Source: a virus
Strand: one strand, 5' to 3'
Length of the DNA: 64,000 bases
IMG/VR virus record: IMGVR_UViG_3300043395_000420
Coordinates: 29,246 to 93,245 of that record
Both the position numbers and the translations under genes were made by a program. Below, one piece after another: positions 1-64,000 of this stretch (its first letter is position 1; each line of letters starts with the position of its first letter). Below the pieces are notes generated by a model. It had not been told where the DNA came from, did not search any database, and worked only from the letters and a program-made list of their open reading frames with translations.

Positions 1-1522
1 TTGCTGCAGAATACTTAGCATCTATCGCTTCCTTGAGAGGGATAAGAGTATCATAAAGTATTTCGGAAACACCATCTGTATAAATACTATTTGTATGTAC
101 TTTACTTTGTACCATCCTACTACGAATCTTTGTGATAAGTTCGTATAAGGGACTGTCACTATCTATACCTGCTTTAGTAAATGTCTTCTCATATTCTTTA
201 ATAAGAGACTCCATAGTACTAAGTAATGAGTTAAGATAGAACGCAGTTTTTAAACTGTCTTTGTTATTTACATCTTTAGATATTTCTCTTAGTTGGTCAT
301 TAATACGTTTAACCATAACATCCAACTGCTCTATACTATTAATAAACGCGAGCATTTGTGCACGTTCATAGGTAGCATCCTGCATTGCTTGGTCTATACC
401 GTTTTGGTAATCCTTTAGTAAAGATCTAATCTCATTAATATCTTTACGTTCATATTCATTCTTAAGTTCCGACAGGGCCTCTCTAAACTCCCGGTCATTC
501 TTCATCTTCTTAAGTATAGATTGTACACGGTCATATAAGCTACTAATAGAACTCTGTAGTTTACCTTCATTACGAAGAGTAATCAGGTCATTAATAAACT
601 TATCATGGTCAGCCGCATATGCCGCAAAAGAGTCATCAGTTACAAGTTCTTTATTAAAGGTAAACTGGTTATTGGCCTCAAGCATCCGGGCTAATTCAAG
701 TATAGAAGTAGATTCAGATAAGGAAGATATGTCAATACGTTTACCAAAGATCTTACGTAGTGCTTGTTTAATAGCATATAATATTTTCTGTACTATGGAT
801 GAGAGATTGGGAGAAATATTTTGTTGTAGAGATTTTAGGTTGGCAATGTCAGTTAACGTTTTTACTATCACCTCCTCTGCAAAGTATTCTGTCCCTTCTG
901 CTAATGACGGATGAGATGCCTTGACATCTTCAATAATCTGTGGGTTGGTAGCAGATATTTCAGCATATAGTTTATCAAACAAAGATTTATTTTCTTTTGC
1001 TAGGGCCCTTACTATAGGATGACAGAACTCATGGAATACTGTCTTAGCCGTTACAAAGTCATTTACTAGATATACTGTATCTCCTAGAAAGAATCCGGGT
1101 TTACCATTTCTATACTGGTTTTCCGGTGCTAGATTAGCAGTTATTGCTGCTGCTTCTTCTGCTGTAACCATTCTATACTGTATACCAAGGTTACGTTGTA
1201 ATGCTTCTGCTATTTCTATTATTGCAGATCTAGATGACAGGTCTTTAAATACTTCTTTGTTTACTACAGGTTCTGCCATTACATGGTAGTCAGGTCTTCC
1301 GGCAACATATTGTCCGAAACCATCATACGTATCTGTAACTACTTGTTTATCAGATAGTTCTAATGCATAACCTTGATCGTTTAGTACAGGTAAGAACTCT
1401 TCAGGGGTAGGTAAACTATCCATGTTACGTTCTTTAGCATAGCGTAATGCCTTGTCAGCAAGATGCTGTCCAAACTTTTCTTTTAACGCGTCAAATTCCG
1501 GGGTGTTTCTACTGCAAGCCAT
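1..1522 (-). CDS. Zinc metallopeptidase-like giant phage protein, C-terminus off left edge
   Basis: Open from an ATG at 1522 to the window edge (about 507 codons), so the C-terminus is missing. The start overlaps the stop of the 4419-aa gene by one base (TAATG), which indicates translational coupling. The protein begins MACSRNTPEF. At residues 164-168 it has HEFCH within TVFHEFCHPIVRAL, an HExxH zinc-peptidase helix. A following acidic stretch (EGTEYFAEEV) could supply the third ligand. After about residue 280 the sequence becomes highly helical and Lys/Glu/Asn-rich, probably coiled coil. crAss-like phages often encode such zincin-like domains in their giant virion proteins. The substrate is unknown; processing of the neighbouring giant proteins or of host proteins is possible. 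The peptidase motif is seen directly; the role is inferred. Confidence 0.75.
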   Translation of the reverse strand, partial: MACSRNTPEFDALKEKFGQHLADKALRYAKERNMDSLPTPEEFLPVLNDQGYALELSDKQVVTDTYDGFGQYVAGRPDYHVMAEPVVNKEVFKDLSSRSAIIEIAEALQRNLGIQYRMVTAEEAAAITANLAPENQYRNGKPGFFLGDTVYLVNDFVTAKTVFHEFCHPIVRALAKENKSLFDKLYAEISATNPQIIEDVKASHPSLAEGTEYFAEEVIVKTLTDIANLKSLQQNISPNLSSIVQKILYAIKQALRKIFGKRIDISSLSESTSILELARMLEANNQFTFNKELVTDDSFAAYAADHDKFINDLITLRNEGKLQSSISSLYDRVQSILKKMKNDREFREALSELKNEYERKDINEIRSLLKDYQNGIDQAMQDATYERAQMLAFINSIEQLDVMVKRINDQLREISKDVNNKDSLKTAFYLNSLLSTMESLIKEYEKTFTKAGIDSDSPLYELITKIRSRMVQSKVHTNSIYTDGVSEILYDTLIPLKEAIDAKYSAA

Positions 1523-4500
1523 TATATACTACAACTTAAAATATCATTTAATATGTCATTAGTTACTTCGGTGTCTGATACTACCTGGTCTCTTTGAACT
1601 TTTTCCGACATCTCTACAGAACCTTTAGCAAATACTCGTGGTAAAGAATTAGGATTTATATAACCAAATGCATCATACAGCCTCTCAGACAAATATACGA
1701 AAGTTTTAGGTGCGGATTGTGGATTTGCCGGTACATTTTCTTCAACAGAACCTATAACCATTCCATTTTCTTCCCATCTATTAATCATAGACTGACCCAT
1801 ACCTCTAAAATTAAATCTTAATACTTTGTCAGGATTAAGTTTCATTTTTTCTACTAGGGCCTGAATAGCAGCATCTATCTGTTGAATGTTATAGTTATAC
1901 TCTTCTTCAGTTTCTTCTACTAGTAAACCTGAAGGTGTAATAGTATTAGTTGTTTTATTCAATGTTCCCTTTGGTTTTCCTGTTTTAGGATCTACGGGTA
2001 TTGCTAAGAACTTAGTAGGTATTCCAAAATAGTTATCTGGTCCTAGACCTGCTAAAACGGCTGATGTTTTATTTAGATCTGTAGTATTAGCAGTACGGCC
2101 AGGTTTTGCCATTACGGTATCAGTTACAAATATTACATTAGGATTAGCCTCTTTAATCTTTTGAATATCAACAGGTTTAAGATTATCAGGAGTTAATGTA
2201 AAATCATATACAGGTATGCCGGTTCCGTTTTGTAAACCTACCATGAACCCATTAGGATTAGATGCTTGTGTAGGTTGAGTAATAGTAGACTTTGATACTA
2301 TTTGCTGGTTAGTACTTACAGAAATTTGAGTAGGTTTAGACCAAGTACCAATAACTTGTCCATCTACTGTAATTTCAGAGTAATTATATCCAGCTTGTTT
2401 CATAGCATCATATAATCTTTTTTCTCCTGTGTTATAGTCACTAGCGTCAGTATAGGCTTTGTTATCTGTAAGAATAGTAGCACCTGCTTCAACAGCCTTA
2501 ATAGCTTCAGCTATTGTTCTATCTTGTTGAGTTTTTTGCTGTTCTTCAGTACCTCTTTTACCACCAATAGATACAAAAATTACATCATTAACTGAATAGT
2601 TACCTGTATTAGCAAAATTACCAGCTTGTTCTCTATATAAATCTGTAGAACTGCCCTTTATACCTTCTCCAAATCCTATATATTGTGTAGCTATGCTGGC
2701 TTTAATAACTGCTTTTTTATCAGCAGCTTGTATAGGTTTTACCGTAAATATATTTTTCTTAGTAAATTTATCACCTGTACTTACAGGAGCTTGTGATTGA
2801 GATGGTTGTACTACTTCAAATTCTATAGCATAAGGATAATTACCCACATGTCTATCTGTAACAGATTTAACCCAACCTTCTTTTTGCCAAGTAGCATCTT
2901 GATACTCTTGTGTAAAAGGAGATACTTTAGTAATTCTAGTATAAACTTGTCTACCTGTATTATCAGTCATCCGGATAACTTTACCAACTAAGTCTTCAAT
3001 TTTAGAAAGATTATAGTCTTTCATCATTCTAGAAACATCAGTCTTAGCTCTAGTAGTTCTAGTTCTATCTCCAGAAATAATAAGATCCATGGTAGATTTA
3101 TCTTTAAACTGTGGTTGCATAGTTCTTGTTTTCCACACATCTCCTTCTTTATATTTAGAACCATCGGCAAAATTTTGTTCAATAGCTGGTAAACTATCAG
3201 CTACAATAAACTCATTACTTACAGGTTCTTGTGCAGGTTCTTCACCAACAATTTCTGGAGTACCTAATTTTTGACTAGTAGCAATATAGACCATATCAGT
3301 TGCTCTAGATACAGCCACATATTTTAATTCTTGCTGTACGTTTTTGTCTTTGAAACTGTTAATAGTATCATCTAATATCAATACTTTAGTATAAGTACCT
3401 CCTTGAGATTTGTGAATAGTATGAGCATACCCGTAGTCAAAAGTTTGATTAAATAAAGTTTTACCATTTTGAATAACAGGTTTCATTGAAGTTATGGCAT
3501 TTTCATAGTCAGATGCTTTTTGAAAATATGATGCTGCAGCACGAATATCTCCATCTTTTTTTAACCTAGCCCCTGCTTCTCTTAAATCTTTAATAGTTTT
3601 TGATAATCTTATTAGTTTAGAATCATCATCATTAACATCTGCTACAAATATTACTTCTGGTTTTTCATCGGCTTTTCCTAATAGATTTTGAATAGTTACC
3701 TTATAACCTTTAAATTCAACTTTATCACCCAATAAATCTAAAGTTACAGTAGAAGGTTTTATATCTAATACTTCATAGTCACCACTATTCATTATTTTAT
3801 ACTGACCTGTTCTATAATTTTTATCAAAGTTACTTCTTCCCATTATCAGGTCTCCGACAACAAGTTGCTGTTGAGCAGCATCTCCAAAAAGTAATTTTCT
3901 AACTTCTTTATTTTTAGCAGTTACTACAGCATTAGTAGCAGATAAAATTCTAAAGTATAACTTATTTTTTGCAAACTCTGGACTTAAGAAGTTTTCTTTA
4001 ACAGCTTCGTTTACAAATGTATTGTTATCACCATAAACTACTCCTATACCATTAACTACTTTTGTTTTATAGTTAAGTTCTTTACCATTACGCAAATTAG
4101 TAGACTCTTCTAAAATAGGGTTGTCTCCTGTTCTTTCTACCTTAGTTAATTGCAACTGGGTTCCTTTATCAAAAACTTTTGATAGGTTATCTTGTCCTAC
4201 AGGTCTTAACTGTGCAGGATCTCCCATGTATATAATTTTAAGATTAGAATTTTTCTTTTTTTCTTCTTGAATAAAAGCAAATAAACCATCAGCAACCATT
4301 GATGCTTCGTCTAGTATAAGCACGGTAGACTCGTCTGGTTTTAATACACCTTTATTTTGTTTAGCAAAGTTTAGTTTTGCAAGATCATACTCTTCTTCAA
4401 AATTAAAATCAGGATTTAAACCAAACAATGAATGTAATGTATACACTCTTACATCTGGATTTTTAAGTTTTGTTACAGCATTTGCTCTATTAGTAGGAGA

Positions 4501-7500
4501 TGTATAAATAATAGAATCTAATGATACCCTTTGCAGGTATGCATCAAATATTTTCATAATACTAGTCTTACCTGTACCGGCATATCCTTTTAAAGTAATC
4601 TGATTATCATAAGCAGCAGGGTTTTTATAAAACTTTTCTAGTTCTAATAAAGCCTCTGTCTGTTGATCATTTAATTTAAACGGTGTGCTAATAGTAACAC
4701 CGTCACTAAATGTCATAGTATTAGCAGGTTGTGATTGATTAGGACTAATTTGACTAGACTTAGGCTGTCTGAATGGTTGTTTATTTTGAGGATCAATATT
4801 TGGATTATTATTATAAGCAGCTAATAATTTTTCTTTTGCTGACTTTTTACCCTTATAGTTTAATACATCAACACCAACACCGTTTTCTACTTTTATTTTA
4901 TACATTGCTCCAAAGTACTTATAGTCATCTTCAAAAGATGTAGGTGTTTCTTCAAATAATTCAAATATGCTTTCTTCTTCAGTTTCAAACTTGTAACCTG
5001 TTTTCTCTAGAATATCTACAAACTCTTTAATAACAGCATCTTTTTTAGAACTAAGTACAACATTTGCAAAGTTTGGATCATAGAAAGTTCTAAATCTCTT
5101 CGCAATATTACTTTTTGCTTGAGAGTTAGTTCCTATAAATATCTTTCTATACTGATCAAATAATAGTTCTGTTAGTTTATTATTTGAATTAGGTACTGCT
5201 TCTAACTGAGTTACGGTATCAATAAACTTACTAACTGGTTCAGCTAGTAGTTCTGATATAACTTTGCTATCTGCAATACTTAATATACTAAATGTACTAT
5301 TAGGATTACTTCCACTTTGTAAGTATGCAACAACATCAAATCTATTAAAGAACTTACTGATATTCTCAGCATCAATGGCAGATATACCAAACTTATCTTG
5401 TAGAATACTAGGGTTCTTTAGTTCATTTAAGTTTTCAGAATATAGATTCTTCTGGTCAATTTCTAATAATGTATCCCTAAACCGTAATGTATTTACGTTT
5501 GCTTTAACATAACTAGAATATGATGATGCCATACTAGAGAATACATCTACTTCTAATGCAGATAATAGATCATAGTATTCTGTAATCTTTTTGAAAGCCG
5601 GATTAGATACAATTTGATCATACTGATATGCATAAGAGTTATTTCCGGTAAATATCCAATACGGTAGATTTATATTATTAAGAGCATGATTACGTAAATA
5701 TGTTTCATACGCCCAAAGTTTTACAGTTTCCTTATTAATGGTGGTAGATTCACCCTTACGTAGTAAAGTTTTGTCTAGATATTTTTCAGATAGTTCTTTT
5801 TCTATCTTCATGTACTCTGCACTTAATGCAACAACAGAGTATTTATAGTTAGGTAATGCTCTTAAACTCTCTCTTTCATATAAGTATTTCTTGTACATAT
5901 CTGCTTCATTTACTCCGGTAAACACATTAGCAGGTAAAGGAGCAACATCTGCATCTAAATACTGTAACTCATTGGAATAGAACTTGTTATATAAGTTTTC
6001 AGCTATAGAGTTTTGATCAACATATATCTTTCCGTCTTTATAAATAGCTGCTCTTCTTGCATAAGGAACTGTAGCAACATCTAACTCAGAGTTTAATACA
6101 TAACTTCTATAGTGTTTATTACTAGGTAATGTAAAGTACCAGTTATAAAATATATAAGGACTAAGTTGCTTCTTGAAATTATCAATTACGGAAGCCTTAT
6201 CAAATGTTACATTTACTCTAGTTTCTCCCATTCTCATACCACTTATATAAGATTCAATATTGGGTTTAGCAAAATATGAATTTATAGAAGTTGAGTTACT
6301 TAAAGGGAAGAAAGGTTCGTATAAACCAATCATAAACTCTTGTATTTTAAAACTACCGATAGGTGAGTTTTTAATAATACTTTCATAAACATCAGGATCC
6401 AAACCTTTAAACTGAGATGCTTTAATATCTTTTCTTAACTGAACTCTAGCATCGTGTAAAGAACTACTTCTTGTAGTATCAAATTTAGTAGCCTGCTTAA
6501 TCTCTGTTAAACCTTTAGACATCTCCAGGATTTCCATAAAATGTAAAAATACATTTCTATCAAAATCTGTATATACGTCTTTGGTTTTATCATCATTAAG
6601 GTTATCTAAATTATCTTCTAATGCCTTTTCATTAAAATAGTTTTCATCAAGATTAGTAAGAGCAATACGGAAATAGTCGTATAGTTTATTTTTAGCAACT
6701 CTTACTTTACCATTAATAGCATTGTATCTATAGTTCTTTGAGTTATCAGGATAAAAACTTTCTTCATTTAATCCAAATCCGTATTTAGAATTTTCTCCAA
6801 ACAAAATACTATCTCTAGCATCAGTATTATGCTGATTAAGTTCAGACTCTTTTCCTAGTACACTAGAGAAAGTTCCTTTTCTAGAACGAGCATCTGTAAT
6901 ATACTCACGTATAATTGGTTGTGATAAGAATAATACAGCTTGGTTAATGGGTACCCCGGTTTGAATTAAGAATAATAATACAGGAGTAAGTTCTTTATTA
7001 CCCTGTAAGTCAAAGATCCATTCGTCTTTTTCTACGTCAACCCAACCATTAATCAACTGGTTAAACAAGTCAGATATCTTATAGAAGTTATTTTTATCAT
7101 AACTATGTGATAATGAGATTCTTTGTTCTCCATTTACATTCATAGTATTATGAGGTAATAATAACACATTACGCATTAAATCACCTGCTTCATTAATTAC
7201 TTTTACATCTGACATGTAAGCACCGATACGGTTAAATACTACGTTAAATGTATTATCTACTGCACCAATACCAAGGGCTTGTTTACCTACAGAGTTATAC
7301 TCTAATTTAGCAAGGTTATACAAAGGCTCATATATACGAGTAGGAGAGAATCCGTTTGGTTCTCCGTTAAATCTTTTCTTTGACGAGTATACACGAGTTT
7401 TGTCTCTGAGTTTTTCTGATATAGGTTTAACAATAGTTGTACTATTAGGGGTAATTAAACTTACAAAGTTTTCAGGATCTAATATAAGATCTTTAGTAGC

Positions 7501-10500
7501 AAGTAATAACTGGTTTTCATATGCAGCCTCATTATCCATTTTCTTAATGAAGGCCTCTTCTGATGTAGCAAGATTATAGTTTTTAAGTATTTCTATAATT
7601 TCACTTTCAGTATAACCCATATCAAACCATTCTTCTCCTAGAGCAGCAGTAAGTATTGTATTTAATAGTTTATTAGACTGTTCAATATCAGTAGAGAATC
7701 TTTTAACAGTAGGACTTACATCACGCGTTAAAGCTCTACGTACAACATCTTTATCATATACTAAGTTACCTAGTTCATCTACAGTACTATTAATTACTTT
7801 AAACTCTTCAACTTCTATTGCTTTAGATTTTAAATTTTGGTATAGTTCTTTAAGGGCTGCTTCACCTCTAACATTTGCTATAGTTAGTTTTGAATTACCT
7901 TTTAGACCTTCCCATCTTAGTACTGGCATTTGAATACTAAGTTTATCAATGTCAAAGTCAGCACCAGACTTAGCAACAATTTCAGTTGCTGGTATGATCA
8001 TATTACCTGCTTCTTCTGGTAAGAATTCTGCAACATGCATTACTTCCATAGAGTTCAAACCTTGTACAGGAATACGAACCCCTACCATAGTTATCATGTC
8101 ACGGTTTTTAGATAACCATTTCTCATCTCTAATAATACTGTTTAGAGCATCTAGTTTAGAAATGTTTTCTGCTTTTGCTTTTCTTGTAACCTCGGGTAAA
8201 CTAAGTAACTTTTTAAAATGACCTTGTATAGATATTTTAACCTCCATACCATTACCAGGAGTATAGAACTTCAAATCATTTGTACCAGAGTACTTTCTTC
8301 TTTCTTCTTCTGTTGCATTTCTAAACTTACCTGCCTTTTCAAATCCAGCACTTGATGCCTGAATTAATGCTTCTCCGGTAACTTTTTGACGGATTAATCT
8401 TTTATTTACTACAGCCGTTAAAAGTTTTTCTATCTGTGAACTAAAGTTAGACAGATCAAGATTAACCATAGGGGCACTCTTTAATGCATCTATGAACTCT
8501 AACTCGTTATCAGATATTTCTTGACGGGTAAGTTGTTTTTCTATAAAGTCAATAAACTTAGTAAGATCTTTAGGACCTTTATCTGTCCAACCTAATTCTT
8601 CAACAAGTTGTTTTTTCTTAAACTCTGTAAGTTGTTTTAGAGCAGACTCATATCTTAAAATCTTAGTATATAGTTTAGACTCTGATTTTTTTACAGATTC
8701 ATCTTTTATAGCATTCCATGCATCATATCTTTCTGTTAAGTCTGTAATTTCTGGTTTAAAATCTACAGGTACTCCATTTTCAAAAGAACCTTCTTCTACA
8801 AGTTTACGTAACTGAGTAGAGAATATAATCTTCTCTTTAAACTCTGGCGCAACTTCTACTTGGTCTTTTAAATAATCTAAATAGATAACGTTCTTGCTAA
8901 AGGTAAATTCTGGTTCATTTAAAGCCAACCAACCTTCTTTGTTTGCATAAAACTTATCAAAGTTTCCATCATTAGTAACAGTTGCAAGTTTAGATCCTGA
9001 TGCAAATACAGCATAATCTATATCTTGCTCTACCATTTTATTATGTAGTTGTTCTAGTTTAGTACCTTTAACTACTGTAGGGATTAATGGCATTAATGAA
9101 AACTTATGAAATGCTTCTACAGGTAAACCGGTTGTAGCCAATGTTCCCCAGTACTGCATCTTTTTAATAGGAAAGAAGTTTGCAATATCTTCTGCAGAGA
9201 CATCATCTCCATTTAGAATTCTAACATATAACTTTTCATGAAGAGTTGTCCATTTATCTAAACCTCTCATCATCAATCTATAAGCATCAAAACTAATCCA
9301 TCCTTGAGCATCTCCTTCTTTCATTCCAGCATATGCATCATCAAATATATTATCTATATTTTGCATTGCTTTATTAATAGTATCCTGAGACGCGTTGGTT
9401 TTAGCAAGACGTTTTCTTTCTTTATCTTTTGCTGCTTTCTTATACTCATCAATATATACAGATGTGCTTACTACATCGGCTAATACTGCAGTATTAAATG
9501 TACCATTATAATCACGTTGACCTACAGTTGTACCATCTGCTTTTGTTTTGGGTCCGGTGTACCATGCAGATTCGGCATACTTACCTTTCTTAGCAGGTTT
9601 ATTTACATAGTTTTGGAAATGTATGTCTGTTCTAGGAGTTTCTCCAGTTGATCCGATACCGGCATTACGTTTATGATACTCTTCTTTTGAGTGATTATAT
9701 ATACCAGGATCTCCATAGTATACAAGACCTGTTTCAATATTATGTAATAACTGATTAGCTGTATATGCTTCTATCAATTGACGGCTAAGTTCTTCTCGAG
9801 TATACTCTTTTGTGTCTCCTACAATTTTTAATATATTAGGAGATAATAAATATCTAGAATCAAAAATACCTTCTTTTTTAAACTTATCTATTACTTGTTG
9901 ATATTGATTCTCTAAGTAACTATTTACCTGATTCTGATATGTATTAGCAAACTTTTCATTAGTATTTAATAGGTTCTTGAAATCTGCTGCTGTGGTAATA
10001 GTTCCCTTATCAATAAGGTTATAAATTTCTGTTTTTTGATCTTCGGTTAAGATATCATCAAACATGATAAACTTAGAACCTACTTCTGCAAGAGTTACAG
10101 GTTTACCTTTCTTTTCATATAAAACTATATTTTTAGCATCAGGATCTGTTTTTGCCTTATGAATTCTTTCAACTTCAGAACTTAAATAACCCATGTATGC
10201 AGCAAGAACTTTAGATTTTCCTGTACTAGATGTTGGATCTTTTGATGCAAACATTTTAGGATTAACATAGTGCTTTGATCCATCTGCGTGTATAATCTGA
10301 TATAGGAAAGTACTACTCTTACCTGCGTGACGTGTTGCTTCAGATGTACCATAGATCATCATCATATAGAAGTCTTGTAGCATTTTAGTAGTCATATCCG
10401 AGTCTGATGACTTAAGACCTACTAAATCTATTTGCTCTCCTATACGCATCTTTGTGCCGTCCATATCAAGAATATTAATTCTTGCATTTAAAACTTTACC

Positions 10501-13500
10501 GGTAGCAGTTACACCTTGGCGTTTAATTTTTTCAGGAGTACTCATGTCAAAAAGAATGTTCATGAGCATACTGTTTTGCATCCAAGGATTTCTATTCAAT
10601 GAAAGATTATTCATTATGTAAATAGGCATACCATTTACATTCTCTGTATTGTCTCTTACTAAATCTTCATAATTAATAGCATTGTTGATACTATCTGTTT
10701 TTCTGGTAATTGTGTTGGGTAATGAGTTTTCATACTTAGTTTTACCAGTAGTAGTTGTAATTGTACTATTAGAAAAATCTCCTGTCCACTGTAAATATAA
10801 ATTACCTAATGTAGTTTTAAAACCTGTAAAAGGTTGAAAAGTAGATTCTTTATACTGAGATTCTTGTTTTAAAAAGGCTTCTCTTAGAGACTTATCTTGT
10901 ACAAGTTTATCAAATGATTTATCAAGTAAGTCTGTTACTCTTGTAAGTTTTATAGGTTCTGCACCTGGTCTATTTAATTTTAACCAGGTATTAAATGCAT
11001 TTATTGCTCTTACTTTATTTTTTAAACCGTTGATTTCGTACAAGTTACCGTTTTCTTTACTAGACAAAGCATTCTTAACAACACTTAATTCTGGCATATA
11101 TAAACCAATAGCCTTTAAAAATGTAATAGGATCTTTTGAAATTACACTAGTAGACATGTATAGGTCTGATGTAAGTTGTTCAATATTAATACTTACAGCC
11201 CCTGTATCAGATGCCTTTACTCTATAAGGTTCTGTTTCACCAGATCTTGTAAATCTAGAGTTAAACAACTTAAATACTTTACTGCTTTCACGACTAGCAT
11301 TTCCAGGACGGATTGTTATATAACTTATATTACCCTTACTGTCTTTAGTTTGCTCAATATCTAAGTTTACAACATTAATTCTAGGTAAGGTAAACAGTTT
11401 ATTTATTTGTCCCCACATACTGTTTTCTAACTCACCTTTAATATTATCAGGATTACCAACCTTCTTTAAGAATGCTTTTACAATAGGAAATAGTTCTTCT
11501 ACTTCCTTTAGTTTATCATAAATTTCTTTAGGGTTACGGGCCCCTTGTGTAATATTTATTAATAAGTTTTGTGCAGTACGTGCTGGTACCATCTTAGGGA
11601 AACCTAAGTCATTCTTCTCAACCTCTCCATTATCATTATATGCTATTAATGTAGACAATGTATAAGATAACTTCTTGTCTATCATGTTATTAATAGAAAC
11701 TTCATTTCCGGACTTATCAGCATATTCTGATCTAGATGTTGTATTATCGTCTTTATCAGCCATGTCTGGTTCAAATGACTGGATATAGTTTTTTTCATAG
11801 TAACTAAGGATTGTTTCTCCTTCTTTAGGATTCATAGGATCCCCGAAGTTGTCTAACATCCATGTTGCTAAATCTATACGGCTTTTTATTTTAATCTTTC
11901 TTTTTTCTGCAGCCTTCTCATATTTTTCTTTTAAACTCTCAATATGGTTTACTAGCTTTTCCTGTACTTTTAAATATGCTGCCTTACGCATTGATGCCTC
12001 AGATATAATACCTATAGTTAAACCTTTAGTATTATACTCATCATTAAGGTCATCAATACTTTCTGACATCAAACCATTCATGCTTTTCATGATAACAGCA
12101 GTGTCGGATAATGATCTGTTTTTAATTTTATTAAGACCGGTTTCTATAAATACAGCATCTGGTTCAAAGACCGGCTCTCCTAATTTACCTACAGCAAGTT
12201 TTTCAAACATCTCTGCTACTTTAGCATTTGCTGTATAGTCTGCTTGGGTTTCTCTAATAGTTGTGTTACTAAATAAATACTGTAATAACTCAAATATCTT
12301 ACTGAAAATCTCTGCAATAATACCTTTGCTCTTGGAGTACTTACCTTTTCCACCACGTAGCATGTGTTCGCGGAACTGTTCTGCTAACCATTCTTCTTTT
12401 TCTAACTTGGTAGCATTTTTAAATTCAACAGTTTTACCGTTATAATTTTCAAATGATCCTTTCATTTGACCAACTGCGTTGTAAAGATCTTCTCTTTGTT
12501 TAGCAGTTAAAAATATTTGAGAAAATGCATGCCATGCCTCATGGTATAAATCAGAAGCATCTGCCCCTTGCCATAAAGTAATACCTGCTAAATTCCAATG
12601 TGCTACTACAGAAGGATCTGTATTAACTGCATCAAACATTACTGATATCGGTACTACATCTGATAACATTCTACCATCAGCAAGTCTGATACTATTATAC
12701 CAGGGTAATGCTGCATTAATAACATCTTGAGATGACTTAGCAGTACTTGGTTTTCTACCTGCTCTTAGTAACAAACTGTCATCTATAAGATTATTTTTCT
12801 TGATTGTATTACTTGCAGATTGGGTTTTAGTTTCAGGTTTTACTTCAGGTATTTTCATACCTAAACTTTCTAAAGCTCGTTTATTAATTTCGTTTTCATA
12901 ATCTGCTGTTGTGGTTGTGCCAGAAACAGATTTATCAAACTCAGTTCTTGAAAGTTGAGAATGTTGATATTCATGTTCTATAACAAAAGACTCCCATTCT
13001 TCATATGTTTTAAACATATCTTCAGGAAAGGCATTTGCACTAGAACCATCTTTTTGTATGCGGGGTGTTGTCCAGGCTTTACTTTCAAACTTACTTTTTA
13101 ATACTGGTTTATTAACGTATATGGTATTATTAGTGCTATTATACTGTGCTCCACCTGGTTCTCCTGTCTTAGAAGTTATTGCCTTTTCTATAATAGGAAC
13201 ACCTTTATAATTTTCTTGAGTACTTTTTGTAATTTCTTTTTTAGTTACTGTACCTGGCATGAATTCTAAATAAGCATTCATTGGTACAAAGTCTCCATTT
13301 TCAACTTTATTTGCTACATAAGCATGCTGTCTTATAAATTCACCATAAGGAATAGTATCAATTTTTGCAGTATATGTACCATCAGCGTTTTGACGTACAT
13401 TACTAAATGTACGCACGGTTGTCATATTATTTTTATATAGATATAGACCGCCTCCCTCGTTATTTACTATAGCATCTGCTATTAAATCTCTAGCATTTGT

Positions 13501-14781
13501 TGTTGTACTGTCTACAGTTTTACCATCTATCTTAATAGAAAGTTCTTCTCCTTTCTTCATTAATACTATACGACCACTTCCTACAGGTAAAAAGTAAAAG
13601 AAGTTTGCTTTATCACTTTCTTTTAGAGTAACCGTCTGTTCCTTTTTTTGATATGATATAGGATTAAGAAGAAAATCCGCCATTTCCAGTGCCTCCTCCA
13701 TAGTAATGCTGTCCATATATATTTGGACATCTTTATTCATAGATGGAGAACTGATGTATATAGAATTATCAGGGCCCTTTTTTAAATTTAGATTTGGGTA
13801 TATTGTTTTAGATAAATCCGTTAATCTTGTTTTATCTGCAGCCATTGTTAAGAAACCAACGTCACCGTTAGTTATCTCATTGATAATGATGTTATTAGCA
13901 GGATCTCTTGCAATAGAACTTGTCATTTTGTCTACTGTTTCTTTCTGCTTACGTTTTTCTTCTGTATTTGGATTTTGTACAGTTTCTAACTTGGTTCTTA
14001 CATAAAAGTATACAGGCTTACCATTTGTTTCAACATATTCACCATTACTATTAAACTCTAAAGGATTTCCTTGAGCATCTGTAAGTACCTGTATATAAAT
14101 TTGATCTAAGTATCTTAGTAGTTCAGGATTATCTTCTATATCTGCAAGTTGTCTGCTGTCTAATTTATCTAGTGGAATTCTGCTTAATGCCATTGTTGTA
14201 AGATATACCTTTCCAGAATATCCTTTAATGGTCATATTAGCAGCCATCATGTTTCTGATAATTGTATAAAACATTTCTACAGAAAAGTTTTCTTCTTGTC
14301 CTGTAGTAGTAAACATGCTGTCTGGAACAGGATAGTCTACTTGTTTTATCAATTGTGAGTTTACTTTAGCATTAACATCATCTTCTGCTTGCTGGTTTCC
14401 GGCAATAGTTGCTGCTTCTTGCAGGTCAGTTTTAGTTATAGTTTCAACACTGATATATTTGGCAACAGTGTTTAGATCTGGATTAGTTCTCCATTCTTTT
14501 GCTAACTTGTTATTACCATTAAGATCAAAATTAGTATCCGTCATATAATCAGATACGGCAACATATCCTGCAGCCTGTCTAATCATATCGGGTACTAGAT
14601 GGGCATATGACAATGCCTTATCTTTATCTTTAGACTTTTCTAAAACATAGTCATACAATTCTTTAGCAATTGCTTGAGGATCAATGTTTTGTTTTTTGTT
14701 TTTTACATCTTCTATAGATTCTCTAACAAATCTATATACGGATGCTAAGGATTCATTACTGTCTATTGCGCAAAAAGCCAT
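1522..14781 (-). CDS. Giant 4419-aa fusion: single-chain RNA polymerase with metallopeptidase motifs, SF1 helicase and ASCH-like domain
   Basis: One uninterrupted frame, far longer than the roughly 2200-residue virion RNA polymerase known from Cellulophaga phage phi14:2. Visible in order: HEYQH at 603-607 and HEAWH at 747-751, both HExxH zinc-peptidase motifs. A beta-like double-psi-barrel region follows around 1890-1930 (FHKFSLMPLIP, then SGSKLAT with a candidate catalytic Lys). The beta-prime-like catalytic loop DFDID is at 2275-2279, preceded by RIPVQGLNSMEVM; the three Asp should bind the catalytic magnesium. A superfamily 1 (RecD/Pif1-type) helicase follows, with GYAGTGKT at 3399-3406, DEAS at 3491, HKSQGGTY near 3790 and VAVSRATD near 3824. 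An ASCH/PUA-like region lies at about 3887-3990, then two domains I do not recognise (about 4007-4150 and 4174-4370). By homology it is probably packaged and ejected to transcribe early genes. The polymerase and helicase calls are strong; the packaging is inferred. Confidence 0.88.
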   Translation of the reverse strand: MAFCAIDSNESLASVYRFVRESIEDVKNKKQNIDPQAIAKELYDYVLEKSKDKDKALSYAHLVPDMIRQAAGYVAVSDYMTDTNFDLNGNNKLAKEWRTNPDLNTVAKYISVETITKTDLQEAATIAGNQQAEDDVNAKVNSQLIKQVDYPVPDSMFTTTGQEENFSVEMFYTIIRNMMAANMTIKGYSGKVYLTTMALSRIPLDKLDSRQLADIEDNPELLRYLDQIYIQVLTDAQGNPLEFNSNGEYVETNGKPVYFYVRTKLETVQNPNTEEKRKQKETVDKMTSSIARDPANNIIINEITNGDVGFLTMAADKTRLTDLSKTIYPNLNLKKGPDNSIYISSPSMNKDVQIYMDSITMEEALEMADFLLNPISYQKKEQTVTLKESDKANFFYFLPVGSGRIVLMKKGEELSIKIDGKTVDSTTTNARDLIADAIVNNEGGGLYLYKNNMTTVRTFSNVRQNADGTYTAKIDTIPYGEFIRQHAYVANKVENGDFVPMNAYLEFMPGTVTKKEITKSTQENYKGVPIIEKAITSKTGEPGGAQYNSTNNTIYVNKPVLKSKFESKAWTTPRIQKDGSSANAFPEDMFKTYEEWESFVIEHEYQHSQLSRTEFDKSVSGTTTTADYENEINKRALESLGMKIPEVKPETKTQSASNTIKKNNLIDDSLLLRAGRKPSTAKSSQDVINAALPWYNSIRLADGRMLSDVVPISVMFDAVNTDPSVVAHWNLAGITLWQGADASDLYHEAWHAFSQIFLTAKQREDLYNAVGQMKGSFENYNGKTVEFKNATKLEKEEWLAEQFREHMLRGGKGKYSKSKGIIAEIFSKIFELLQYLFSNTTIRETQADYTANAKVAEMFEKLAVGKLGEPVFEPDAVFIETGLNKIKNRSLSDTAVIMKSMNGLMSESIDDLNDEYNTKGLTIGIISEASMRKAAYLKVQEKLVNHIESLKEKYEKAAEKRKIKIKSRIDLATWMLDNFGDPMNPKEGETILSYYEKNYIQSFEPDMADKDDNTTSRSEYADKSGNEVSINNMIDKKLSYTLSTLIAYNDNGEVEKNDLGFPKMVPARTAQNLLINITQGARNPKEIYDKLKEVEELFPIVKAFLKKVGNPDNIKGELENSMWGQINKLFTLPRINVVNLDIEQTKDSKGNISYITIRPGNASRESSKVFKLFNSRFTRSGETEPYRVKASDTGAVSINIEQLTSDLYMSTSVISKDPITFLKAIGLYMPELSVVKNALSSKENGNLYEINGLKNKVRAINAFNTWLKLNRPGAEPIKLTRVTDLLDKSFDKLVQDKSLREAFLKQESQYKESTFQPFTGFKTTLGNLYLQWTGDFSNSTITTTTGKTKYENSLPNTITRKTDSINNAINYEDLVRDNTENVNGMPIYIMNNLSLNRNPWMQNSMLMNILFDMSTPEKIKRQGVTATGKVLNARINILDMDGTKMRIGEQIDLVGLKSSDSDMTTKMLQDFYMMMIYGTSEATRHAGKSSTFLYQIIHADGSKHYVNPKMFASKDPTSSTGKSKVLAAYMGYLSSEVERIHKAKTDPDAKNIVLYEKKGKPVTLAEVGSKFIMFDDILTEDQKTEIYNLIDKGTITTAADFKNLLNTNEKFANTYQNQVNSYLENQYQQVIDKFKKEGIFDSRYLLSPNILKIVGDTKEYTREELSRQLIEAYTANQLLHNIETGLVYYGDPGIYNHSKEEYHKRNAGIGSTGETPRTDIHFQNYVNKPAKKGKYAESAWYTGPKTKADGTTVGQRDYNGTFNTAVLADVVSTSVYIDEYKKAAKDKERKRLAKTNASQDTINKAMQNIDNIFDDAYAGMKEGDAQGWISFDAYRLMMRGLDKWTTLHEKLYVRILNGDDVSAEDIANFFPIKKMQYWGTLATTGLPVEAFHKFSLMPLIPTVVKGTKLEQLHNKMVEQDIDYAVFASGSKLATVTNDGNFDKFYANKEGWLALNEPEFTFSKNVIYLDYLKDQVEVAPEFKEKIIFSTQLRKLVEEGSFENGVPVDFKPEITDLTERYDAWNAIKDESVKKSESKLYTKILRYESALKQLTEFKKKQLVEELGWTDKGPKDLTKFIDFIEKQLTRQEISDNELEFIDALKSAPMVNLDLSNFSSQIEKLLTAVVNKRLIRQKVTGEALIQASSAGFEKAGKFRNATEEERRKYSGTNDLKFYTPGNGMEVKISIQGHFKKLLSLPEVTRKAKAENISKLDALNSIIRDEKWLSKNRDMITMVGVRIPVQGLNSMEVMHVAEFLPEEAGNMIIPATEIVAKSGADFDIDKLSIQMPVLRWEGLKGNSKLTIANVRGEAALKELYQNLKSKAIEVEEFKVINSTVDELGNLVYDKDVVRRALTRDVSPTVKRFSTDIEQSNKLLNTILTAALGEEWFDMGYTESEIIEILKNYNLATSEEAFIKKMDNEAAYENQLLLATKDLILDPENFVSLITPNSTTIVKPISEKLRDKTRVYSSKKRFNGEPNGFSPTRIYEPLYNLAKLEYNSVGKQALGIGAVDNTFNVVFNRIGAYMSDVKVINEAGDLMRNVLLLPHNTMNVNGEQRISLSHSYDKNNFYKISDLFNQLINGWVDVEKDEWIFDLQGNKELTPVLLFLIQTGVPINQAVLFLSQPIIREYITDARSRKGTFSSVLGKESELNQHNTDARDSILFGENSKYGFGLNEESFYPDNSKNYRYNAINGKVRVAKNKLYDYFRIALTNLDENYFNEKALEDNLDNLNDDKTKDVYTDFDRNVFLHFMEILEMSKGLTEIKQATKFDTTRSSSLHDARVQLRKDIKASQFKGLDPDVYESIIKNSPIGSFKIQEFMIGLYEPFFPLSNSTSINSYFAKPNIESYISGMRMGETRVNVTFDKASVIDNFKKQLSPYIFYNWYFTLPSNKHYRSYVLNSELDVATVPYARRAAIYKDGKIYVDQNSIAENLYNKFYSNELQYLDADVAPLPANVFTGVNEADMYKKYLYERESLRALPNYKYSVVALSAEYMKIEKELSEKYLDKTLLRKGESTTINKETVKLWAYETYLRNHALNNINLPYWIFTGNNSYAYQYDQIVSNPAFKKITEYYDLLSALEVDVFSSMASSYSSYVKANVNTLRFRDTLLEIDQKNLYSENLNELKNPSILQDKFGISAIDAENISKFFNRFDVVAYLQSGSNPNSTFSILSIADSKVISELLAEPVSKFIDTVTQLEAVPNSNNKLTELLFDQYRKIFIGTNSQAKSNIAKRFRTFYDPNFANVVLSSKKDAVIKEFVDILEKTGYKFETEEESIFELFEETPTSFEDDYKYFGAMYKIKVENGVGVDVLNYKGKKSAKEKLLAAYNNNPNIDPQNKQPFRQPKSSQISPNQSQPANTMTFSDGVTISTPFKLNDQQTEALLELEKFYKNPAAYDNQITLKGYAGTGKTSIMKIFDAYLQRVSLDSIIYTSPTNRANAVTKLKNPDVRVYTLHSLFGLNPDFNFEEEYDLAKLNFAKQNKGVLKPDESTVLILDEASMVADGLFAFIQEEKKKNSNLKIIYMGDPAQLRPVGQDNLSKVFDKGTQLQLTKVERTGDNPILEESTNLRNGKELNYKTKVVNGIGVVYGDNNTFVNEAVKENFLSPEFAKNKLYFRILSATNAVVTAKNKEVRKLLFGDAAQQQLVVGDLIMGRSNFDKNYRTGQYKIMNSGDYEVLDIKPSTVTLDLLGDKVEFKGYKVTIQNLLGKADEKPEVIFVADVNDDDSKLIRLSKTIKDLREAGARLKKDGDIRAAASYFQKASDYENAITSMKPVIQNGKTLFNQTFDYGYAHTIHKSQGGTYTKVLILDDTINSFKDKNVQQELKYVAVSRATDMVYIATSQKLGTPEIVGEEPAQEPVSNEFIVADSLPAIEQNFADGSKYKEGDVWKTRTMQPQFKDKSTMDLIISGDRTRTTRAKTDVSRMMKDYNLSKIEDLVGKVIRMTDNTGRQVYTRITKVSPFTQEYQDATWQKEGWVKSVTDRHVGNYPYAIEFEVVQPSQSQAPVSTGDKFTKKNIFTVKPIQAADKKAVIKASIATQYIGFGEGIKGSSTDLYREQAGNFANTGNYSVNDVIFVSIGGKRGTEEQQKTQQDRTIAEAIKAVEAGATILTDNKAYTDASDYNTGEKRLYDAMKQAGYNYSEITVDGQVIGTWSKPTQISVSTNQQIVSKSTITQPTQASNPNGFMVGLQNGTGIPVYDFTLTPDNLKPVDIQKIKEANPNVIFVTDTVMAKPGRTANTTDLNKTSAVLAGLGPDNYFGIPTKFLAIPVDPKTGKPKGTLNKTTNTITPSGLLVEETEEEYNYNIQQIDAAIQALVEKMKLNPDKVLRFNFRGMGQSMINRWEENGMVIGSVEENVPANPQSAPKTFVYLSERLYDAFGYINPNSLPRVFAKGSVEMSEKVQRDQVVSDTEVTNDILNDILSCSI

Positions 14782-14791
14782 TGTATTATAA

Positions 14792-17700
14792 TTAGCAAAT
14801 GTTAATGTTATTCTTTGCGGAGTTTTTATCTCCGTTAACTTCTTTTTCTATTTGGTTTTTAGTTTCTTCAGTAAGTTCTGCTATACTTGCAGATATATTT
14901 TCTGCGGCCTGTTTTTGTGCTTCAGGGTCTGATACAGCACCAGGCATAGCTAGGTCTCCTGTTTGACTATATACACCTATAATAGTTTTGTCAAATACAT
15001 TTTTAGTCATTGGTGCACCTGTTCCTTTCATACCTATTTTTTTATAATATAATTTAGACTTGTACATACCGGTAACATATAGTAGTTCACCGGTATTCGT
15101 TACTAAGATATGGCCTTTTTTTACATCTACAAAATTAGGAGTAGAAGAAACTTGTTCTAATTTTTCTTGTAGTTTTTTCTCTGCTTCTAATCTACTGACT
15201 CCTATGAAGTTATAGTCATCATCAGTAAATAAACTAAGTTCATACATCATATCTTTGACCGCAGTCATAGAGTCTAAACTGTCAATTTGCTCTAGCAAAG
15301 GTTTGCTTGTAAGGTTTAGAGTAGTTCCTTGTGGAGAAACGTTTCCTTCTAGTACATCTAATACATTATCTGTATCTACTGTAGCATATTTTTTATCTTT
15401 TCTTGCTAACAACTCATAGGATCTTCTGTTTTGTACAATGTCTGGATCAGACTCAGTTCTAAAATATACAGAAGTATCTTTAGGCACTATTACTAAATCT
15501 ATTTTACCAATGTATAAAGGTGATAAATAGTTTTGTGAACTTGTAACAACAGTGTATCCTTTATTTGCTTCTCTTCGCATTGCATCTAAGGCAGCACCAT
15601 ATGCTGATTGTATTGCATCACGTTGAGCATTTCCTGCAGGATCATTTGCCAAGGAGTCAAAGAATTCTTTAACTTTTTGATACATGTTTTCTTTAGTAAC
15701 ATCTTGAAATAACTCTATACCAGAATTTTTAAATGCTTCTACTATAAAGTCATCTCCAGATATTATGGCAGCATCTGTATCAAATGCTGTTTGCGTATCC
15801 ATACCGGAACTTACATATACAATACTTCCTTTGAACATATCCAAAACTTTTGAATCTGGATTAACATCAGGTATACTAGTTTGTACCGGTGCTTGTTCTT
15901 CTTCTGTAAAGTTCCACTCATTACTATTTAATAAAGCCGTAAATACAGTCTCTGCATTTTTAATAGGTGTAACTACTGGTGTAAGAGTTCCTTGTTGATT
16001 AACTTCTTCTGCTGAAACTATCTTACCCTCTTCAACTTTAAATACAATAGATCTAGACATTGATGGTCCGTTACCTTTCCAATTTGCTGTAACTTCACCA
16101 TTTGTAATAGTAATTTCAAATGCTGGAGTTGTAACAGGTACAAGTTTAGGAGCATTGGTAACTTTCATACCAGATCCTTGATAATTATCTATAACATCAT
16201 ACTGCGTTACATCAATATTCTCATCCTGTTCTACAAAACGATATCCTGTAGGAGGTATGACAACATTATCCGGTTTAGTTCTATTTGTCAGAATTATATC
16301 TCTAGCTTCTTCAGGAGTCATTGCGTTAATATCATCAGGACTATACTTTAATCTTCTTAATGTATTTTTCTCCTTTGGTGTCAAAGGATTAGGTCCTGTC
16401 ATAGTACCTGCTGCTGGAGTAGGTTGTGCAGCACTTGCTACTGAAGCATTATAGTCAGATATTATTTTAGCAGAATATGAACTAGTTTTAACCCATTCTT
16501 CAAAATCATCTTCTTCTCCATTATATGCAGATCTTAACTGATTTTTTAATTCAGTTGGCATTGCATTATAAGGTGTATTTACTGTAATCTCTTGATCTGT
16601 TTTAGCAATAGTTTCTTTAAAATATACTCCAGAAGGTTCTAACTTATTGGAAGCCAATGCAATAGTCTCATCTAAAATAGTATTTTCATTACTTACACCT
16701 AATATACTACGAAGTACTTGCCTAACTGCCTCAACAAAGTCTTCCCATAAAGTAGTTGTTTTCTTTTCAGTTTTTACTAATTCAAGTAGTTGCTGAAATG
16801 CAGGATTAGTCAATGCTTCTGTAACAAAAGATTCTATACTATCTACAGGCATCATAGCACCTTCTAATCCTAAACTCTTTAGACTATTATCAAGATTACC
16901 ATTATCTAATGCATTTTTAAATTCTGCTATAAGATTATTAATGGCTGTATTAAACTCTGCATTAGTACTACTTTCTGATATCATCATTGTAGTAATACCA
17001 TTAATTAAAGAATACTCAAAGTTAACATTACCTCCTTGATATTCGAACGTAGAGTATCTAGGATCTATAATTAATCCGTTAACAGGATCATATGTATTAT
17101 AGTTTGTATGATCTAGTTTAATAGTTGCTTTTCTATCTCCTACTAATGGTCTTAGTCTTTGTGCTAATTTTTTAGCAACTATACTGCTTTCAGAAGAGTT
17201 AATAATAAAATCTAATAGTTTCTTTAACTCTACTTCTCCACCGGTCTTTGGGTCAAACCCTAGTTCTTTTGCTAGGTCTGCTATAGTTCTATTATCGTTA
17301 GTATCTCTTCTAGGACTAAACTTACCCATTGGTACATTAGCACCTGTAATGGGTTTATTGGTTGCAGTCTTTCCGGTTAACTGTTCTAACTTATCTACTA
17401 ACTCTATTATCTTTTGATATCTTTCATCATTAGGTAATATTTGTTTAAGGGTAGTTGCATCATAAAAAGAATCTGGAATTCTATTTTTATCTACTAAAGC
17501 ATCTACATCTTTAGGATCAAAAAATACATTCATGTTCTGTAACTCATTGATAAACATATTATTAATATGCATCTCCATGAATTTTTCAGACATTTCTTTT
17601 ACTTTAGCCTTTGCAATTTTTTGAGATTCTTCAATAGCCGTTTTAATACGTTGACTCATTGTAGCAAAGTACTCAGGATCTATTAATCTGTTTACAAACT

Positions 17701-20581
17701 CTGCAGCAGATCTTGCATCACTATCTAAATCATAGTAATCTAAAATAGCAGCAAATGCCTGTTGCAACTGATCTTCGTCTATAATATCATTGTTAGATTC
17801 TGCTAATACTTTTATATAATCTTGGAAACTCTTATATGCCATTGCACGAGACTCTTCCACATTTCTTGTTTGTGGAGCACCCTCTTCATCTAATTCTTCA
17901 TCAGTAAAAAGAGGTTCACCTACTAGTGCTACTTTTTCTTTGGCTAATGTTTTTTGTTTTCTCTTACCAGTCTTGCTATCTATAAACTCTAAGGTTACTT
18001 TACCATCTCGTACCCTTTTAACTTTACCTTTAACTCGTTTTCCACCCTTACCTTCAAATTCTACAGCAGCGCCTTTTACAAAGGTTTTTCTCTCCTGACG
18101 CATTCTTTGTTCTTCTTCAGGATTTAATGCTGCTTTCTTTGCAGCAACCATATCACTGATATGTAAGAATAATCCGGAACTTAAATCTTTAAGAGTATCA
18201 TATTGCTTTTGGAGATTTGCTGCCTTTTTTTGTTGAGTAGCATCTCCTTGACTATATATTTTAATTTCTGTATCTAGTCTCTTTAGTTCTTGTTGTATAA
18301 GATCTTCACTTACAAGAGATGTTAGTTTACCAGCTTCTATTTTACCTAATGGTTTTAATACATTTAATAAATCAGTTACTTTCTGAATACCGTCTACAGC
18401 TCTTTCAAAACTGTAATTATTATATATAGCATACTTTACGGCTTCTTCATGGGCTAACCAATCATAGAATTCTGTATTCTTATTATAAGTATTAGGTAGT
18501 CTTTCTTTGTAATAATCATACCTGTCTTTAATAGTTTCTGCTTTTTTAATTGCGGAATCTATCCTGCCACGAATATCTTTATTATAATTATTTTGAGTAG
18601 TATTAGTAGAATCATTATCACCGAATGCTTCTACTAATTCATCATCTGTCATATTCTGCATATCCTTCATCGCATCTATAAAGAAATCAACCTTGCCACT
18701 GCGTATTAAAGTATGTATATGATTAAACATTGAATCATCTAAAGTACCATTATAATCTTTCTTATCTCCTCTTGCTTCAGCATCTGCAGCAATCTGTACT
18801 AGGTTATTTTGCAATGCCATATTTTGTGCCATAGCACTTGCATACTTTTCAGGATTATTAGCAATATGGGTCATTGCTTTTTCTAGTTCTACTCTTGCTT
18901 TTTCTCTTGCATCATCTGCATCTTTTAGAGTAGTTTGACCTGTAAAGTAATCTGAAGTCTTTGCTAAAAACCTACTACCTTTTGTAAATATTACATTTTG
19001 AGCAGGTCCTAAAAAACCTCCCATAGCAAAACCAGAAAGGAATACCTCAAGACCCATGTCATTTTTATCTAGTTCTTCAGAACCCATAGCTAGAGTATTG
19101 AGTATATCTGCCTCAATTACTCTACCGTTACCAAAATAACTATCTGTATATTGTTTAATTAATCCTGCAGATAATGATTCTTGATAAAGTTCTTGAGTAC
19201 CTTCCATTAGGTTTGCGGATGTATATCTTAAAGCATTACCTGCAATTCTACTTGGAGTCATACCCTTACCTACTGCTTTCCAGTAAGCACCTTTATCTAA
19301 ACCAAATACACCTTTAATATGCGTACCCCATTTTTGTTTATCTAAAACAGTCACAACCTTTTGACCACCTTTTTTACTAATAGACTCCATAAAACCTAGA
19401 GCACTATCTTCCATAATATTTCTAAAAGGTTTAAATCCTTTTAAGGCTGTTTCTAATACAATTTTATTTGATACATATATACCAGCAAGGTTTGCCATGA
19501 AAGTTTTACCGGCTGCTTCTGTTGCACTAGCAGAAATCTTATTTAACTCTTGAGTATTAGGAACACGTTTATATAGTTCGTAATGTTTATCAATTAACTT
19601 ATTAGTTACTTCATTTTGAACCATACCGGCTTCTAGTTTAGCTTCTGAACTAACCAGATTTATTGCACGTAAGTCTTTTATGAATGCACCTGCTGTACGT
19701 GTAGCCAGGGCAAGTTTAGATAAATCTTTATATCCTTCTAAACCTCTGTTTACACCTCTATATAACGTAGTAAGATTTTCAGCAGGATTAATAAAGTTCA
19801 TAGAAGCATTCCATAGTTTACGTGCTCCTGATATAGTTTCTCCTGCTTTTACAGAATTATATAATCCTTTTGTTAAACGTGCTAAGTTTTTAGCACTTCT
19901 TATTGCTAAAAGTTCTGAGGCACCTCCGCCTGTAAGAGCTGTTGCAGCAAATAAACCTAATTCTTCTAAACCGATCTCTCCTAATAAACCTACAGTATAT
20001 GCAGAGTTTAAATAAAAGTTTGTAAATCCTGCGCCAAATCCTTTTTTAGAACTAGAACCAATAGCCATTGCTTTTTCCATCTCCCATGCAGATTCTCTAT
20101 CTGCAGCAGCCGATGATAAAGATCCCCAGTTTTTAAATACACTGGTAAAACCTGTTCCTAATAATGTTGGATATTGTTTACTTGCTCTTACAAAGTCTTG
20201 TCCCCATGTAGAATTATTATTATAAATCTTTTCATTATCTCTAAAAGGACTGAAGCCTAACTTATTAAAGTTGCCATGTGAATAGTATCTATCAAAATTT
20301 AAACCTGTATGTGTTGCATCTATACTAACACCTTTTGCAGAATATAAAGGATCTTTCTTAGTATTAAGTAACGCATCATTAAGACGAGCATTAGTTGCTT
20401 TTAAAAGAGCGTCTGCTGATGAATAACTAGTTTTATTAAGAGGGCCTGTAGTAGGATTACCTACATTCATTACACGGTTGTCTATTACAGCACCTGCCTT
20501 ATTAGGTATATCTATACCTTTTGCTTTTAATACTTGCTGGTTAAAATTTTGTTCAGCAGCTTCATCTCTTAAAAAATCCAT
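14792..20581 (-). CDS. 1929-aa internal virion protein of crAss-like transcription/ejection block
   Basis: Starts at ATG 20581, three bases after the preceding gene, and ends 10 bases before the RNA polymerase giant. Hydrophobic Gly/Ala-rich stretches occur near residues 197-224 (GLFAATALTGGG) and around 512 (FLSGFAMGGFLGP), and could be membrane-inserting. Between them the protein is helical. A basic beta-rich patch at about 837-887 (VEFEGKGGKRVKGKVKRVRD, then VTLEFIDSKTGK) resembles a KOW/SH3-like barrel. Near residue 1247, FVTEALTNPAFQQLL followed by LWEDFVEAVRQVL resembles the region after the zinc-binding helix in crAss-like peptidases, but I see no HExxH, so it may be a degenerate peptidase-like domain. 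Proteins of this type usually sit beside the RNA polymerase in these phages. Packaging and a role in ejection or polymerase assembly are inferred from context. Confidence 0.65.
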   Translation of the reverse strand: MDFLRDEAAEQNFNQQVLKAKGIDIPNKAGAVIDNRVMNVGNPTTGPLNKTSYSSADALLKATNARLNDALLNTKKDPLYSAKGVSIDATHTGLNFDRYYSHGNFNKLGFSPFRDNEKIYNNNSTWGQDFVRASKQYPTLLGTGFTSVFKNWGSLSSAAADRESAWEMEKAMAIGSSSKKGFGAGFTNFYLNSAYTVGLLGEIGLEELGLFAATALTGGGASELLAIRSAKNLARLTKGLYNSVKAGETISGARKLWNASMNFINPAENLTTLYRGVNRGLEGYKDLSKLALATRTAGAFIKDLRAINLVSSEAKLEAGMVQNEVTNKLIDKHYELYKRVPNTQELNKISASATEAAGKTFMANLAGIYVSNKIVLETALKGFKPFRNIMEDSALGFMESISKKGGQKVVTVLDKQKWGTHIKGVFGLDKGAYWKAVGKGMTPSRIAGNALRYTSANLMEGTQELYQESLSAGLIKQYTDSYFGNGRVIEADILNTLAMGSEELDKNDMGLEVFLSGFAMGGFLGPAQNVIFTKGSRFLAKTSDYFTGQTTLKDADDAREKARVELEKAMTHIANNPEKYASAMAQNMALQNNLVQIAADAEARGDKKDYNGTLDDSMFNHIHTLIRSGKVDFFIDAMKDMQNMTDDELVEAFGDNDSTNTTQNNYNKDIRGRIDSAIKKAETIKDRYDYYKERLPNTYNKNTEFYDWLAHEEAVKYAIYNNYSFERAVDGIQKVTDLLNVLKPLGKIEAGKLTSLVSEDLIQQELKRLDTEIKIYSQGDATQQKKAANLQKQYDTLKDLSSGLFLHISDMVAAKKAALNPEEEQRMRQERKTFVKGAAVEFEGKGGKRVKGKVKRVRDGKVTLEFIDSKTGKRKQKTLAKEKVALVGEPLFTDEELDEEGAPQTRNVEESRAMAYKSFQDYIKVLAESNNDIIDEDQLQQAFAAILDYYDLDSDARSAAEFVNRLIDPEYFATMSQRIKTAIEESQKIAKAKVKEMSEKFMEMHINNMFINELQNMNVFFDPKDVDALVDKNRIPDSFYDATTLKQILPNDERYQKIIELVDKLEQLTGKTATNKPITGANVPMGKFSPRRDTNDNRTIADLAKELGFDPKTGGEVELKKLLDFIINSSESSIVAKKLAQRLRPLVGDRKATIKLDHTNYNTYDPVNGLIIDPRYSTFEYQGGNVNFEYSLINGITTMMISESSTNAEFNTAINNLIAEFKNALDNGNLDNSLKSLGLEGAMMPVDSIESFVTEALTNPAFQQLLELVKTEKKTTTLWEDFVEAVRQVLRSILGVSNENTILDETIALASNKLEPSGVYFKETIAKTDQEITVNTPYNAMPTELKNQLRSAYNGEEDDFEEWVKTSSYSAKIISDYNASVASAAQPTPAAGTMTGPNPLTPKEKNTLRRLKYSPDDINAMTPEEARDIILTNRTKPDNVVIPPTGYRFVEQDENIDVTQYDVIDNYQGSGMKVTNAPKLVPVTTPAFEITITNGEVTANWKGNGPSMSRSIVFKVEEGKIVSAEEVNQQGTLTPVVTPIKNAETVFTALLNSNEWNFTEEEQAPVQTSIPDVNPDSKVLDMFKGSIVYVSSGMDTQTAFDTDAAIISGDDFIVEAFKNSGIELFQDVTKENMYQKVKEFFDSLANDPAGNAQRDAIQSAYGAALDAMRREANKGYTVVTSSQNYLSPLYIGKIDLVIVPKDTSVYFRTESDPDIVQNRRSYELLARKDKKYATVDTDNVLDVLEGNVSPQGTTLNLTSKPLLEQIDSLDSMTAVKDMMYELSLFTDDDYNFIGVSRLEAEKKLQEKLEQVSSTPNFVDVKKGHILVTNTGELLYVTGMYKSKLYYKKIGMKGTGAPMTKNVFDKTIIGVYSQTGDLAMPGAVSDPEAQKQAAENISASIAELTEETKNQIEKEVNGDKNSAKNNINIC

Positions 20582-20583
20582 AG

Positions 20584-23500
20584 TTATTTTTTTCTTCTAG
20601 CATTAACTTGTTGGTCATCGTACTGCGCAAGCATTAAAATATTTTGATCTAAGGCACTACGTAGTGTAGATAAATCTCCACCGGGTCCTAACTGAGGATA
20701 TAATTCTGAACCATAATATCCTCCAGGATTAGCTAAAACATATTCACCGTCTTTATATACTTTTGTATTATCGTATAAAACTCTATTCCCATTGATATCT
20801 TGTTTAATTTCATAATAACCAAACCTACTATTAGGGTTACCGATCATAATAGATCCTGTTAAATTAAGAGCAGCCTCATCTGTTGTAAGTTTAAACTGAT
20901 TAAACATCTGTGAATTAGCAGCACTCTTATCAAATATCATAGTAACTGCTCCTGTTGGATTAGGATTCTCATCTGCGGATCCAAGTAAATCATCCCATGC
21001 CGTTTTATTTTTTTTGCCAGAATTAGCATTCAAATAACCTGTATTAGGTATAAAAGTTATAGCAACTTTGTTTCCATCATTTGCTGCAATATTAAAGGCC
21101 TGCATTTTAAATGCTGCTCTATCTGCTTTACCTTTAGAATCTTTTTTACTAGAGTTCATAAATGCATCAACCAACTGAGCCATTGCCTGTTTTGCAGCAA
21201 ATTGACTTTCCTCAGATATGTCTTCAAGATTTTCTTTCATAATATCTGCACCTGATCCTGGTACGAATATAGCATTCATATCATATGGATATTCTAATGC
21301 ACGCATCACATCTGTCTGTATAGCATTAATTGCTAGTAGGTTTTCATTACTTGATGCTCCTAACATAGGATCAACATTATAACTCATACCTGTAGAAGTT
21401 TGTCCTGATGTACCTCCCATAGGATTAACATCAGTTCTAAGATATTTATTATATCTACCATCTTTGTTTGCCTTCCATAATGTTTCGGTCAAATTTTCAT
21501 ATACTTCCTCAGCATCACTCTTCATAACATCCATTCTAAATTTACTTACATCATATGGTCCTATACGTCCTACTTTTTGAGTAGGGTATGTTTGTAGATC
21601 ATTCATGTATGCTTCTTGATACCTTTTTACAAACTCTTCTTTAGTAACTTGCCAACCGTTATCAGGATTAATAAGTAAACCAAATCTCCAGTCATCTGCT
21701 TTTAGGTTATCTACAATATAATTAAGATTATATTTACGTGCTTCATTGTATTGATTTTCAATCTTTTGGCCTTGTTCATATGATGTTATAAGTCTATCAT
21801 ATGCTGTACCCATTTCACTTGCAGCAGAGTAGTATAAATCATTAAAGTCCTTAGAGTTTCTAAATGCCTTAATTCTTTCCATAGTTGATTTATAGTTGGA
21901 AGGATCATTAAAGTCATTTCTTTTATCTTGATTAGGATTAAATACATAATTGCCATTAGCATCTTTTGTTACATATCCTCCTTTTATAGTTACTGTTTTG
22001 TATGGATTTTCATCACCTACTGCCCAATCATATACTGCTTCAGGACCTGCTTGTAGCCAGTCCCATGCTCTTCTTCCAAAAGAACCTAGTTTATTTCTTG
22101 AATAGTCAAATGCTCCTGCTCCGGGTGATATACCTTGAACATAATTTTCAAAACTATTGCCAAACTCTGCCTTTGCATTAGCATCTAGTTCATCCCAGTC
22201 TTGTCTTAAATTTTCTTCATAGTTACCTATTTGTTCTTGTTTAAATTCTCCAACACCAAATAACTCTTCTATTTTTTTAGCAGCATACTGTTTTTGAGCA
22301 GCATTTCCATTTTGATGTAAATGATTTAAACTTTCAAAAATAGACTGAAAAGTAGCAGTTGATACTTCTCCTATACCTTGTTGAATTTGACTAATCTTTT
22401 CTTGTAATATTTCATCAGCCATTTTATTAGGATCTGTATTACCTTTACCATCTGGTATAGGTCTACCATTACCATTAGAACCCATTAGTTCCCTCATCAT
22501 CTTTTCTTCATCTGCGTTCCTTTTTCTGGTAAGTTTATCTTCATAATCCATTTCTGCTATACGCAGTCTATGATTATAGTCGGCCATTGCATAGGGGTCT
22601 GCTTCAGTTTTAACCTTTTTAGTACCCATTGCATAATCTCTAGCAGCCTTACCAATAGTTTCTGCATTATATAATTCTGATTTTAAATAATCAGCACGTC
22701 TACGTAATACATCTAAACTAACTCCTTCATTTACAGAAGGATCTGTCATTCCGGTTACATTATCAGCATCTGTTTTAGCCTGCTCAATAACTTTTTTCTG
22801 TTCATCTAATCCAAATAGTTGTTCCATGATATCACCATCTGTATCAGGATCAACACCATATGTAGCAGCATTAGACTTTTTGATAGTCTTTTTGTCTTCT
22901 ACATCTTTTAAATCTTGAGTAAGACTTTGCTGTAATGATTTATTATATTCATCTGCTGCTGTAAATACAGAGTTAATGTATTCTCTTTCAGCAGCCTCTT
23001 CTCCTACTTCAGCAGCTTTACTTGCTACATAACTTTTTCTATCTACATAAGACTGGGTATCATACATCCTTCTAATTTGAGGATCTTTACCAATTGTCAT
23101 ACTAAGATATGATTCTAAAGTAGGTATTAATTGCTCACCATTTGTGGTTATCATTTTATATCTACCATCTTTAGTAAGACTTGGATACTCCATATTAAAC
23201 ATATCTTTATATTTATATATGGTGTCCATTGCCGTTTTATACGCATTGGTATATGGTACGTATTCTGGATTCTGTATATTGAAGATATCATCTTTGGATG
23301 CCTTCATAAAATCCTGCTCTAAGTAACTTAATGCAGAATCCCCTACATCCCACCATCTTCCACCGCATTCTTTTTCATCCATGCAGTTTTTAAAATAGTT
23401 ACTTCTTCCCCTCTGAACATCCATTGCTCTACTAAATACTATGTCTCTTTGTAGATACTTATCATCTAAAAGGGGTTGAAATACCTGTAAAGCATTATTT

Positions 23501-23766
23501 ACATTCTCTATTTTAGATAGATCCATACCAGAGTACTTCTCTATATCATTTTGAATTCTGGTAAAGTAATCATCTCGAGCATCTGTAGTATCTTGTCTGG
23601 TAAGTCTTGAATTAAGAAGACTGCCATACAAACTACTTATCTTATTATATCCTGCCTGATACTGTGCTTGTTTTGCTTCAAGTAGATTTTGGTAAAAATT
23701 AAAATCCGGCTGAAACGGTTGTATCTGCGGAATGTAGTCTGTTGAACCTTGTAGATATGTTGCCAT
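20584..23766 (-). CDS. crAss-like cargo-type internal virion protein (1060 aa)
   Basis: The N-terminus (TDYIPQIQPFQPDFNFYQNL, then KQAQYQAGYNKISSLYGSLL) matches a pattern I recognise from crAss-like phage internal proteins, usually annotated as cargo or unknown structural protein. The rest is mostly helical and Asp/Asn/Lys-rich, without enzymatic motifs that I can identify. It ends in a basic tail (VNARRKK). The start at 23766 is preceded by a 68-base gap carrying a TATCTTTA box, the only such gap among the giant genes, so this gene may begin a separate transcript with the 1929-aa and 4419-aa genes. Family membership is recognised by eye; a location inside the particle is inferred from family and position. 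Confidence 0.65.
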   Translation of the reverse strand: MATYLQGSTDYIPQIQPFQPDFNFYQNLLEAKQAQYQAGYNKISSLYGSLLNSRLTRQDTTDARDDYFTRIQNDIEKYSGMDLSKIENVNNALQVFQPLLDDKYLQRDIVFSRAMDVQRGRSNYFKNCMDEKECGGRWWDVGDSALSYLEQDFMKASKDDIFNIQNPEYVPYTNAYKTAMDTIYKYKDMFNMEYPSLTKDGRYKMITTNGEQLIPTLESYLSMTIGKDPQIRRMYDTQSYVDRKSYVASKAAEVGEEAAEREYINSVFTAADEYNKSLQQSLTQDLKDVEDKKTIKKSNAATYGVDPDTDGDIMEQLFGLDEQKKVIEQAKTDADNVTGMTDPSVNEGVSLDVLRRRADYLKSELYNAETIGKAARDYAMGTKKVKTEADPYAMADYNHRLRIAEMDYEDKLTRKRNADEEKMMRELMGSNGNGRPIPDGKGNTDPNKMADEILQEKISQIQQGIGEVSTATFQSIFESLNHLHQNGNAAQKQYAAKKIEELFGVGEFKQEQIGNYEENLRQDWDELDANAKAEFGNSFENYVQGISPGAGAFDYSRNKLGSFGRRAWDWLQAGPEAVYDWAVGDENPYKTVTIKGGYVTKDANGNYVFNPNQDKRNDFNDPSNYKSTMERIKAFRNSKDFNDLYYSAASEMGTAYDRLITSYEQGQKIENQYNEARKYNLNYIVDNLKADDWRFGLLINPDNGWQVTKEEFVKRYQEAYMNDLQTYPTQKVGRIGPYDVSKFRMDVMKSDAEEVYENLTETLWKANKDGRYNKYLRTDVNPMGGTSGQTSTGMSYNVDPMLGASSNENLLAINAIQTDVMRALEYPYDMNAIFVPGSGADIMKENLEDISEESQFAAKQAMAQLVDAFMNSSKKDSKGKADRAAFKMQAFNIAANDGNKVAITFIPNTGYLNANSGKKNKTAWDDLLGSADENPNPTGAVTMIFDKSAANSQMFNQFKLTTDEAALNLTGSIMIGNPNSRFGYYEIKQDINGNRVLYDNTKVYKDGEYVLANPGGYYGSELYPQLGPGGDLSTLRSALDQNILMLAQYDDQQVNARRKK

Positions 23767-23777
23767 AGTTTATATTG

Positions 23778-23785
23778 TAAAGATA
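23778..23785 (-). promoter_or_regulatory. Possible Bacteroidota-type -7 box before the cargo/RNA polymerase operon
   Basis: TATCTTTA on the minus strand, 12 bases upstream of the 1060-aa start, close to the Bacteroidota -7 consensus TAnnTTTG. It lies in an A/T-rich gap that also contains a small inverted repeat (AAACTT/AAGTTT). No clear TTG -33 element is seen. Confidence 0.35.
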
Positions 23786-23834
23786 CGAATAAACTTTATA
23801 AGTTTTAATAAAAGTTTTAAAGTTTAAAGTACTG

Positions 23835-26414
23835 TTAGTCTTGTTCTTCTTCTAAGTTTGGATATGATGTTAATGCTGGATTTCCATATATACCTCTTTG
23901 CATATTATACCAATCAGAATCATTACTAGATTTTGCACTACGTGATGATGTTCTCTTATTATAACCCGCCATCTCTTTTGCAATATCTGCTATTTCTTCA
24001 GAACTTAATTCTCCTAGTCTTTCATCTTCTCTTAGTCTAGCATAAATGTCTGCAAAACTATTTGCAACACCTGGCTCCATAGGAGTAGGTTTGTAATAGT
24101 ATAATGCTCCTGCTGCTGCCGGTGATATTTGATAATTAGGATATAGCATATTAAGATTATATGCCTGTGCCTCATTAGTTTTAGCCTGCACAAGATTATT
24201 TACAAATTCATTAGCTGCGGCACGTGTTGAGTTATCATAGTTTTGATTAACTGCTGTAAGTTCATCATAATATGTTTTAGCAAGTTGTACATTAGCAAGT
24301 CTTTCTTGATTTTCTACTGCTGCTTTTTGTTGTGCATAATTATTATATATACCAATGTTGGCATTATGAACTTGTCCAATAACATTAGCAGCATTTTCAA
24401 ACATATTACCAGACATACCGGTCATTTTACCGGGTATCTGTTGTGGAGAACTTGCTGCCAACGCATCTTTCATAATAGCAAGTTGTTCATTTCCAGCAGC
24501 AATCTGTCTTTCTGGAGTAAGATATGCTACCTCGGGAGACATTAAATCTACACTAAATTTATTAGGCATAAACTTTTGTAGACTTGCTAAGTTTCCTAAT
24601 GCTTGAGCCATCTTTAACTGATCCTGTAAAAACATTTCAGGAGGTGTATAAGATGGAACTTCTTGATCTTCTACAGGTTCGTATTCATAATCATACTCAT
24701 CATATGCATTTTCTTCTAATGTAGGATCTCCTTTAATACCTGCTAATTGTCCAGATGTTGTATTAGTATAAACAGCATCTACGGGAGATATATAAGGATT
24801 TTTGCCACCTTCATCTCCTTTACCTCTTTGAGCTTTCTTAAAATCAGGTAGAATATCGGTATCTGCGATATTTTCAAATGCCCAGTATGCGGCTTGTTGT
24901 GCAGCAGCATTTGTTGCATTAGGCATTTCTATACCTACATTCTTAGCATATTCATTTAGTGTTTTATTACTTACACCATATAACTTTTTAGTTAAATCAT
25001 TGTCAGGACTATTAGGTGCTTTAGAAACATCATAACCATGTGCTACAAATGCAAGATTTCTTTTTTGCATTTCTAAGAACTGGTCTCTTACTTCTTCCGG
25101 ACTTAGTTTTTTAAGATCTTCTATTTCAACACCTCTTTGCGTTAAACTCTGTTCTCTATATGCTTTTTTATCATCAAATACTTTTGAATACTCATTATAT
25201 AAAGCATCCATTACAGCAGGATCTTGAAGACGTTGCTTTAAATATTCATACCTATTAGCAATATCTTTTTTACCCTTAAATGTTTTATCAAGATCATCCC
25301 CTGTATATTCCGGAAACTGAAATGCTTTACTTACAACTTTTTTATAATTACCGTCTTTGTCTAAAATAAAGACTTTACTTTTATCAGATGCTGCATTATA
25401 TTTTTCTCTTTTAGCTTTTTGGTATGCTGCTTCTGTATCATAATCAGCTCTTCTAATAATAATAGCATCTTTTGGAATAGGTCTTTTTACTTTTTTCTTT
25501 TTTCTTGTTCCTCCACCCGATGCATATTCTACTAAACCACCGTTTTTAAACTCATCAGGCATGATACCTTCAGGTGCCGGATTACCATTTCCATCATAGA
25601 ATACGGGTCCTCCTTCTTCCATATAAAGATACACTCCTTGTGTAGGATCGAATTCATTATTCTTTTTACGGATACCTTGAATAAAATTATTAAGACGTGC
25701 TGTACGTCCTCCATATTTCATAGGTGCTTCATCAAGTTCTTCTTCATACATTTCAGGAGACTCTTCCATTTCTTCTTGAGGAAGTTGTCCTTGATTATTC
25801 ATTCCAGGAACTGGAGGTAGTACATCTTCTGGACGTACTCCAATACTCATTAAATATGGAGTTGCTATTACAGGAATACCTCCAGGGTATCCTTTCATAG
25901 ATTCTTGAATTAAGGCTAACTTTCCTAGTTTAAGATTAAACTGCTTAATCATATTTTCAGCAGTAAGTTTTGCTAATTTATCTTCAGTAGGATCCGCAAG
26001 TATTTGTCTATATTTATTAATGTTATAGTTCTTAGCAATCTCTGCTGGAGTATAACCTTTCTTTTTTATAGGCATACTAAACTCTTTCTGTATATCAGGA
26101 TCTTTAATACGCATACTTGCTGTATCACTAAATATAAAAGAGTCCGGTGGTACGGATAAAGGCACACCTCCCTCATAGTGACGTTTACCGTTTATTTTAT
26201 AATGAGCTGGTAAGTCATCAACATTAGGAACATATACTGTCTCTCCTCCCTCTGCTTCTATATTTGCTTCGTCTCTTGGTACTCCGGATAAACTGCTTCT
26301 AAGACTTATAGGTTTCTCTGAACTATTATTTTGAATATAGGTAGGTGCCATTTGTGTAAATGGAAATCCTCCTTTTTTCATATTAGGTAATGAAGTTATT
26401 TTAACTTTTTTCAT
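23835..26414 (-). CDS. 859-aa probable internal virion protein with GG-type motifs
   Basis: Starts MKKVKITSLPNMKKGG at 26414, one base after the upstream stop. The first 160 residues carry a pattern I associate with crAss-like virion proteins: EAEGGETVYVPN, then HYKINGKRHYEGGVPLSVP and FIFSDTASMRIKDP. Gly-Gly motifs follow: KYGGRTARL, YMEEGGPVFYDG and FKNGGLVEYASGGG, the last next to a Lys-rich stretch. The C-terminal third is Ala/Asn/Gln-rich and helical (about 600-750), with an acidic end (NLEEEQD). No catalytic motif is evident. The neighbouring 730-aa and 2162-aa proteins share the GG motif, so the three may form one set of packaged proteins. The N-terminal KKVKITSLP also recurs at the C-terminus of the 2162-aa protein. 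Confidence 0.6.
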   Translation of the reverse strand: MKKVKITSLPNMKKGGFPFTQMAPTYIQNNSSEKPISLRSSLSGVPRDEANIEAEGGETVYVPNVDDLPAHYKINGKRHYEGGVPLSVPPDSFIFSDTASMRIKDPDIQKEFSMPIKKKGYTPAEIAKNYNINKYRQILADPTEDKLAKLTAENMIKQFNLKLGKLALIQESMKGYPGGIPVIATPYLMSIGVRPEDVLPPVPGMNNQGQLPQEEMEESPEMYEEELDEAPMKYGGRTARLNNFIQGIRKKNNEFDPTQGVYLYMEEGGPVFYDGNGNPAPEGIMPDEFKNGGLVEYASGGGTRKKKKVKRPIPKDAIIIRRADYDTEAAYQKAKREKYNAASDKSKVFILDKDGNYKKVVSKAFQFPEYTGDDLDKTFKGKKDIANRYEYLKQRLQDPAVMDALYNEYSKVFDDKKAYREQSLTQRGVEIEDLKKLSPEEVRDQFLEMQKRNLAFVAHGYDVSKAPNSPDNDLTKKLYGVSNKTLNEYAKNVGIEMPNATNAAAQQAAYWAFENIADTDILPDFKKAQRGKGDEGGKNPYISPVDAVYTNTTSGQLAGIKGDPTLEENAYDEYDYEYEPVEDQEVPSYTPPEMFLQDQLKMAQALGNLASLQKFMPNKFSVDLMSPEVAYLTPERQIAAGNEQLAIMKDALAASSPQQIPGKMTGMSGNMFENAANVIGQVHNANIGIYNNYAQQKAAVENQERLANVQLAKTYYDELTAVNQNYDNSTRAAANEFVNNLVQAKTNEAQAYNLNMLYPNYQISPAAAGALYYYKPTPMEPGVANSFADIYARLREDERLGELSSEEIADIAKEMAGYNKRTSSRSAKSSNDSDWYNMQRGIYGNPALTSYPNLEEEQD

Positions 26415-26415
26415 A

Positions 26416-28608
26416 TTAATCTATATATTCAATAATTGCACCGCCTGCTTTTAGTTGTTTAATGGTAGCATCATCAAGGAAGTATACACCTCCTTCTTCA
26501 TACATTTCTCCACCTGACTTTCCGTAGTACATGTTGAAATTACGTTTGTCGGGGAACTGATTACCAAATTGATCATATACTCCTTTATCACCGGTAACAG
26601 GATTGACAAGATTTTCATATCCAAACTTGTTCATTACGTCACCTTTTTTCTGTTTTGCAGCATCTCTTCTATTAGCTGCCATTTCCATAATAGGAGCAAT
26701 GTAGGCACCCATTCCAAAGTTTTGACCCATTGTAATATCCTGACCAGTATTTATCCAGTTTTGTTCAGGAAGTTCTGGTGCTTTACCTATAGGCATTGTT
26801 GTTTGAGCAGTAGCTGCTTGATTATAACCTAAACCTTGGTTATTACCAACATCTTCTCCTGTGTCAATCTCCCACATACCGGGATCAAATACCTCACTAG
26901 GTCCTTGGTCTCCCTGATACTTTCTCATGAATTTAGTAAGACCTCCTCTTCTGTATGTTTCTACCATAGGAGACATACCTTGTTGTCTAATAGGACCGTA
27001 GGGCATGTCATCTGGTGAAAGATTAACAGGCGTACCATCATATACGTCAGAAAACGTTACTATTCTATTTGATGGATTTGCTGTATTTATTCTAGCAGGT
27101 ATAGGAGTAGGATTATCTATCCATTCACTATCCATTTCCTGTTGTTTCAATGCTTCTATTTCGGCCTTTAACTCTTCTGTTGTTCTTGGTATATCAGATG
27201 ATACAAAATTCATAGGAGTACCAAAAGGATTTTGGGGAGTAGATATACCACCTATCGGATTTGTAGTTGTAATCTTTGCAGGAGGTACAACTCTAGGTAA
27301 AAATCCAGGTTTTACTGGAGAACTTGGCATTTTATCTTTATTTCCTAAAACCAAACCTTCCCATTCATCAGGATATATATTATAAGGATCTTTAGGATTG
27401 ACCGGTTTAGTCTCAGTAGTTTTTTTATTATCACCTACCCCAGGAGCATTTTGCCATTTCTTCCATACATCACTGTTATCTGCTATAATAGATGCTGCAC
27501 CATTGGGCATAGATGCCATACCAGACATCATTGCAGGAGGCATCTGACCTTTCTTACCAAACTCATAATGGTATGTTCTTTCTCTAAGTTGTCCGGGACG
27601 ACCGGGATCAGAACTACCTGTTAATAAGTTTCCAAATCTACTTGCCGCATTCCATCTATATTTATCTCTAATATCCATAACAGACAATCTTGCCTGCATA
27701 TCTTTTACACTACTTTCATTATTTTTGATATCTTCTTCTTCATCAGCAATTTCTTGTTCTTCTTCCGGAGAACAGTTACCTGATGCACATTTAGATTTCT
27801 TACCTTCTAATGCTTCTATTCTTTTATTTTGTTCATCAATCTTTGCTAATAACTCCTCATTAGTTAAGGGTTTACTTTCTTCTTGCTTTTCTCCTGTATC
27901 AACGTCTGACTGAAATGTTTGAAGACCATACTTAGCTAAACCTAAGTCTTTAGGTAACATTGCTTTATATGGATCAGGCATGTTAATAGGTTGCGCATCT
28001 TCTTGCATATATGGATTAGCAAGATCATATGTATGTATTTTTTTAGCATAAGGTGTAGAATTAGCCATTGCGGTCATACGCATGTTATTTGCTAAATCAT
28101 ATACCTTATCGGCATTTACCTTACTATACATATTATTATAGTTATTCAAAAAGTTGCTGGCCTTACTAAAGTCCATACCTGTAAAGGCATCACTATTAGA
28201 TACTGTATGTGGACCCCCATCTTGAAACACACCTTTCTCTTGAGCCATGTTCATGGCATCTTCCATTAACCTTTTTTCATTTGCCCGGGCTGCCATATCC
28301 TTGACTTTACCCATAAACTTATCTAGTTTATTAATATAGAAGTTTGGTGCTACATGGTTATTAGTAATACCTCCTTCGGCCATATATCCCATTCTTGCAG
28401 CATCAGATACTTGTCTATCTATAAAACTAGAACCCATGTTCATCATAGGAAGTTGTCCGGTTTGCATTGCCATGTTAGACATTCCGGAAGTCATACTTCC
28501 TCCTACCTGCATGGTAAATGGTACTTGTGGGGTAGGATGTCCATAGTTAAAGAACTGTTGCATTGATGCTACTTGAGGAAATACCTCTCTGTTTGTACGC
28601 TTATTCAT
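26416..28608 (-). CDS. 730-aa probable internal virion protein, Met/Gly/Pro-rich
   Basis: The function is not recognised. The N-terminus is low complexity and Met-rich (TMQVGGSMTSGMSNMAM). The middle holds an acidic coiled-coil-like segment (about 220-310) containing CASGNCSPEEEQE, then a Pro/Asn/Thr-rich disordered region (about 400-550). Gly-Gly motifs of the kind shared with its neighbours appear repeatedly: MAEGGITNNH, VFQDGGPHT, YRRGGLTKFMRKYQ, SGGEMYEEGGVYF and the C-terminal QLKAGGAIIEYID. It lies between the 2162-aa and 859-aa genes with short gaps (40 bases and 1 base), so co-expression is likely. Composition and context suggest a flexible virion or scaffold-like cargo protein; this is inference. 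Confidence 0.55.
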   Translation of the reverse strand: MNKRTNREVFPQVASMQQFFNYGHPTPQVPFTMQVGGSMTSGMSNMAMQTGQLPMMNMGSSFIDRQVSDAARMGYMAEGGITNNHVAPNFYINKLDKFMGKVKDMAARANEKRLMEDAMNMAQEKGVFQDGGPHTVSNSDAFTGMDFSKASNFLNNYNNMYSKVNADKVYDLANNMRMTAMANSTPYAKKIHTYDLANPYMQEDAQPINMPDPYKAMLPKDLGLAKYGLQTFQSDVDTGEKQEESKPLTNEELLAKIDEQNKRIEALEGKKSKCASGNCSPEEEQEIADEEEDIKNNESSVKDMQARLSVMDIRDKYRWNAASRFGNLLTGSSDPGRPGQLRERTYHYEFGKKGQMPPAMMSGMASMPNGAASIIADNSDVWKKWQNAPGVGDNKKTTETKPVNPKDPYNIYPDEWEGLVLGNKDKMPSSPVKPGFLPRVVPPAKITTTNPIGGISTPQNPFGTPMNFVSSDIPRTTEELKAEIEALKQQEMDSEWIDNPTPIPARINTANPSNRIVTFSDVYDGTPVNLSPDDMPYGPIRQQGMSPMVETYRRGGLTKFMRKYQGDQGPSEVFDPGMWEIDTGEDVGNNQGLGYNQAATAQTTMPIGKAPELPEQNWINTGQDITMGQNFGMGAYIAPIMEMAANRRDAAKQKKGDVMNKFGYENLVNPVTGDKGVYDQFGNQFPDKRNFNMYYGKSGGEMYEEGGVYFLDDATIKQLKAGGAIIEYID

Positions 28609-28648
28609 AATTGCGCTAATATACTGTTTATATATAAGATATTAAAAT

Positions 28649-31600
28649 TTACTTGTTTTTCCTAGGAAGACTCTTGATCTTTACTTTCTTTATAGCACCA
28701 CCGTTCTTTTTAAAATAAAAGTCTCTACCATCAGGATTTGATATACCATCAGGTATCATGTTTTTAGCTGAAGTTTTATATAAAATTTCTTCTTTACTTT
28801 TATTAGGTATAGGTAATAATCCAATTGTTGCACCATATGCATTATTAAATATATCTTCTAATGCTTCTCTTCCTTTATACTTTAATGGTCTATTATCATT
28901 AAATATTGTACCTAGTTCATGTCCTACTCCCATAGCATTTGCACCTAACCAACCTAATGCTGGAGAAATTACAGGTATGTTTCCTGTTTTCTTTGCTATA
29001 GCTTGTTGAGTATACATACCAGCTAAAGGATGTCTAAAATTATCTACTGGATCTTCTCCTGGTTCTATTCCTTCTTCTGCTTCACGAGCTGCTTTACCCA
29101 TAGGATCTCCTAATGATTTATTTAATCTATCCTCATATGACATTCTTGTTTCAATAACAGGTAAAGATCTTTCACTATGCGTAGATTCCCAGATATCATT
29201 TTCCGGATTATATATCATAGAAAACTTTTGCAATTCTGTATTAGGAATAACATTACCTTTTGAATCTATATATCTAGCATATGTTTTAAAATTCGGATCT
29301 AAATATATACTTTCACCTGTTGGTGTTTTGTATTCTTTACCTTTAGCACCACCATCTTGCATTCTTACTAGACCTCCATTCTTAAATTCATATTGACCTA
29401 GATAGCTACCACCATTTTTGAAACTAACAAACTGTTTATTGACAGCTGGTTTATCTGTTTGACTTTCATAAAGTTTAGAACCTAGATAACCTGCACCTAT
29501 TGCAGGTACTGCAACTGGTAATATTTTAATTGCAGCTCTTTTTTCTGCTAAAGATGTTTCTGGTTTAAAATGTTTATTGAGATTTCCTTCTTCAATTAAG
29601 TAATCTGTAAAATCATCTCTATCCTGTTTAAGAATTTTTACAGCTTCTTCCATAGATATACCGTGATCTTTCATCATATCTTTAGCAGTTTTTAATCTAG
29701 CTTTACCTAATTCTGAATGTAATTCTCCAAGACCTGATAACCATGTTTGATAAGTATATTTACCATTATCAGGAGCGGTTGGTTCTACCATAATACTTTT
29801 AAACATTTTAGCTAAATCATTTTTATCATGATTTACATAATAAGCGTAATTAGGATCATGGTGTTGTACAGCATCTATCCAGTTATTAATTAACTGTCTA
29901 TCATGATTTATTTCATGAATACCTACCCCACCTACTTCAGTAGGATTAACCAACATATTTTGCTCTAAATCAACTAATGATTTTTTAGTTTTTGTTTTAA
30001 AAGGATTTGACCAACTCCAAGGTAATTTTTCTTTTTTTATGTGAGTTGTTATAATAGGTTTTTTTCTAGTACCTAATGTAATTGTACTATTATTTAGTCT
30101 AACACCGCCTATATCGTCAATATTTTGTCTTAAAAAGAGTTTTTCAAGTTCTAACAAGTTTTGAAAACTAGGGTCATCCTCATTAAAATATACTAACTTG
30201 TTTCTTTCATCATTTGGTAAAACCACTTGTAGTTTATCAATATCATAATCATTATTTGCTTTCTTTAACTCTAATGCTTTTCTTTCAAATTCAGGATCAT
30301 ATATACTAATACTATTTTTTAAATCATCTATGGCTTTATCTAATTCGGCTTTTTCATTAAAAGTAGTTAACCATAGAGTATTTTCTTGTCTTTCTAATGC
30401 TTCTTTTTCATCTGTTAATCTTGCAAGATTTTTTCCTTCTGTATCACTAGCTAATTCTAATTCTATTTCATTAGATCTTTTATCCAACTCAGCTACTTTA
30501 TCATAATATTCTTTATCTTTAATAGCTTTTGCATCCTTAAGTTTTTGTATTTCAGGTTTTATTTTTTCATAATCTTCTAAACCTTGCTTACTATATGTCC
30601 ATAATTTATCAAACTCTGTAGCTTCATCAAATGCTTTTTGTTGGTCTGCTCTTGTAAAACTTTTTGAATAACCCGATTCAGGTACTCTGTCTATACTTAC
30701 TTTTTGACGTTCTAAATCTTGCAGACCTTCTAACTCTATTTCGTCTAAACTCTTACCAATTTTGTTTTCTTTAAAAAATTCATCTATAGTACGATTGTTA
30801 TATACTTTAGAAGGTATGTTTTTTGAAACTTTTTTTGCAATTGACCCAAATGGTAAAAATCCTGCAATGTTTAGTCCTGCTTCTCCAGCACCACCCCAAG
30901 TAGTATATGTTTCTTTTTCTCCTAAGTCTCTACCAACTCTTCCTATATCCATTAGTACAGATGCAGGATTGAATGCTCCTATTATATCACTCATAGGAGA
31001 TGATGTAGGATAGTTACCACTTAGGTTACCTTGTGGTATATAACCTCTTTGTATCAATGATCCTAATGCATCAAGAGGTTGATCCATTGCATAAATAAAC
31101 TGGTGCTTTAATCTTTCAAAACCTTCAGGTGCAGGTTTAAGAGTCCCTTGTTGATCTGCCAAATATTTTTCAAAATCTTCTTTTTTAGTATCTATTACTA
31201 AAGGTGCCATTGATGTACCAGATTCCCATATATTATCTTGCACATCAAATAAAGACATGTTCTGATCTGGCGTTATAGCATTACCTTTTTCATCTACATA
31301 GTAACGTTGGTTCTTAAACCTAGGATCTAAATATAAACTTTGTCCTGTAGGAGTTTTATACTCTCTCCAACCTTTACCTTTAGGACTAACTTGACTTGGT
31401 GAGTCATCTCCCTGCATCTTTACTAACCCACCGTTTCTAAACATATACTTTCCTAAGTAAATACCTCCACCGGTTTCCATTGCACTTAAACCTTTAGTAT
31501 ATAAATTCTGATGACCTCTTGATCTATTCTCCCATTTTTCAGGAGTAATTCTCCAACTTCTAATAGGTTCAAGTGCTTTTTCACCAGGTGTTCCTAAATG

Positions 31601-34600
31601 AATATAATGCGCATATTTATTAACAGGGTCATAATCCGGATGATGAGTTTTCATATAATCCTGAACACTTTGATTATATAACTCATTTGTTTCTTGTTCT
31701 AATCTTTTAATTTGTTCTCTGATAGGTTGCTGTTCTTCCCACGTGTATTTGCTTAATGATTCTCCTAATTCACGCGCCTTTTTCATTTTTTCCTGATAAG
31801 GTTGAGTCTTTAACCATTCAGATAAATTTTTACTAGTACCTTCTTTTTTAATTAAAAAATCAAAAGCATCTGTTGCCTGATTTGATCTTTCTGTTCTTAA
31901 TAGTTTTTTATCATATGTTAGAGGGGGAAATAATTCATCCATTTTAGCCTGTTTTACTGCCGCAAACTCATCCATAAAATCATCTAGTACATCGTCAGGT
32001 ACAAATTCACCATCAGCAACACCATATTTTTTTCTTAAATCTTTTTGTAATTTTGGAACCTCATCTAAAAATGTATTTAATCTATCATATTTTTCTTGGC
32101 TTATACTACCTCTTTCTAGATAATGTTTAAGATCGTCTCTTGTAACACCTCTTAAAGTTTCTAAACTAACTCCTCTTTCACCAGCTTTAGGTAAATATTC
32201 ATCATAGTACTCGGGTCTATTTTCAGTTATCCAGTCTTGTCTATTAGCTGATGAAAAGTTTGTAGGTCGTTTTGCTTTAACAATATAACCGTTACCATAA
32301 GTGTATCCTTCAGCTGTACGCATTGAGTTACTTGTATACAAACCTTCTAAACCCCTACCTAAGTAATGATTATCTAATGATGCTCTTCCATATCCTGTAC
32401 TTATAGGAATATGCGTTGCCATATATTCAGCTGCACCTTGAGGGTTATTTATATAATCTATACCATTTTTTTCAAAATTGTCTGTAATGTTTTTCCATAG
32501 TTCTTTACCTTTTTCAGGTCCGTATTCTCTAACTAATGCTTTTTGTAATTCATCCCAATTAGTACTTATACCTCTTACAAAAGTATTATGTCTATTCATT
32601 AAACCTCTAATAGTTCTATTAGTTAGTTCATCTGATTGTGCTATTCTTTCTAGGTTAGCAGGAAGTTCGTATCCATATTGATTTGCAAATTCTTGTAACT
32701 TTTGAAGATCTTCTAAATTTTTAGATGCATTTGCAGAAGAACTTGTCACATTTTTTAACAGGGTTTCTGTAGTAATAAATTTACCGGTTTGTTTTGCACC
32801 ACTTATAGCAGCTTTTCCTATACCTACACCAACAAAGTCTAATGCATTTAGTCCTGTTGCAATTGCTGCATCTGTAATATTTGATGTTGTAGGATTATCA
32901 ACAGCTTTAGATATTATATTATATGTATGTGGTAATTGAGTAATTCCGTATCCTGTACCTAATGCAGCTATTGTATTACCTACTGTAATTCCAGGAACTG
33001 CAGAACCTGCTACAATCATTGGTGCTTCTAATGATCCTATTACAGCTGGTGCCGCAAATGGTGCTGCTAATACTCCAGTTGCTAATGCTGACTTCTGTAC
33101 AAAATCTTTTTGATTATCAATAATGTACTGTCTAGCTTTTTCAGGAGTCATTTTTGTTACGTCCTTTTTTATCTTACCAACTATTTTTTTATCTTGCTGA
33201 TCCCATGTACGTTTATCTTTAGATAAAGTTTTAGTAGTCTGATCTACTTCAGTTTGTTGATCAGGTTTTAAAAAATGTAAAGTTCTAGTATGTGGATTAT
33301 ACCCACCTTTTCCTTCATAAACTAGTTTACGAATTTGTGCGTCATATCTATCATCTCCAGAATACATTGCACGATTATCAAACCATTCAGGATTATCTTT
33401 ATAAGTAAGAACTTGATTAGGATATGTATTAAGGTCTACTTGTCCTTTGTCTTGATATTTTACAAGTCCCCCATACTGTTTCTGAATTTTATTCTTTTCA
33501 TTGTAGTAATCTTTTTCTTCAGACTCTACAGCTCTCATAACATATTTCTTATTTACATTATCCCAGACAGCTTCATAGTTTGGTTGCTGACCTGTTCTAT
33601 TGCCATAATTAAGTTGACCAATGTTTTGAGATTTTCTAAAAGTCTTACCCAGACCTATATTAGTATCAATGTTCTTTAAACTAGGTACTGTTACTGGTAA
33701 TCTTTTAAGAGGTAATGGTTCTATCCTGTTTAATGTTTCATCATCTACTATTCCTAGTCCAATATTTGGATCAAAATTAGGATCTCCTGTCCATACTGGT
33801 ATTGTTTTAGGAGCAGCATATCTAGGACTCCATGCTCTACCATCCCAGTAAACTCCTACAGGTCTAATTTTAGGATGTACAACATCTGCTGATGTATGAT
33901 ACATAATATTATCATCAGTAAGTCCTAAAGATTTGTAATACTTAATAAGGTCTCTGTCTTCTTTTGTGACAAAGTAGTTATCAGTAAACATATCTTTTTC
34001 ATTTATAAAGTCTTTAGCCATTGGGCCGTAACTTTCTAAACCTGGAACAACTCTTGGAATTCTATTATTTTTTAAATTTTTTACACTAAAGTCTGAAATA
34101 GGTGGTGCATTTTTTATACTTTTTCTTGCAGCTGTGTATTGGTTACTAGGAGCATTTTTATTCATTAACCTATTCTGCATAACCATAGCTTGATTCAAAA
34201 TAGTACTATCTTGATATGCAGCAAATGCTTTTAAGAACTCATCTTTATCATCAATATATCGTGGTACTTGTCCTTTCTTCTGATATTTAGTAAGTCCCCC
34301 GTATTGCTTTTTAATTTTATTTTTCTCATTATAGTAATTTTGTTCTTCTGGTTCTATTTCCTGCATAGTCCATTTTTTATTTGTGTTGTCCCATACGGCT
34401 TTATAATTTGGTTGTTGACCCGTACGATTTCCATAATTTAATTGACCTATACTTTGAGAATCAAATCTACCTTTACCTAAACCTATTCTTGTATCAATTG
34501 ATCTTAACTGTGGTACAGTTACTGGTAATTTAGTTAGTGGTTTAGATTCTATTCTTTCTAATGGCGGTTCAAATACTACAGGTTGAGTTGGTTTTTTATA

Positions 34601-35137
34601 AACTGGAGCATTTGGATCAGATAAAGGTAATCCCCAACCATACCAACTACCCCTTATTGGTTCTAATTCTTCTTTATTTAAGTCTTCTAGTCTATCAAAA
34701 GCATCATGAACATTTCTGGGTACAAAACCACGTGTTGTTAGTATTTCTCTTGCTTCATTAAATCTACCAGCGTTTATTAAATCATCAATATATTTAGCAT
34801 TTTTTGCTGCAATTGCTGGACCATTGTATACAGTTAAACTATCTTGATAAGCTTGGTTTGCTATTTTAAATTCTTCAGGATCTGATATCACACGTGGTAC
34901 TTGTTTACCTTTTTGATATTTACCTAAAGGTATCTCAGTAACATACTGACCTGGGAAAGTATAATCCATACCCGGCATCATCATTTGACGGTTACCTAAG
35001 TTGTCTATGCCCATTATAGGAAATGGAACAGTATGCATAGTAATCTGATTACTAGGGATAATGTTCATTGGGTTGTATCTATCCGGACTGTTAGGTAAGT
35101 ATCCGGTATTAGTAATTCTTACTTTACGTTTATTCAT
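28649..35137 (-). CDS. 2162-aa repeat-rich internal virion protein with HExxH motif and possible ADP-ribosyltransferase region
   Basis: Starts at ATG 35137, overlapping the upstream stop by one base. The first 600 residues contain repeated units ending in QYGGLTKYQKKGQV or QYGGLVKYQDKGQV. A hydrophobic stretch at about 682-732 (Ala/Gly/Pro-rich) could insert into membrane. Residues 850-1010 resemble an ADP-ribosyltransferase: FVRGIS with Arg855, then GLYTSNSMRTAEGYTYGNGY near 930-950. A second repeat pair (EYKTPTGxSxYLDP) lies at about 1260-1310 and 1935-1990. A long coiled coil precedes HEINH at 1741-1745, a zinc-peptidase motif. Near the C-terminus NFRHPLAG, GVGHELG and FNNAYGA resemble a His-rich phage/toxin-associated domain pattern. 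It ends KKVKIKSLPRKNK. Modular layout and position among cargo genes suggest an ejected effector protein. The peptidase motif is clear; the transferase is tentative. Confidence 0.65.
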   Translation of the reverse strand: MNKRKVRITNTGYLPNSPDRYNPMNIIPSNQITMHTVPFPIMGIDNLGNRQMMMPGMDYTFPGQYVTEIPLGKYQKGKQVPRVISDPEEFKIANQAYQDSLTVYNGPAIAAKNAKYIDDLINAGRFNEAREILTTRGFVPRNVHDAFDRLEDLNKEELEPIRGSWYGWGLPLSDPNAPVYKKPTQPVVFEPPLERIESKPLTKLPVTVPQLRSIDTRIGLGKGRFDSQSIGQLNYGNRTGQQPNYKAVWDNTNKKWTMQEIEPEEQNYYNEKNKIKKQYGGLTKYQKKGQVPRYIDDKDEFLKAFAAYQDSTILNQAMVMQNRLMNKNAPSNQYTAARKSIKNAPPISDFSVKNLKNNRIPRVVPGLESYGPMAKDFINEKDMFTDNYFVTKEDRDLIKYYKSLGLTDDNIMYHTSADVVHPKIRPVGVYWDGRAWSPRYAAPKTIPVWTGDPNFDPNIGLGIVDDETLNRIEPLPLKRLPVTVPSLKNIDTNIGLGKTFRKSQNIGQLNYGNRTGQQPNYEAVWDNVNKKYVMRAVESEEKDYYNEKNKIQKQYGGLVKYQDKGQVDLNTYPNQVLTYKDNPEWFDNRAMYSGDDRYDAQIRKLVYEGKGGYNPHTRTLHFLKPDQQTEVDQTTKTLSKDKRTWDQQDKKIVGKIKKDVTKMTPEKARQYIIDNQKDFVQKSALATGVLAAPFAAPAVIGSLEAPMIVAGSAVPGITVGNTIAALGTGYGITQLPHTYNIISKAVDNPTTSNITDAAIATGLNALDFVGVGIGKAAISGAKQTGKFITTETLLKNVTSSSANASKNLEDLQKLQEFANQYGYELPANLERIAQSDELTNRTIRGLMNRHNTFVRGISTNWDELQKALVREYGPEKGKELWKNITDNFEKNGIDYINNPQGAAEYMATHIPISTGYGRASLDNHYLGRGLEGLYTSNSMRTAEGYTYGNGYIVKAKRPTNFSSANRQDWITENRPEYYDEYLPKAGERGVSLETLRGVTRDDLKHYLERGSISQEKYDRLNTFLDEVPKLQKDLRKKYGVADGEFVPDDVLDDFMDEFAAVKQAKMDELFPPLTYDKKLLRTERSNQATDAFDFLIKKEGTSKNLSEWLKTQPYQEKMKKARELGESLSKYTWEEQQPIREQIKRLEQETNELYNQSVQDYMKTHHPDYDPVNKYAHYIHLGTPGEKALEPIRSWRITPEKWENRSRGHQNLYTKGLSAMETGGGIYLGKYMFRNGGLVKMQGDDSPSQVSPKGKGWREYKTPTGQSLYLDPRFKNQRYYVDEKGNAITPDQNMSLFDVQDNIWESGTSMAPLVIDTKKEDFEKYLADQQGTLKPAPEGFERLKHQFIYAMDQPLDALGSLIQRGYIPQGNLSGNYPTSSPMSDIIGAFNPASVLMDIGRVGRDLGEKETYTTWGGAGEAGLNIAGFLPFGSIAKKVSKNIPSKVYNNRTIDEFFKENKIGKSLDEIELEGLQDLERQKVSIDRVPESGYSKSFTRADQQKAFDEATEFDKLWTYSKQGLEDYEKIKPEIQKLKDAKAIKDKEYYDKVAELDKRSNEIELELASDTEGKNLARLTDEKEALERQENTLWLTTFNEKAELDKAIDDLKNSISIYDPEFERKALELKKANNDYDIDKLQVVLPNDERNKLVYFNEDDPSFQNLLELEKLFLRQNIDDIGGVRLNNSTITLGTRKKPIITTHIKKEKLPWSWSNPFKTKTKKSLVDLEQNMLVNPTEVGGVGIHEINHDRQLINNWIDAVQHHDPNYAYYVNHDKNDLAKMFKSIMVEPTAPDNGKYTYQTWLSGLGELHSELGKARLKTAKDMMKDHGISMEEAVKILKQDRDDFTDYLIEEGNLNKHFKPETSLAEKRAAIKILPVAVPAIGAGYLGSKLYESQTDKPAVNKQFVSFKNGGSYLGQYEFKNGGLVRMQDGGAKGKEYKTPTGESIYLDPNFKTYARYIDSKGNVIPNTELQKFSMIYNPENDIWESTHSERSLPVIETRMSYEDRLNKSLGDPMGKAAREAEEGIEPGEDPVDNFRHPLAGMYTQQAIAKKTGNIPVISPALGWLGANAMGVGHELGTIFNDNRPLKYKGREALEDIFNNAYGATIGLLPIPNKSKEEILYKTSAKNMIPDGISNPDGRDFYFKKNGGAIKKVKIKSLPRKNK
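29180..29336 (-). repeat. In-frame repeat B, copy 2, in the 2162-aa gene
   Basis: Encodes EYKTPTGESIYLDPNFK followed by RYIDSKGNVI and ending NDIWEST, matching the copy at about 31219-31365. It is preceded by FKNGGLVRMQDGG, as copy 1 is preceded by FRNGGLVKMQ. Confidence 0.75.
31219..31365 (-). repeat. In-frame repeat B, copy 1, in the 2162-aa gene
   Basis: Encodes EYKTPTGQSLYLDPRFK followed by YYVDEKGNAI and ending DNIWESG. The same arrangement recurs near 29180-29336. Each copy follows a GGLVKMQ or GGLVRMQ motif, so the repeat is a complete module including its leader motif. Confidence 0.75.
33430..34920 (-). repeat. In-frame long repeats in the N-terminal part of the 2162-aa gene
   Basis: Two long units are plain at protein level: about 34210-34575 (PVTVPQLRSIDTRIGLGK ... 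IGQLNYGNRTGQQPNY ... QYGGLTKYQKKGQVPR) and about 33430-33730 (PVTVPSLKNIDTNIGLGK ... IGQLNYGNRTGQQPNY ... QYGGLVKYQDKGQV). A partial third unit near 34840-34920 has KYQKGKQVPR then AYQDS, matching the end of the first long unit. This points to duplication inside the gene. Boundaries are approximate. Confidence 0.8.
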
Positions 35138-38100
35138 TATCGTGGAGATTGCTGATTCTTGTTATTAGCTAATTTAAACAACATTTTCACGTTTCCTGAT
35201 ATGTTTCTGTATAAAAGTACGTGAGATGTATAGTGTCTAAACTTCTTACGTTCAAATGGTAGTTTCTGATAGTTTAGATTATTAGGATTAAGTTTACGTT
35301 TAAACCCGTTAAGTTCTGTATCCCATATTGTTTGTTGTACATTAGGATAGGTATATTCTCCGCGGTCTTTGGTAATATCCCAGAACTGATTAAACCTATA
35401 CTTCTGTTCTACCTTAGTGTATAATACATCAATGCTATCCAGATTTATTTTAGGATAGGTTAGTTCTAAAAGAGGATCTCTTCTTGGTTGTAGGTTAAGA
35501 TTTAATACCCCGGATACCTGTTCTGTATTATGTACAACTGCCCTATCAAAGTTAAAATCTAATACATGATAAGTATCAATACCATCAATGTCATATGTAT
35601 AACATTCTAGATCATACTCAATTGATTTTAAAGTGTTTACTATTTGACCGGTTTGTGCAATATATTCTATTTCAAATGGATAGTCTACACCGTAGTAGTT
35701 TGCAAATAGTTGAGTATTATCATTATGTCTCCAGATTGTACCTTTACCATCTAAAGTTTTTGTAGTTAAAAAATGTAACTTACTTGATAGGGTCAGTTCT
35801 GGTTGCCAGTCATGAAAGGATATCCATAATTGATTTTTAGGGTCATAACTAACTGTCCAACTTGTATTCTCAAAATAAACGGGGTCTCCTAGTTTGATAG
35901 TTATATTACCATAGTTAAATAAGTTATCATTACCTGTATATGTAACAAGACCTTTATACTCAGCTTTTAATCTATAGTCTGTTTTACAAAAGTATAATAG
36001 TAAGTCTGTGTTATCATATGTAGTTTGACAACCTACACCAACTATAGTATTATCTATTAGTTTAAAATCGGGAAAGTCTTCTAAAATAGTAAATGGTAAA
36101 TATCTATTAAACCACCAACGCATACCTGACGCGGATATTTCTTCTAATCCTTTTCCGGTTATACCAAATACTTTACCTTGAGCCTGACTCATAAAGTATA
36201 TACCAATAGGTGTATTTACAATAGAGTTTCTATTTTGACATGACCCATGTTGATATTCTTGGTCTGCATTAGTAAGAGATTGTTGAGCCTGTGAAAATAA
36301 ACCACCGTCTCCTAATGTAATTTTTGTACCAAGATCGGTTTGAAGAGTATCTACTCCCTGAAACATTAAGGGAGCATCATTTTCAAATAGTATAGTTATA
36401 CCGTTCTTATTGATAGGTTTAGCACCAGTAATACGGGAAGTAAAATCTCTATAGTTATTTACTAAGTATATAAACCAAAAATCTTTAATAGCTTCTTTCT
36501 GTTGAGCTAAAGAATATATTAATCTATTAGGTTGATATGTATAACAGGTTTCTGCTTTTAATGGATCATAGTATCTGGGTTGTAAATATCCCCACGTTGT
36601 GTTATTACTAAATACCTTAGAGTTACTTAATGATAAATCATACTTGTAAAAGTTTCCTTCTTTGATATAAAGAGGATTAAATAAACCTTCTAAATTAGTA
36701 TAAGAATAGGGATCATAATGATATTCTCTTTCTTGTATACCTCTGTCTCTTAAATCTACGTTTATTTCTGATTCAACAAAAAAGTCTCTTACACCAGATT
36801 GAAACAAATACATGTAACAATCTTTTTTATCAAATCTGATACTATCTACAAAACTTGCTAAGGTTTGTAAAGGATTAGTAGGAAATATATTTATAATGTC
36901 TTGAGTAATGGTACCAATACCATTTACTACATCATTAATAGATGTGGCTACTCCAGTTAAAACATCTTGTATTAATTGTATTGTGTCGTTTGTTGCATTT
37001 CCTAAACCAAATAGGTTTGCGTAATTAGTACTTGAGAAATAATCATTATCAAGATTAAACTGATTAGAAGGAAGTCCATCGAGTACATCAAAAAAGTCAA
37101 ACGTAATAAGATTACTTATGGCTGTTTGTAGAAATGAATTTGTGTCAAACTTAGTAAAGTCTGCCCAAAACCTAGGATTATTAATCATAGTCTTGAATCT
37201 ATAATCCATCTCTGTGCCATCTGGCATATTCATTAACCAATCATAGAAATAGAAGAAAGTATTTTTTTCGGTATATCTACCAATATAAATATCTCCGCCA
37301 TATATAATCGGAGAACTCATTGTAAATGAAGAACTTGTAATGCTGTTATTATTATTAACAATATGACAACTTCCTGTAGGTACCTGTATTATAGAATCTA
37401 ACTGACCGTACTGATTTCTAATTCTTTGTTTTAAACCTCCATAGTAACTTACTGCAGTGGTATTAAACTCATCAAAGTTATGTCCTCTATTACCATTGTA
37501 GTCGAACCATAAATTAGTTATGTTACTATAGTTTGGAAGTAGTCCGTTATTTCTTGCAGAACTTACTACTTGTGTACTATTATCTGTAACATAGCCAGGA
37601 TCTACTAATTCTGCTCTAGGATTAGCCGTACTTATACTTCTTAAACTTAAAGCAACTGTTTTATTTCGGTAAGCATTATTAATACGTTTTTCGTCAAATT
37701 CTTGTAGTTGATCTGATAAGTATACAGCATCTTTTAAATATCTTCTAGTATTTGCTAAACTAAGTCTAGCATTACCTTGATTATGCTGATGTAAGTTTCC
37801 ATGAGATATATAACTTGTAGCAAACTGTCTATACTTCATAGTAGATCTTATTAGATCTAATGCAGCATCGGTTCCTTGTGTCATGTAATAAGTATACGTA
37901 ACTAATCCACCAAATGCTTTTACTATAGGAGGCATCATACCAAACTCACTTTGCTCATAACTAAAGTCCTGGGTATAGCCCTGTCCTCCTGCTATAGTCA
38001 TGTTAAGTGTATCATTTAAAGTGAGTAACCCTGATAAAAGCATGTTTGATATATCCAGTCCAACTGCAGTTCCTCCAACATTACCTACTGTATTTTCAGT

Positions 38101-40434
38101 AATATTTTGAACTTGTGATAATGCTGTAGCAACTTGAGCAATTAACGGAGAACTTATAGCAGCGGGGACACCACTTATATTCTGACCAGAGTTAAACATA
38201 CTAGATGTATTAATAACTTTAGTTTCTTTACCGCGTACAGCTAGCGCGGCAGAACCCATACCAATACATAACGCTATCATAAATGATAAGTCAGTAGGTA
38301 ACTTTTCTTTAGGATGACCTTCTACTTCTTGAAAATTTCCTCTTACGTTAGAAGTAGAACCTACTTCTCCATATAGTCTTAATTCTTCTGCTGCTAAAAA
38401 AGGTCTAGTAAAAGAGGTATCAGGAGAATGAAATGTAAAATAACTTCTAGAATACTCTCTAGCAAAATACAACGGTTGATTCCATTTATTATCTTCCGAA
38501 TCAAATGTCATATCAGCATTCCATGCTATTGTGGTTAATGACGGATCAGGCTGTAAAGAATTATAAGGATAGTTTTGATATAATATCTGTTCTTCTTCAG
38601 GAGTCTCATAGGCACGCATATTATTAATAATACCTTTAGCAATAACTGTACGATTACCTTGTCGTGAACTTCTTAGTATTTCATAGCCTACTATACCAGG
38701 TATTACATTACCATTATTATCTACAGGAGCTTTAATATTATTAAACCTTACACCTAGTATACGAATAGCATCTGGATTGTTTCTCCCTCCTTTAGTTCTA
38801 ACTCTAGAGTAGTTGATTGGATCACCGTCGTTAATACGCGTAGTATTAAGAATATCTGCAGGCATCTTATGATGTCTAATGGGCTTACCACATAGATCAT
38901 GATTAGAGTTTCCAGATGCTGACCAAGGATGACTACTAGCATTCCATATATCAGGTTTATTACTAGGATAAAGTTCAGTTGATTCCCAGTAACCCATTTT
39001 ACCATATGCTACAACTTTACCGGGTATAACTGTTCCGTTATTTAATAAACTTGTAGGAGATGTTACATATGCTGTATTAATCATTTCCCAAATCTTTGGA
39101 GCTGTATAAGGACCTCCGTCAAAATTAGATGCTGCTAAATCAACGTTATCATTAGTATTAAGATTAGGTGTTGCTAACCATTGTCCATTAGGTTGTATTT
39201 CTCTATTAAGTTCAGCAGGTCTACCGGGAATATGATATGAACTAGATCTATCTCCTGTATCATATACCCATCTTATAAAAAACGCGTATTGTTCATCTCT
39301 CATGTAACCTGTATCAGAACCTCCTCTTCTGTAGTAGTCGGGTCTCTGTTCTACCATCACCCATTCTGTATCTATTTGATTAGCAAGAGGTTGGTAATTA
39401 AAATCTAGTCTGCTGTATGGAGCAACACGAATTGCATACTCTCCATTTCTGTATATAGCATCTGATTTTTCATAAACAGGAGTTACTAAGGGTATAAATT
39501 TTAAAGGTACACTTTCTAATGCTAAATTTATATTATCTAAAAATATTTCTACAGCATTACCTTGAGTATTATAATATCCTATTTTTTTAGCAACAGCTTG
39601 CTGATTTGTAATTGTTACAACAACTAATTCAAATTCTTCAAAAGTAGTAGTTTCTAAATTAGATACTTTTATTAATAAAGAACAAGATTCATTTTGATAA
39701 TCAAATAAAGGTTGAATATTACTAGGAGGAAAATAGTCAGTTACTCGTTGCCCGTTAATCGAATATGCAACTAGTGCATAATAAGAACCGTTTAATAGAG
39801 TTCCTCCAGCAGCACCTTTTTCTGCAGAAACAGAAGGAATATTCATTAACCTAGATAATCTAAGTTGTTCACAGTCTAACTGATAAGGTTGTATAAATTC
39901 GCACTCTTGACAAGTACTTTTTATGAGAGGAAGTTCACAAACATATGGTACACCAGGCCATGGATCATTATAAGGAGCATTTCTTATATCTCCAACATTT
40001 AATGTTCTATCTGGATTTAAACCATCTGCCCAATAAACTTGCCATGAACAATCAAAGTTTTGTTTAGATATCCCTGTTATAATATGAGTTCTATTAAAAT
40101 TTAAACAACTTGCATTTACTATTTTACTATAAGTACATGTACCCTCTTCAAAAAAACCTATTTCGGAATTTATATCATCTGTGGAATATACTACCCATTG
40201 ATCTCCTTGAAGATTAATAGCACCAATTACTGTATAAGGAGCCTGTGTACATTTAATATTTGCAGGTTCATTACCTATAAGACCCACACCTCCTCCAACA
40301 GTATTATTAATTGCATTTCTTGCATGTGACCATGTACCTTCTGGATAGAAAGCATCATCATAGTCTTTTAATAATCCTTTATTAAATGATTCAGTTTCAG
40401 CACTATTAGTAGATTGGGGAGAATTTTTAGCCAT
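35137..40434 (-). CDS. 1765-aa crAss-like tail/muzzle or stabilisation-type structural protein
   Basis: The N-terminus (ESFNKGLLKDYDDAFYPEGT, then WSHARNAINN and GLIGNEPANIKC) matches the opening pattern of large tail or stabilisation proteins found in crAss-like phages, where a comparable protein forms the muzzle at the tail tip. The chain is rich in Asn, Tyr and Thr and looks beta-rich throughout, with a short helical hydrophobic region near residues 715-870 (MIALCIGMGSAALAV). No enzymatic motif is seen. It lies downstream of three small head-tail interface candidates and directly upstream of the cargo genes, which suits a channel or tip component. Structural class is fairly sure; the exact name is not. 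Confidence 0.6.
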   Translation of the reverse strand: MAKNSPQSTNSAETESFNKGLLKDYDDAFYPEGTWSHARNAINNTVGGGVGLIGNEPANIKCTQAPYTVIGAINLQGDQWVVYSTDDINSEIGFFEEGTCTYSKIVNASCLNFNRTHIITGISKQNFDCSWQVYWADGLNPDRTLNVGDIRNAPYNDPWPGVPYVCELPLIKSTCQECEFIQPYQLDCEQLRLSRLMNIPSVSAEKGAAGGTLLNGSYYALVAYSINGQRVTDYFPPSNIQPLFDYQNESCSLLIKVSNLETTTFEEFELVVVTITNQQAVAKKIGYYNTQGNAVEIFLDNINLALESVPLKFIPLVTPVYEKSDAIYRNGEYAIRVAPYSRLDFNYQPLANQIDTEWVMVEQRPDYYRRGGSDTGYMRDEQYAFFIRWVYDTGDRSSSYHIPGRPAELNREIQPNGQWLATPNLNTNDNVDLAASNFDGGPYTAPKIWEMINTAYVTSPTSLLNNGTVIPGKVVAYGKMGYWESTELYPSNKPDIWNASSHPWSASGNSNHDLCGKPIRHHKMPADILNTTRINDGDPINYSRVRTKGGRNNPDAIRILGVRFNNIKAPVDNNGNVIPGIVGYEILRSSRQGNRTVIAKGIINNMRAYETPEEEQILYQNYPYNSLQPDPSLTTIAWNADMTFDSEDNKWNQPLYFAREYSRSYFTFHSPDTSFTRPFLAAEELRLYGEVGSTSNVRGNFQEVEGHPKEKLPTDLSFMIALCIGMGSAALAVRGKETKVINTSSMFNSGQNISGVPAAISSPLIAQVATALSQVQNITENTVGNVGGTAVGLDISNMLLSGLLTLNDTLNMTIAGGQGYTQDFSYEQSEFGMMPPIVKAFGGLVTYTYYMTQGTDAALDLIRSTMKYRQFATSYISHGNLHQHNQGNARLSLANTRRYLKDAVYLSDQLQEFDEKRINNAYRNKTVALSLRSISTANPRAELVDPGYVTDNSTQVVSSARNNGLLPNYSNITNLWFDYNGNRGHNFDEFNTTAVSYYGGLKQRIRNQYGQLDSIIQVPTGSCHIVNNNNSITSSSFTMSSPIIYGGDIYIGRYTEKNTFFYFYDWLMNMPDGTEMDYRFKTMINNPRFWADFTKFDTNSFLQTAISNLITFDFFDVLDGLPSNQFNLDNDYFSSTNYANLFGLGNATNDTIQLIQDVLTGVATSINDVVNGIGTITQDIINIFPTNPLQTLASFVDSIRFDKKDCYMYLFQSGVRDFFVESEINVDLRDRGIQEREYHYDPYSYTNLEGLFNPLYIKEGNFYKYDLSLSNSKVFSNNTTWGYLQPRYYDPLKAETCYTYQPNRLIYSLAQQKEAIKDFWFIYLVNNYRDFTSRITGAKPINKNGITILFENDAPLMFQGVDTLQTDLGTKITLGDGGLFSQAQQSLTNADQEYQHGSCQNRNSIVNTPIGIYFMSQAQGKVFGITGKGLEEISASGMRWWFNRYLPFTILEDFPDFKLIDNTIVGVGCQTTYDNTDLLLYFCKTDYRLKAEYKGLVTYTGNDNLFNYGNITIKLGDPVYFENTSWTVSYDPKNQLWISFHDWQPELTLSSKLHFLTTKTLDGKGTIWRHNDNTQLFANYYGVDYPFEIEYIAQTGQIVNTLKSIEYDLECYTYDIDGIDTYHVLDFNFDRAVVHNTEQVSGVLNLNLQPRRDPLLELTYPKINLDSIDVLYTKVEQKYRFNQFWDITKDRGEYTYPNVQQTIWDTELNGFKRKLNPNNLNYQKLPFERKKFRHYTSHVLLYRNISGNVKMLFKLANNKNQQSPR

Positions 40435-40435
40435 A

Positions 40436-41338
40436 TTAAACTGCGTTATTTACTTTATAACTAGTAGGGTAGTTGTATGATTTGAACATATCATAGTATT
40501 TAGCATACATAGCTTTTCTATTCATTGCCCAAACCTTTTGCATTTCAGAGAAGTTAGGTGTATTAACTATGGATAGTGCATTATTTCTTGCTGCTCTAAG
40601 TTCACCACTTACTAGTTGTAATTGGGTTACAACATTTTGACCATCCATTAATAAGTTTTCTAATATGCGTTTCTTAATAGAATATTCATAATATTCATTA
40701 ATCATGGGATGATCCACAACTAAGAGTTCACCATTATCATTAACCATTGTACCTTGATAGTTAATATATAAATGTCCTGTCTCAAAGTTTGTCCAAATAA
40801 AACCATCTTTAATCCATGCCTCATCTGTACCCTTATAAGTTAGATTTGGGCAGTTCTCATCTACCATATGAGAATTTCTAAACTGAATAGGCACCATTAA
40901 ATTATAAGTTCTTTTCTGTGTACCTATAACTTGTATTAATTGATAGCTATTTCCGCATTTAGTAAGACAGGTTTGTTCTGGAGGTAATGTAGTTCCGTCA
41001 CATAAAGTAGACTCTACCCAAGGCCTATAACTAGGTACAACTTCTTGAATATTAGTACCTTGAGGTAATACTTCTTCAGTAGTACATGAACCGCAAAGCA
41101 TTGCATAGTTCATTACATAAAAATCTTCTGGAAGACGTACTTTACATTTTTCAACTTCTAATACTACTTCTTTAGTTTGGTATATTCTTAAACCTAAATC
41201 ATAGTTTACCTTCATTGCAATTTTAATTAACTGAGAAGGATCTATGACTCCGTCTGTAGACAAACTCCTTAAGTCATTTCTTACGTCTTCTAATAAAGAC
41301 TCAAAGGTTCTATATTTTAATGTGTAATTATAATCCAT
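40436..41338 (-). CDS. Head-tail ring/connector-type protein (300 aa)
   Basis: Begins MDYNYTLKYRTFESLLEDVR and contains GLRIYQTKEVVLEVEKCKVRLPEDFYVM. This combination, an N-terminal helical segment followed by a beta strand and the phrase LPEDFY, is what I recall from small crAss-like virion proteins that form the rings under the portal. The middle holds several Cys (CGSCTTEE, CDGTTLPPEQTCLTKC). It sits between a second ring-like protein and the 1765-aa protein with 1-2 base gaps, consistent with one tail-assembly transcript. Assignment to a particular ring is not possible by eye. Confidence 0.55.
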   Translation of the reverse strand: MDYNYTLKYRTFESLLEDVRNDLRSLSTDGVIDPSQLIKIAMKVNYDLGLRIYQTKEVVLEVEKCKVRLPEDFYVMNYAMLCGSCTTEEVLPQGTNIQEVVPSYRPWVESTLCDGTTLPPEQTCLTKCGNSYQLIQVIGTQKRTYNLMVPIQFRNSHMVDENCPNLTYKGTDEAWIKDGFIWTNFETGHLYINYQGTMVNDNGELLVVDHPMINEYYEYSIKKRILENLLMDGQNVVTQLQLVSGELRAARNNALSIVNTPNFSEMQKVWAMNRKAMYAKYYDMFKSYNYPTSYKVNNAV

Positions 41339-41340
41339 TA

Positions 41341-42009
41341 TTATGATCTTAAGGGTGATTGTTTATCTCCGGCAACTGGGTCATTATTCATTTGCATACT
41401 TCTTGCAAAATCATTTGCTACTTGTTGTTCTATTTCAGCAAATAACTCAGAAGGTATGGAAAATACTTGATTTTGAATAGGTTCACATTCAGAGTTACAT
41501 TTGAATATATTTAAAGAGTCCTCAAATATTCCATCTACTGCAATACTTGGCCATGTAACATTGGGTAAATAGATGTATCCATCTAGTAACCAATAGTATT
41601 TATTCTTGTTATACTTTGCTCCTGATGTTTTTTGCAAAGCATTATACAACTGGGGAGTTGTTCTGAATGCTTCAGTAGCAGCATCAATAGATCCTACAAA
41701 ACGTAACAATGGTCCGGATGCTCCGTCTAAAATACCAGGCATCTTTTCTTTTGTACGCATTACGGTTACACCAGATGTAACATCACAACAAGCCTCTACT
41801 CTATCTACCTCTATCAACTCCACACATCCTAGACGAGTAAATAAACTGTTAAACTTAGCACGACTTGTTATATTGTCCTGTCTTTTAATATACATTTTAG
41901 CATACTTCATTATGTTACTATAGATTACTCTATCAGTAATAAATGAATCAGCATCAACCGCCTTGATCTGATTACGTATACGTGATATTACTTCTCCAAT
42001 GGTTGTCAT
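41341..42009 (-). CDS. Ring/tail-completion-type virion protein (222 aa)
   Basis: Opens MTTIGEVISRIRNQIKAVDADSFITDRVIYSN, an N-terminal helical pattern shared by small crAss-like tail/ring proteins. A mid-protein Cys cluster (EACCDVTSG) and a late CNSECEP follow. The C-terminus contains QQVANDFARSMQM then DKQSPLRS, probably helical. It ends 2 bases before the 300-aa gene and starts 5 bases after the 192-aa gene. Role in joining the head to the tail is inferred from similarity of layout. Confidence 0.55.
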   Translation of the reverse strand: MTTIGEVISRIRNQIKAVDADSFITDRVIYSNIMKYAKMYIKRQDNITSRAKFNSLFTRLGCVELIEVDRVEACCDVTSGVTVMRTKEKMPGILDGASGPLLRFVGSIDAATEAFRTTPQLYNALQKTSGAKYNKNKYYWLLDGYIYLPNVTWPSIAVDGIFEDSLNIFKCNSECEPIQNQVFSIPSELFAEIEQQVANDFARSMQMNNDPVAGDKQSPLRS

Positions 42010-42014
42010 TGTTA

Positions 42015-42593
42015 TTAAATATTAAATTCGTTATATTTTTCTGCATACTCTTTCTTACGTTTTTCAACTTCTCTTTGGTATGAATGATCTCTGAAGTATG
42101 TAGATAGTTTTATCTTAGGGTCAATTTCTATAAATATTTTCCAGTTTTCAGAAAAAGCACGAGAACTATCTTTTTTAAACTGTCTGGCCGGTCTGAATAT
42201 CCATAGATTATTGTCTACTATTTTATATTTTACAGAAGAGTTACTGTAGAATATCTTACCTAATCTTCCATCACTATTCCAGTTTTTAAAAGATATTTTC
42301 TGTTTATGTTTGGTAGACATGAGCATGTCAATAGTATTTGCACTATTTTTACATACTCCTAAAAATAAATAACCTATTCCTTGTGGAAGTTCTACACCCT
42401 CTCTATTCTCACATACGTATGCTCTTACATAGTCATTAAAGTCTTTTATAAGTTTACTAATATCTTTCTTGACCATTTCTTTAGTAGCAGGAACCTTTTC
42501 ATTGAGTTCTTTCATAAACTTATCATTGATTGGTTCATGACGGTCTGGTCTAAATCTGGGTTTAGTTCTATCTATGTCTGAAAACTTACGCAT
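42015..42593 (-). CDS. Conserved-looking 192-aa protein, function unknown
   Basis: Not recognised. It is highly charged (many Lys, Arg, Asp and Glu), with a basic N-terminus (RKFSDIDRTKPRFRPDR), a mixed alpha/beta centre (GYLFLGVCKNSANTIDMLMS, then KIFYSNSSVKYKIVDNNLWIF) and a Lys/Glu-rich C-terminal helix. It is the first gene of the 42.6-35 kb cluster, starting 53 bases after a TATATTTG box. That places it with head-tail interface genes, but no specific function can be argued. Confidence 0.6.
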   Translation of the reverse strand: MRKFSDIDRTKPRFRPDRHEPINDKFMKELNEKVPATKEMVKKDISKLIKDFNDYVRAYVCENREGVELPQGIGYLFLGVCKNSANTIDMLMSTKHKQKISFKNWNSDGRLGKIFYSNSSVKYKIVDNNLWIFRPARQFKKDSSRAFSENWKIFIEIDPKIKLSTYFRDHSYQREVEKRKKEYAEKYNEFNI

Positions 42594-42646
42594 ACTCTTA
42601 TTACAATTTACAAAATTTATCTGAGGTTTAAAAGATACTTCTTATG

Positions 42647-42654
42647 CAAATATA
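42647..42654 (-). promoter_or_regulatory. TATATTTG box, candidate promoter for the tail/ring cluster
   Basis: Exact match on the minus strand to the Bacteroidota -7 consensus TAnnTTTG, 8 bases downstream of a hairpin and 53 bases upstream of the 192-aa start. No TTG element lies at the usual -33 distance; the hairpin occupies part of that region. Confidence 0.45.
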
Positions 42655-42661
42655 ATAAAGA

Positions 42662-42684
42662 ACCCCAGAATTTCTCCTGGGGCC
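42662..42684 (-). terminator. Hairpin terminator after the 183-aa FN3-like protein
   Basis: The minus strand can form CCCCAG paired with CTGGGG around an A/T-rich loop, followed by TTCTTTATTATATT, a weak T-tract. It lies about 37 bases after the stop at 42721. Confidence 0.6.
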
Positions 42685-42720
42685 TTTCTTGTAGGGTCAC
42701 TAAACCAACAAAGTGATCTA

Positions 42721-43272
42721 TCAAGTTAAACCTAAAGTAGTTACAGCAATAGTTGCACTAATACTTTGTCCTAGATTGCAGTGGGTTGTTACTTTAAAAT
42801 AGTATTCTGTTGCTGCAGTTAGTGTAGAAAAAGTATAACTATTAGTATTTATAGGGGTAGCCGTTGACCAACTATCTCCTTGATTTGTGGATATACTAAC
42901 TGAATAGTAATTAGCATCTGTATTTTCCCAAGATAAAGTAATTGCTGTAGTTCCTATATAACTAGGATGCAACTTCAAAACGGGAGTACATAAGCTATCA
43001 TATGCATTAAGTGACATAAACTGATATACATTTTCTAAACTCATACCGGGTGTAAGATTGAACTGCATATATTCTGCAGGATTCATGTTTATACCAAAGT
43101 TTATAATTGTATAGTTTCTATGAATTACACATGTATCTTGTATAGTTTCGTAGCACGGAGTTGGATCCGGGCATAACGTATTAGGAGGACATGAATATGT
43201 CATAGGTGTAGTAAAAGGAGTATCCTTACAACTACATGTACTATTTGATGTTTTACAAGTTGAACAAGCCAT
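42721..43272 (-). CDS. 183-aa tail fibre-associated protein with Cys-rich N-terminus and FN3-like domain
   Basis: The N-terminal 50 residues carry many Cys (MACSTCKTSNSTCSCKD, then SCPPNTLCPDPTPC). The C-terminal 85 residues look like a fibronectin type III domain: ITLSWENTDANYYSVSISTN, then TYTF-type and TEYYFKVTTHC strands. Such Ig/FN3-like domains occur on phage surface proteins and commonly help binding to cells or glycans. It is the last gene of the fibre group, immediately before a terminator. Surface location is inferred. Confidence 0.6.
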   Translation of the reverse strand: MACSTCKTSNSTCSCKDTPFTTPMTYSCPPNTLCPDPTPCYETIQDTCVIHRNYTIINFGINMNPAEYMQFNLTPGMSLENVYQFMSLNAYDSLCTPVLKLHPSYIGTTAITLSWENTDANYYSVSISTNQGDSWSTATPINTNSYTFSTLTAATEYYFKVTTHCNLGQSISATIAVTTLGLT

Positions 43273-43282
43273 TGTTTATTGT

Positions 43283-44797
43283 TTATGGTAAAGATGATGT
43301 TGGAATAGCGGTTCCTGTTGTACAGTTTAGACTATATATACCTTGTTGAATTTGAATAACAGCATAGTAACTAGTACCATCTGTAAGTCCTGTAAAGGTA
43401 TGTGTTAGAGTTCCTGTAGCAGGATTTGTTAGTACTGTAGAATTTACTATTACGCCCGTTGAAGCATTATACAAAAATATATTATAGTTAGTACCTAGTA
43501 CCCAATTAGTAAATTCAATCTCTAGTTGTCCGGATGTTCCGGTTGCTCTTAAAACAGACGCAATAGCTGTACACATGTATTGATTAACTACAGTTATTTG
43601 TTCATTAATATTACAAGTAGTTGCCCCATCATTTGCAGAAAGACATGCTGATACATTAGTTATAAATACTATAGAATATTGACTTGCTACACTGAAGCTA
43701 CTAGTATCAACATCGATTACTGTTGAACTATTAGTGTCTGATATAATATCTTCAGTTGTTGTAACAATTTCAGTATCTCCAAAAGCATCAGTTACTGTAA
43801 TAGTTGCGCCTGTAGTACCAGTGCAATATGTAAAACCAGTTGGTATATTACCTACAGGAGTTATATAAATAAATTTAACATCGTCTTTTTCTCCAGTCAT
43901 GCTAAAAATAACATCGTTGCAAGTAAGACCGCAGCAAGAACTAACTGTAATTTCTAGTTGTTTATGAGCATTACGAAGATCACAGAAAGCAAGCCATAGG
44001 TTACTTAACGACTCTGCTAATGTACTCATATTTGCCTCTGTCGTCCATCCTGGAATATTTGCCATAAATGGATAAGATTCTGATAGAGGTGTGTCATTAT
44101 CAGCAATACAAATTTTTGATAAAGATGTTGTTATTTCTGAAGGTGTGCCGGTGCCCGCTTGTAAATTACATAATGCTGTTTCTGTAGTACTAGCAAATGT
44201 TGTAACAGGTATATTTGTTGAAGAAGGGTTAAGACAGCTTGTTGCAACTGTAGGTACAGGAGGAGGTGAACAAGGTAGTACACAAGCCTCAAGTACATCC
44301 AGTCTTGCCTCATGATCTGTAAGAGTAATATTAATATTAGTAATACTCTGAGTCATTGTACATACTCTAGAAGCAATTGCTGTAGCATAATCTTCAATGC
44401 TCATTTCGGTAACAAGATTACCAAAAGTATCGGTATATCTAAAACATTCTGCAATAGGAAGCATGCATGCTTTTACATCATTGCAGTCAAAATTACCAGG
44501 TGTAGGATTTGTTCCTGTACCTCCTGCACATAATGTGTTTAAAATAAACTGTATTACATCATTAAACGTTAATGGTTTAGGACATATTGGAGGAAAACAA
44601 GAAAGGTCTAAATTGTCAATATTTAGTTCTGTAATAAGTGTAGATACTTCAGCTGCTAATTTTGCTGTAACATCTGAAATGCTATCTCCTTTACACAGAT
44701 TTAAAAACGGAATATCTGGACCTTGCCAGATTACACAGTTACTTGAAACTGGTGCACAGTTTTTCTGAGTATCTTGAGGGGTAATTGGTATTGACAT
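43283..44797 (-). CDS. 504-aa tail fibre/appendage protein with C-terminal FN3-like domain
   Basis: The opening (APVSSNCVIWQGPDIPFLNL, then CKGDSISDVTAKLA) is a pattern I have seen in fibre-type proteins of Bacteroidota phages. It is followed by CFPPICPKPLTFNDVIQ and a Cys/Pro-rich linker (LPCSPPPVPTVATSC). The C-terminal region (about 340-500) is Thr/Val-rich beta sandwich, ending in an FN3-like strand pattern (TFTGLTDGTSYYAVIQIQQG). The gene is preceded by a 40-base gap and followed after 10 bases by the smaller FN3-like gene. Host-surface contact is likely but inferred. Confidence 0.6.
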   Translation of the reverse strand: MSIPITPQDTQKNCAPVSSNCVIWQGPDIPFLNLCKGDSISDVTAKLAAEVSTLITELNIDNLDLSCFPPICPKPLTFNDVIQFILNTLCAGGTGTNPTPGNFDCNDVKACMLPIAECFRYTDTFGNLVTEMSIEDYATAIASRVCTMTQSITNINITLTDHEARLDVLEACVLPCSPPPVPTVATSCLNPSSTNIPVTTFASTTETALCNLQAGTGTPSEITTSLSKICIADNDTPLSESYPFMANIPGWTTEANMSTLAESLSNLWLAFCDLRNAHKQLEITVSSCCGLTCNDVIFSMTGEKDDVKFIYITPVGNIPTGFTYCTGTTGATITVTDAFGDTEIVTTTEDIISDTNSSTVIDVDTSSFSVASQYSIVFITNVSACLSANDGATTCNINEQITVVNQYMCTAIASVLRATGTSGQLEIEFTNWVLGTNYNIFLYNASTGVIVNSTVLTNPATGTLTHTFTGLTDGTSYYAVIQIQQGIYSLNCTTGTAIPTSSLP

Positions 44798-44837
44798 CTT
44801 ATATATAATTTAATTCATTTTTACTTACTTTCAAAAC

Positions 44838-45716
44838 TTATGTTTCACTTTCCGGAGTTGGTAATGGTTCTGACTGAGCAGGTTCATCACAAACAATCGG
44901 AGTTGGATCTACCGGTATTATACAACTTTCTGCAACTTTAGACATTTCTAAGTTTATAAGTTGTTTTTTAATCCAGAACTTATCTAGATTTATGTTATCT
45001 TGTGGAGTAACTATTCCATAGTTTAACATCATAAACTCCGCATAGTAACTATTAGCAAATCTTATTGTATCTGTAATAGTCTGCTGACTTACAGTTATTC
45101 CTGAAAAGTTTAAATCAGGTTTAGGTTCTGTCCTAACAAACTGTACCTCTGGAGGAGGGATACATTCTGAACAGTTTTCGCATACCGATAATAAAGAAGG
45201 TGTAATTGCTGTAGGTAACTCAAATGTTAGTTGTTTAGCATACCAACATTTATCGGGCATCTCTGTAAACTTTAATGTAGAACCTAAATAAGGTGCAAAC
45301 TCAGATGTAAGAGTAAGTACTTCATTAGGGTTTTCACAGTTCTCAACTAATATATAATCTATTTCTGGACAATAAAAATCTCCATTTGTATTTGCATAAA
45401 GTATTTGAATATTCGCAGGATCTAATATAGTTTCAAAAGACTGATCATCACAACCGGAACATGTATATGCTTCTGTAGTATAACAGATACTTCTAATTAT
45501 AATATTTTGATAGTTATAATTGGGATCATTAATATTAGCAAAATAAAGCGTAGTTCCTATAGGATTGTCTGTAGTTGCTAGACCTGGGAGGATAATATCA
45601 TATATAGGAGGCCACCCTCCTTCTACTTCTGGATTATAATATATTGGTATGTAGTATGTAATTGTCCCTGGACAATCCGCAATTGCTAAACAATATTTAG
45701 TTCCTTCTGCTGCCAT
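44838..45716 (-). CDS. 292-aa Cys-rich fibre-type protein
   Basis: Contains Cys-rich segments like those in the C-terminal half of the preceding 576-aa protein (CSGCDDQSF, then CENPNEVLTLTSEFAPYLGS and PDKCWYAKQLTF). The pattern of a Cys, a beta strand, a Y-L-G or Y-L-N turn and then CW/CWT recurs in both and is common in Bacteroidota phage appendage proteins. The last 90 residues are helical (ITDTIRFANSYYAEFMMLNY) and resemble a stem or attachment segment. Two bases separate it from the upstream gene. Probably part of the same fibre or spike complex. Confidence 0.55.
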   Translation of the reverse strand: MAAEGTKYCLAIADCPGTITYYIPIYYNPEVEGGWPPIYDIILPGLATTDNPIGTTLYFANINDPNYNYQNIIIRSICYTTEAYTCSGCDDQSFETILDPANIQILYANTNGDFYCPEIDYILVENCENPNEVLTLTSEFAPYLGSTLKFTEMPDKCWYAKQLTFELPTAITPSLLSVCENCSECIPPPEVQFVRTEPKPDLNFSGITVSQQTITDTIRFANSYYAEFMMLNYGIVTPQDNINLDKFWIKKQLINLEMSKVAESCIIPVDPTPIVCDEPAQSEPLPTPESET

Positions 45717-45718
45717 AA

Positions 45719-47449
45719 TTAATTACATTGATATTGAAAACAACAAGTACAATCAGAGTATACCTCATCTAACGTTACTGTTAAGATTTCTGAAGGCTCG
45801 TCTGTTGCTAAAATTGCTGTCCAACATAGTTTAGGATATTCTTGTAATGTTATACTTTTATTTAAATACTCAGATAAATTGAGAGTTGTGTAAATATATA
45901 CATCTGAATTTGCACAACTGGTTAGTTTATATACTGGAGGATCACATTCTTCACATGATCCAAACTCTTCTAATATTTCTATTACGGGGTCTACCTCACA
46001 AAGTTCATTAAACTCATCAACTAAACCTACTCTATAACACCCGTCAAACGTAACATCGTCTACTGAAATTTTTACGTAAGCTCCTAAAGAACCGGATAAG
46101 TCACTTGATGTACAAAATAAAGGAGATGTTTGATCTTGACAATCATATATATAATAAAGAGGTTGACAAGTTAAACAATTAGAGTATTCAGAAATACCTG
46201 ATAATATAACATAGTTTTCTTCAAATGTATCATGTTCTTCAACAAAAGCACAAGTTTTACCAGTATCTGGTTTAACTATTTTATTTACGTAAATATCTAT
46301 TCCTGGACTTTCAGCTTCTGTTGTATAACTTATTTCTCCTGTATAACATCTTGTTAGTTTGTAGGGACATGCTAGATAATCTGCATATAGCGGTTTTAAA
46401 CTATCTTCTTGTATACAATATGAAGGATCTTCTTCATCAGGTATAAATCCTTCAGGACAACCGCAGTCATAAGATACAGCTATAATTGATCTAGCAGTAT
46501 ATTCACCTGCTGTATAAGAACCGGACCATGTTAAACCAGCATCTATTGTTTTATATATAATACCATTACCCATTGTAATAAAACCATCATTTTCTGTATA
46601 AAATGATATACCTAATGCTTGATTTGTAGGTAATCCGCTTGATCCAAGTACAGGATTAAATCCAGAGGGCCCTGGATTAGTATTTTTATAAACTACACCA
46701 TTTCCATCTGTTGTAAATAAAACACCATTAGGAGTTATCCCAAGTTGTGTACCTAAGCCAGATGAATTAGCTGTTGCAAAACTTTGAAAAGAAAAATTTA
46801 CACCGTTGTCCGAAGATCTAAATATATATTTATCTGTTGTAAATATTATATTAGTTTCATCCTTATAATAACATTGTCCAACTAAATAATCAGGGTTAGC
46901 ACTTGAAGGACTTATATCTGTTAATTCTACCCAAGTCTGCCCACCATTAGAAGTTTTAAAAAAATATGAGATATCTACAACTGTTACTGCTAGTAAACCA
47001 TTAGATTGATCTTGAAAGTATATTCTATTTCTATCTATTACTTGACCTGTTAAAACAGGAATATCATCATATGCAATTACTCTATCAAAAGTAACACCCG
47101 CATCCACAGACCAATGTAAACCCTCATTACAAGAAATAAATACTATTTTGCCATCTAGTGTTTGCACAGATGCAGCTTCATAAAGACTTGATGAAAAAGG
47201 ATCGTTGATTATACTTTGTGTAAACGTAGTGCCATAGTCTGAAGAAATCCAAGCTTGTCCAGCACTAGTAGTTGCGTCATCTCCTACAAAAATAAATCTT
47301 CCACCTGAATATCTAGAGGATGATACAAAAGAGTTACTTCCCTGTAAATCAGGAACTCCTGTTAAAGATGTCCATGTAGATCCTTCATCTCCACTATATA
47401 AGATAAAATCACCGTTTCTACCTGTAGCAAATATCTTTATTTCATTCAT
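45719..47449 (-). CDS. 576-aa beta-propeller (BNR/Ycf48-like) tail spike or fibre protein
   Basis: The first 320 residues carry repeated Asp-box-like units (SGDEGSTWTSL, SSDYGTTFTQS, SVDAGVTFDRV, TSNGGQTWVEL, SSDNGVNFSFQ, TIDAGLTWSGS), the signature of sialidase/sortilin-type propellers. The C-terminal 250 residues hold at least two Cys-rich units (CPYKLTRCYTGE, then CDPPVYKLTSCANSDVYIYT ending PKLCWTAIL). Catalytic sialidase residues are not evident, so glycan binding is more likely than cleavage. Its ATG overlaps the upstream zinc-ribbon stop by four bases (ATGA). A receptor-binding role is inferred. Confidence 0.7.
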   Translation of the reverse strand: MNEIKIFATGRNGDFILYSGDEGSTWTSLTGVPDLQGSNSFVSSSRYSGGRFIFVGDDATTSAGQAWISSDYGTTFTQSIINDPFSSSLYEAASVQTLDGKIVFISCNEGLHWSVDAGVTFDRVIAYDDIPVLTGQVIDRNRIYFQDQSNGLLAVTVVDISYFFKTSNGGQTWVELTDISPSSANPDYLVGQCYYKDETNIIFTTDKYIFRSSDNGVNFSFQSFATANSSGLGTQLGITPNGVLFTTDGNGVVYKNTNPGPSGFNPVLGSSGLPTNQALGISFYTENDGFITMGNGIIYKTIDAGLTWSGSYTAGEYTARSIIAVSYDCGCPEGFIPDEEDPSYCIQEDSLKPLYADYLACPYKLTRCYTGEISYTTEAESPGIDIYVNKIVKPDTGKTCAFVEEHDTFEENYVILSGISEYSNCLTCQPLYYIYDCQDQTSPLFCTSSDLSGSLGAYVKISVDDVTFDGCYRVGLVDEFNELCEVDPVIEILEEFGSCEECDPPVYKLTSCANSDVYIYTTLNLSEYLNKSITLQEYPKLCWTAILATDEPSEILTVTLDEVYSDCTCCFQYQCN

Positions 47450-47604
47450 TTCTTTTTAGTTTCTAAATTAAAAGGTTCTGGTTTACTTGAAGGTTTAATT
47501 CTTTGTAAACCGGATATACATTTAGTACATCCTGAACGACCATCTGCTGTTGTTCTTTTTTGACATCCGCAGCTCATTGCTGCTCCACAGTTACTACATT
47601 TCAT
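47446..47604 (-). CDS. Small zinc-ribbon protein (52 aa)
   Basis: Short gene from ATG 47604 to TGA. The sequence MKCSNCGAAMSCGC then SGCTKCISGLQ gives Cys at 3, 6, 12, 14, 27 and 30, a compact zinc-ribbon arrangement, followed by a basic tail ending ETKKK. The stop overlaps the next start (ATGA), so it is translated in series with the propeller gene. Similar short Cys proteins occur in Bacteroidota phage fibre regions; its role is unknown. Confidence 0.7.
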   Translation of the reverse strand: MKCSNCGAAMSCGCQKRTTADGRSGCTKCISGLQRIKPSSKPEPFNLETKKK

Positions 47605-47624
47605 ATTTGTTGGTTTTTAAAGGT

Positions 47625-48182
47625 TTAACAATCTGAACAATTACATCCTCCCATAAGTTTGGTAAGTCTACTATTTACATAGTTATACATAGCCATTCCC
47701 TGGTTCGGATTATGACAATATTCTACTTTTGCTTTAGCAGCCTGTAACATGGTAGATAATAATTGAACTTCTCTGAGTTGTTCTTTTACTTTACCTTGTG
47801 GTTCACAAGCTGCTACATCTAAGCAACATAACAAACTTTGAATTTTATTTAAAGCTGCTGTAATACGTAAATGATTATATTCTACATAAACATATTCTGC
47901 CGGAGCAATGCTATATTTTACTACATATACTCCATCTGGTATAGCACTACGTGTGGTATCACAATTTGATGTTTGTATACCAAGATTACATGCTGTAATA
48001 TTAGCAGTAAATCCAGGACTATATCCTGTTAATGTTGATGCTACAGTAAATCCTGGAGGAGTTATATCCAAAGTTAAACACTCGGGGGTAATATTACCAT
48101 CATAGGTACTAGTATCTATAATACGCATGACGCATGATGTTACTGTATCAGGAATGTCTAAAGATAATTGATGTTTTGCCAT
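47625..48182 (-). CDS. 185-aa conserved virion-type protein, beta N-terminus and Cys-rich helical C-terminus
   Basis: Opens MAKHQLSLDIPDTVTSCVMR, then LTLDITPPGF and PDGVYVVKYSIAP, a beta-sandwich-like section. From about residue 105 it turns helical (ITAALNKIQSLLCCLDVAAC, then QLREVQLLSTMLQAAKAKVE), ending MGGCNCSDC. I recognise this layout from crAss-like structural modules but not a named function. The start lies 12 bases after a TATATTTG box and 33 after a terminator hairpin, suggesting it opens the fibre transcript. A link between fibre and capsid is possible. Confidence 0.55.
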   Translation of the reverse strand: MAKHQLSLDIPDTVTSCVMRIIDTSTYDGNITPECLTLDITPPGFTVASTLTGYSPGFTANITACNLGIQTSNCDTTRSAIPDGVYVVKYSIAPAEYVYVEYNHLRITAALNKIQSLLCCLDVAACEPQGKVKEQLREVQLLSTMLQAAKAKVEYCHNPNQGMAMYNYVNSRLTKLMGGCNCSDC

Positions 48183-48194
48183 ATTACTAAGTTA

Positions 48195-48202
48195 CAAATA
48201 TA
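48195..48202 (-). promoter_or_regulatory. TATATTTG box before the 185-aa gene
   Basis: Exact TAnnTTTG-type box on the minus strand, 13 bases after the terminator hairpin and 12 bases before the start codon. It is one of four identical intergenic copies in the structural region. Confidence 0.45.
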
Positions 48203-48215
48203 TTATGTAAAAATA

Positions 48216-48254
48216 AAAAAGGGAAGGGAATTTTTGTTATCCCTTCCCTTTTTC
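48216..48254 (-). terminator. Strong rho-independent terminator after the 446-aa structural gene
   Basis: On the minus strand AAAAAGGGAAGGGA pairs with TCCCTTCCCTTTTT around a short loop (TAACAAAAAT), followed by TTTATTTTT. The stem is long and the T-tract clear. It begins about 18 bases after the stop at 48272. Confidence 0.85.
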
Positions 48255-48271
48255 AGATAAGTTTTTAAGTA

Positions 48272-49612
48272 TTAAACAGGTGTATATGGTGTGCATTCAG
48301 TTGGTGCACCATATGTAACCAAACCTGTACATTGACTACCTCCTGCATTTAACCAACCTAGAGTTTCTCCGTCTCCAATCATAAACTGTTCAAATGTGGT
48401 TTGAGCAACTGCGTTAGGGACAACAATTTCTAATAAGTACTGGTCATTATCAAAAGTACTAGTTGGATTATTGAAACGAGGTACGTTATGCTGGATATAG
48501 TAGCGATCATACAAAGATGTTCTGTCAATAGCATCAAATACATCTGTACCATTGGTAATCTCACGAATACGCAAATCCATACCAGTATACATTGGTTGTT
48601 GCATATATGCTTCAGTCATGATAAGATCACGAATAACCGTTTCTCCAGTTCCTGCAACTTGCAAAGGAGCACATGATTGATACATGCACAAACCTGAAAA
48701 AGTACAAGGATCTCCATTTAAGTCTACTTCAGAACCATAAATCTTGATAGGTTCCATAAAAGACATAATAGAGTCATTAGGATAGAAAGTACAGTCGTTA
48801 AAACGAGTATCTACATAAGCACCGTTGATTATCAAACCAGCCTTAGTATCTTCTGGAGCAGTTGCGTTTTCAGGATAAGCCGTAACACCATTAATATAAT
48901 TTAATAAAGTAGTTAAATTAGTTGTATCGCCAGATACGGTATTAGTACCAGGAGCAAGTTGTAACCAAGTAGTTCCTCCATTAATAGAGTAAGTAATTTG
49001 AATATTAACAAACTGAGAGAAGATAGGATTATTTAAAATGTTATAAGCCCATTGTCCATAAATAACAAGAGGATTAATTGGTGTAGGACTAGTAGGGTCT
49101 GCACAACATCCGCCATCAGCACTAACAGTTAAATACATGTTGTGAGTTAAGAAACGCAATGCGGGAGAACCTTTAATGTCAATACGGAAGTTATAAGAAT
49201 TTCCACAGTAGAATGTTTTAGCACATTGGTTGTACAAAGTATCTTCTGTTTGACCATTTTTAACTTGACCAACAATAAATTGAGCAGCTTGAGCATCGTG
49301 TCCTTCTACTTTATAAAAAGCAGATACATACTTAGGATTAATTACTTTAGACTTTACAGTCTCTTGATAACCACCTGCAAAAGGTCCAATTTTGTCATTA
49401 GTGTGAATACTACCAGCAAATAATGTCAAAGGACATGCATTAGCAGATGTCCATTCTGTATCTGTTGGAACAATGTTCCAGTTCTTGTCAACAAAACCAA
49501 ATTGTCCTAAACCTGGTACATTATCTTCTGTTCCTAGTTTGCCACCTTCTAGTGCGGTAAAAGCCGATGTTCCCACAAAGGTCTTTTTAAAGGCATGATT
49601 AAAATAACTCAT
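48272..49612 (-). CDS. 446-aa abundant structural protein, candidate auxiliary capsid protein
   Basis: Opens MSYFNHAFKKTFVGTSAFTA, then GLGQFGFVDKNW, a start pattern I associate with a highly conserved crAss-like structural protein encoded near the capsid gene. It is beta-rich with few charged runs, and contains CADPTSPTPINPLVIYGQW and MEPIKIYGSEVDLNG. It has its own upstream TATATTTA box and a strong terminator just downstream, and its codons end in C more often than in neighbouring giant genes. These features resemble the major capsid gene and suggest high expression. The auxiliary capsid assignment is an inference; a major tail protein is the alternative. Confidence 0.6.
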   Translation of the reverse strand: MSYFNHAFKKTFVGTSAFTALEGGKLGTEDNVPGLGQFGFVDKNWNIVPTDTEWTSANACPLTLFAGSIHTNDKIGPFAGGYQETVKSKVINPKYVSAFYKVEGHDAQAAQFIVGQVKNGQTEDTLYNQCAKTFYCGNSYNFRIDIKGSPALRFLTHNMYLTVSADGGCCADPTSPTPINPLVIYGQWAYNILNNPIFSQFVNIQITYSINGGTTWLQLAPGTNTVSGDTTNLTTLLNYINGVTAYPENATAPEDTKAGLIINGAYVDTRFNDCTFYPNDSIMSFMEPIKIYGSEVDLNGDPCTFSGLCMYQSCAPLQVAGTGETVIRDLIMTEAYMQQPMYTGMDLRIREITNGTDVFDAIDRTSLYDRYYIQHNVPRFNNPTSTFDNDQYLLEIVVPNAVAQTTFEQFMIGDGETLGWLNAGGSQCTGLVTYGAPTECTPYTPV

Positions 49613-49627
49613 AGTTTTTTGTTTTTA

Positions 49628-49635
49628 TAAATATA
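49628..49635 (-). promoter_or_regulatory. TATATTTA box before the 446-aa structural gene
   Basis: One base from the TATATTTG copies, on the minus strand 13 bases after a hairpin and 15 bases before the start codon. It lies in the same hairpin-then-box arrangement as three of the exact copies. Confidence 0.35.
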
Positions 49636-49648
49636 TATAAGTAATATA

Positions 49649-49669
49649 GGAAGTTTTTTTATTACTTCC
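49649..49669 (-). terminator. Weak hairpin after the 141-aa gene
   Basis: The minus strand has GGAAGT and ACTTCC around an A-rich loop, followed by TATATTACTTATAT, without a solid T-run. It may be a weak terminator or an RNA-processing hairpin. Confidence 0.4.
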
Positions 49670-49672
49670 AAA

Positions 49673-50098
49673 TTATTTCAAGAAAATAAGTTTGTACTTA
49701 GTACTGTTAATTAAAGATTTTACTTCATCAATAGTATTAAGAATCTCAGAATGTCCGCAAATACTTTGTACTTTACTGCACATATCATATAATGTACGTA
49801 AGTATTTTATACATTCTTCTGGACTATTACATGTTGGTAATTCACATGTACTTGGAAAAGTAATTAACTTTTCTGTAATACCCTGCCATTGTTCAGCAAT
49901 ACTATCTGCTAAATCTCCAACTTCATCATAAAAAGTACCCATAGCAATATGTGCAGAATAACTAGTTGTTTTAAGATGTGCTAAATGTATTTTAGTTACG
50001 CCATTTAGTAGTTCAAATGCAAGTGCTGTAATAGCAGCATTCATTTGTTTATTTTCAGAACCACCTTCTGAATCCTTGTTTATTTTTAACTGTCTCAT
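49673..50098 (-). CDS. 141-aa helical protein with ferritin/Dps-like pattern
   Basis: The central part reads NGVTKIHLAHLKTTSYSAHI then MGTFYDEVGDLADSIAEQWQG. The spacing of His, the FYDE motif and the Asp/Glu pairs resembles the first helices of Dps/ferritin-like bundles, where they bind iron at the subunit interface. I recall a related uncharacterised family in crAss-like genomes. The C-terminal half has three Cys (CELPTCNSPEEC) followed by two helices. It overlaps nothing and sits 2 bases after the 235-aa gene. It could be a virion decoration or a metal-binding protein. The fold is inferred from pattern only. Confidence 0.55.
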   Translation of the reverse strand: MRQLKINKDSEGGSENKQMNAAITALAFELLNGVTKIHLAHLKTTSYSAHIAMGTFYDEVGDLADSIAEQWQGITEKLITFPSTCELPTCNSPEECIKYLRTLYDMCSKVQSICGHSEILNTIDEVKSLINSTKYKLIFLK

Positions 50099-50100
50099 AA

Positions 50101-50808
50101 TTACGTATTAGTCTGTGATGATGCTTGGGCTACCTGATATTGAAAAACAGATTCCATATCTCCGGCAAGTATTTGAACAGCATCATCAATCATTATTTCT
50201 GCAATGTCATCTTTAAACTCACAGATAACATCTTCAGTAGATACCTGTAATGTATACGGATCTGTTGTTCCGGCTATCTGTATCTTTCTAGGAGTCCTGT
50301 AATATATAAAATTTACATTGTCCAACTTAAATTCTCCGGCAGTATAGATACGTAATCTATTTGCTATAAGAGTACAGAATGTTTCTCCCCATTCAAAACT
50401 AGGTCGTTTAAGATAATCATCTAATAAGATAGATATATTTTCTTCTTCTGCTAAGTAGGTTACATTAATGTGTTGACTATCTACACAACAGTCTTTTACA
50501 GCATATGCATCTACTCTCTTAAATGCCATGTAATCTTCAGGTAATGGACTATCTTCAAATAAAGGTTGTATAAATGTGTCTAATCTTTGAGTTTTTAAAA
50601 TAACCTGAAGATCATCTACCTTAGTAGTACTTTGTTCATCAGCAGCTTTTGTAATATTAATACCCTCAATTTGACGACGGCACCATTGTAACTGTGCCTT
50701 ATTAAATGCCTCAACCATCTGCCAAGGTTGAATATTGTCATAGTCATGACTATCCAACTTATTCAGACGTTGTTTAATTTTTAATTGTAAGGTAGTATTA
50801 TTAATCAT
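50101..50808 (-). CDS. 235-aa ring/adaptor-type virion protein
   Basis: Opens MINNTTLQLKIKQRLNKLDS then IQPWQMVEAFNKAQLQWCRR, a long N-terminal helical pattern typical of crAss-like connector or ring proteins. The centre has LPEDYMAFKRVDAYAVKDCC (residues 95-115 approximately), comparable to the LPEDFYVM of the 300-aa protein, and a beta region (NVNFIYYRTPRKIQI). The C-terminus is helical and acidic. Start ATG overlaps the upstream stop by one base. Probably sits under the portal; the exact ring is not determinable by eye. Confidence 0.6.
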   Translation of the reverse strand: MINNTTLQLKIKQRLNKLDSHDYDNIQPWQMVEAFNKAQLQWCRRQIEGINITKAADEQSTTKVDDLQVILKTQRLDTFIQPLFEDSPLPEDYMAFKRVDAYAVKDCCVDSQHINVTYLAEEENISILLDDYLKRPSFEWGETFCTLIANRLRIYTAGEFKLDNVNFIYYRTPRKIQIAGTTDPYTLQVSTEDVICEFKDDIAEIMIDDAVQILAGDMESVFQYQVAQASSQTNT

Positions 50809-51098
50809 TATCCTTTAACTCTTTTTAAACGAGGGTTTGCTTTCTTAGCAGCTGGAGATGCTTTACGGGTTGATGCAGCAAGAATAGCAGATGCTGCTTC
50901 TTTAGATACTCCTTGTTTCTTAGCAATGCTAGATGCTACTGCTTTAAAACCAGGATGTGCTGCACCACCTTTCTTAAATACACCACGTCCTTTAAGAACG
51001 TCAGCTTGTGTTACTTTACCATCTTTGGTAAGGTCGGGAAAAGATCCTCCAGTTTTATACTTCATGGATCCTCCACATTTCATACATTTCTTTGCCAT
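50808..51098 (-). CDS. 96-aa basic protein with Cys/Gly-Gly N-terminus
   Basis: MAKKCMKCGGSMKYKTGGSF, then a region with Asp/Thr-Lys runs and a short helix (FKAVASSIAKKQGVSKEAAS), ending in a strongly basic tail (KKANPRLKRVKG). The last 45 residues have the look of small conserved phage virion proteins, perhaps DNA-binding. CMKC could hold a metal. It carries the same GG-K motif type as the cargo proteins. Function unknown; it is translated in series with its neighbours. Confidence 0.6.
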   Translation of the reverse strand: MAKKCMKCGGSMKYKTGGSFPDLTKDGKVTQADVLKGRGVFKKGGAAHPGFKAVASSIAKKQGVSKEAASAILAASTRKASPAAKKANPRLKRVKG

Positions 51099-51104
51099 AA
51101 TATA

Positions 51105-51527
51105 TTAGTTTAACATTTCTTTTTTTAGATATTCATCTGCTTCTTTAGGATTCTCACTATAATATATTAAATAAATGCGAGCAAATTCTAATAACTGAGG
51201 ATCATCTTTAAAATGACCTAAACCTCTATTACAATGATTACATAGCATACCTCTTACTATATTAGTTTTATGACAATGATCAACAACTAAATTTTCTTGA
51301 GATCCGCATATAATACATTCTTTTATAGTATCAATAATATCTTTTAAATCATCATCAGATATCATATCTCTATATAAACCTCTTCTTATTTCATTCCTGT
51401 AATTAGACCTGCAAGATCTGCACCAACTATCAAAACCTGATTTAGTTCTATTATGTAAAGGAAAATATTCAGCAGATAATGGTTTATCTACTTTACATTT
51501 TGTACATATTTTAGTTAACACTTCCAT
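51105..51527 (-). CDS. Recombination endonuclease VII-like HNH nuclease (140 aa)
   Basis: Cys8/Cys11 and Cys36/Cys39 form an N-terminal zinc site. Cys71/Cys74 pairs with Cys96/Cys99 around the core VVDHCHKTNIVRGMLCNHCN. The D-H-C-H motif at 83-86 and Asn100 are the catalytic HNH elements of the T4 gp49/endonuclease VII family, which resolves branched DNA before packaging. The start ATG 51527 overlaps the upstream stop by 13 bases. Its place among small basic genes, away from replication genes, could mean either a packaging-linked resolvase or a free-standing homing-type HNH insertion. Confidence 0.85.
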   Translation of the reverse strand: MEVLTKICTKCKVDKPLSAEYFPLHNRTKSGFDSWCRSCRSNYRNEIRRGLYRDMISDDDLKDIIDTIKECIICGSQENLVVDHCHKTNIVRGMLCNHCNRGLGHFKDDPQLLEFARIYLIYYSENPKEADEYLKKEMLN

Positions 51528-51757
51528 TTCTTTCTAGCTAATCTTAATCTACTATTTGGATCCTTTGCTGCTTTAGGAAACATTTTCATCTGACCTGCAG
51601 ATCTAGCACAAAATGACCTTTTTCTAGGACCACCTTCTGGCTGTGGTGCTTTAAGGTTACCTCCTGTTTCTCTATTATAGGAAGCACGCCCTTTAGCATT
51701 AAGACCTCCCGATGGAGACTTACCTTCCTTTCTTTGCCATGCAGGTGACTTTGCCAT
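51515..51757 (-). CDS. 80-aa small basic protein of a conserved phage family
   Basis: Reads SPAWQRKEGKSPSGGLNAKG, then RASYNRETGGNLKAPQPEGG, RKRSFCARSAGQM and a basic end (LARKKWKC). I recognise this pattern from short uncharacterised proteins in many phages and large viruses (a DUF6321-type sequence, named from memory). It is rich in Gly/Lys/Arg and likely disordered, nucleic-acid binding or virion associated. It starts 1 base after the HEATH peptidase gene ends and overlaps the HNH gene by 13 bases. No enzymatic motif. Confidence 0.75.
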   Translation of the reverse strand: MAKSPAWQRKEGKSPSGGLNAKGRASYNRETGGNLKAPQPEGGPRKRSFCARSAGQMKMFPKAAKDPNSRLRLARKKWKC

Positions 51758-51758
51758 A

Positions 51759-52160
51759 TTACTTTTTTATAAACTTATTTAGTTTTATTAATTTAACTAT
51801 TTTATTTGTTATTTCCTCAGCTAATGTAACAATTTCTTCTTCTTTATTATTCACATCCCAGTTATTTAATAACAAAGCCATGTGTGTTGCCTCATGATTT
51901 AAAACTGTTATATCAGTAAAATCACCTTTAAAATGTTTCTTATTTATAAATAAGAAAGGTTTATATGGAGCTTTTCCTGTTAGCTTTTTGTCTCTGGGAT
52001 CATAGTTAGTTAATCCCATTATGTAAACACCATTGCCTTTAGTCTTATCTACTTCTTCAGCCTGGGCATCCTCTCTTCTAAGTCCATGTAAGATATCAAC
52101 ATTGTAATAGTCAAATATTTCTGTGGCATCTTTACCAAGCAAGAAAACATATTTGCCCAT
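51759..52160 (-). CDS. Small HEATH-motif zinc metallopeptidase-like protein
   Basis: The core is VLNHEATHMALLLNNWDV, with HEATH, followed by EEEIVTLAEEITNKI in which a Glu could be the third zinc ligand (gluzincin-type). The region before it (YKPFLFINKKHFKGDF) supplies beta strands as in small zincins. I chose ATG 52160 (MGKYVFLLG). An in-frame GTG at 52175 would overlap the upstream stop (GTGA) and adds five residues. It sits in the small-gene cluster beside an HNH gene. The substrate is unknown; a role in virion maturation is possible. Confidence 0.75.
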   Translation of the reverse strand: MGKYVFLLGKDATEIFDYYNVDILHGLRREDAQAEEVDKTKGNGVYIMGLTNYDPRDKKLTGKAPYKPFLFINKKHFKGDFTDITVLNHEATHMALLLNNWDVNNKEEEIVTLAEEITNKIVKLIKLNKFIKK

Positions 52161-52171
52161 ATCAATTTTTC

Positions 52172-52423
52172 TCACCAGACTGTTTTTTTCTTTTTAGGTT
52201 TCATGTAAGGATTTTCCTTATGCCACTTTTTAGTTGCTGCTACACCTTGTGCTACTGTTTTGGCTCCGGCTTTTTTAGTTAGATCTATAGTATCCCATTT
52301 ACCTTTATCTTTAGTTGGATGGTTTACCATAATATTACCAGGTTCTCCTTTACCTCTTTTAGTAGTCTTTTTGTAAACTACATGTTTTTCTCCCCCTGCT
52401 GATACTCTAACTTTATTAACCAT
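52172..52423 (-). CDS. 83-aa Lys-rich protein, function unknown
   Basis: MVNKVRVSAGGEKHVVYKKT then KGEPGNIMVNHPTKDKGKW and an end very rich in Lys (MKPKKKKTVW). I recall similar short proteins in crAss-like genomes (a KGKWDTIDLT-type sequence). Likely disordered or nucleic-acid binding. The start overlaps the stop of the 48-aa gene by one base (TAATG). Confidence 0.65.
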   Translation of the reverse strand: MVNKVRVSAGGEKHVVYKKTTKRGKGEPGNIMVNHPTKDKGKWDTIDLTKKAGAKTVAQGVAATKKWHKENPYMKPKKKKTVW

Positions 52424-52569
52424 TACTTCTTCTTTTTACGCATTAGCATTTTCTCACGTTTCTCTTCCTTCTTACCTTCAGTCTTTTCATGTTTCATCAT
52501 AGCAGACTTAGAGGAGTAAGTTTCCTGAGCTTTGGTACCTTTGTACTCAATAATTTTTTTCTTTGCCAT
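52423..52569 (-). CDS. 48-aa Lys/Glu-rich small protein
   Basis: Small gene between the 116-aa and 83-aa genes. ATG 52569 gives MAKKKIIEYKGTKAQETYSS, then a helical, highly charged section ending MLMRKKKK and TAA at 52423. The stop overlaps the next start by one base, as with its neighbours, and there is no other explanation for the interval. Such short helical Lys-rich proteins are common in this cluster. Function unknown. Confidence 0.7.
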   Translation of the reverse strand: MAKKKIIEYKGTKAQETYSSKSAMMKHEKTEGKKEEKREKMLMRKKKK

Positions 52570-52571
52570 TG

Positions 52572-52922
52572 TTATTTCTTTTTAGATTTTACAGCACCAC
52601 CTTTTTTAAACTCTTGTTCTGCTAACCTAACATTTTTGGTTTTTTCACCTGTATATTTAGAACGTTTTACTCTTACATCCTCTGCACGTTCGCGTAGTCT
52701 ATCTGCTTTTTCTCCTTGTGCAATAGTTCTATTTTCCCAATATCCTTTAGAATCAGATGACACAGATGGTGAATTATAGTTATCATATGCCTTAATAGCT
52801 TTAGTTTCAGCTTTATTTGCTCTATTTTCTAACCTATTAATTTTATTAGTAGTTCTTTTAATAACTCGTTGAGCTTTATTAGACGCACCACCATCTTGTT
52901 TCTTAACTAATTTTTTTGCCAT
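52572..52922 (-). CDS. 116-aa Lys/Arg-rich protein, paralogue of the adjacent gene
   Basis: Starts MAKKLVKKQDGGASNKAQRV. Residues 25-95 form a charged helix (NRLENRANKAETKAIKAYDN) and the end reads EFKKGGAVKSKKK. I start at ATG 52922, which matches the neighbour's MAKKLVKKQKGGAS and overlaps its stop (TGATG); a GTG at 52925 is less likely. The two genes share N- and C-terminal motifs but not the middle, so they may be duplicates that diverged. The GG-V-K motif also appears in the giant cargo proteins. Confidence 0.7.
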   Translation of the reverse strand: MAKKLVKKQDGGASNKAQRVIKRTTNKINRLENRANKAETKAIKAYDNYNSPSVSSDSKGYWENRTIAQGEKADRLRERAEDVRVKRSKYTGEKTKNVRLAEQEFKKGGAVKSKKK

Positions 52923-53329
52923 CACTTACTCTTTTTAATGGATCCACCTTGTTTTTTAACCGAGCCTCCTTTTTTCATTATTGACCATGAATCATTTTTA
53001 TTTCTACCAATATTATTAGTGATTCTGTCTGTTTTTCTTTCAGCTTTTTTTGGACTTATTGATGTTTTTGATTCTGATTTTACAGCACCATCTTTACCAG
53101 TAACTGTTTTTGTATAAGAAGAAACAGGTACATAACCATATGATGTATTATAGTTTTTAGTAACCTTATCTCCGTTTAATTTTGTTCTTGTTACTGATGC
53201 ATTTGATTGACTACTATCTACATTTAGACTTCTTACTTTTCTAGATTTTAATCTACCATTAGGGGTCAAAATTCCTTTATCATCATTTGAAGCACCACCC
53301 TTTTGTTTTTTAACTAGTTTCTTTGCCAT
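52922..53329 (-). CDS. 135-aa Lys/Ser-rich protein, paralogue of the adjacent gene
   Basis: MAKKLVKKQKGGASNDDKG at the N-terminus, a Ser/Thr/Lys-rich middle (SSYTKTVTGKDGAVKSESK) and a C-terminus MKKGGSVKKQGGSIKKSK with two GG-V/I-K motifs. It looks disordered and very basic, with no enzymatic motif. Its start overlaps the upstream stop by one base and its stop overlaps the next start. Together with the neighbouring copy it suggests a small family of tagged basic proteins. Virion location is inferred. Confidence 0.7.
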   Translation of the reverse strand: MAKKLVKKQKGGASNDDKGILTPNGRLKSRKVRSLNVDSSQSNASVTRTKLNGDKVTKNYNTSYGYVPVSSYTKTVTGKDGAVKSESKTSISPKKAERKTDRITNNIGRNKNDSWSIMKKGGSVKKQGGSIKKSK

Positions 53330-53532
53330 TATTTTTTAGTTTTACGATTTGTTGTAGATTTTACCATACCACCTAACATCATTAGTTGTTGTTCAGTAGC
53401 TTTACGAACTTTACCTAAAAGAGCTTTATCTTTTTGTAGGTCATTGTATCTGCGGATAGTATCCATAGCAGATTCTACTTTCCAACGTTCTTCACGCATT
53501 TTGTCTTCTTTAGACATTTTCATTTGTGCCAT
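53329..53532 (-). CDS. 67-aa helical charged protein
   Basis: I start at ATG 53532 (MAQMKMSKEDKMREERW), because an upstream in-frame start would overlap the 89-aa gene over a long stretch and encode an unlikely segment. The protein is one long helix (WKVESAMDTIRRYNDLQKDK) with a C-terminal GGMVKSTTNRKTKK, another GG-x-V-K ending. Function unknown; in series with its neighbours (1-base overlap and a 1-base gap). Confidence 0.65.
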   Translation of the reverse strand: MAQMKMSKEDKMREERWKVESAMDTIRRYNDLQKDKALLGKVRKATEQQLMMLGGMVKSTTNRKTKK

Positions 53533-53533
53533 A

Positions 53534-53803
53534 TTATCTATAGTTTTTAGATTTTTCTTTTGCTGATTTTGGTTGAGGTACAAACTGTTTACCAGATTTG
53601 TTACCTTTTGCTTTAGCAGCATTAGTAGCAGCTTTCTCACCAGAAGTTAAAGCATCCCATGCTGCTTTAGGTAAGTATCTTTTCTTACCTTTAGATTGAA
53701 CCTCTTTAGAAGATCCTTTTTTAGCATTTGCATGAGTACCTGAAGTCATCCATTTCTGGTCACCCCAGTTCTTTAAACTCTGTTGAGACTTAGCCAGTGC
53801 CAT
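53534..53803 (-). CDS. 89-aa Lys/Gly/Ser-rich protein
   Basis: MALAKSQQSLKNWGDQKWMT then SKEVQSKGKKRYLPKAAWDAL and a basic tail (KQFVPQPKSAKEKSKNYR). I recognise the KRYLPKAAW-type pattern from short phage structural-cluster proteins, but no activity. Likely nucleic-acid or virion associated. Overlaps the upstream stop by one base. Confidence 0.7.
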   Translation of the reverse strand: MALAKSQQSLKNWGDQKWMTSGTHANAKKGSSKEVQSKGKKRYLPKAAWDALTSGEKAATNAAKAKGNKSGKQFVPQPKSAKEKSKNYR

Positions 53804-53988
53804 TACTTATATCCTCCCCCCTTAGATTTATACTCTTTAGCAAGTAACTGTGCTTTTCTAGCTGACCATTCTCCAGGATCTCCACCTTTAGTTCCTGCCT
53901 TAATCTTTTTAAATAAAGATTCTCTCATACCAGGTTTGGTATAATTACCGGCTTGGTTAACTTTAGATTTTGTTTTCTTAGCTGCCAT
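53803..53988 (-). CDS. 61-aa basic protein of a conserved phage/large-virus family
   Basis: MRESLFKKIKAGTKGGDPGE then WSARKAQLLAKEYKSKGGGY. This WSARKAQLL-type pattern is one I recognise from a widespread family of short uncharacterised proteins in phages and large DNA viruses (DUF5872-type, named from memory). Basic, probably helical, perhaps nucleic-acid binding. First of the small-gene series after the 338-aa gene. Function unknown. Confidence 0.75.
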   Translation of the reverse strand: MAAKKTKSKVNQAGNYTKPGMRESLFKKIKAGTKGGDPGEWSARKAQLLAKEYKSKGGGYK

Positions 53989-54000
53989 ACTAATAATATA

Positions 54001-55017
54001 CTAATTATTCCAGAACTTTTCTACTTTTTTAGTTATGTCAAGTAAAGTTTGTTCATTCAATGGATTTTTAATATACTCTACAACTTCTGCAATATTACGA
54101 CCCATCATTGTACCGGTAGTTTTTTCATAGATCATACCGTCAGCTTTTGTTACAAGAATCTTATAATAAGTAGCATCTTTAACAATTGCTTTTAGTTTTA
54201 AGGTTTCCATATCTAAACCAACAGCATCTAAGAAAGATTTTGATGCTCTTGTAGAGTTTTGTTCAGATCCTTCTCCCATAATATACTTATCCATGTTATC
54301 ATAAAGAATATCATTAGGAGTACTCTTTTTGTATAAACTACTTGCAGGATCTACAACTTTTGCTACATAGAATAACTTATTAGTATTCTTATCATATAGT
54401 TTTTGTAATTCAGCAATTGCTTTATTACGAATCTTTTTACCTTCTGTTTTAGTAGATACAGTTTCTTCCATCTTATCTAAATAAAACTTGGGTGCACGTG
54501 CGCGTGATTTAGCATCTTCATAACTTTTAGAAATAATACTAAATCCTCCTGCTTCAATAGCACATAACTTAATAAGATCATATGGATCTTTTACCGGATC
54601 TAAAAATATAGGTTCATTACCACAACGCATTGTGATCTTAGACCAAAATTCTCCGTTATCAGGTTTAAGTAATTTTACTTTATTCCAAAATTCTGGATCA
54701 GAAGGATCTACCATATTTGATGCAAGATCCCTTTCTAATTCAGATACTAATGTTCTAATTTCTTTAACACGTGCTTCTCGCATATCAATATCTTTAATGA
54801 GTTTAATCTCAGGAGCAAACTCATTAAGACCTGTTATATAACGTTTAACACCATTGTTTTCAATACAAGCAAGTTGTTCTTCATGATATACTCCATCATA
54901 TAGAGACATACCATATTTTTCTAGACCCATATTTGATACACGACTATCAAAATATGGTTTAACGGTCACGGGACCTCTTTTTTTAGCCGCGTGGGCTTCT
55001 ACAAATGTAAATTCCAT
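54001..55017 (-). CDS. 338-aa crAss-like virion-type protein downstream of the capsid gene
   Basis: Opens MEFTFVEAHAAKKRGPVTVK then YFDSRVSNMGLEKYGMSLYD, followed by a helical basic middle (RTLVSELERDLASNMVDPSD) and a C-terminal helical section (RNIAEVVEYIKNPLNEQTLL). crAss-like genomes usually have a protein with this opening right after the major capsid gene; its function is not established. The gene has its own TATATTTG box and lies just after the capsid gene terminator. A capsid-interior or connector role is inferred. Confidence 0.6.
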   Translation of the reverse strand: MEFTFVEAHAAKKRGPVTVKPYFDSRVSNMGLEKYGMSLYDGVYHEEQLACIENNGVKRYITGLNEFAPEIKLIKDIDMREARVKEIRTLVSELERDLASNMVDPSDPEFWNKVKLLKPDNGEFWSKITMRCGNEPIFLDPVKDPYDLIKLCAIEAGGFSIISKSYEDAKSRARAPKFYLDKMEETVSTKTEGKKIRNKAIAELQKLYDKNTNKLFYVAKVVDPASSLYKKSTPNDILYDNMDKYIMGEGSEQNSTRASKSFLDAVGLDMETLKLKAIVKDATYYKILVTKADGMIYEKTTGTMMGRNIAEVVEYIKNPLNEQTLLDITKKVEKFWNN

Positions 55018-55044
55018 TTTGTTGGTTTATTGGTTTATGTTTGA

Positions 55045-55052
55045 CAAATATA
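55045..55052 (-). promoter_or_regulatory. TATATTTG box before the 338-aa gene
   Basis: Exact TAnnTTTG-type box on the minus strand, 2 bases after the capsid terminator and 27 bases upstream of the start codon. No TTG element at -33; that region is the terminator stem. Confidence 0.45.
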
Positions 55053-55054
55053 GT

Positions 55055-55089
55055 AAAAAAGGGGAGAGTTTAACACCCTCCCCCGTTTT
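55055..55089 (-). terminator. Strong terminator after the major capsid gene
   Basis: The minus strand reads AACGGGGGAGGGTGTTAAAC then TCTCCCCTTTTTT: a GC-rich hairpin (GGGGAG paired with CTCCCC) with a clean T-run, 14 bases after the stop at 55103. Confidence 0.9.
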
Positions 55090-55102
55090 ACAGTTATAAA
55101 GA

Positions 55103-56731
55103 TTAGAATGAACCTCCTGTGATAGGGTTACGCATAACAATCTTCAACACCTTGGTTGGGTCTTTTACCCAAATAGCAGGCATAGTTTGTGTCATGAATA
55201 CACGGTATCCATTAAACTGACCAGAAGACTGGAATCCTTGAGTACGTCCCATGTAATCCATGGTTCCGTTTTGATACCACCACTTCAATTGATTATCCCA
55301 AGATAACTTCAACAAGTAAATATTGTCGTTGGTGTTATCTGTGATATCAAAGATAATGAAGCTGTAAGAAGACAATGGGAAACCGTCAATGATTGGGTTT
55401 TCAATGTCGTTAGTATGTAAGTTATCAAACGCAGGGTTCAACACAAACTTAACGTTTGCCAAGAATGGGATAACGTAAGAAGTGTATGCAAAACCAAAGT
55501 TTAAGTCCATACCTTTACCAGTAATTGCACCGATATCAGCAGCCTGGATCAACAAACCTGAGTTAATTGCCTCACGTTTAATTGCTTCGTTAACCATACG
55601 CATACCTCCCATACCGGTTTGTACAATAAGTTGACGTTTAGGATCTGGTCCTTGGAAGTCAACTTTACCAGCATAGAAGTTATAGATTTCAGAACGGAAC
55701 AAGTCCAAAGTGAAACCTGATTTGTTATATACACGTTTGAAGGAGTTATCCAACTGCTTCCAAAGACCCACAGATAGACGAACATCATCTGGACCGTCTT
55801 GACGAACACGTCCACCTTGTCCCCACATCAAGTAAGTTTCAATGTCAGTAGCAACTTTAGTCAAGTGTGCTGCTTCCATAGCAGTCAAGAATGTACGAGA
55901 TAATGTACCATTACCCATTGCACGCTTAACATAATCCTTACCCATCTTGGTAACCATAGTTTCCAAGTTAGTAATAGAAGGATCAGAAGTTTTATCAAAG
56001 TTTCTCCAGATCTCAACTACAGGAACTGTACCGTCAGCATTCATACCACCTTTGATCATCAAGTCTGCACGAGATGAAACAGAGTAATGTACGTGAGCTT
56101 CAGCACCACCAACATAGTTGTAATATTCACGGAAACCAGACTGGATTTGAATATCAGAGAATCTTTCTCCATACTCTCCACGTGCAGAACCTTTACGGAA
56201 TAACTTAGTACCAGGAGTCAAGTAATCAGCATTCAAGTATGCACCGGTATCGTTGTTAACCAACTGAACGGTATACAAGAAACTGTCACCCAAAGGAATA
56301 ATGTCATCAGCAGTGATGTACATTTCCATTCCGTTGTACTTGTCATAAGTGATGATATCACCATGTCCAAATTCACGACGTGAAATTTTAAGTTGGAAGG
56401 TAGTACCGTCAATACCTAAGTATCCACCATCCATATCTACCAAACTTGGTTCAAGATCAACAATGTAAGGAAGATCTTGTACAACTGGTGTTTGCCATTT
56501 GTACTCTCCGCGAGCATTGTCAACATTAATTACGTTCTTTCCACCAAAGCTAGACATTTGATAAAGAGGCATTTCTACCTTTTGAACCATAGCCCACAAA
56601 TCAACGGGGCCTAAGTCCATAGGTTCTGCATTCTTCAACATGTTAACCAAGTGGTAAGAATCTACGTGCGAACTAGCCGCATAATTGGTATCTCGTAGAA
56701 ATATACCATTGTTTAAAACTGGAGTTGCCAT
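55103..56731 (-). CDS. Major capsid protein (542 aa), crAss-like
   Basis: Length, position between scaffold and a strong terminator, and sequence agree. DSYHLVNMLKNAEPMDLGPV then DLWAMVQKVEMPLYQM is the crAss-like capsid opening, with the HK97-fold protein expected to follow. The rest is Gly/Asn/Asp-rich without enzyme motifs. Codons end in C and use GC-rich triplets more than most genes here, a sign of high expression. It is preceded by the scaffold candidate with a 23-base gap and followed by a terminator. Assignment is by similarity of the opening and gene order. Confidence 0.9.
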   Translation of the reverse strand: MATPVLNNGIFLRDTNYAASSHVDSYHLVNMLKNAEPMDLGPVDLWAMVQKVEMPLYQMSSFGGKNVINVDNARGEYKWQTPVVQDLPYIVDLEPSLVDMDGGYLGIDGTTFQLKISRREFGHGDIITYDKYNGMEMYITADDIIPLGDSFLYTVQLVNNDTGAYLNADYLTPGTKLFRKGSARGEYGERFSDIQIQSGFREYYNYVGGAEAHVHYSVSSRADLMIKGGMNADGTVPVVEIWRNFDKTSDPSITNLETMVTKMGKDYVKRAMGNGTLSRTFLTAMEAAHLTKVATDIETYLMWGQGGRVRQDGPDDVRLSVGLWKQLDNSFKRVYNKSGFTLDLFRSEIYNFYAGKVDFQGPDPKRQLIVQTGMGGMRMVNEAIKREAINSGLLIQAADIGAITGKGMDLNFGFAYTSYVIPFLANVKFVLNPAFDNLHTNDIENPIIDGFPLSSYSFIIFDITDNTNDNIYLLKLSWDNQLKWWYQNGTMDYMGRTQGFQSSGQFNGYRVFMTQTMPAIWVKDPTKVLKIVMRNPITGGSF

Positions 56732-56754
56732 TTTTTATTTATTTATTAAAAGGG

Positions 56755-57984
56755 TTATCTTTTCCAAAAATTATTACTTCTAGGAATACGACGTTGTGAT
56801 GTTTCTTCTTTTTCAATCACAGGTGCCGCACTCTGTAGTTTTGCTTGTTCGGTTTTTAACTGCCTAACTGTTTTTTCTACAGCAGCAGTTTTACCAATCT
56901 CGCGTATTTTTGCTTTATAGGTATCAGGGTCAGCTAATAACCATAAAGCTTCTGCTATTAAATCATGTCTTGGTTCAACATACTGATACTTTTCTAACAA
57001 GTGCCCTAACATATTTGTAGGGTTACCTGACATAGAAGGAAAGTTTGCTTGAACTAATCCAGCATATAATAAGCCTTGTGTACGTTTATCAAGTTTTACA
57101 CCATTAAGTTCTCCAGGAGAAAGGGTATCATAAATGTTTTGCATATAATGTTCCGCAGCAGCTTTTTGTTGTCTTCTCAACTCTTCTTGCTGCGCAACTT
57201 TTCTTGCAACCATAGATTCCTGCATCTTATCCAATTTTGGTTTATAAGATTCAGCCTTTATATCCAGTTTACCTCGGTCTTTTAAATCTTCAATTTCTTC
57301 TTCAATGTCTTCATCACTTCCCCAGTTAGTAGCACGTAAGTACTCACGTACTATTTGTGCTTGACCAGATGGATCTGAAACATCTAAGTTTCTTACTTCC
57401 TCAACTTGTGCCAATGCCTTAAATAAACCTTTAAGGTCTTGACCTCCGTCTGCTACATATTTTGCAGCATACTGAAGTTCTTGAGGTAGAGATTCAAAAA
57501 ACTCTATTGGTGTTTCTTGACGGATCTTTTGTTCCTTCTCTTGCATATTTGCTTCAAGAAGTTCTTCAAAATCCTTTACACTGTACTCTTCAATAGGTTT
57601 GTCATCATCAAATGGTATAATCTGGCCTTTTTCAATAAGTTTGTTAACCAGTTCTACCATTCCACTTTTCTCTAACTTAGGACGTCCTGATGGTTTAGTA
57701 TCTTCTTTAATACTAGGATCAGAAAAGTCGTCATTAGGATCTGCATCTTTAATGATGTCCTCTATTGTTACCTTTTCCGTTGACTCATCATCTGAGTCGT
57801 TGTCAATAAAAGAAAGATCTACATCTGGCTTAGTAAAGATGTTAGGCTTTACTTCTGCCTTCTTATCTGATCCTTCAGGAAGCATCACGTTTTCTGCTCC
57901 CGGGGTTCCTAGAATTTCATCTAGGTTTAGTTCTACTTGCTCTACCGAGGTAGTATCAGTAGTACTGTTTTCATTCATGCTCAT
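56755..57984 (-). CDS. Putative capsid scaffolding protein (409 aa)
   Basis: Acidic N-terminal half (DEILGTPGAENVMLPEGSDK, then SDDESTEKVTIEDIIKDADP), helical middle with KVAQQEELRRQQKAAAEHYM and a basic C-terminus RRIPRSNNFWKR. Scaffolds of tailed phages often show this acidic-helical body with a basic tail that contacts the capsid protein. It lies between portal and capsid gene, the expected place. There is no protease motif, and no separate prohead protease gene stands beside it, so removal might rely on one of the metallopeptidases. An alternative is an internal core protein. Confidence 0.65.
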   Translation of the reverse strand: MSMNENSTTDTTSVEQVELNLDEILGTPGAENVMLPEGSDKKAEVKPNIFTKPDVDLSFIDNDSDDESTEKVTIEDIIKDADPNDDFSDPSIKEDTKPSGRPKLEKSGMVELVNKLIEKGQIIPFDDDKPIEEYSVKDFEELLEANMQEKEQKIRQETPIEFFESLPQELQYAAKYVADGGQDLKGLFKALAQVEEVRNLDVSDPSGQAQIVREYLRATNWGSDEDIEEEIEDLKDRGKLDIKAESYKPKLDKMQESMVARKVAQQEELRRQQKAAAEHYMQNIYDTLSPGELNGVKLDKRTQGLLYAGLVQANFPSMSGNPTNMLGHLLEKYQYVEPRHDLIAEALWLLADPDTYKAKIREIGKTAAVEKTVRQLKTEQAKLQSAAPVIEKEETSQRRIPRSNNFWKR

Positions 57985-58019
57985 AGTGTTGGTTTAAAAG
58001 CTACATTAATAATATACAA

Positions 58020-58027
58020 CAAATATA
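58020..58027 (-). promoter_or_regulatory. TATATTTG box before the scaffold and capsid genes
   Basis: Exact copy on the minus strand, in the 106-base gap between portal and scaffold, 35 bases before the scaffold start. Nearby are short inverted repeats (AGAG/CTCT and GTTTAAAC) but no convincing terminator. It would allow separate high transcription of scaffold and capsid. Confidence 0.5.
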
Positions 58028-58090
58028 TAAGTTTAAACTTTAGAGATTAACTCTTATAATTTGATAGTTGGTACTATAATACTAAATACA

Positions 58091-60847
58091 TTATTTTTCT
58101 TTATTTTTCTTCTTTTCTTTTGCCGCAATATCGTACTTATTCTTATTTTGGATAGCAATTTGTAACTGTTTATCTGCTATATCTTTTTGAGTTTGTAACT
58201 TTTGTTGTTCTAAACTCATTTTATCTCTATGCTGATTACCTTTAAGATTTAACTCTTGTTGTTGAAGATTTGCGGTTTGTTGAAACTCATCACTTTGTCT
58301 TACTTCACCAAGTACATCCATAAAGTCACTTTGCTGGTTTTGGTTAATGTCTTGCATTGCCCCGTAACCGGCTGCTTTAATTTGTGCCTCAGCAAGTCTT
58401 GCTTGACGGTCTTTAGCATTTTCAGATGCTTCAAACTCCATCTTCATCTTGTTTTCTTCTGCCTTAGCTTGTAATGCCTGATCTTGCATTTGCTGTGCTT
58501 GTTGCATTTCTGCTTGTTTTTGCTGAGTTTGTTTTGCCTCAGCATTTCTTAAGATGTTAGATACTTCCGCAATAGAATCAGCCTTGAGTACATTACCTAG
58601 ATCATAGATAGATGCACCGGTTGTATTATTCTGAATAGCCATTTGTTTTAACTGTTCTAGAATAGCACGTTGATTTGCCTTAGTTGCAACAAAAATATTT
58701 AGATCTCTTAATAAGAGGTCAGTTCCATTTATTTGGAAATTTACACGTTCATCATTACTTGTAATATACTGTAGACGTGTTGAGGGTTTATTAGACTGAT
58801 AATACTGTGCTAGGTCTGTACGCATTTGATGTACTCTAGGCATCAAGTAATCACAGTGTTGTATAAAGTAAGTCTCTGTTTGTGCATAAGACGCATTAAC
58901 AGATTGCTCTACACCGGTTGCGGTTTGCTGTGTGATTTGCATACCCAAACGTTGAGGAGTAATGCCAATAACTTCAAATGCTTGCATCTTAAAATAATTA
59001 GCAAGCTGTATACGTGACATAAGACGGTTAGTCTGTTCTAGATCTAGTTTTTGATAATGCTGAAATGCTAATGCATTTTCTGTATTAGTAATAGAAGTAT
59101 CCAGAGGTAACATCTGAAAGTTCTTCATAGCAACATATGCTTTGGCTAGATTATTCTTTCCCCAATCTTCTCCTAATGAATGTCTTGGTAATGCATTCTG
59201 ATCCAGTAAGATAACTGTACCTAATTCGTCTACTAAGATATCTGCAATCTGGTTATTTACAATATTATATCCAATTTGGAAAGGTTTCATTAAGTCTACA
59301 AGAGATGTAGATTTAGTATTACGGTCTGAGAATATAGAACCTTCTACAGGTAATTTACATCCGTAAATACTATCGTCTCCTTTAAATTGAAACTTAAGAG
59401 GTTTAATATTATTTTGATTAATACCTAAGTATACAGGATTAATACCACCTGGATTATTTGTACCCCAGAAAGTAGGTCTATTAGGGCCAATCTTTACACC
59501 ACCCCATACCTCATTAATCCAGATCCAGTCTATGTGTTCACCAAAGATTAAATTATCCTTGGTTTTATTTTTCATAAGGTCTAAGTTATAGATAGGTTTA
59601 TCTGTAACTTTATATGACTCATCTACTATATCTGTGGTTACAACACCATTATCATCTATTTTACTTAGATGTCCTACTTTACGTTGTGATTTCCAATATG
59701 CTGTAGTTACACGTAACAAGTTACTATTACCTAAATCATAATAGTCTTCTTGTTCAGACATGATCCAGTTTACAATATCACCACCATACATAGTATTATC
59801 CCACATAGAAGTATACTGTCTATAACCTAATGATGGCATATCAGTATTCCATTCATGGGATTTAGTAGCATCATAATAACTACCATCATTTTGATATCCC
59901 TGAATTGGATATCCAGCAGATCTTACAGGATAAATAAGTTCTAAAGATGTCATTTGTTCTTCTGTCATTAACCAACCATATCGGTCAATAACATCTGCAA
60001 CGGTCATCATATCAAACTTACCAACCCATTGAGCCTGAGATATATAACGAGAATTAGGAGACTTATTATAGAAAGTAAGTACGGGGTTCCATAATTCTAC
60101 ATCATAATCATCGTCCATCATACGGAAATGCCAGAACTCTCTATCTGTAATAAGCATATCACGGAATGCTCTTTCTTCAAGTTCGTCCATACGGAACCTT
60201 TCTACGTCTGCTCTATGTTGGTGTTCTGCCCATTGCTCAACCATACTTTTGTATGATTTAGAATAGAACTCTTGTATTTGGGGTAATTGTTTTACGGCAT
60301 CTCCAGAAGTTTGTTGCTGATATTCTTCTGAATTAATATCCATACCCATATCTTGCAATTTTACTGCAAGTTTTGCCTCTGCTTCTTTTAGTAATAACTC
60401 TTCTACTTGAGATCTTTTTGCGTCTAACATCTCATTATAAGAGTATTCATCTGACCCAGTATATGATACCCGGGTACTTCTTTTAGCAAATTCTGATACT
60501 AATGTATTAATTACATTAGGAATAATAGGATAAAACTTTAATTCTAATGCAGAAGAATCTTCTTTTGTTAATACGTCAATAAGATCTCCATACTCATTAT
60601 CTTCTTCAATGACATAGTCCTGCTTATCTATAATACCTTTAGCAAGTTTATAGTTTTTCATTAATCTACGCGCATTTCTACGTACGGTTTTTAAACCTTC
60701 CCACTCTAACCAGTCAAGGTTCCATGCTGCCCATTCTTCATCCTTCTTGGATTTTGGCAAGAACTGAATAGGCTGATTAAGAGTACCCATTCTGTTGTAC
60801 TCTGTTTTAGCTCCATTCTTGAGCTGCATTGCATTATATATCTGCAT
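58091..60847 (-). CDS. Portal protein (918 aa), crAss-like
   Basis: Typical portal opening (WAAWNLDWLEWEGLKTVRRN, then ARRLMKNYKLAKGIIDKQDY), long helices and central beta-rich wing segments (LWNPVLTFYNKSPNSRYISQ, then DLMKPFQIGYNIVNNQIADI). The region MQITQQTATGVEQSVN with following helices fits the stem and crown. The C-terminal 170 residues are Gln/Ala/Lys-rich coiled coil (MQQAQQMQDQALQAKAEENK), longer than most portals and typical of the crAss-like type. One base follows the terminase stop, so expression is coupled. It forms the 12-subunit DNA channel at one capsid vertex. Identification rests on position and pattern. Confidence 0.85.
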   Translation of the reverse strand: MQIYNAMQLKNGAKTEYNRMGTLNQPIQFLPKSKKDEEWAAWNLDWLEWEGLKTVRRNARRLMKNYKLAKGIIDKQDYVIEEDNEYGDLIDVLTKEDSSALELKFYPIIPNVINTLVSEFAKRSTRVSYTGSDEYSYNEMLDAKRSQVEELLLKEAEAKLAVKLQDMGMDINSEEYQQQTSGDAVKQLPQIQEFYSKSYKSMVEQWAEHQHRADVERFRMDELEERAFRDMLITDREFWHFRMMDDDYDVELWNPVLTFYNKSPNSRYISQAQWVGKFDMMTVADVIDRYGWLMTEEQMTSLELIYPVRSAGYPIQGYQNDGSYYDATKSHEWNTDMPSLGYRQYTSMWDNTMYGGDIVNWIMSEQEDYYDLGNSNLLRVTTAYWKSQRKVGHLSKIDDNGVVTTDIVDESYKVTDKPIYNLDLMKNKTKDNLIFGEHIDWIWINEVWGGVKIGPNRPTFWGTNNPGGINPVYLGINQNNIKPLKFQFKGDDSIYGCKLPVEGSIFSDRNTKSTSLVDLMKPFQIGYNIVNNQIADILVDELGTVILLDQNALPRHSLGEDWGKNNLAKAYVAMKNFQMLPLDTSITNTENALAFQHYQKLDLEQTNRLMSRIQLANYFKMQAFEVIGITPQRLGMQITQQTATGVEQSVNASYAQTETYFIQHCDYLMPRVHQMRTDLAQYYQSNKPSTRLQYITSNDERVNFQINGTDLLLRDLNIFVATKANQRAILEQLKQMAIQNNTTGASIYDLGNVLKADSIAEVSNILRNAEAKQTQQKQAEMQQAQQMQDQALQAKAEENKMKMEFEASENAKDRQARLAEAQIKAAGYGAMQDINQNQQSDFMDVLGEVRQSDEFQQTANLQQQELNLKGNQHRDKMSLEQQKLQTQKDIADKQLQIAIQNKNKYDIAAKEKKKNKEK

Positions 60848-60848
60848 A

Positions 60849-63059
60849 CTATCTTAAATTTCTAAACGGTTGTTTCGGTATCTTCATTCCACTAAAAGGT
60901 TGCCCACTACGTCCTATATGACGGAACGGGCTCATATTTAATTTACTGAAATTATTTCTCTTATCCAAGTTTTTAGGTGTACCAACCTCTTCATATCTCT
61001 TTTTATATCCTCTATTTGCTTGTTGAACTTTAGCAAATGCGACTAATGCTGCAAATGATACAAGTCTATCCACGTTTAATCCTTCCTGATATGCGGCCAT
61101 TTCAACAAGTAACATAGGGTCTGGTATACGTTCTACACCATATATACGTTTTACTATTTCACCATCCGGTTTTATTTCCTGGTCTAGTTCTTCTTTTAAG
61201 AAATCAATAGCATAACTTAGCATATGACTCTTAAACAAAGTACCTGTATTTCTCCAACCATACTCTTGAAACACATTAGCATTAGCACCAATATCTTTTA
61301 AGAATAATATTTGCGATCTAGGAACCAGATACTTCTGTTTTTTTCTATAGAGCATATGGTTAATAAACTGAGAAATATTATTTTCTACTATGGTCCAGGC
61401 ATTGTACCATTCTATAATGAGTTCTAATCTCTCATGTGTTTTATTAATATCATCAAATCTTCCACACCAAGCTGCTACTAGTTTATCTCTTTCTATAAAA
61501 GTTTCTACTTTTTCACCATCATTTCTGGTTACTTCTACTGCAGTTTTATATACATAAATAGAACATAATGATTCTGATGTTGTAGTTTTACCTTCTCCTA
61601 CAGGGTCAACAGACGCATAATACATTCCAAATTCTGGTTCTTTTACAGGTCTTTCCCAACATACCAATGTACCAGTTTTATCTTCCATCTTTTTATCTAC
61701 AGGAAACTGATTAATTGGTAACTTATTTGTATTTTTTACTTCAACTTCTCCCCTTTCATTTCTAAAAATATCTAAAAACTCTGTAGCATATTCTTTATCT
61801 TCAATACGTCTTTGTTGTGCTCCTATTAAGTTTAAAGGAAATACAGATACTTTTCTATAAGCAAATGCTTCCTCAATATTTCTAGGATGCTGAGATATAC
61901 GTAACTGATACTGTTCTGGACTAAGGTCTTTCTTCCATATTTCAAATTGTTCATCTAATGCTTTAAGGGCTTCTTCTACTTTAGAGTTACCAAACTCATC
62001 TATAAAAGGAGGCATAGACCATTGTTCTGGAATAAATAAACCTGATCTACCTAGTGTACCTTTAGAGTCTATAAGATCTGTTTCTACTGCATATATATCA
62101 TTAGGATCAGGTCTTAATGTCATCTCTTTAAGAGGTTCACACTGATCTAAGTCACCGACAGAACCTGCTGCTATGAACATACCTGTAGTAACAAATCCAG
62201 ATCTCATAGCAGGACGGATATACTCAAAGGTAGTATCCATCTTGGGGGCAATACCAGCCTCCTCATGGAAGAAATACTTACATGGTCCACCGACTCCATT
62301 AGTTGGGTCTTTCTCAAAAGACATTCCTTGAAGTACACCTTTAAGACCTACCTCTGTTTTACGTTTCTGAGAACCCTGTACTATCTCAATCTTTTGTTGC
62401 CATAGTAATACTTTTCCAGGATTCATTGGACGATACCATGCAGTATGTTTATTTAAGAATGCTTCATATTCATTTAAGAACTTCCAGGATCCTTTATCAT
62501 TAATATAATCTTTAAGACTAGCCCCTACTTTTAAAGTAATACCTTCTTCAAACCAGATCTGATTAATCATCTTACCCATATGATAATATGATGAAGCTAT
62601 CTGACGTTTCTTAAGTATAGAACAATGTTTATAATTAAGTTCTGCTAAAAGTTCATATAATGCCATATGATACTGTGCATCTCGCACGTCCGCGAAGCCG
62701 AACTTCTGAATCTCCTTATTGAAGATGGGTAGGAAGTTTAACCACATGTAGTAGTCTCTTGGAAGATACCAAGTATTGGTACCATTCTGAAATATTACAC
62801 CATTTCTACATTTCTTCTTTTCATGATCCCAGTATGCTATATAATCCTTGGTACCTTGTGGAGATGTACAGTAAAACCCATTCTGATTAAATAGTCTAGC
62901 TTGTTCATTAAATATAAAACTAGTTTCATCTAGTTCATATTTACCAGGTTCTCTAAATATAGATAGTACAAAGTCTTTATATTCATCTCTTGTTTCAAAA
63001 GATGTTGTAAACCAAGTACCGTTTTTCCAACTAGGTATGTCTATAAAACTAGTACTCAT
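60849..63059 (-). CDS. terL: Terminase large subunit (736 aa)
   Basis: The packaging motor: an N-terminal ATPase and a C-terminal RNase H-like nuclease. Visible are a Walker A-like loop (LKKRQIASSYYHMGK near residue 150), Walker B with catalytic Glu in CKYFFHEEAG (HEE at 265-267), and the nuclease motif SVDPVGEGKTTTSE with Asp485 as a metal ligand. A later IEWYNAWTIVENN segment gives a further acidic residue. Basic C-terminus (KQPFRNLR). The gene overlaps the PhoH-like gene by 11 bases and precedes the portal by 1 base. High confidence. Confidence 0.92.
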   Translation of the reverse strand: MSTSFIDIPSWKNGTWFTTSFETRDEYKDFVLSIFREPGKYELDETSFIFNEQARLFNQNGFYCTSPQGTKDYIAYWDHEKKKCRNGVIFQNGTNTWYLPRDYYMWLNFLPIFNKEIQKFGFADVRDAQYHMALYELLAELNYKHCSILKKRQIASSYYHMGKMINQIWFEEGITLKVGASLKDYINDKGSWKFLNEYEAFLNKHTAWYRPMNPGKVLLWQQKIEIVQGSQKRKTEVGLKGVLQGMSFEKDPTNGVGGPCKYFFHEEAGIAPKMDTTFEYIRPAMRSGFVTTGMFIAAGSVGDLDQCEPLKEMTLRPDPNDIYAVETDLIDSKGTLGRSGLFIPEQWSMPPFIDEFGNSKVEEALKALDEQFEIWKKDLSPEQYQLRISQHPRNIEEAFAYRKVSVFPLNLIGAQQRRIEDKEYATEFLDIFRNERGEVEVKNTNKLPINQFPVDKKMEDKTGTLVCWERPVKEPEFGMYYASVDPVGEGKTTTSESLCSIYVYKTAVEVTRNDGEKVETFIERDKLVAAWCGRFDDINKTHERLELIIEWYNAWTIVENNISQFINHMLYRKKQKYLVPRSQILFLKDIGANANVFQEYGWRNTGTLFKSHMLSYAIDFLKEELDQEIKPDGEIVKRIYGVERIPDPMLLVEMAAYQEGLNVDRLVSFAALVAFAKVQQANRGYKKRYEEVGTPKNLDKRNNFSKLNMSPFRHIGRSGQPFSGMKIPKQPFRNLR

Positions 63060-63711
63060 TAAGCAGTCTTAGTATTTCATTCAATGACTCATGTCTATGA
63101 TTATCATGTAGGATAATTTTATTTACCCAATCTGATTTATCTAATTTAGATATGTCATGAATAGCAGAGTCATTTTTAAACTTTAAATCTATCTGATGAG
63201 CATCTCCCGTAAATATCATAGTAGCATTTTTACCCAGACGTCCTACACACATTTGTAACTGTGATTTAGTAAGATTCTGAAACTCATCTACTATACATAC
63301 ACAGTCTTCAAAAGTTCTACCTCTAAAGTGTGTAAGAGATACTAGTTCTAAAGATTCATTTTCTTCTAACTTATTTAGTATCTCTGGTTTATTATACACC
63401 TTACGGATATTAGACTTAATTGGAACTAGCCAAGGTTCCATCTTTTCTTTTTCAGAACCTGGTAAGAAGCCGTTATCTTCTGTAGATACGGTAGGTCTAG
63501 TAATAACAATCTTATTTACTTTGCGTTTAAATAACATATCTAATGCTATTTGTACGGCTAATAAGGTTTTACCAGAACCCGCCTGACCAATAAGAAAATT
63601 AAATGGTCTTTGTAAGATAAGTTCCTTAGCACGTTTTTGCTCTTCTGAAAGAGTTAGTGAAAACTTGATATCACCTTTAGGGGGATCCTTCTCAATGTTT
63701 TGCTTTGCCAT
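63049..63711 (-). CDS. phoH: PhoH-like ATPase (220 aa)
   Basis: Walker A GQAGSGKT at residues 42-49, Walker B VDEFQN at 141-146, and a PhoH-type sequence around TRPTVSTEDNGFLPGSEKEK then FTGDAHQID. The order matches PhoH-family proteins, which are frequent in phages of marine and freshwater bacteria; their cellular role is unclear (RNA-linked or phosphate-stress related ATPase). It lies directly upstream of and overlaps the large terminase, an unusual place that may link it to packaging or merely to late transcription. Confidence 0.88.
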   Translation of the reverse strand: MAKQNIEKDPPKGDIKFSLTLSEEQKRAKELILQRPFNFLIGQAGSGKTLLAVQIALDMLFKRKVNKIVITRPTVSTEDNGFLPGSEKEKMEPWLVPIKSNIRKVYNKPEILNKLEENESLELVSLTHFRGRTFEDCVCIVDEFQNLTKSQLQMCVGRLGKNATMIFTGDAHQIDLKFKNDSAIHDISKLDKSDWVNKIILHDNHRHESLNEILRLLNEY

Positions 63712-63868
63712 CTTCTATCTTTTTTATCAAAGATACAACATCTTTATGAGATGTAGGTAAAGATGCATCATTCATAAATTCAGCAACCTTATCTCTAGGT
63801 ATTGCTAACCATTCTTTTCTATACTCAGCATAGTATAAAAAGAACTCTGATAAATTACATTTGGTCAT
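63692..63868 (-). CDS. 58-aa small protein upstream of the PhoH-like gene
   Basis: I start at ATG 63868, MTKCNLSEFFLYYAEYRKEW, and it ends GKAKH, overlapping the PhoH-like start by 20 bases. A GTG at 63886 would add six residues but overlaps further into the upstream gene. The protein is helical and charged (HKDVVSLIKKIEDGKAKH). No function recognised; possible small accessory to packaging. Confidence 0.55.
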   Translation of the reverse strand: MTKCNLSEFFLYYAEYRKEWLAIPRDKVAEFMNDASLPTSHKDVVSLIKKIEDGKAKH

Positions 63869-64000
63869 ATGCGAGTCCTTGTCCACCTCTAACGTGGCTT
63901 GTTTGTTCTTCTTGTAAATCTTTGTATGCTCCTTTATAACTCTCTCTAATTTGTTGGAACTTGGACGCAGCCGAGACCAACGCAGTAATATTTCCGTCTC
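63855..64000 (-). CDS. C-terminal 47 residues of an upstream gene, candidate terminase small subunit
   Basis: The frame is open from the right edge to TAA at 63857-63855. It encodes DGNITALVSAASKFQQIRES then YKGAYKDLQEEQTSHVRGGQ and ends GLAYDQM, overlapping the 58-aa start by 14 bases. The helical basic end and position just upstream of PhoH, large terminase and portal fit a small terminase, but the N-terminal DNA-binding part is outside the window. Partial, and tentative. Confidence 0.55.
   Translation of the reverse strand, partial: DGNITALVSAASKFQQIRESYKGAYKDLQEEQTSHVRGGQGLAYDQM

Follow-up and report, generated by a model that had tools for sequence, protein, structure and literature searches.

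A giant crAss-like virion-type RNA polymerase chain that carries a Dda-like helicase in a variable region

Introduction

Few viruses in the human gut are as abundant as the crAss-like phages. The virion RNA polymerase (vRNAP) of phage phi14:2, gp66 (PDB 6VR4), is a two-barrel single-chain enzyme of 2,180 amino acids with the motif DFDID, encoded in a late-gene setting and followed by a very large gene; record notes on gp66 and its neighbours cite virion MS/MS. Mass spectrometry found the RNAP-associated proteins gp47, gp49 and gp50 in crAss001 virions, and partial unfolding of the crAss001 RNAP proteins is thought to be needed for them to pass the tail (PMC10172136). CrAss-like vRNAPs are up to about 6,000 amino acids long (review, PMC10136315).

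Giant chains in which RNA polymerases, zincins and exchangeable domains are joined, and whose genes lie beside late genes, have been described as polyvalent proteins; they include the N4 vRNAPs, in which zincin and ART domains are joined to the polymerase, and the zincins were proposed to process the chain (PMC5512222, with no mention of crAss). The N4 enzyme is T7-like. In phage P23-45, gp96 is a virion protein of about 5,000 residues with a two-barrel vRNAP at its N-terminus, joined to a tape measure; no helicase is mentioned (PMC10770324). Two Suoliviridae proteins, from cr50_1 (QOR58058.1) and cr118_1 (QOR58373.1), hold a zincin, an RNAP and an SF1 helicase and are annotated as 'DNA helicase' only. 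The SF1B helicase Dda of T4 is a stand-alone early protein of about 440 amino acids, outside any polymerase chain.

The chain described here shares with gp66 the two-barrel single-chain polymerase, the DFDID motif, the late-gene setting and the very large gene that follows; gp66 has no helicase match, no HExxH and no match to the C-terminal cap. It differs from the N4 vRNAP in its two-barrel polymerase and from gp96, with its tape measure, in the placement of the polymerase, and its helicase has the same motif set as T4 Dda. It has the domain order of the cr50_1 and cr118_1 proteins, but the RNAPs are only 21-24% identical, those proteins have about 900 extra N-terminal residues, their helicase is at the extreme C-terminus, and the modules T1 and T2 and the cap (Table 1) were not found in them.

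Results

The window is a stretch of 64,000 nucleotides, bases 29246-93245 of a virus record of 93,245 bases. The giant gene is read on its minus strand as one frame from ATG to stop, 4,419 codons with no internal stop codon. A sequence-only reading of this DNA had described a single 4419-residue frame with HExxH motifs at residues 603 and 747, DFDID at 2275-2279 and a helicase motif set from 3399 to about 3824. All of these were found as described, with Walker A (GYAGTGKT) at 3399-3406 and motif VI at 3822-3828. Its wider claim, that a virion-type (crAss-like) RNAP, an SF1 helicase and zincin motifs are joined in one chain, also held, but the exceptional length that it ascribed to the chain did not. 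CrAss-like vRNAPs had been taken to be about half this length, which is wrong: GenBank holds versions of 4,774 (cr50_1), 4,946 (cr118_1) and 4,551 (cr55_1) amino acids, and since crAss-like vRNAPs of 3,000-5,000 residues are common, great length was rejected as a sign of novelty. An IMG/VR record (G018, the record behind L048) has a 6,681-codon frame with RNAP and helicase matches, which exceeds the review's figure of about 6,000 amino acids.

The genome setting is that of a crAss-like vRNAP, with structural genes nearby and a second large conserved gene. TerL of the window has its best matches in crAss-like phages, at about 25% identity. The portal (phrog_6547) and MCP (phrog_11589) genes, both of crAss-type families, are on the same strand as TerL and the giant gene, and the replication genes (DnaB-like helicase, primase and DNA polymerase) are on the opposite strand in the left arm. 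A homolog of the 1,875-amino-acid downstream gene directly follows the RNAP gene in dozens of relatives, L009, L010, L094 and L148 among them. The vRNAP gene is separated from the structural genes by further giant minus-strand genes, at 28649-35137 (2,162 amino acids, HExxH at 1741) and 14792-20581 (1,929 amino acids), with no PHROGs matches.

Table 1. Features of the giant gene and of the gene downstream (positions in the window; aa, residues of the protein).
Feature	Residues (aa)	Position	Strand	Basis or remark
Whole giant vRNAP gene	1-4419	1522..14781	-	4,419 aa, ATG start, no stop inside
Z1, accessory zincin-like module	540-645	12847..13164	-	HExxH at 603, DNA 12961-12975
Z2, core zincin-like domain	690-1000	11782..12714	-	YHEAWHAFSQ; HExxH at 747, DNA 12529-12543
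M, conserved stretch from zincin to polymerase	1000-1500	10282..11784	-	kept in L009, L010 and L094, among others (best E 1e-100)
Two-barrel RNAP core	1500-2690	6712..10284	-	6VR4 by sequence and predicted fold; tblastn to crAss-like RNAPs
DFDID	2275-2279	7945-7959	-	motif inside the RNAP core
Post-polymerase conserved block	2690-3258	5008..6714	-	end of the fixed core; kept in L009, L133, L148, L094 and others
P/Q/S/T-rich linker opening the variable bay	3259-3353	4723..5007	-	PQST content; stretch shared with L015-L023
Dda-like SF1B helicase	3354-3840	3262..4722	-	phrog_325, PDB 3UPU, motif table
T1, ASCH/PUA-like module	3855-3998	2788..3219	-	relatives 67-79% identical; AlphaFold and Foldseek
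T2, alpha/beta module	4004-4165	2287..2772	-	66-77% identical in L018, L097, L132, L114
C-terminal cap	4270-4419	1525..1974	-	36 proteins with core and cap
Downstream gene, start		2..1522	-	1,875 aa, extends past the left edge of the window; has HExxH (residue 164)

Residues 1490-2790 match phi14:2 gp66 and other crAss-like RNAPs by tblastn, and the DFDID motif aligns with its counterpart in gp66. The sole significant sequence match of the polymerase in the PDB is 6VR4 (E=1.1e-25). An AlphaFold model of residues 1500-2690, made with a 25-sequence input (pLDDT 78.9, pTM 0.76), again had 6VR4 as its sole significant match in a fold search (E=8.5e-33), with QDE-1 and the PhiKZ non-virion RNAP among the matches of lower confidence. 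A lack of two double-psi barrels had been named beforehand as a result that would count against the sequence-only reading; the predicted fold matches the two-barrel vRNAP 6VR4. By homology and predicted fold, the window polymerase belongs to the crAss-like virion RNAPs of the gp66 type. An N4-type (T7-like single-subunit) polymerase was rejected, there being no T7-type RNAP match in Pfam and the predicted fold being two-barrel. In two relatives (L005:14229-14523, which is cr108_1, and L030:6335-7208) the RNAP is split into two frames at about position 670 of the model, just before DxDxD, possibly an intron or homing-element site. Seven other loci (L014, L026, L181, L187, L188, L192 and L196) have RNAP or helicase frames with many in-frame stops under table 11, which suggests stop-codon reassignment.

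The assignment of Z1 and Z2 as zincins is a prediction from the HExxH motif and its conservation; no Pfam zincin model matches either of them. The Z2 domain is present in 82 frames of the set, and its HExxH is kept in about 70 of the frames examined, including those of cr50_1, cr118_1, cr55_1 and cr108_1. Z1 had no match in the phages collection. Its counterpart in L132, 49% identical, is N-terminal as well, and L132 is the only relative sharing that position; in L143-L147 and L167, HExxH modules related to Z1 close the chain at its C-terminus. Z1 might be an internal copy of the post-polymerase block, to which jackhmmer links it, but direct BLAST between the two in the window gives E=2.

By motifs and family similarity the window helicase is a Dda-like SF1B enzyme, for which ATP-dependent unwinding in the 5'-3' direction is predicted. 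It matches phrog_325, 'Dda-like helicase' (E=4.6e-82), the Pfam families AAA_30 and UvrD_C_2 above cut-off and, in the PDB, Dda (3UPU, E=5.5e-16), and its seven helicase motifs (I, Ia, II, III, IV, V and VI) are all intact. The other fused copies examined keep the motifs intact as well; the exception is cr50_1, whose motif V is altered, and in several helicase-first copies motif VI was not resolved.

The two stretches of the chain that are richest in P, Q, S and T, residues 3337-3357 and 4155-4169, lie one at each end of the variable bay, whose boundaries were chosen for this comparison after the homology blocks were already known. Residues 3277-3360 are common to L015-L023 and stand immediately ahead of their helicases. 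Downstream of the helicase, T1 matched no Pfam ASCH model, even at E values as high as 1. An AlphaFold model of residues 3855-4170, compared by Foldseek, resembled ASCH structures with probabilities of 0.7-0.9 and E of 0.1-0.2 (PDB 5y6c, probability 0.89, E=0.1) and viral ASCH proteins with probabilities of 0.99-1.00 and E=1e-3 to 1e-2. What remains of the ASCH-like domain proposed from the sequence is a weak-to-moderate resemblance of the predicted fold, while a match to a curated Pfam model was not obtained. T2 had no confident fold match by AlphaFold and Foldseek, and its sequence match is to a Vibrio phage Kuja gene pair only. The cap is followed by 0-23 residues in the 36 proteins that have both core and cap.

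In 26 of these 36 proteins no more than 130 residues separate core and cap; five exceed 400, and the window has 1,011, figures that describe a set of loci partly sampled by helicase similarity and are not population estimates. The closest relative, L009, is 47% identical to the window in Z2, 54% in the RNAP, 38% in the post-polymerase block and 39% at the C-terminus. Helicase, T1 and Z1 are missing from L009, and any T2 in it is distant; where the window has the helicase, the L009 bay shows a match to a 2OG-Fe(II) oxygenase (AlkB-like), an enzyme found in the bay or tail of L097 and L130 as well. Elsewhere the bay or tail contains cpYpsA SLOG, NADAR, RNase H, an ART-PolyVal domain together with a helicase, or other SF1 helicases; an ART-PolyVal domain is present in L139. 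At L121:14888-16471 the tail of the giant vRNAP protein has an RNase H (Pfam PF00075, E=1.4e-11). Comparison of the relatives leads us to conclude that a conserved zincin-polymerase body and a cap flank a putative payload bay. Because the helicase slot elsewhere holds different enzymes or nothing, the polymerase looks like a carrier of interchangeable tools.

A rival reading is that an assembler merged two unrelated genes in frame; the window comes from a metagenomic record, and no near-identical contig was found for the exact join. However, cr50_1 and cr118_1 have zincin, polymerase and helicase in the window's order in single genes, many IMG/VR contigs show that order, and single frames with DxDxD and a full helicase, of 3,367 and 3,599 amino acids, occur in the genomes of the named strains Spirosoma oryzae DSM 28354 and S. 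terrae KCTC 52035, respectively. Contig L027 matches in block order, with the post-polymerase block, helicase and cap, plus the homolog of the window's downstream gene, and in the window codon-position GC is even over the polymerase-helicase join. The join, on which the sequence-only reading had asked for a check of read coverage, is thus found in independent assemblies, isolate genomes included, and an assembly artefact is extremely improbable.

Both orders of fusion, polymerase-helicase and helicase-polymerase, are present in IMG/VR, and the bay modules are more alike than the polymerases that carry them, with 66-79% identity between proteins whose RNAPs are 27-38% identical. For T1 the identities to the window are 79% (L130), 67% (L162) and 68% (L109), against RNAP identities of 30, 27 and 36%, respectively, and in L109 this module stands ahead of the polymerase, at the N-terminus. 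The four relatives with T2 (Table 1) have RNAPs 35-38% identical to that of the window; in L018 the values are 77% for T2 and 36% for the RNAP. T1, T2, Z1 and the helicase are each seen at differing positions and on differing backbones. In L132, T2 is inserted within the polymerase span (residues 2244-2387).

On the RNAP tree the polymerase-then-helicase state required 8 changes and the helicase-then-polymerase state 2, gain and loss not being separable; the trees were built quickly and have long branches, and helicase presence was scored by HMMs of limited reach, the helicases of L106, L139 and L149 being detected by Pfam and jackhmmer beyond the reach of the helicase HMM (A2). One helicase clade (support 100/98) takes in the window, cr50_1, L030 and L015-L023, whose polymerases are scattered. 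By RNAP, cr50_1 and cr118_1 are sisters, and a single clade of their helicases was rejected (p-AU 0.0002). These tree conflicts, the state changes and the module identities speak for helicase modules having moved from one polymerase backbone to another. We conclude from these comparisons that helicases were probably gained or lost repeatedly and that modules were exchanged. A single ancestral fusion followed by losses only is weakened by the AU test and the module identities, although some losses are likely.

The proposal that came with the sequence-only reading was that the helicase could open promoters or move DNA during ejection, work that the N4 polymerase leaves to host factors. In such a coupled motor the helicase would open promoters, melt the template or move incoming DNA for the attached polymerase, in place of host factors such as the SSB and gyrase used by N4. 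Helicase and vRNAP have been joined on several separate occasions, in both orders and with intact helicase motifs; such recurrent joining to one polymerase family could mean functional coupling, and fusions of a vRNAP to a large protein have been proposed to couple DNA translocation with early transcription (PMC10770324). Against this, L009 does without a helicase, the 26 bays with short spacing are nearly empty, unrelated enzymes occupy the bay of other relatives, and the helicase lies before or after the polymerase in no fixed position. The proposal is weakened by these results, and we regard such a coupled motor as unlikely. We think it quite unlikely that the chain is self-sufficient, with a helicase that would load on ejected DNA and melt promoters or draw the genome in, so that host helicase, SSB and gyrase would not be needed, an arrangement that would have been reached repeatedly and in both orders. 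An optional payload is what is expected from a helicase that is missing in the closest relative, sits in a variable bay and has no fixed order.

The fused helicase could also be a relocated replication enzyme, replacing a stand-alone early SF1 helicase of the p-crAssphage gp14 type and acting in replication once the chain has been delivered and cleaved. The window's record, cr50_1, cr118_1 and most fused IMG/VR records have no Dda-like helicase besides the fused copy, and a separate Dda-like helicase with no fusion detected is found in p-crAssphage, cr11_1 and G040. However, G020 has both a fused and a stand-alone copy, and the Dda-like helicase model had no hit in 23 of the 24 IMG/VR records searched whose polymerase is unfused, some of these records being fragments and the reach of the model being limited; a function that most unfused relatives appear to lack would not be obligatory. 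We consider relocation rather doubtful, and the simple move of a universal replication helicase is weakened by the same 23 records. As most unfused records have no detectable Dda-like helicase, we conclude that the helicase is accessory, sometimes fused, sometimes separate and mostly absent.

Discussion

The reading that we favour, and hold to be probable, is that the giant protein is a polyvalent, virion-delivered crAss-like polymerase chain with a bay of swappable payloads, the helicase being one early-acting payload. As in other polyvalent proteins, the chain is longer than 2,000 residues (4,419), has several domains, shares its coding strand with the TerL, portal and MCP genes, and has domains that are exchanged in varying order. 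Its fixed body would consist of Z2, the linker region M, the two-barrel polymerase and the post-polymerase block, closed by the fixed C-terminal cap, with Z1 as a second zincin-like module on the N-terminal side. The bay, with P/Q/S/T-rich linkers at its edges, would take modules exchanged between phages, here the helicase, the ASCH-like module and T2.

Because the phi14:2 and crAss001 relatives were found in virions, we infer that the 4,419-residue chain is packaged in the virion, ejected with the DNA and refolded, and, again by analogy to characterised relatives, its polymerase part would transcribe the early genes. One or both zincins may cleave the chain during or after delivery, and the cap may act as a packaging or ejection signal. 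The payloads would then be the first phage enzymes in the cell. The helicase would act on the incoming DNA within the first minutes, clearing proteins or R-loops or helping replication or repair to start, as a co-delivered tool and not as an obligate part of the polymerase. In the relatives, an AlkB-like oxygenase payload could reverse alkylation damage in nucleic acid, and SLOG, NADAR and ART payloads, all from established families, would suggest a link to host-defence signalling by nucleotides or NAD.

The polymerase family, the polyvalent proteins and the individual fused genes are already in databases. In the literature searched, from which subscription journals were mostly outside the scope, we found no paper on a vRNAP-helicase fusion and no description of the recurrent joining of polymerase and helicase or of the core-bay-cap organisation. 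Under the bay model, the virion polymerase would serve crAss-like phages as a carrier that brings a varying set of enzymes into the host ahead of all gene expression, which would account for the great length and variability of these polymerases. The stretch from core to cap would then be a map for finding early effectors, and the core-bay-cap frame a natural design for phage protein delivery.

The Spirosoma fusion loci look like prophages, because a crAss-type portal and terminase are encoded on the same contig and strand as the fusion, within about 60 kb. Such apparent prophages with fused copies could make both the payload and the coupling models testable in culture. Apparent crAss-like prophages were seen in chromosomal contigs of Spirosoma oryzae (L198), Spirosoma terrae (L204) and Chitinophaga sp. 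YR573 (L177), where the genes for a crAss-type portal, the terminase and the giant vRNAP share a strand, the Chitinophaga vRNAP frame having 5,491 codons.
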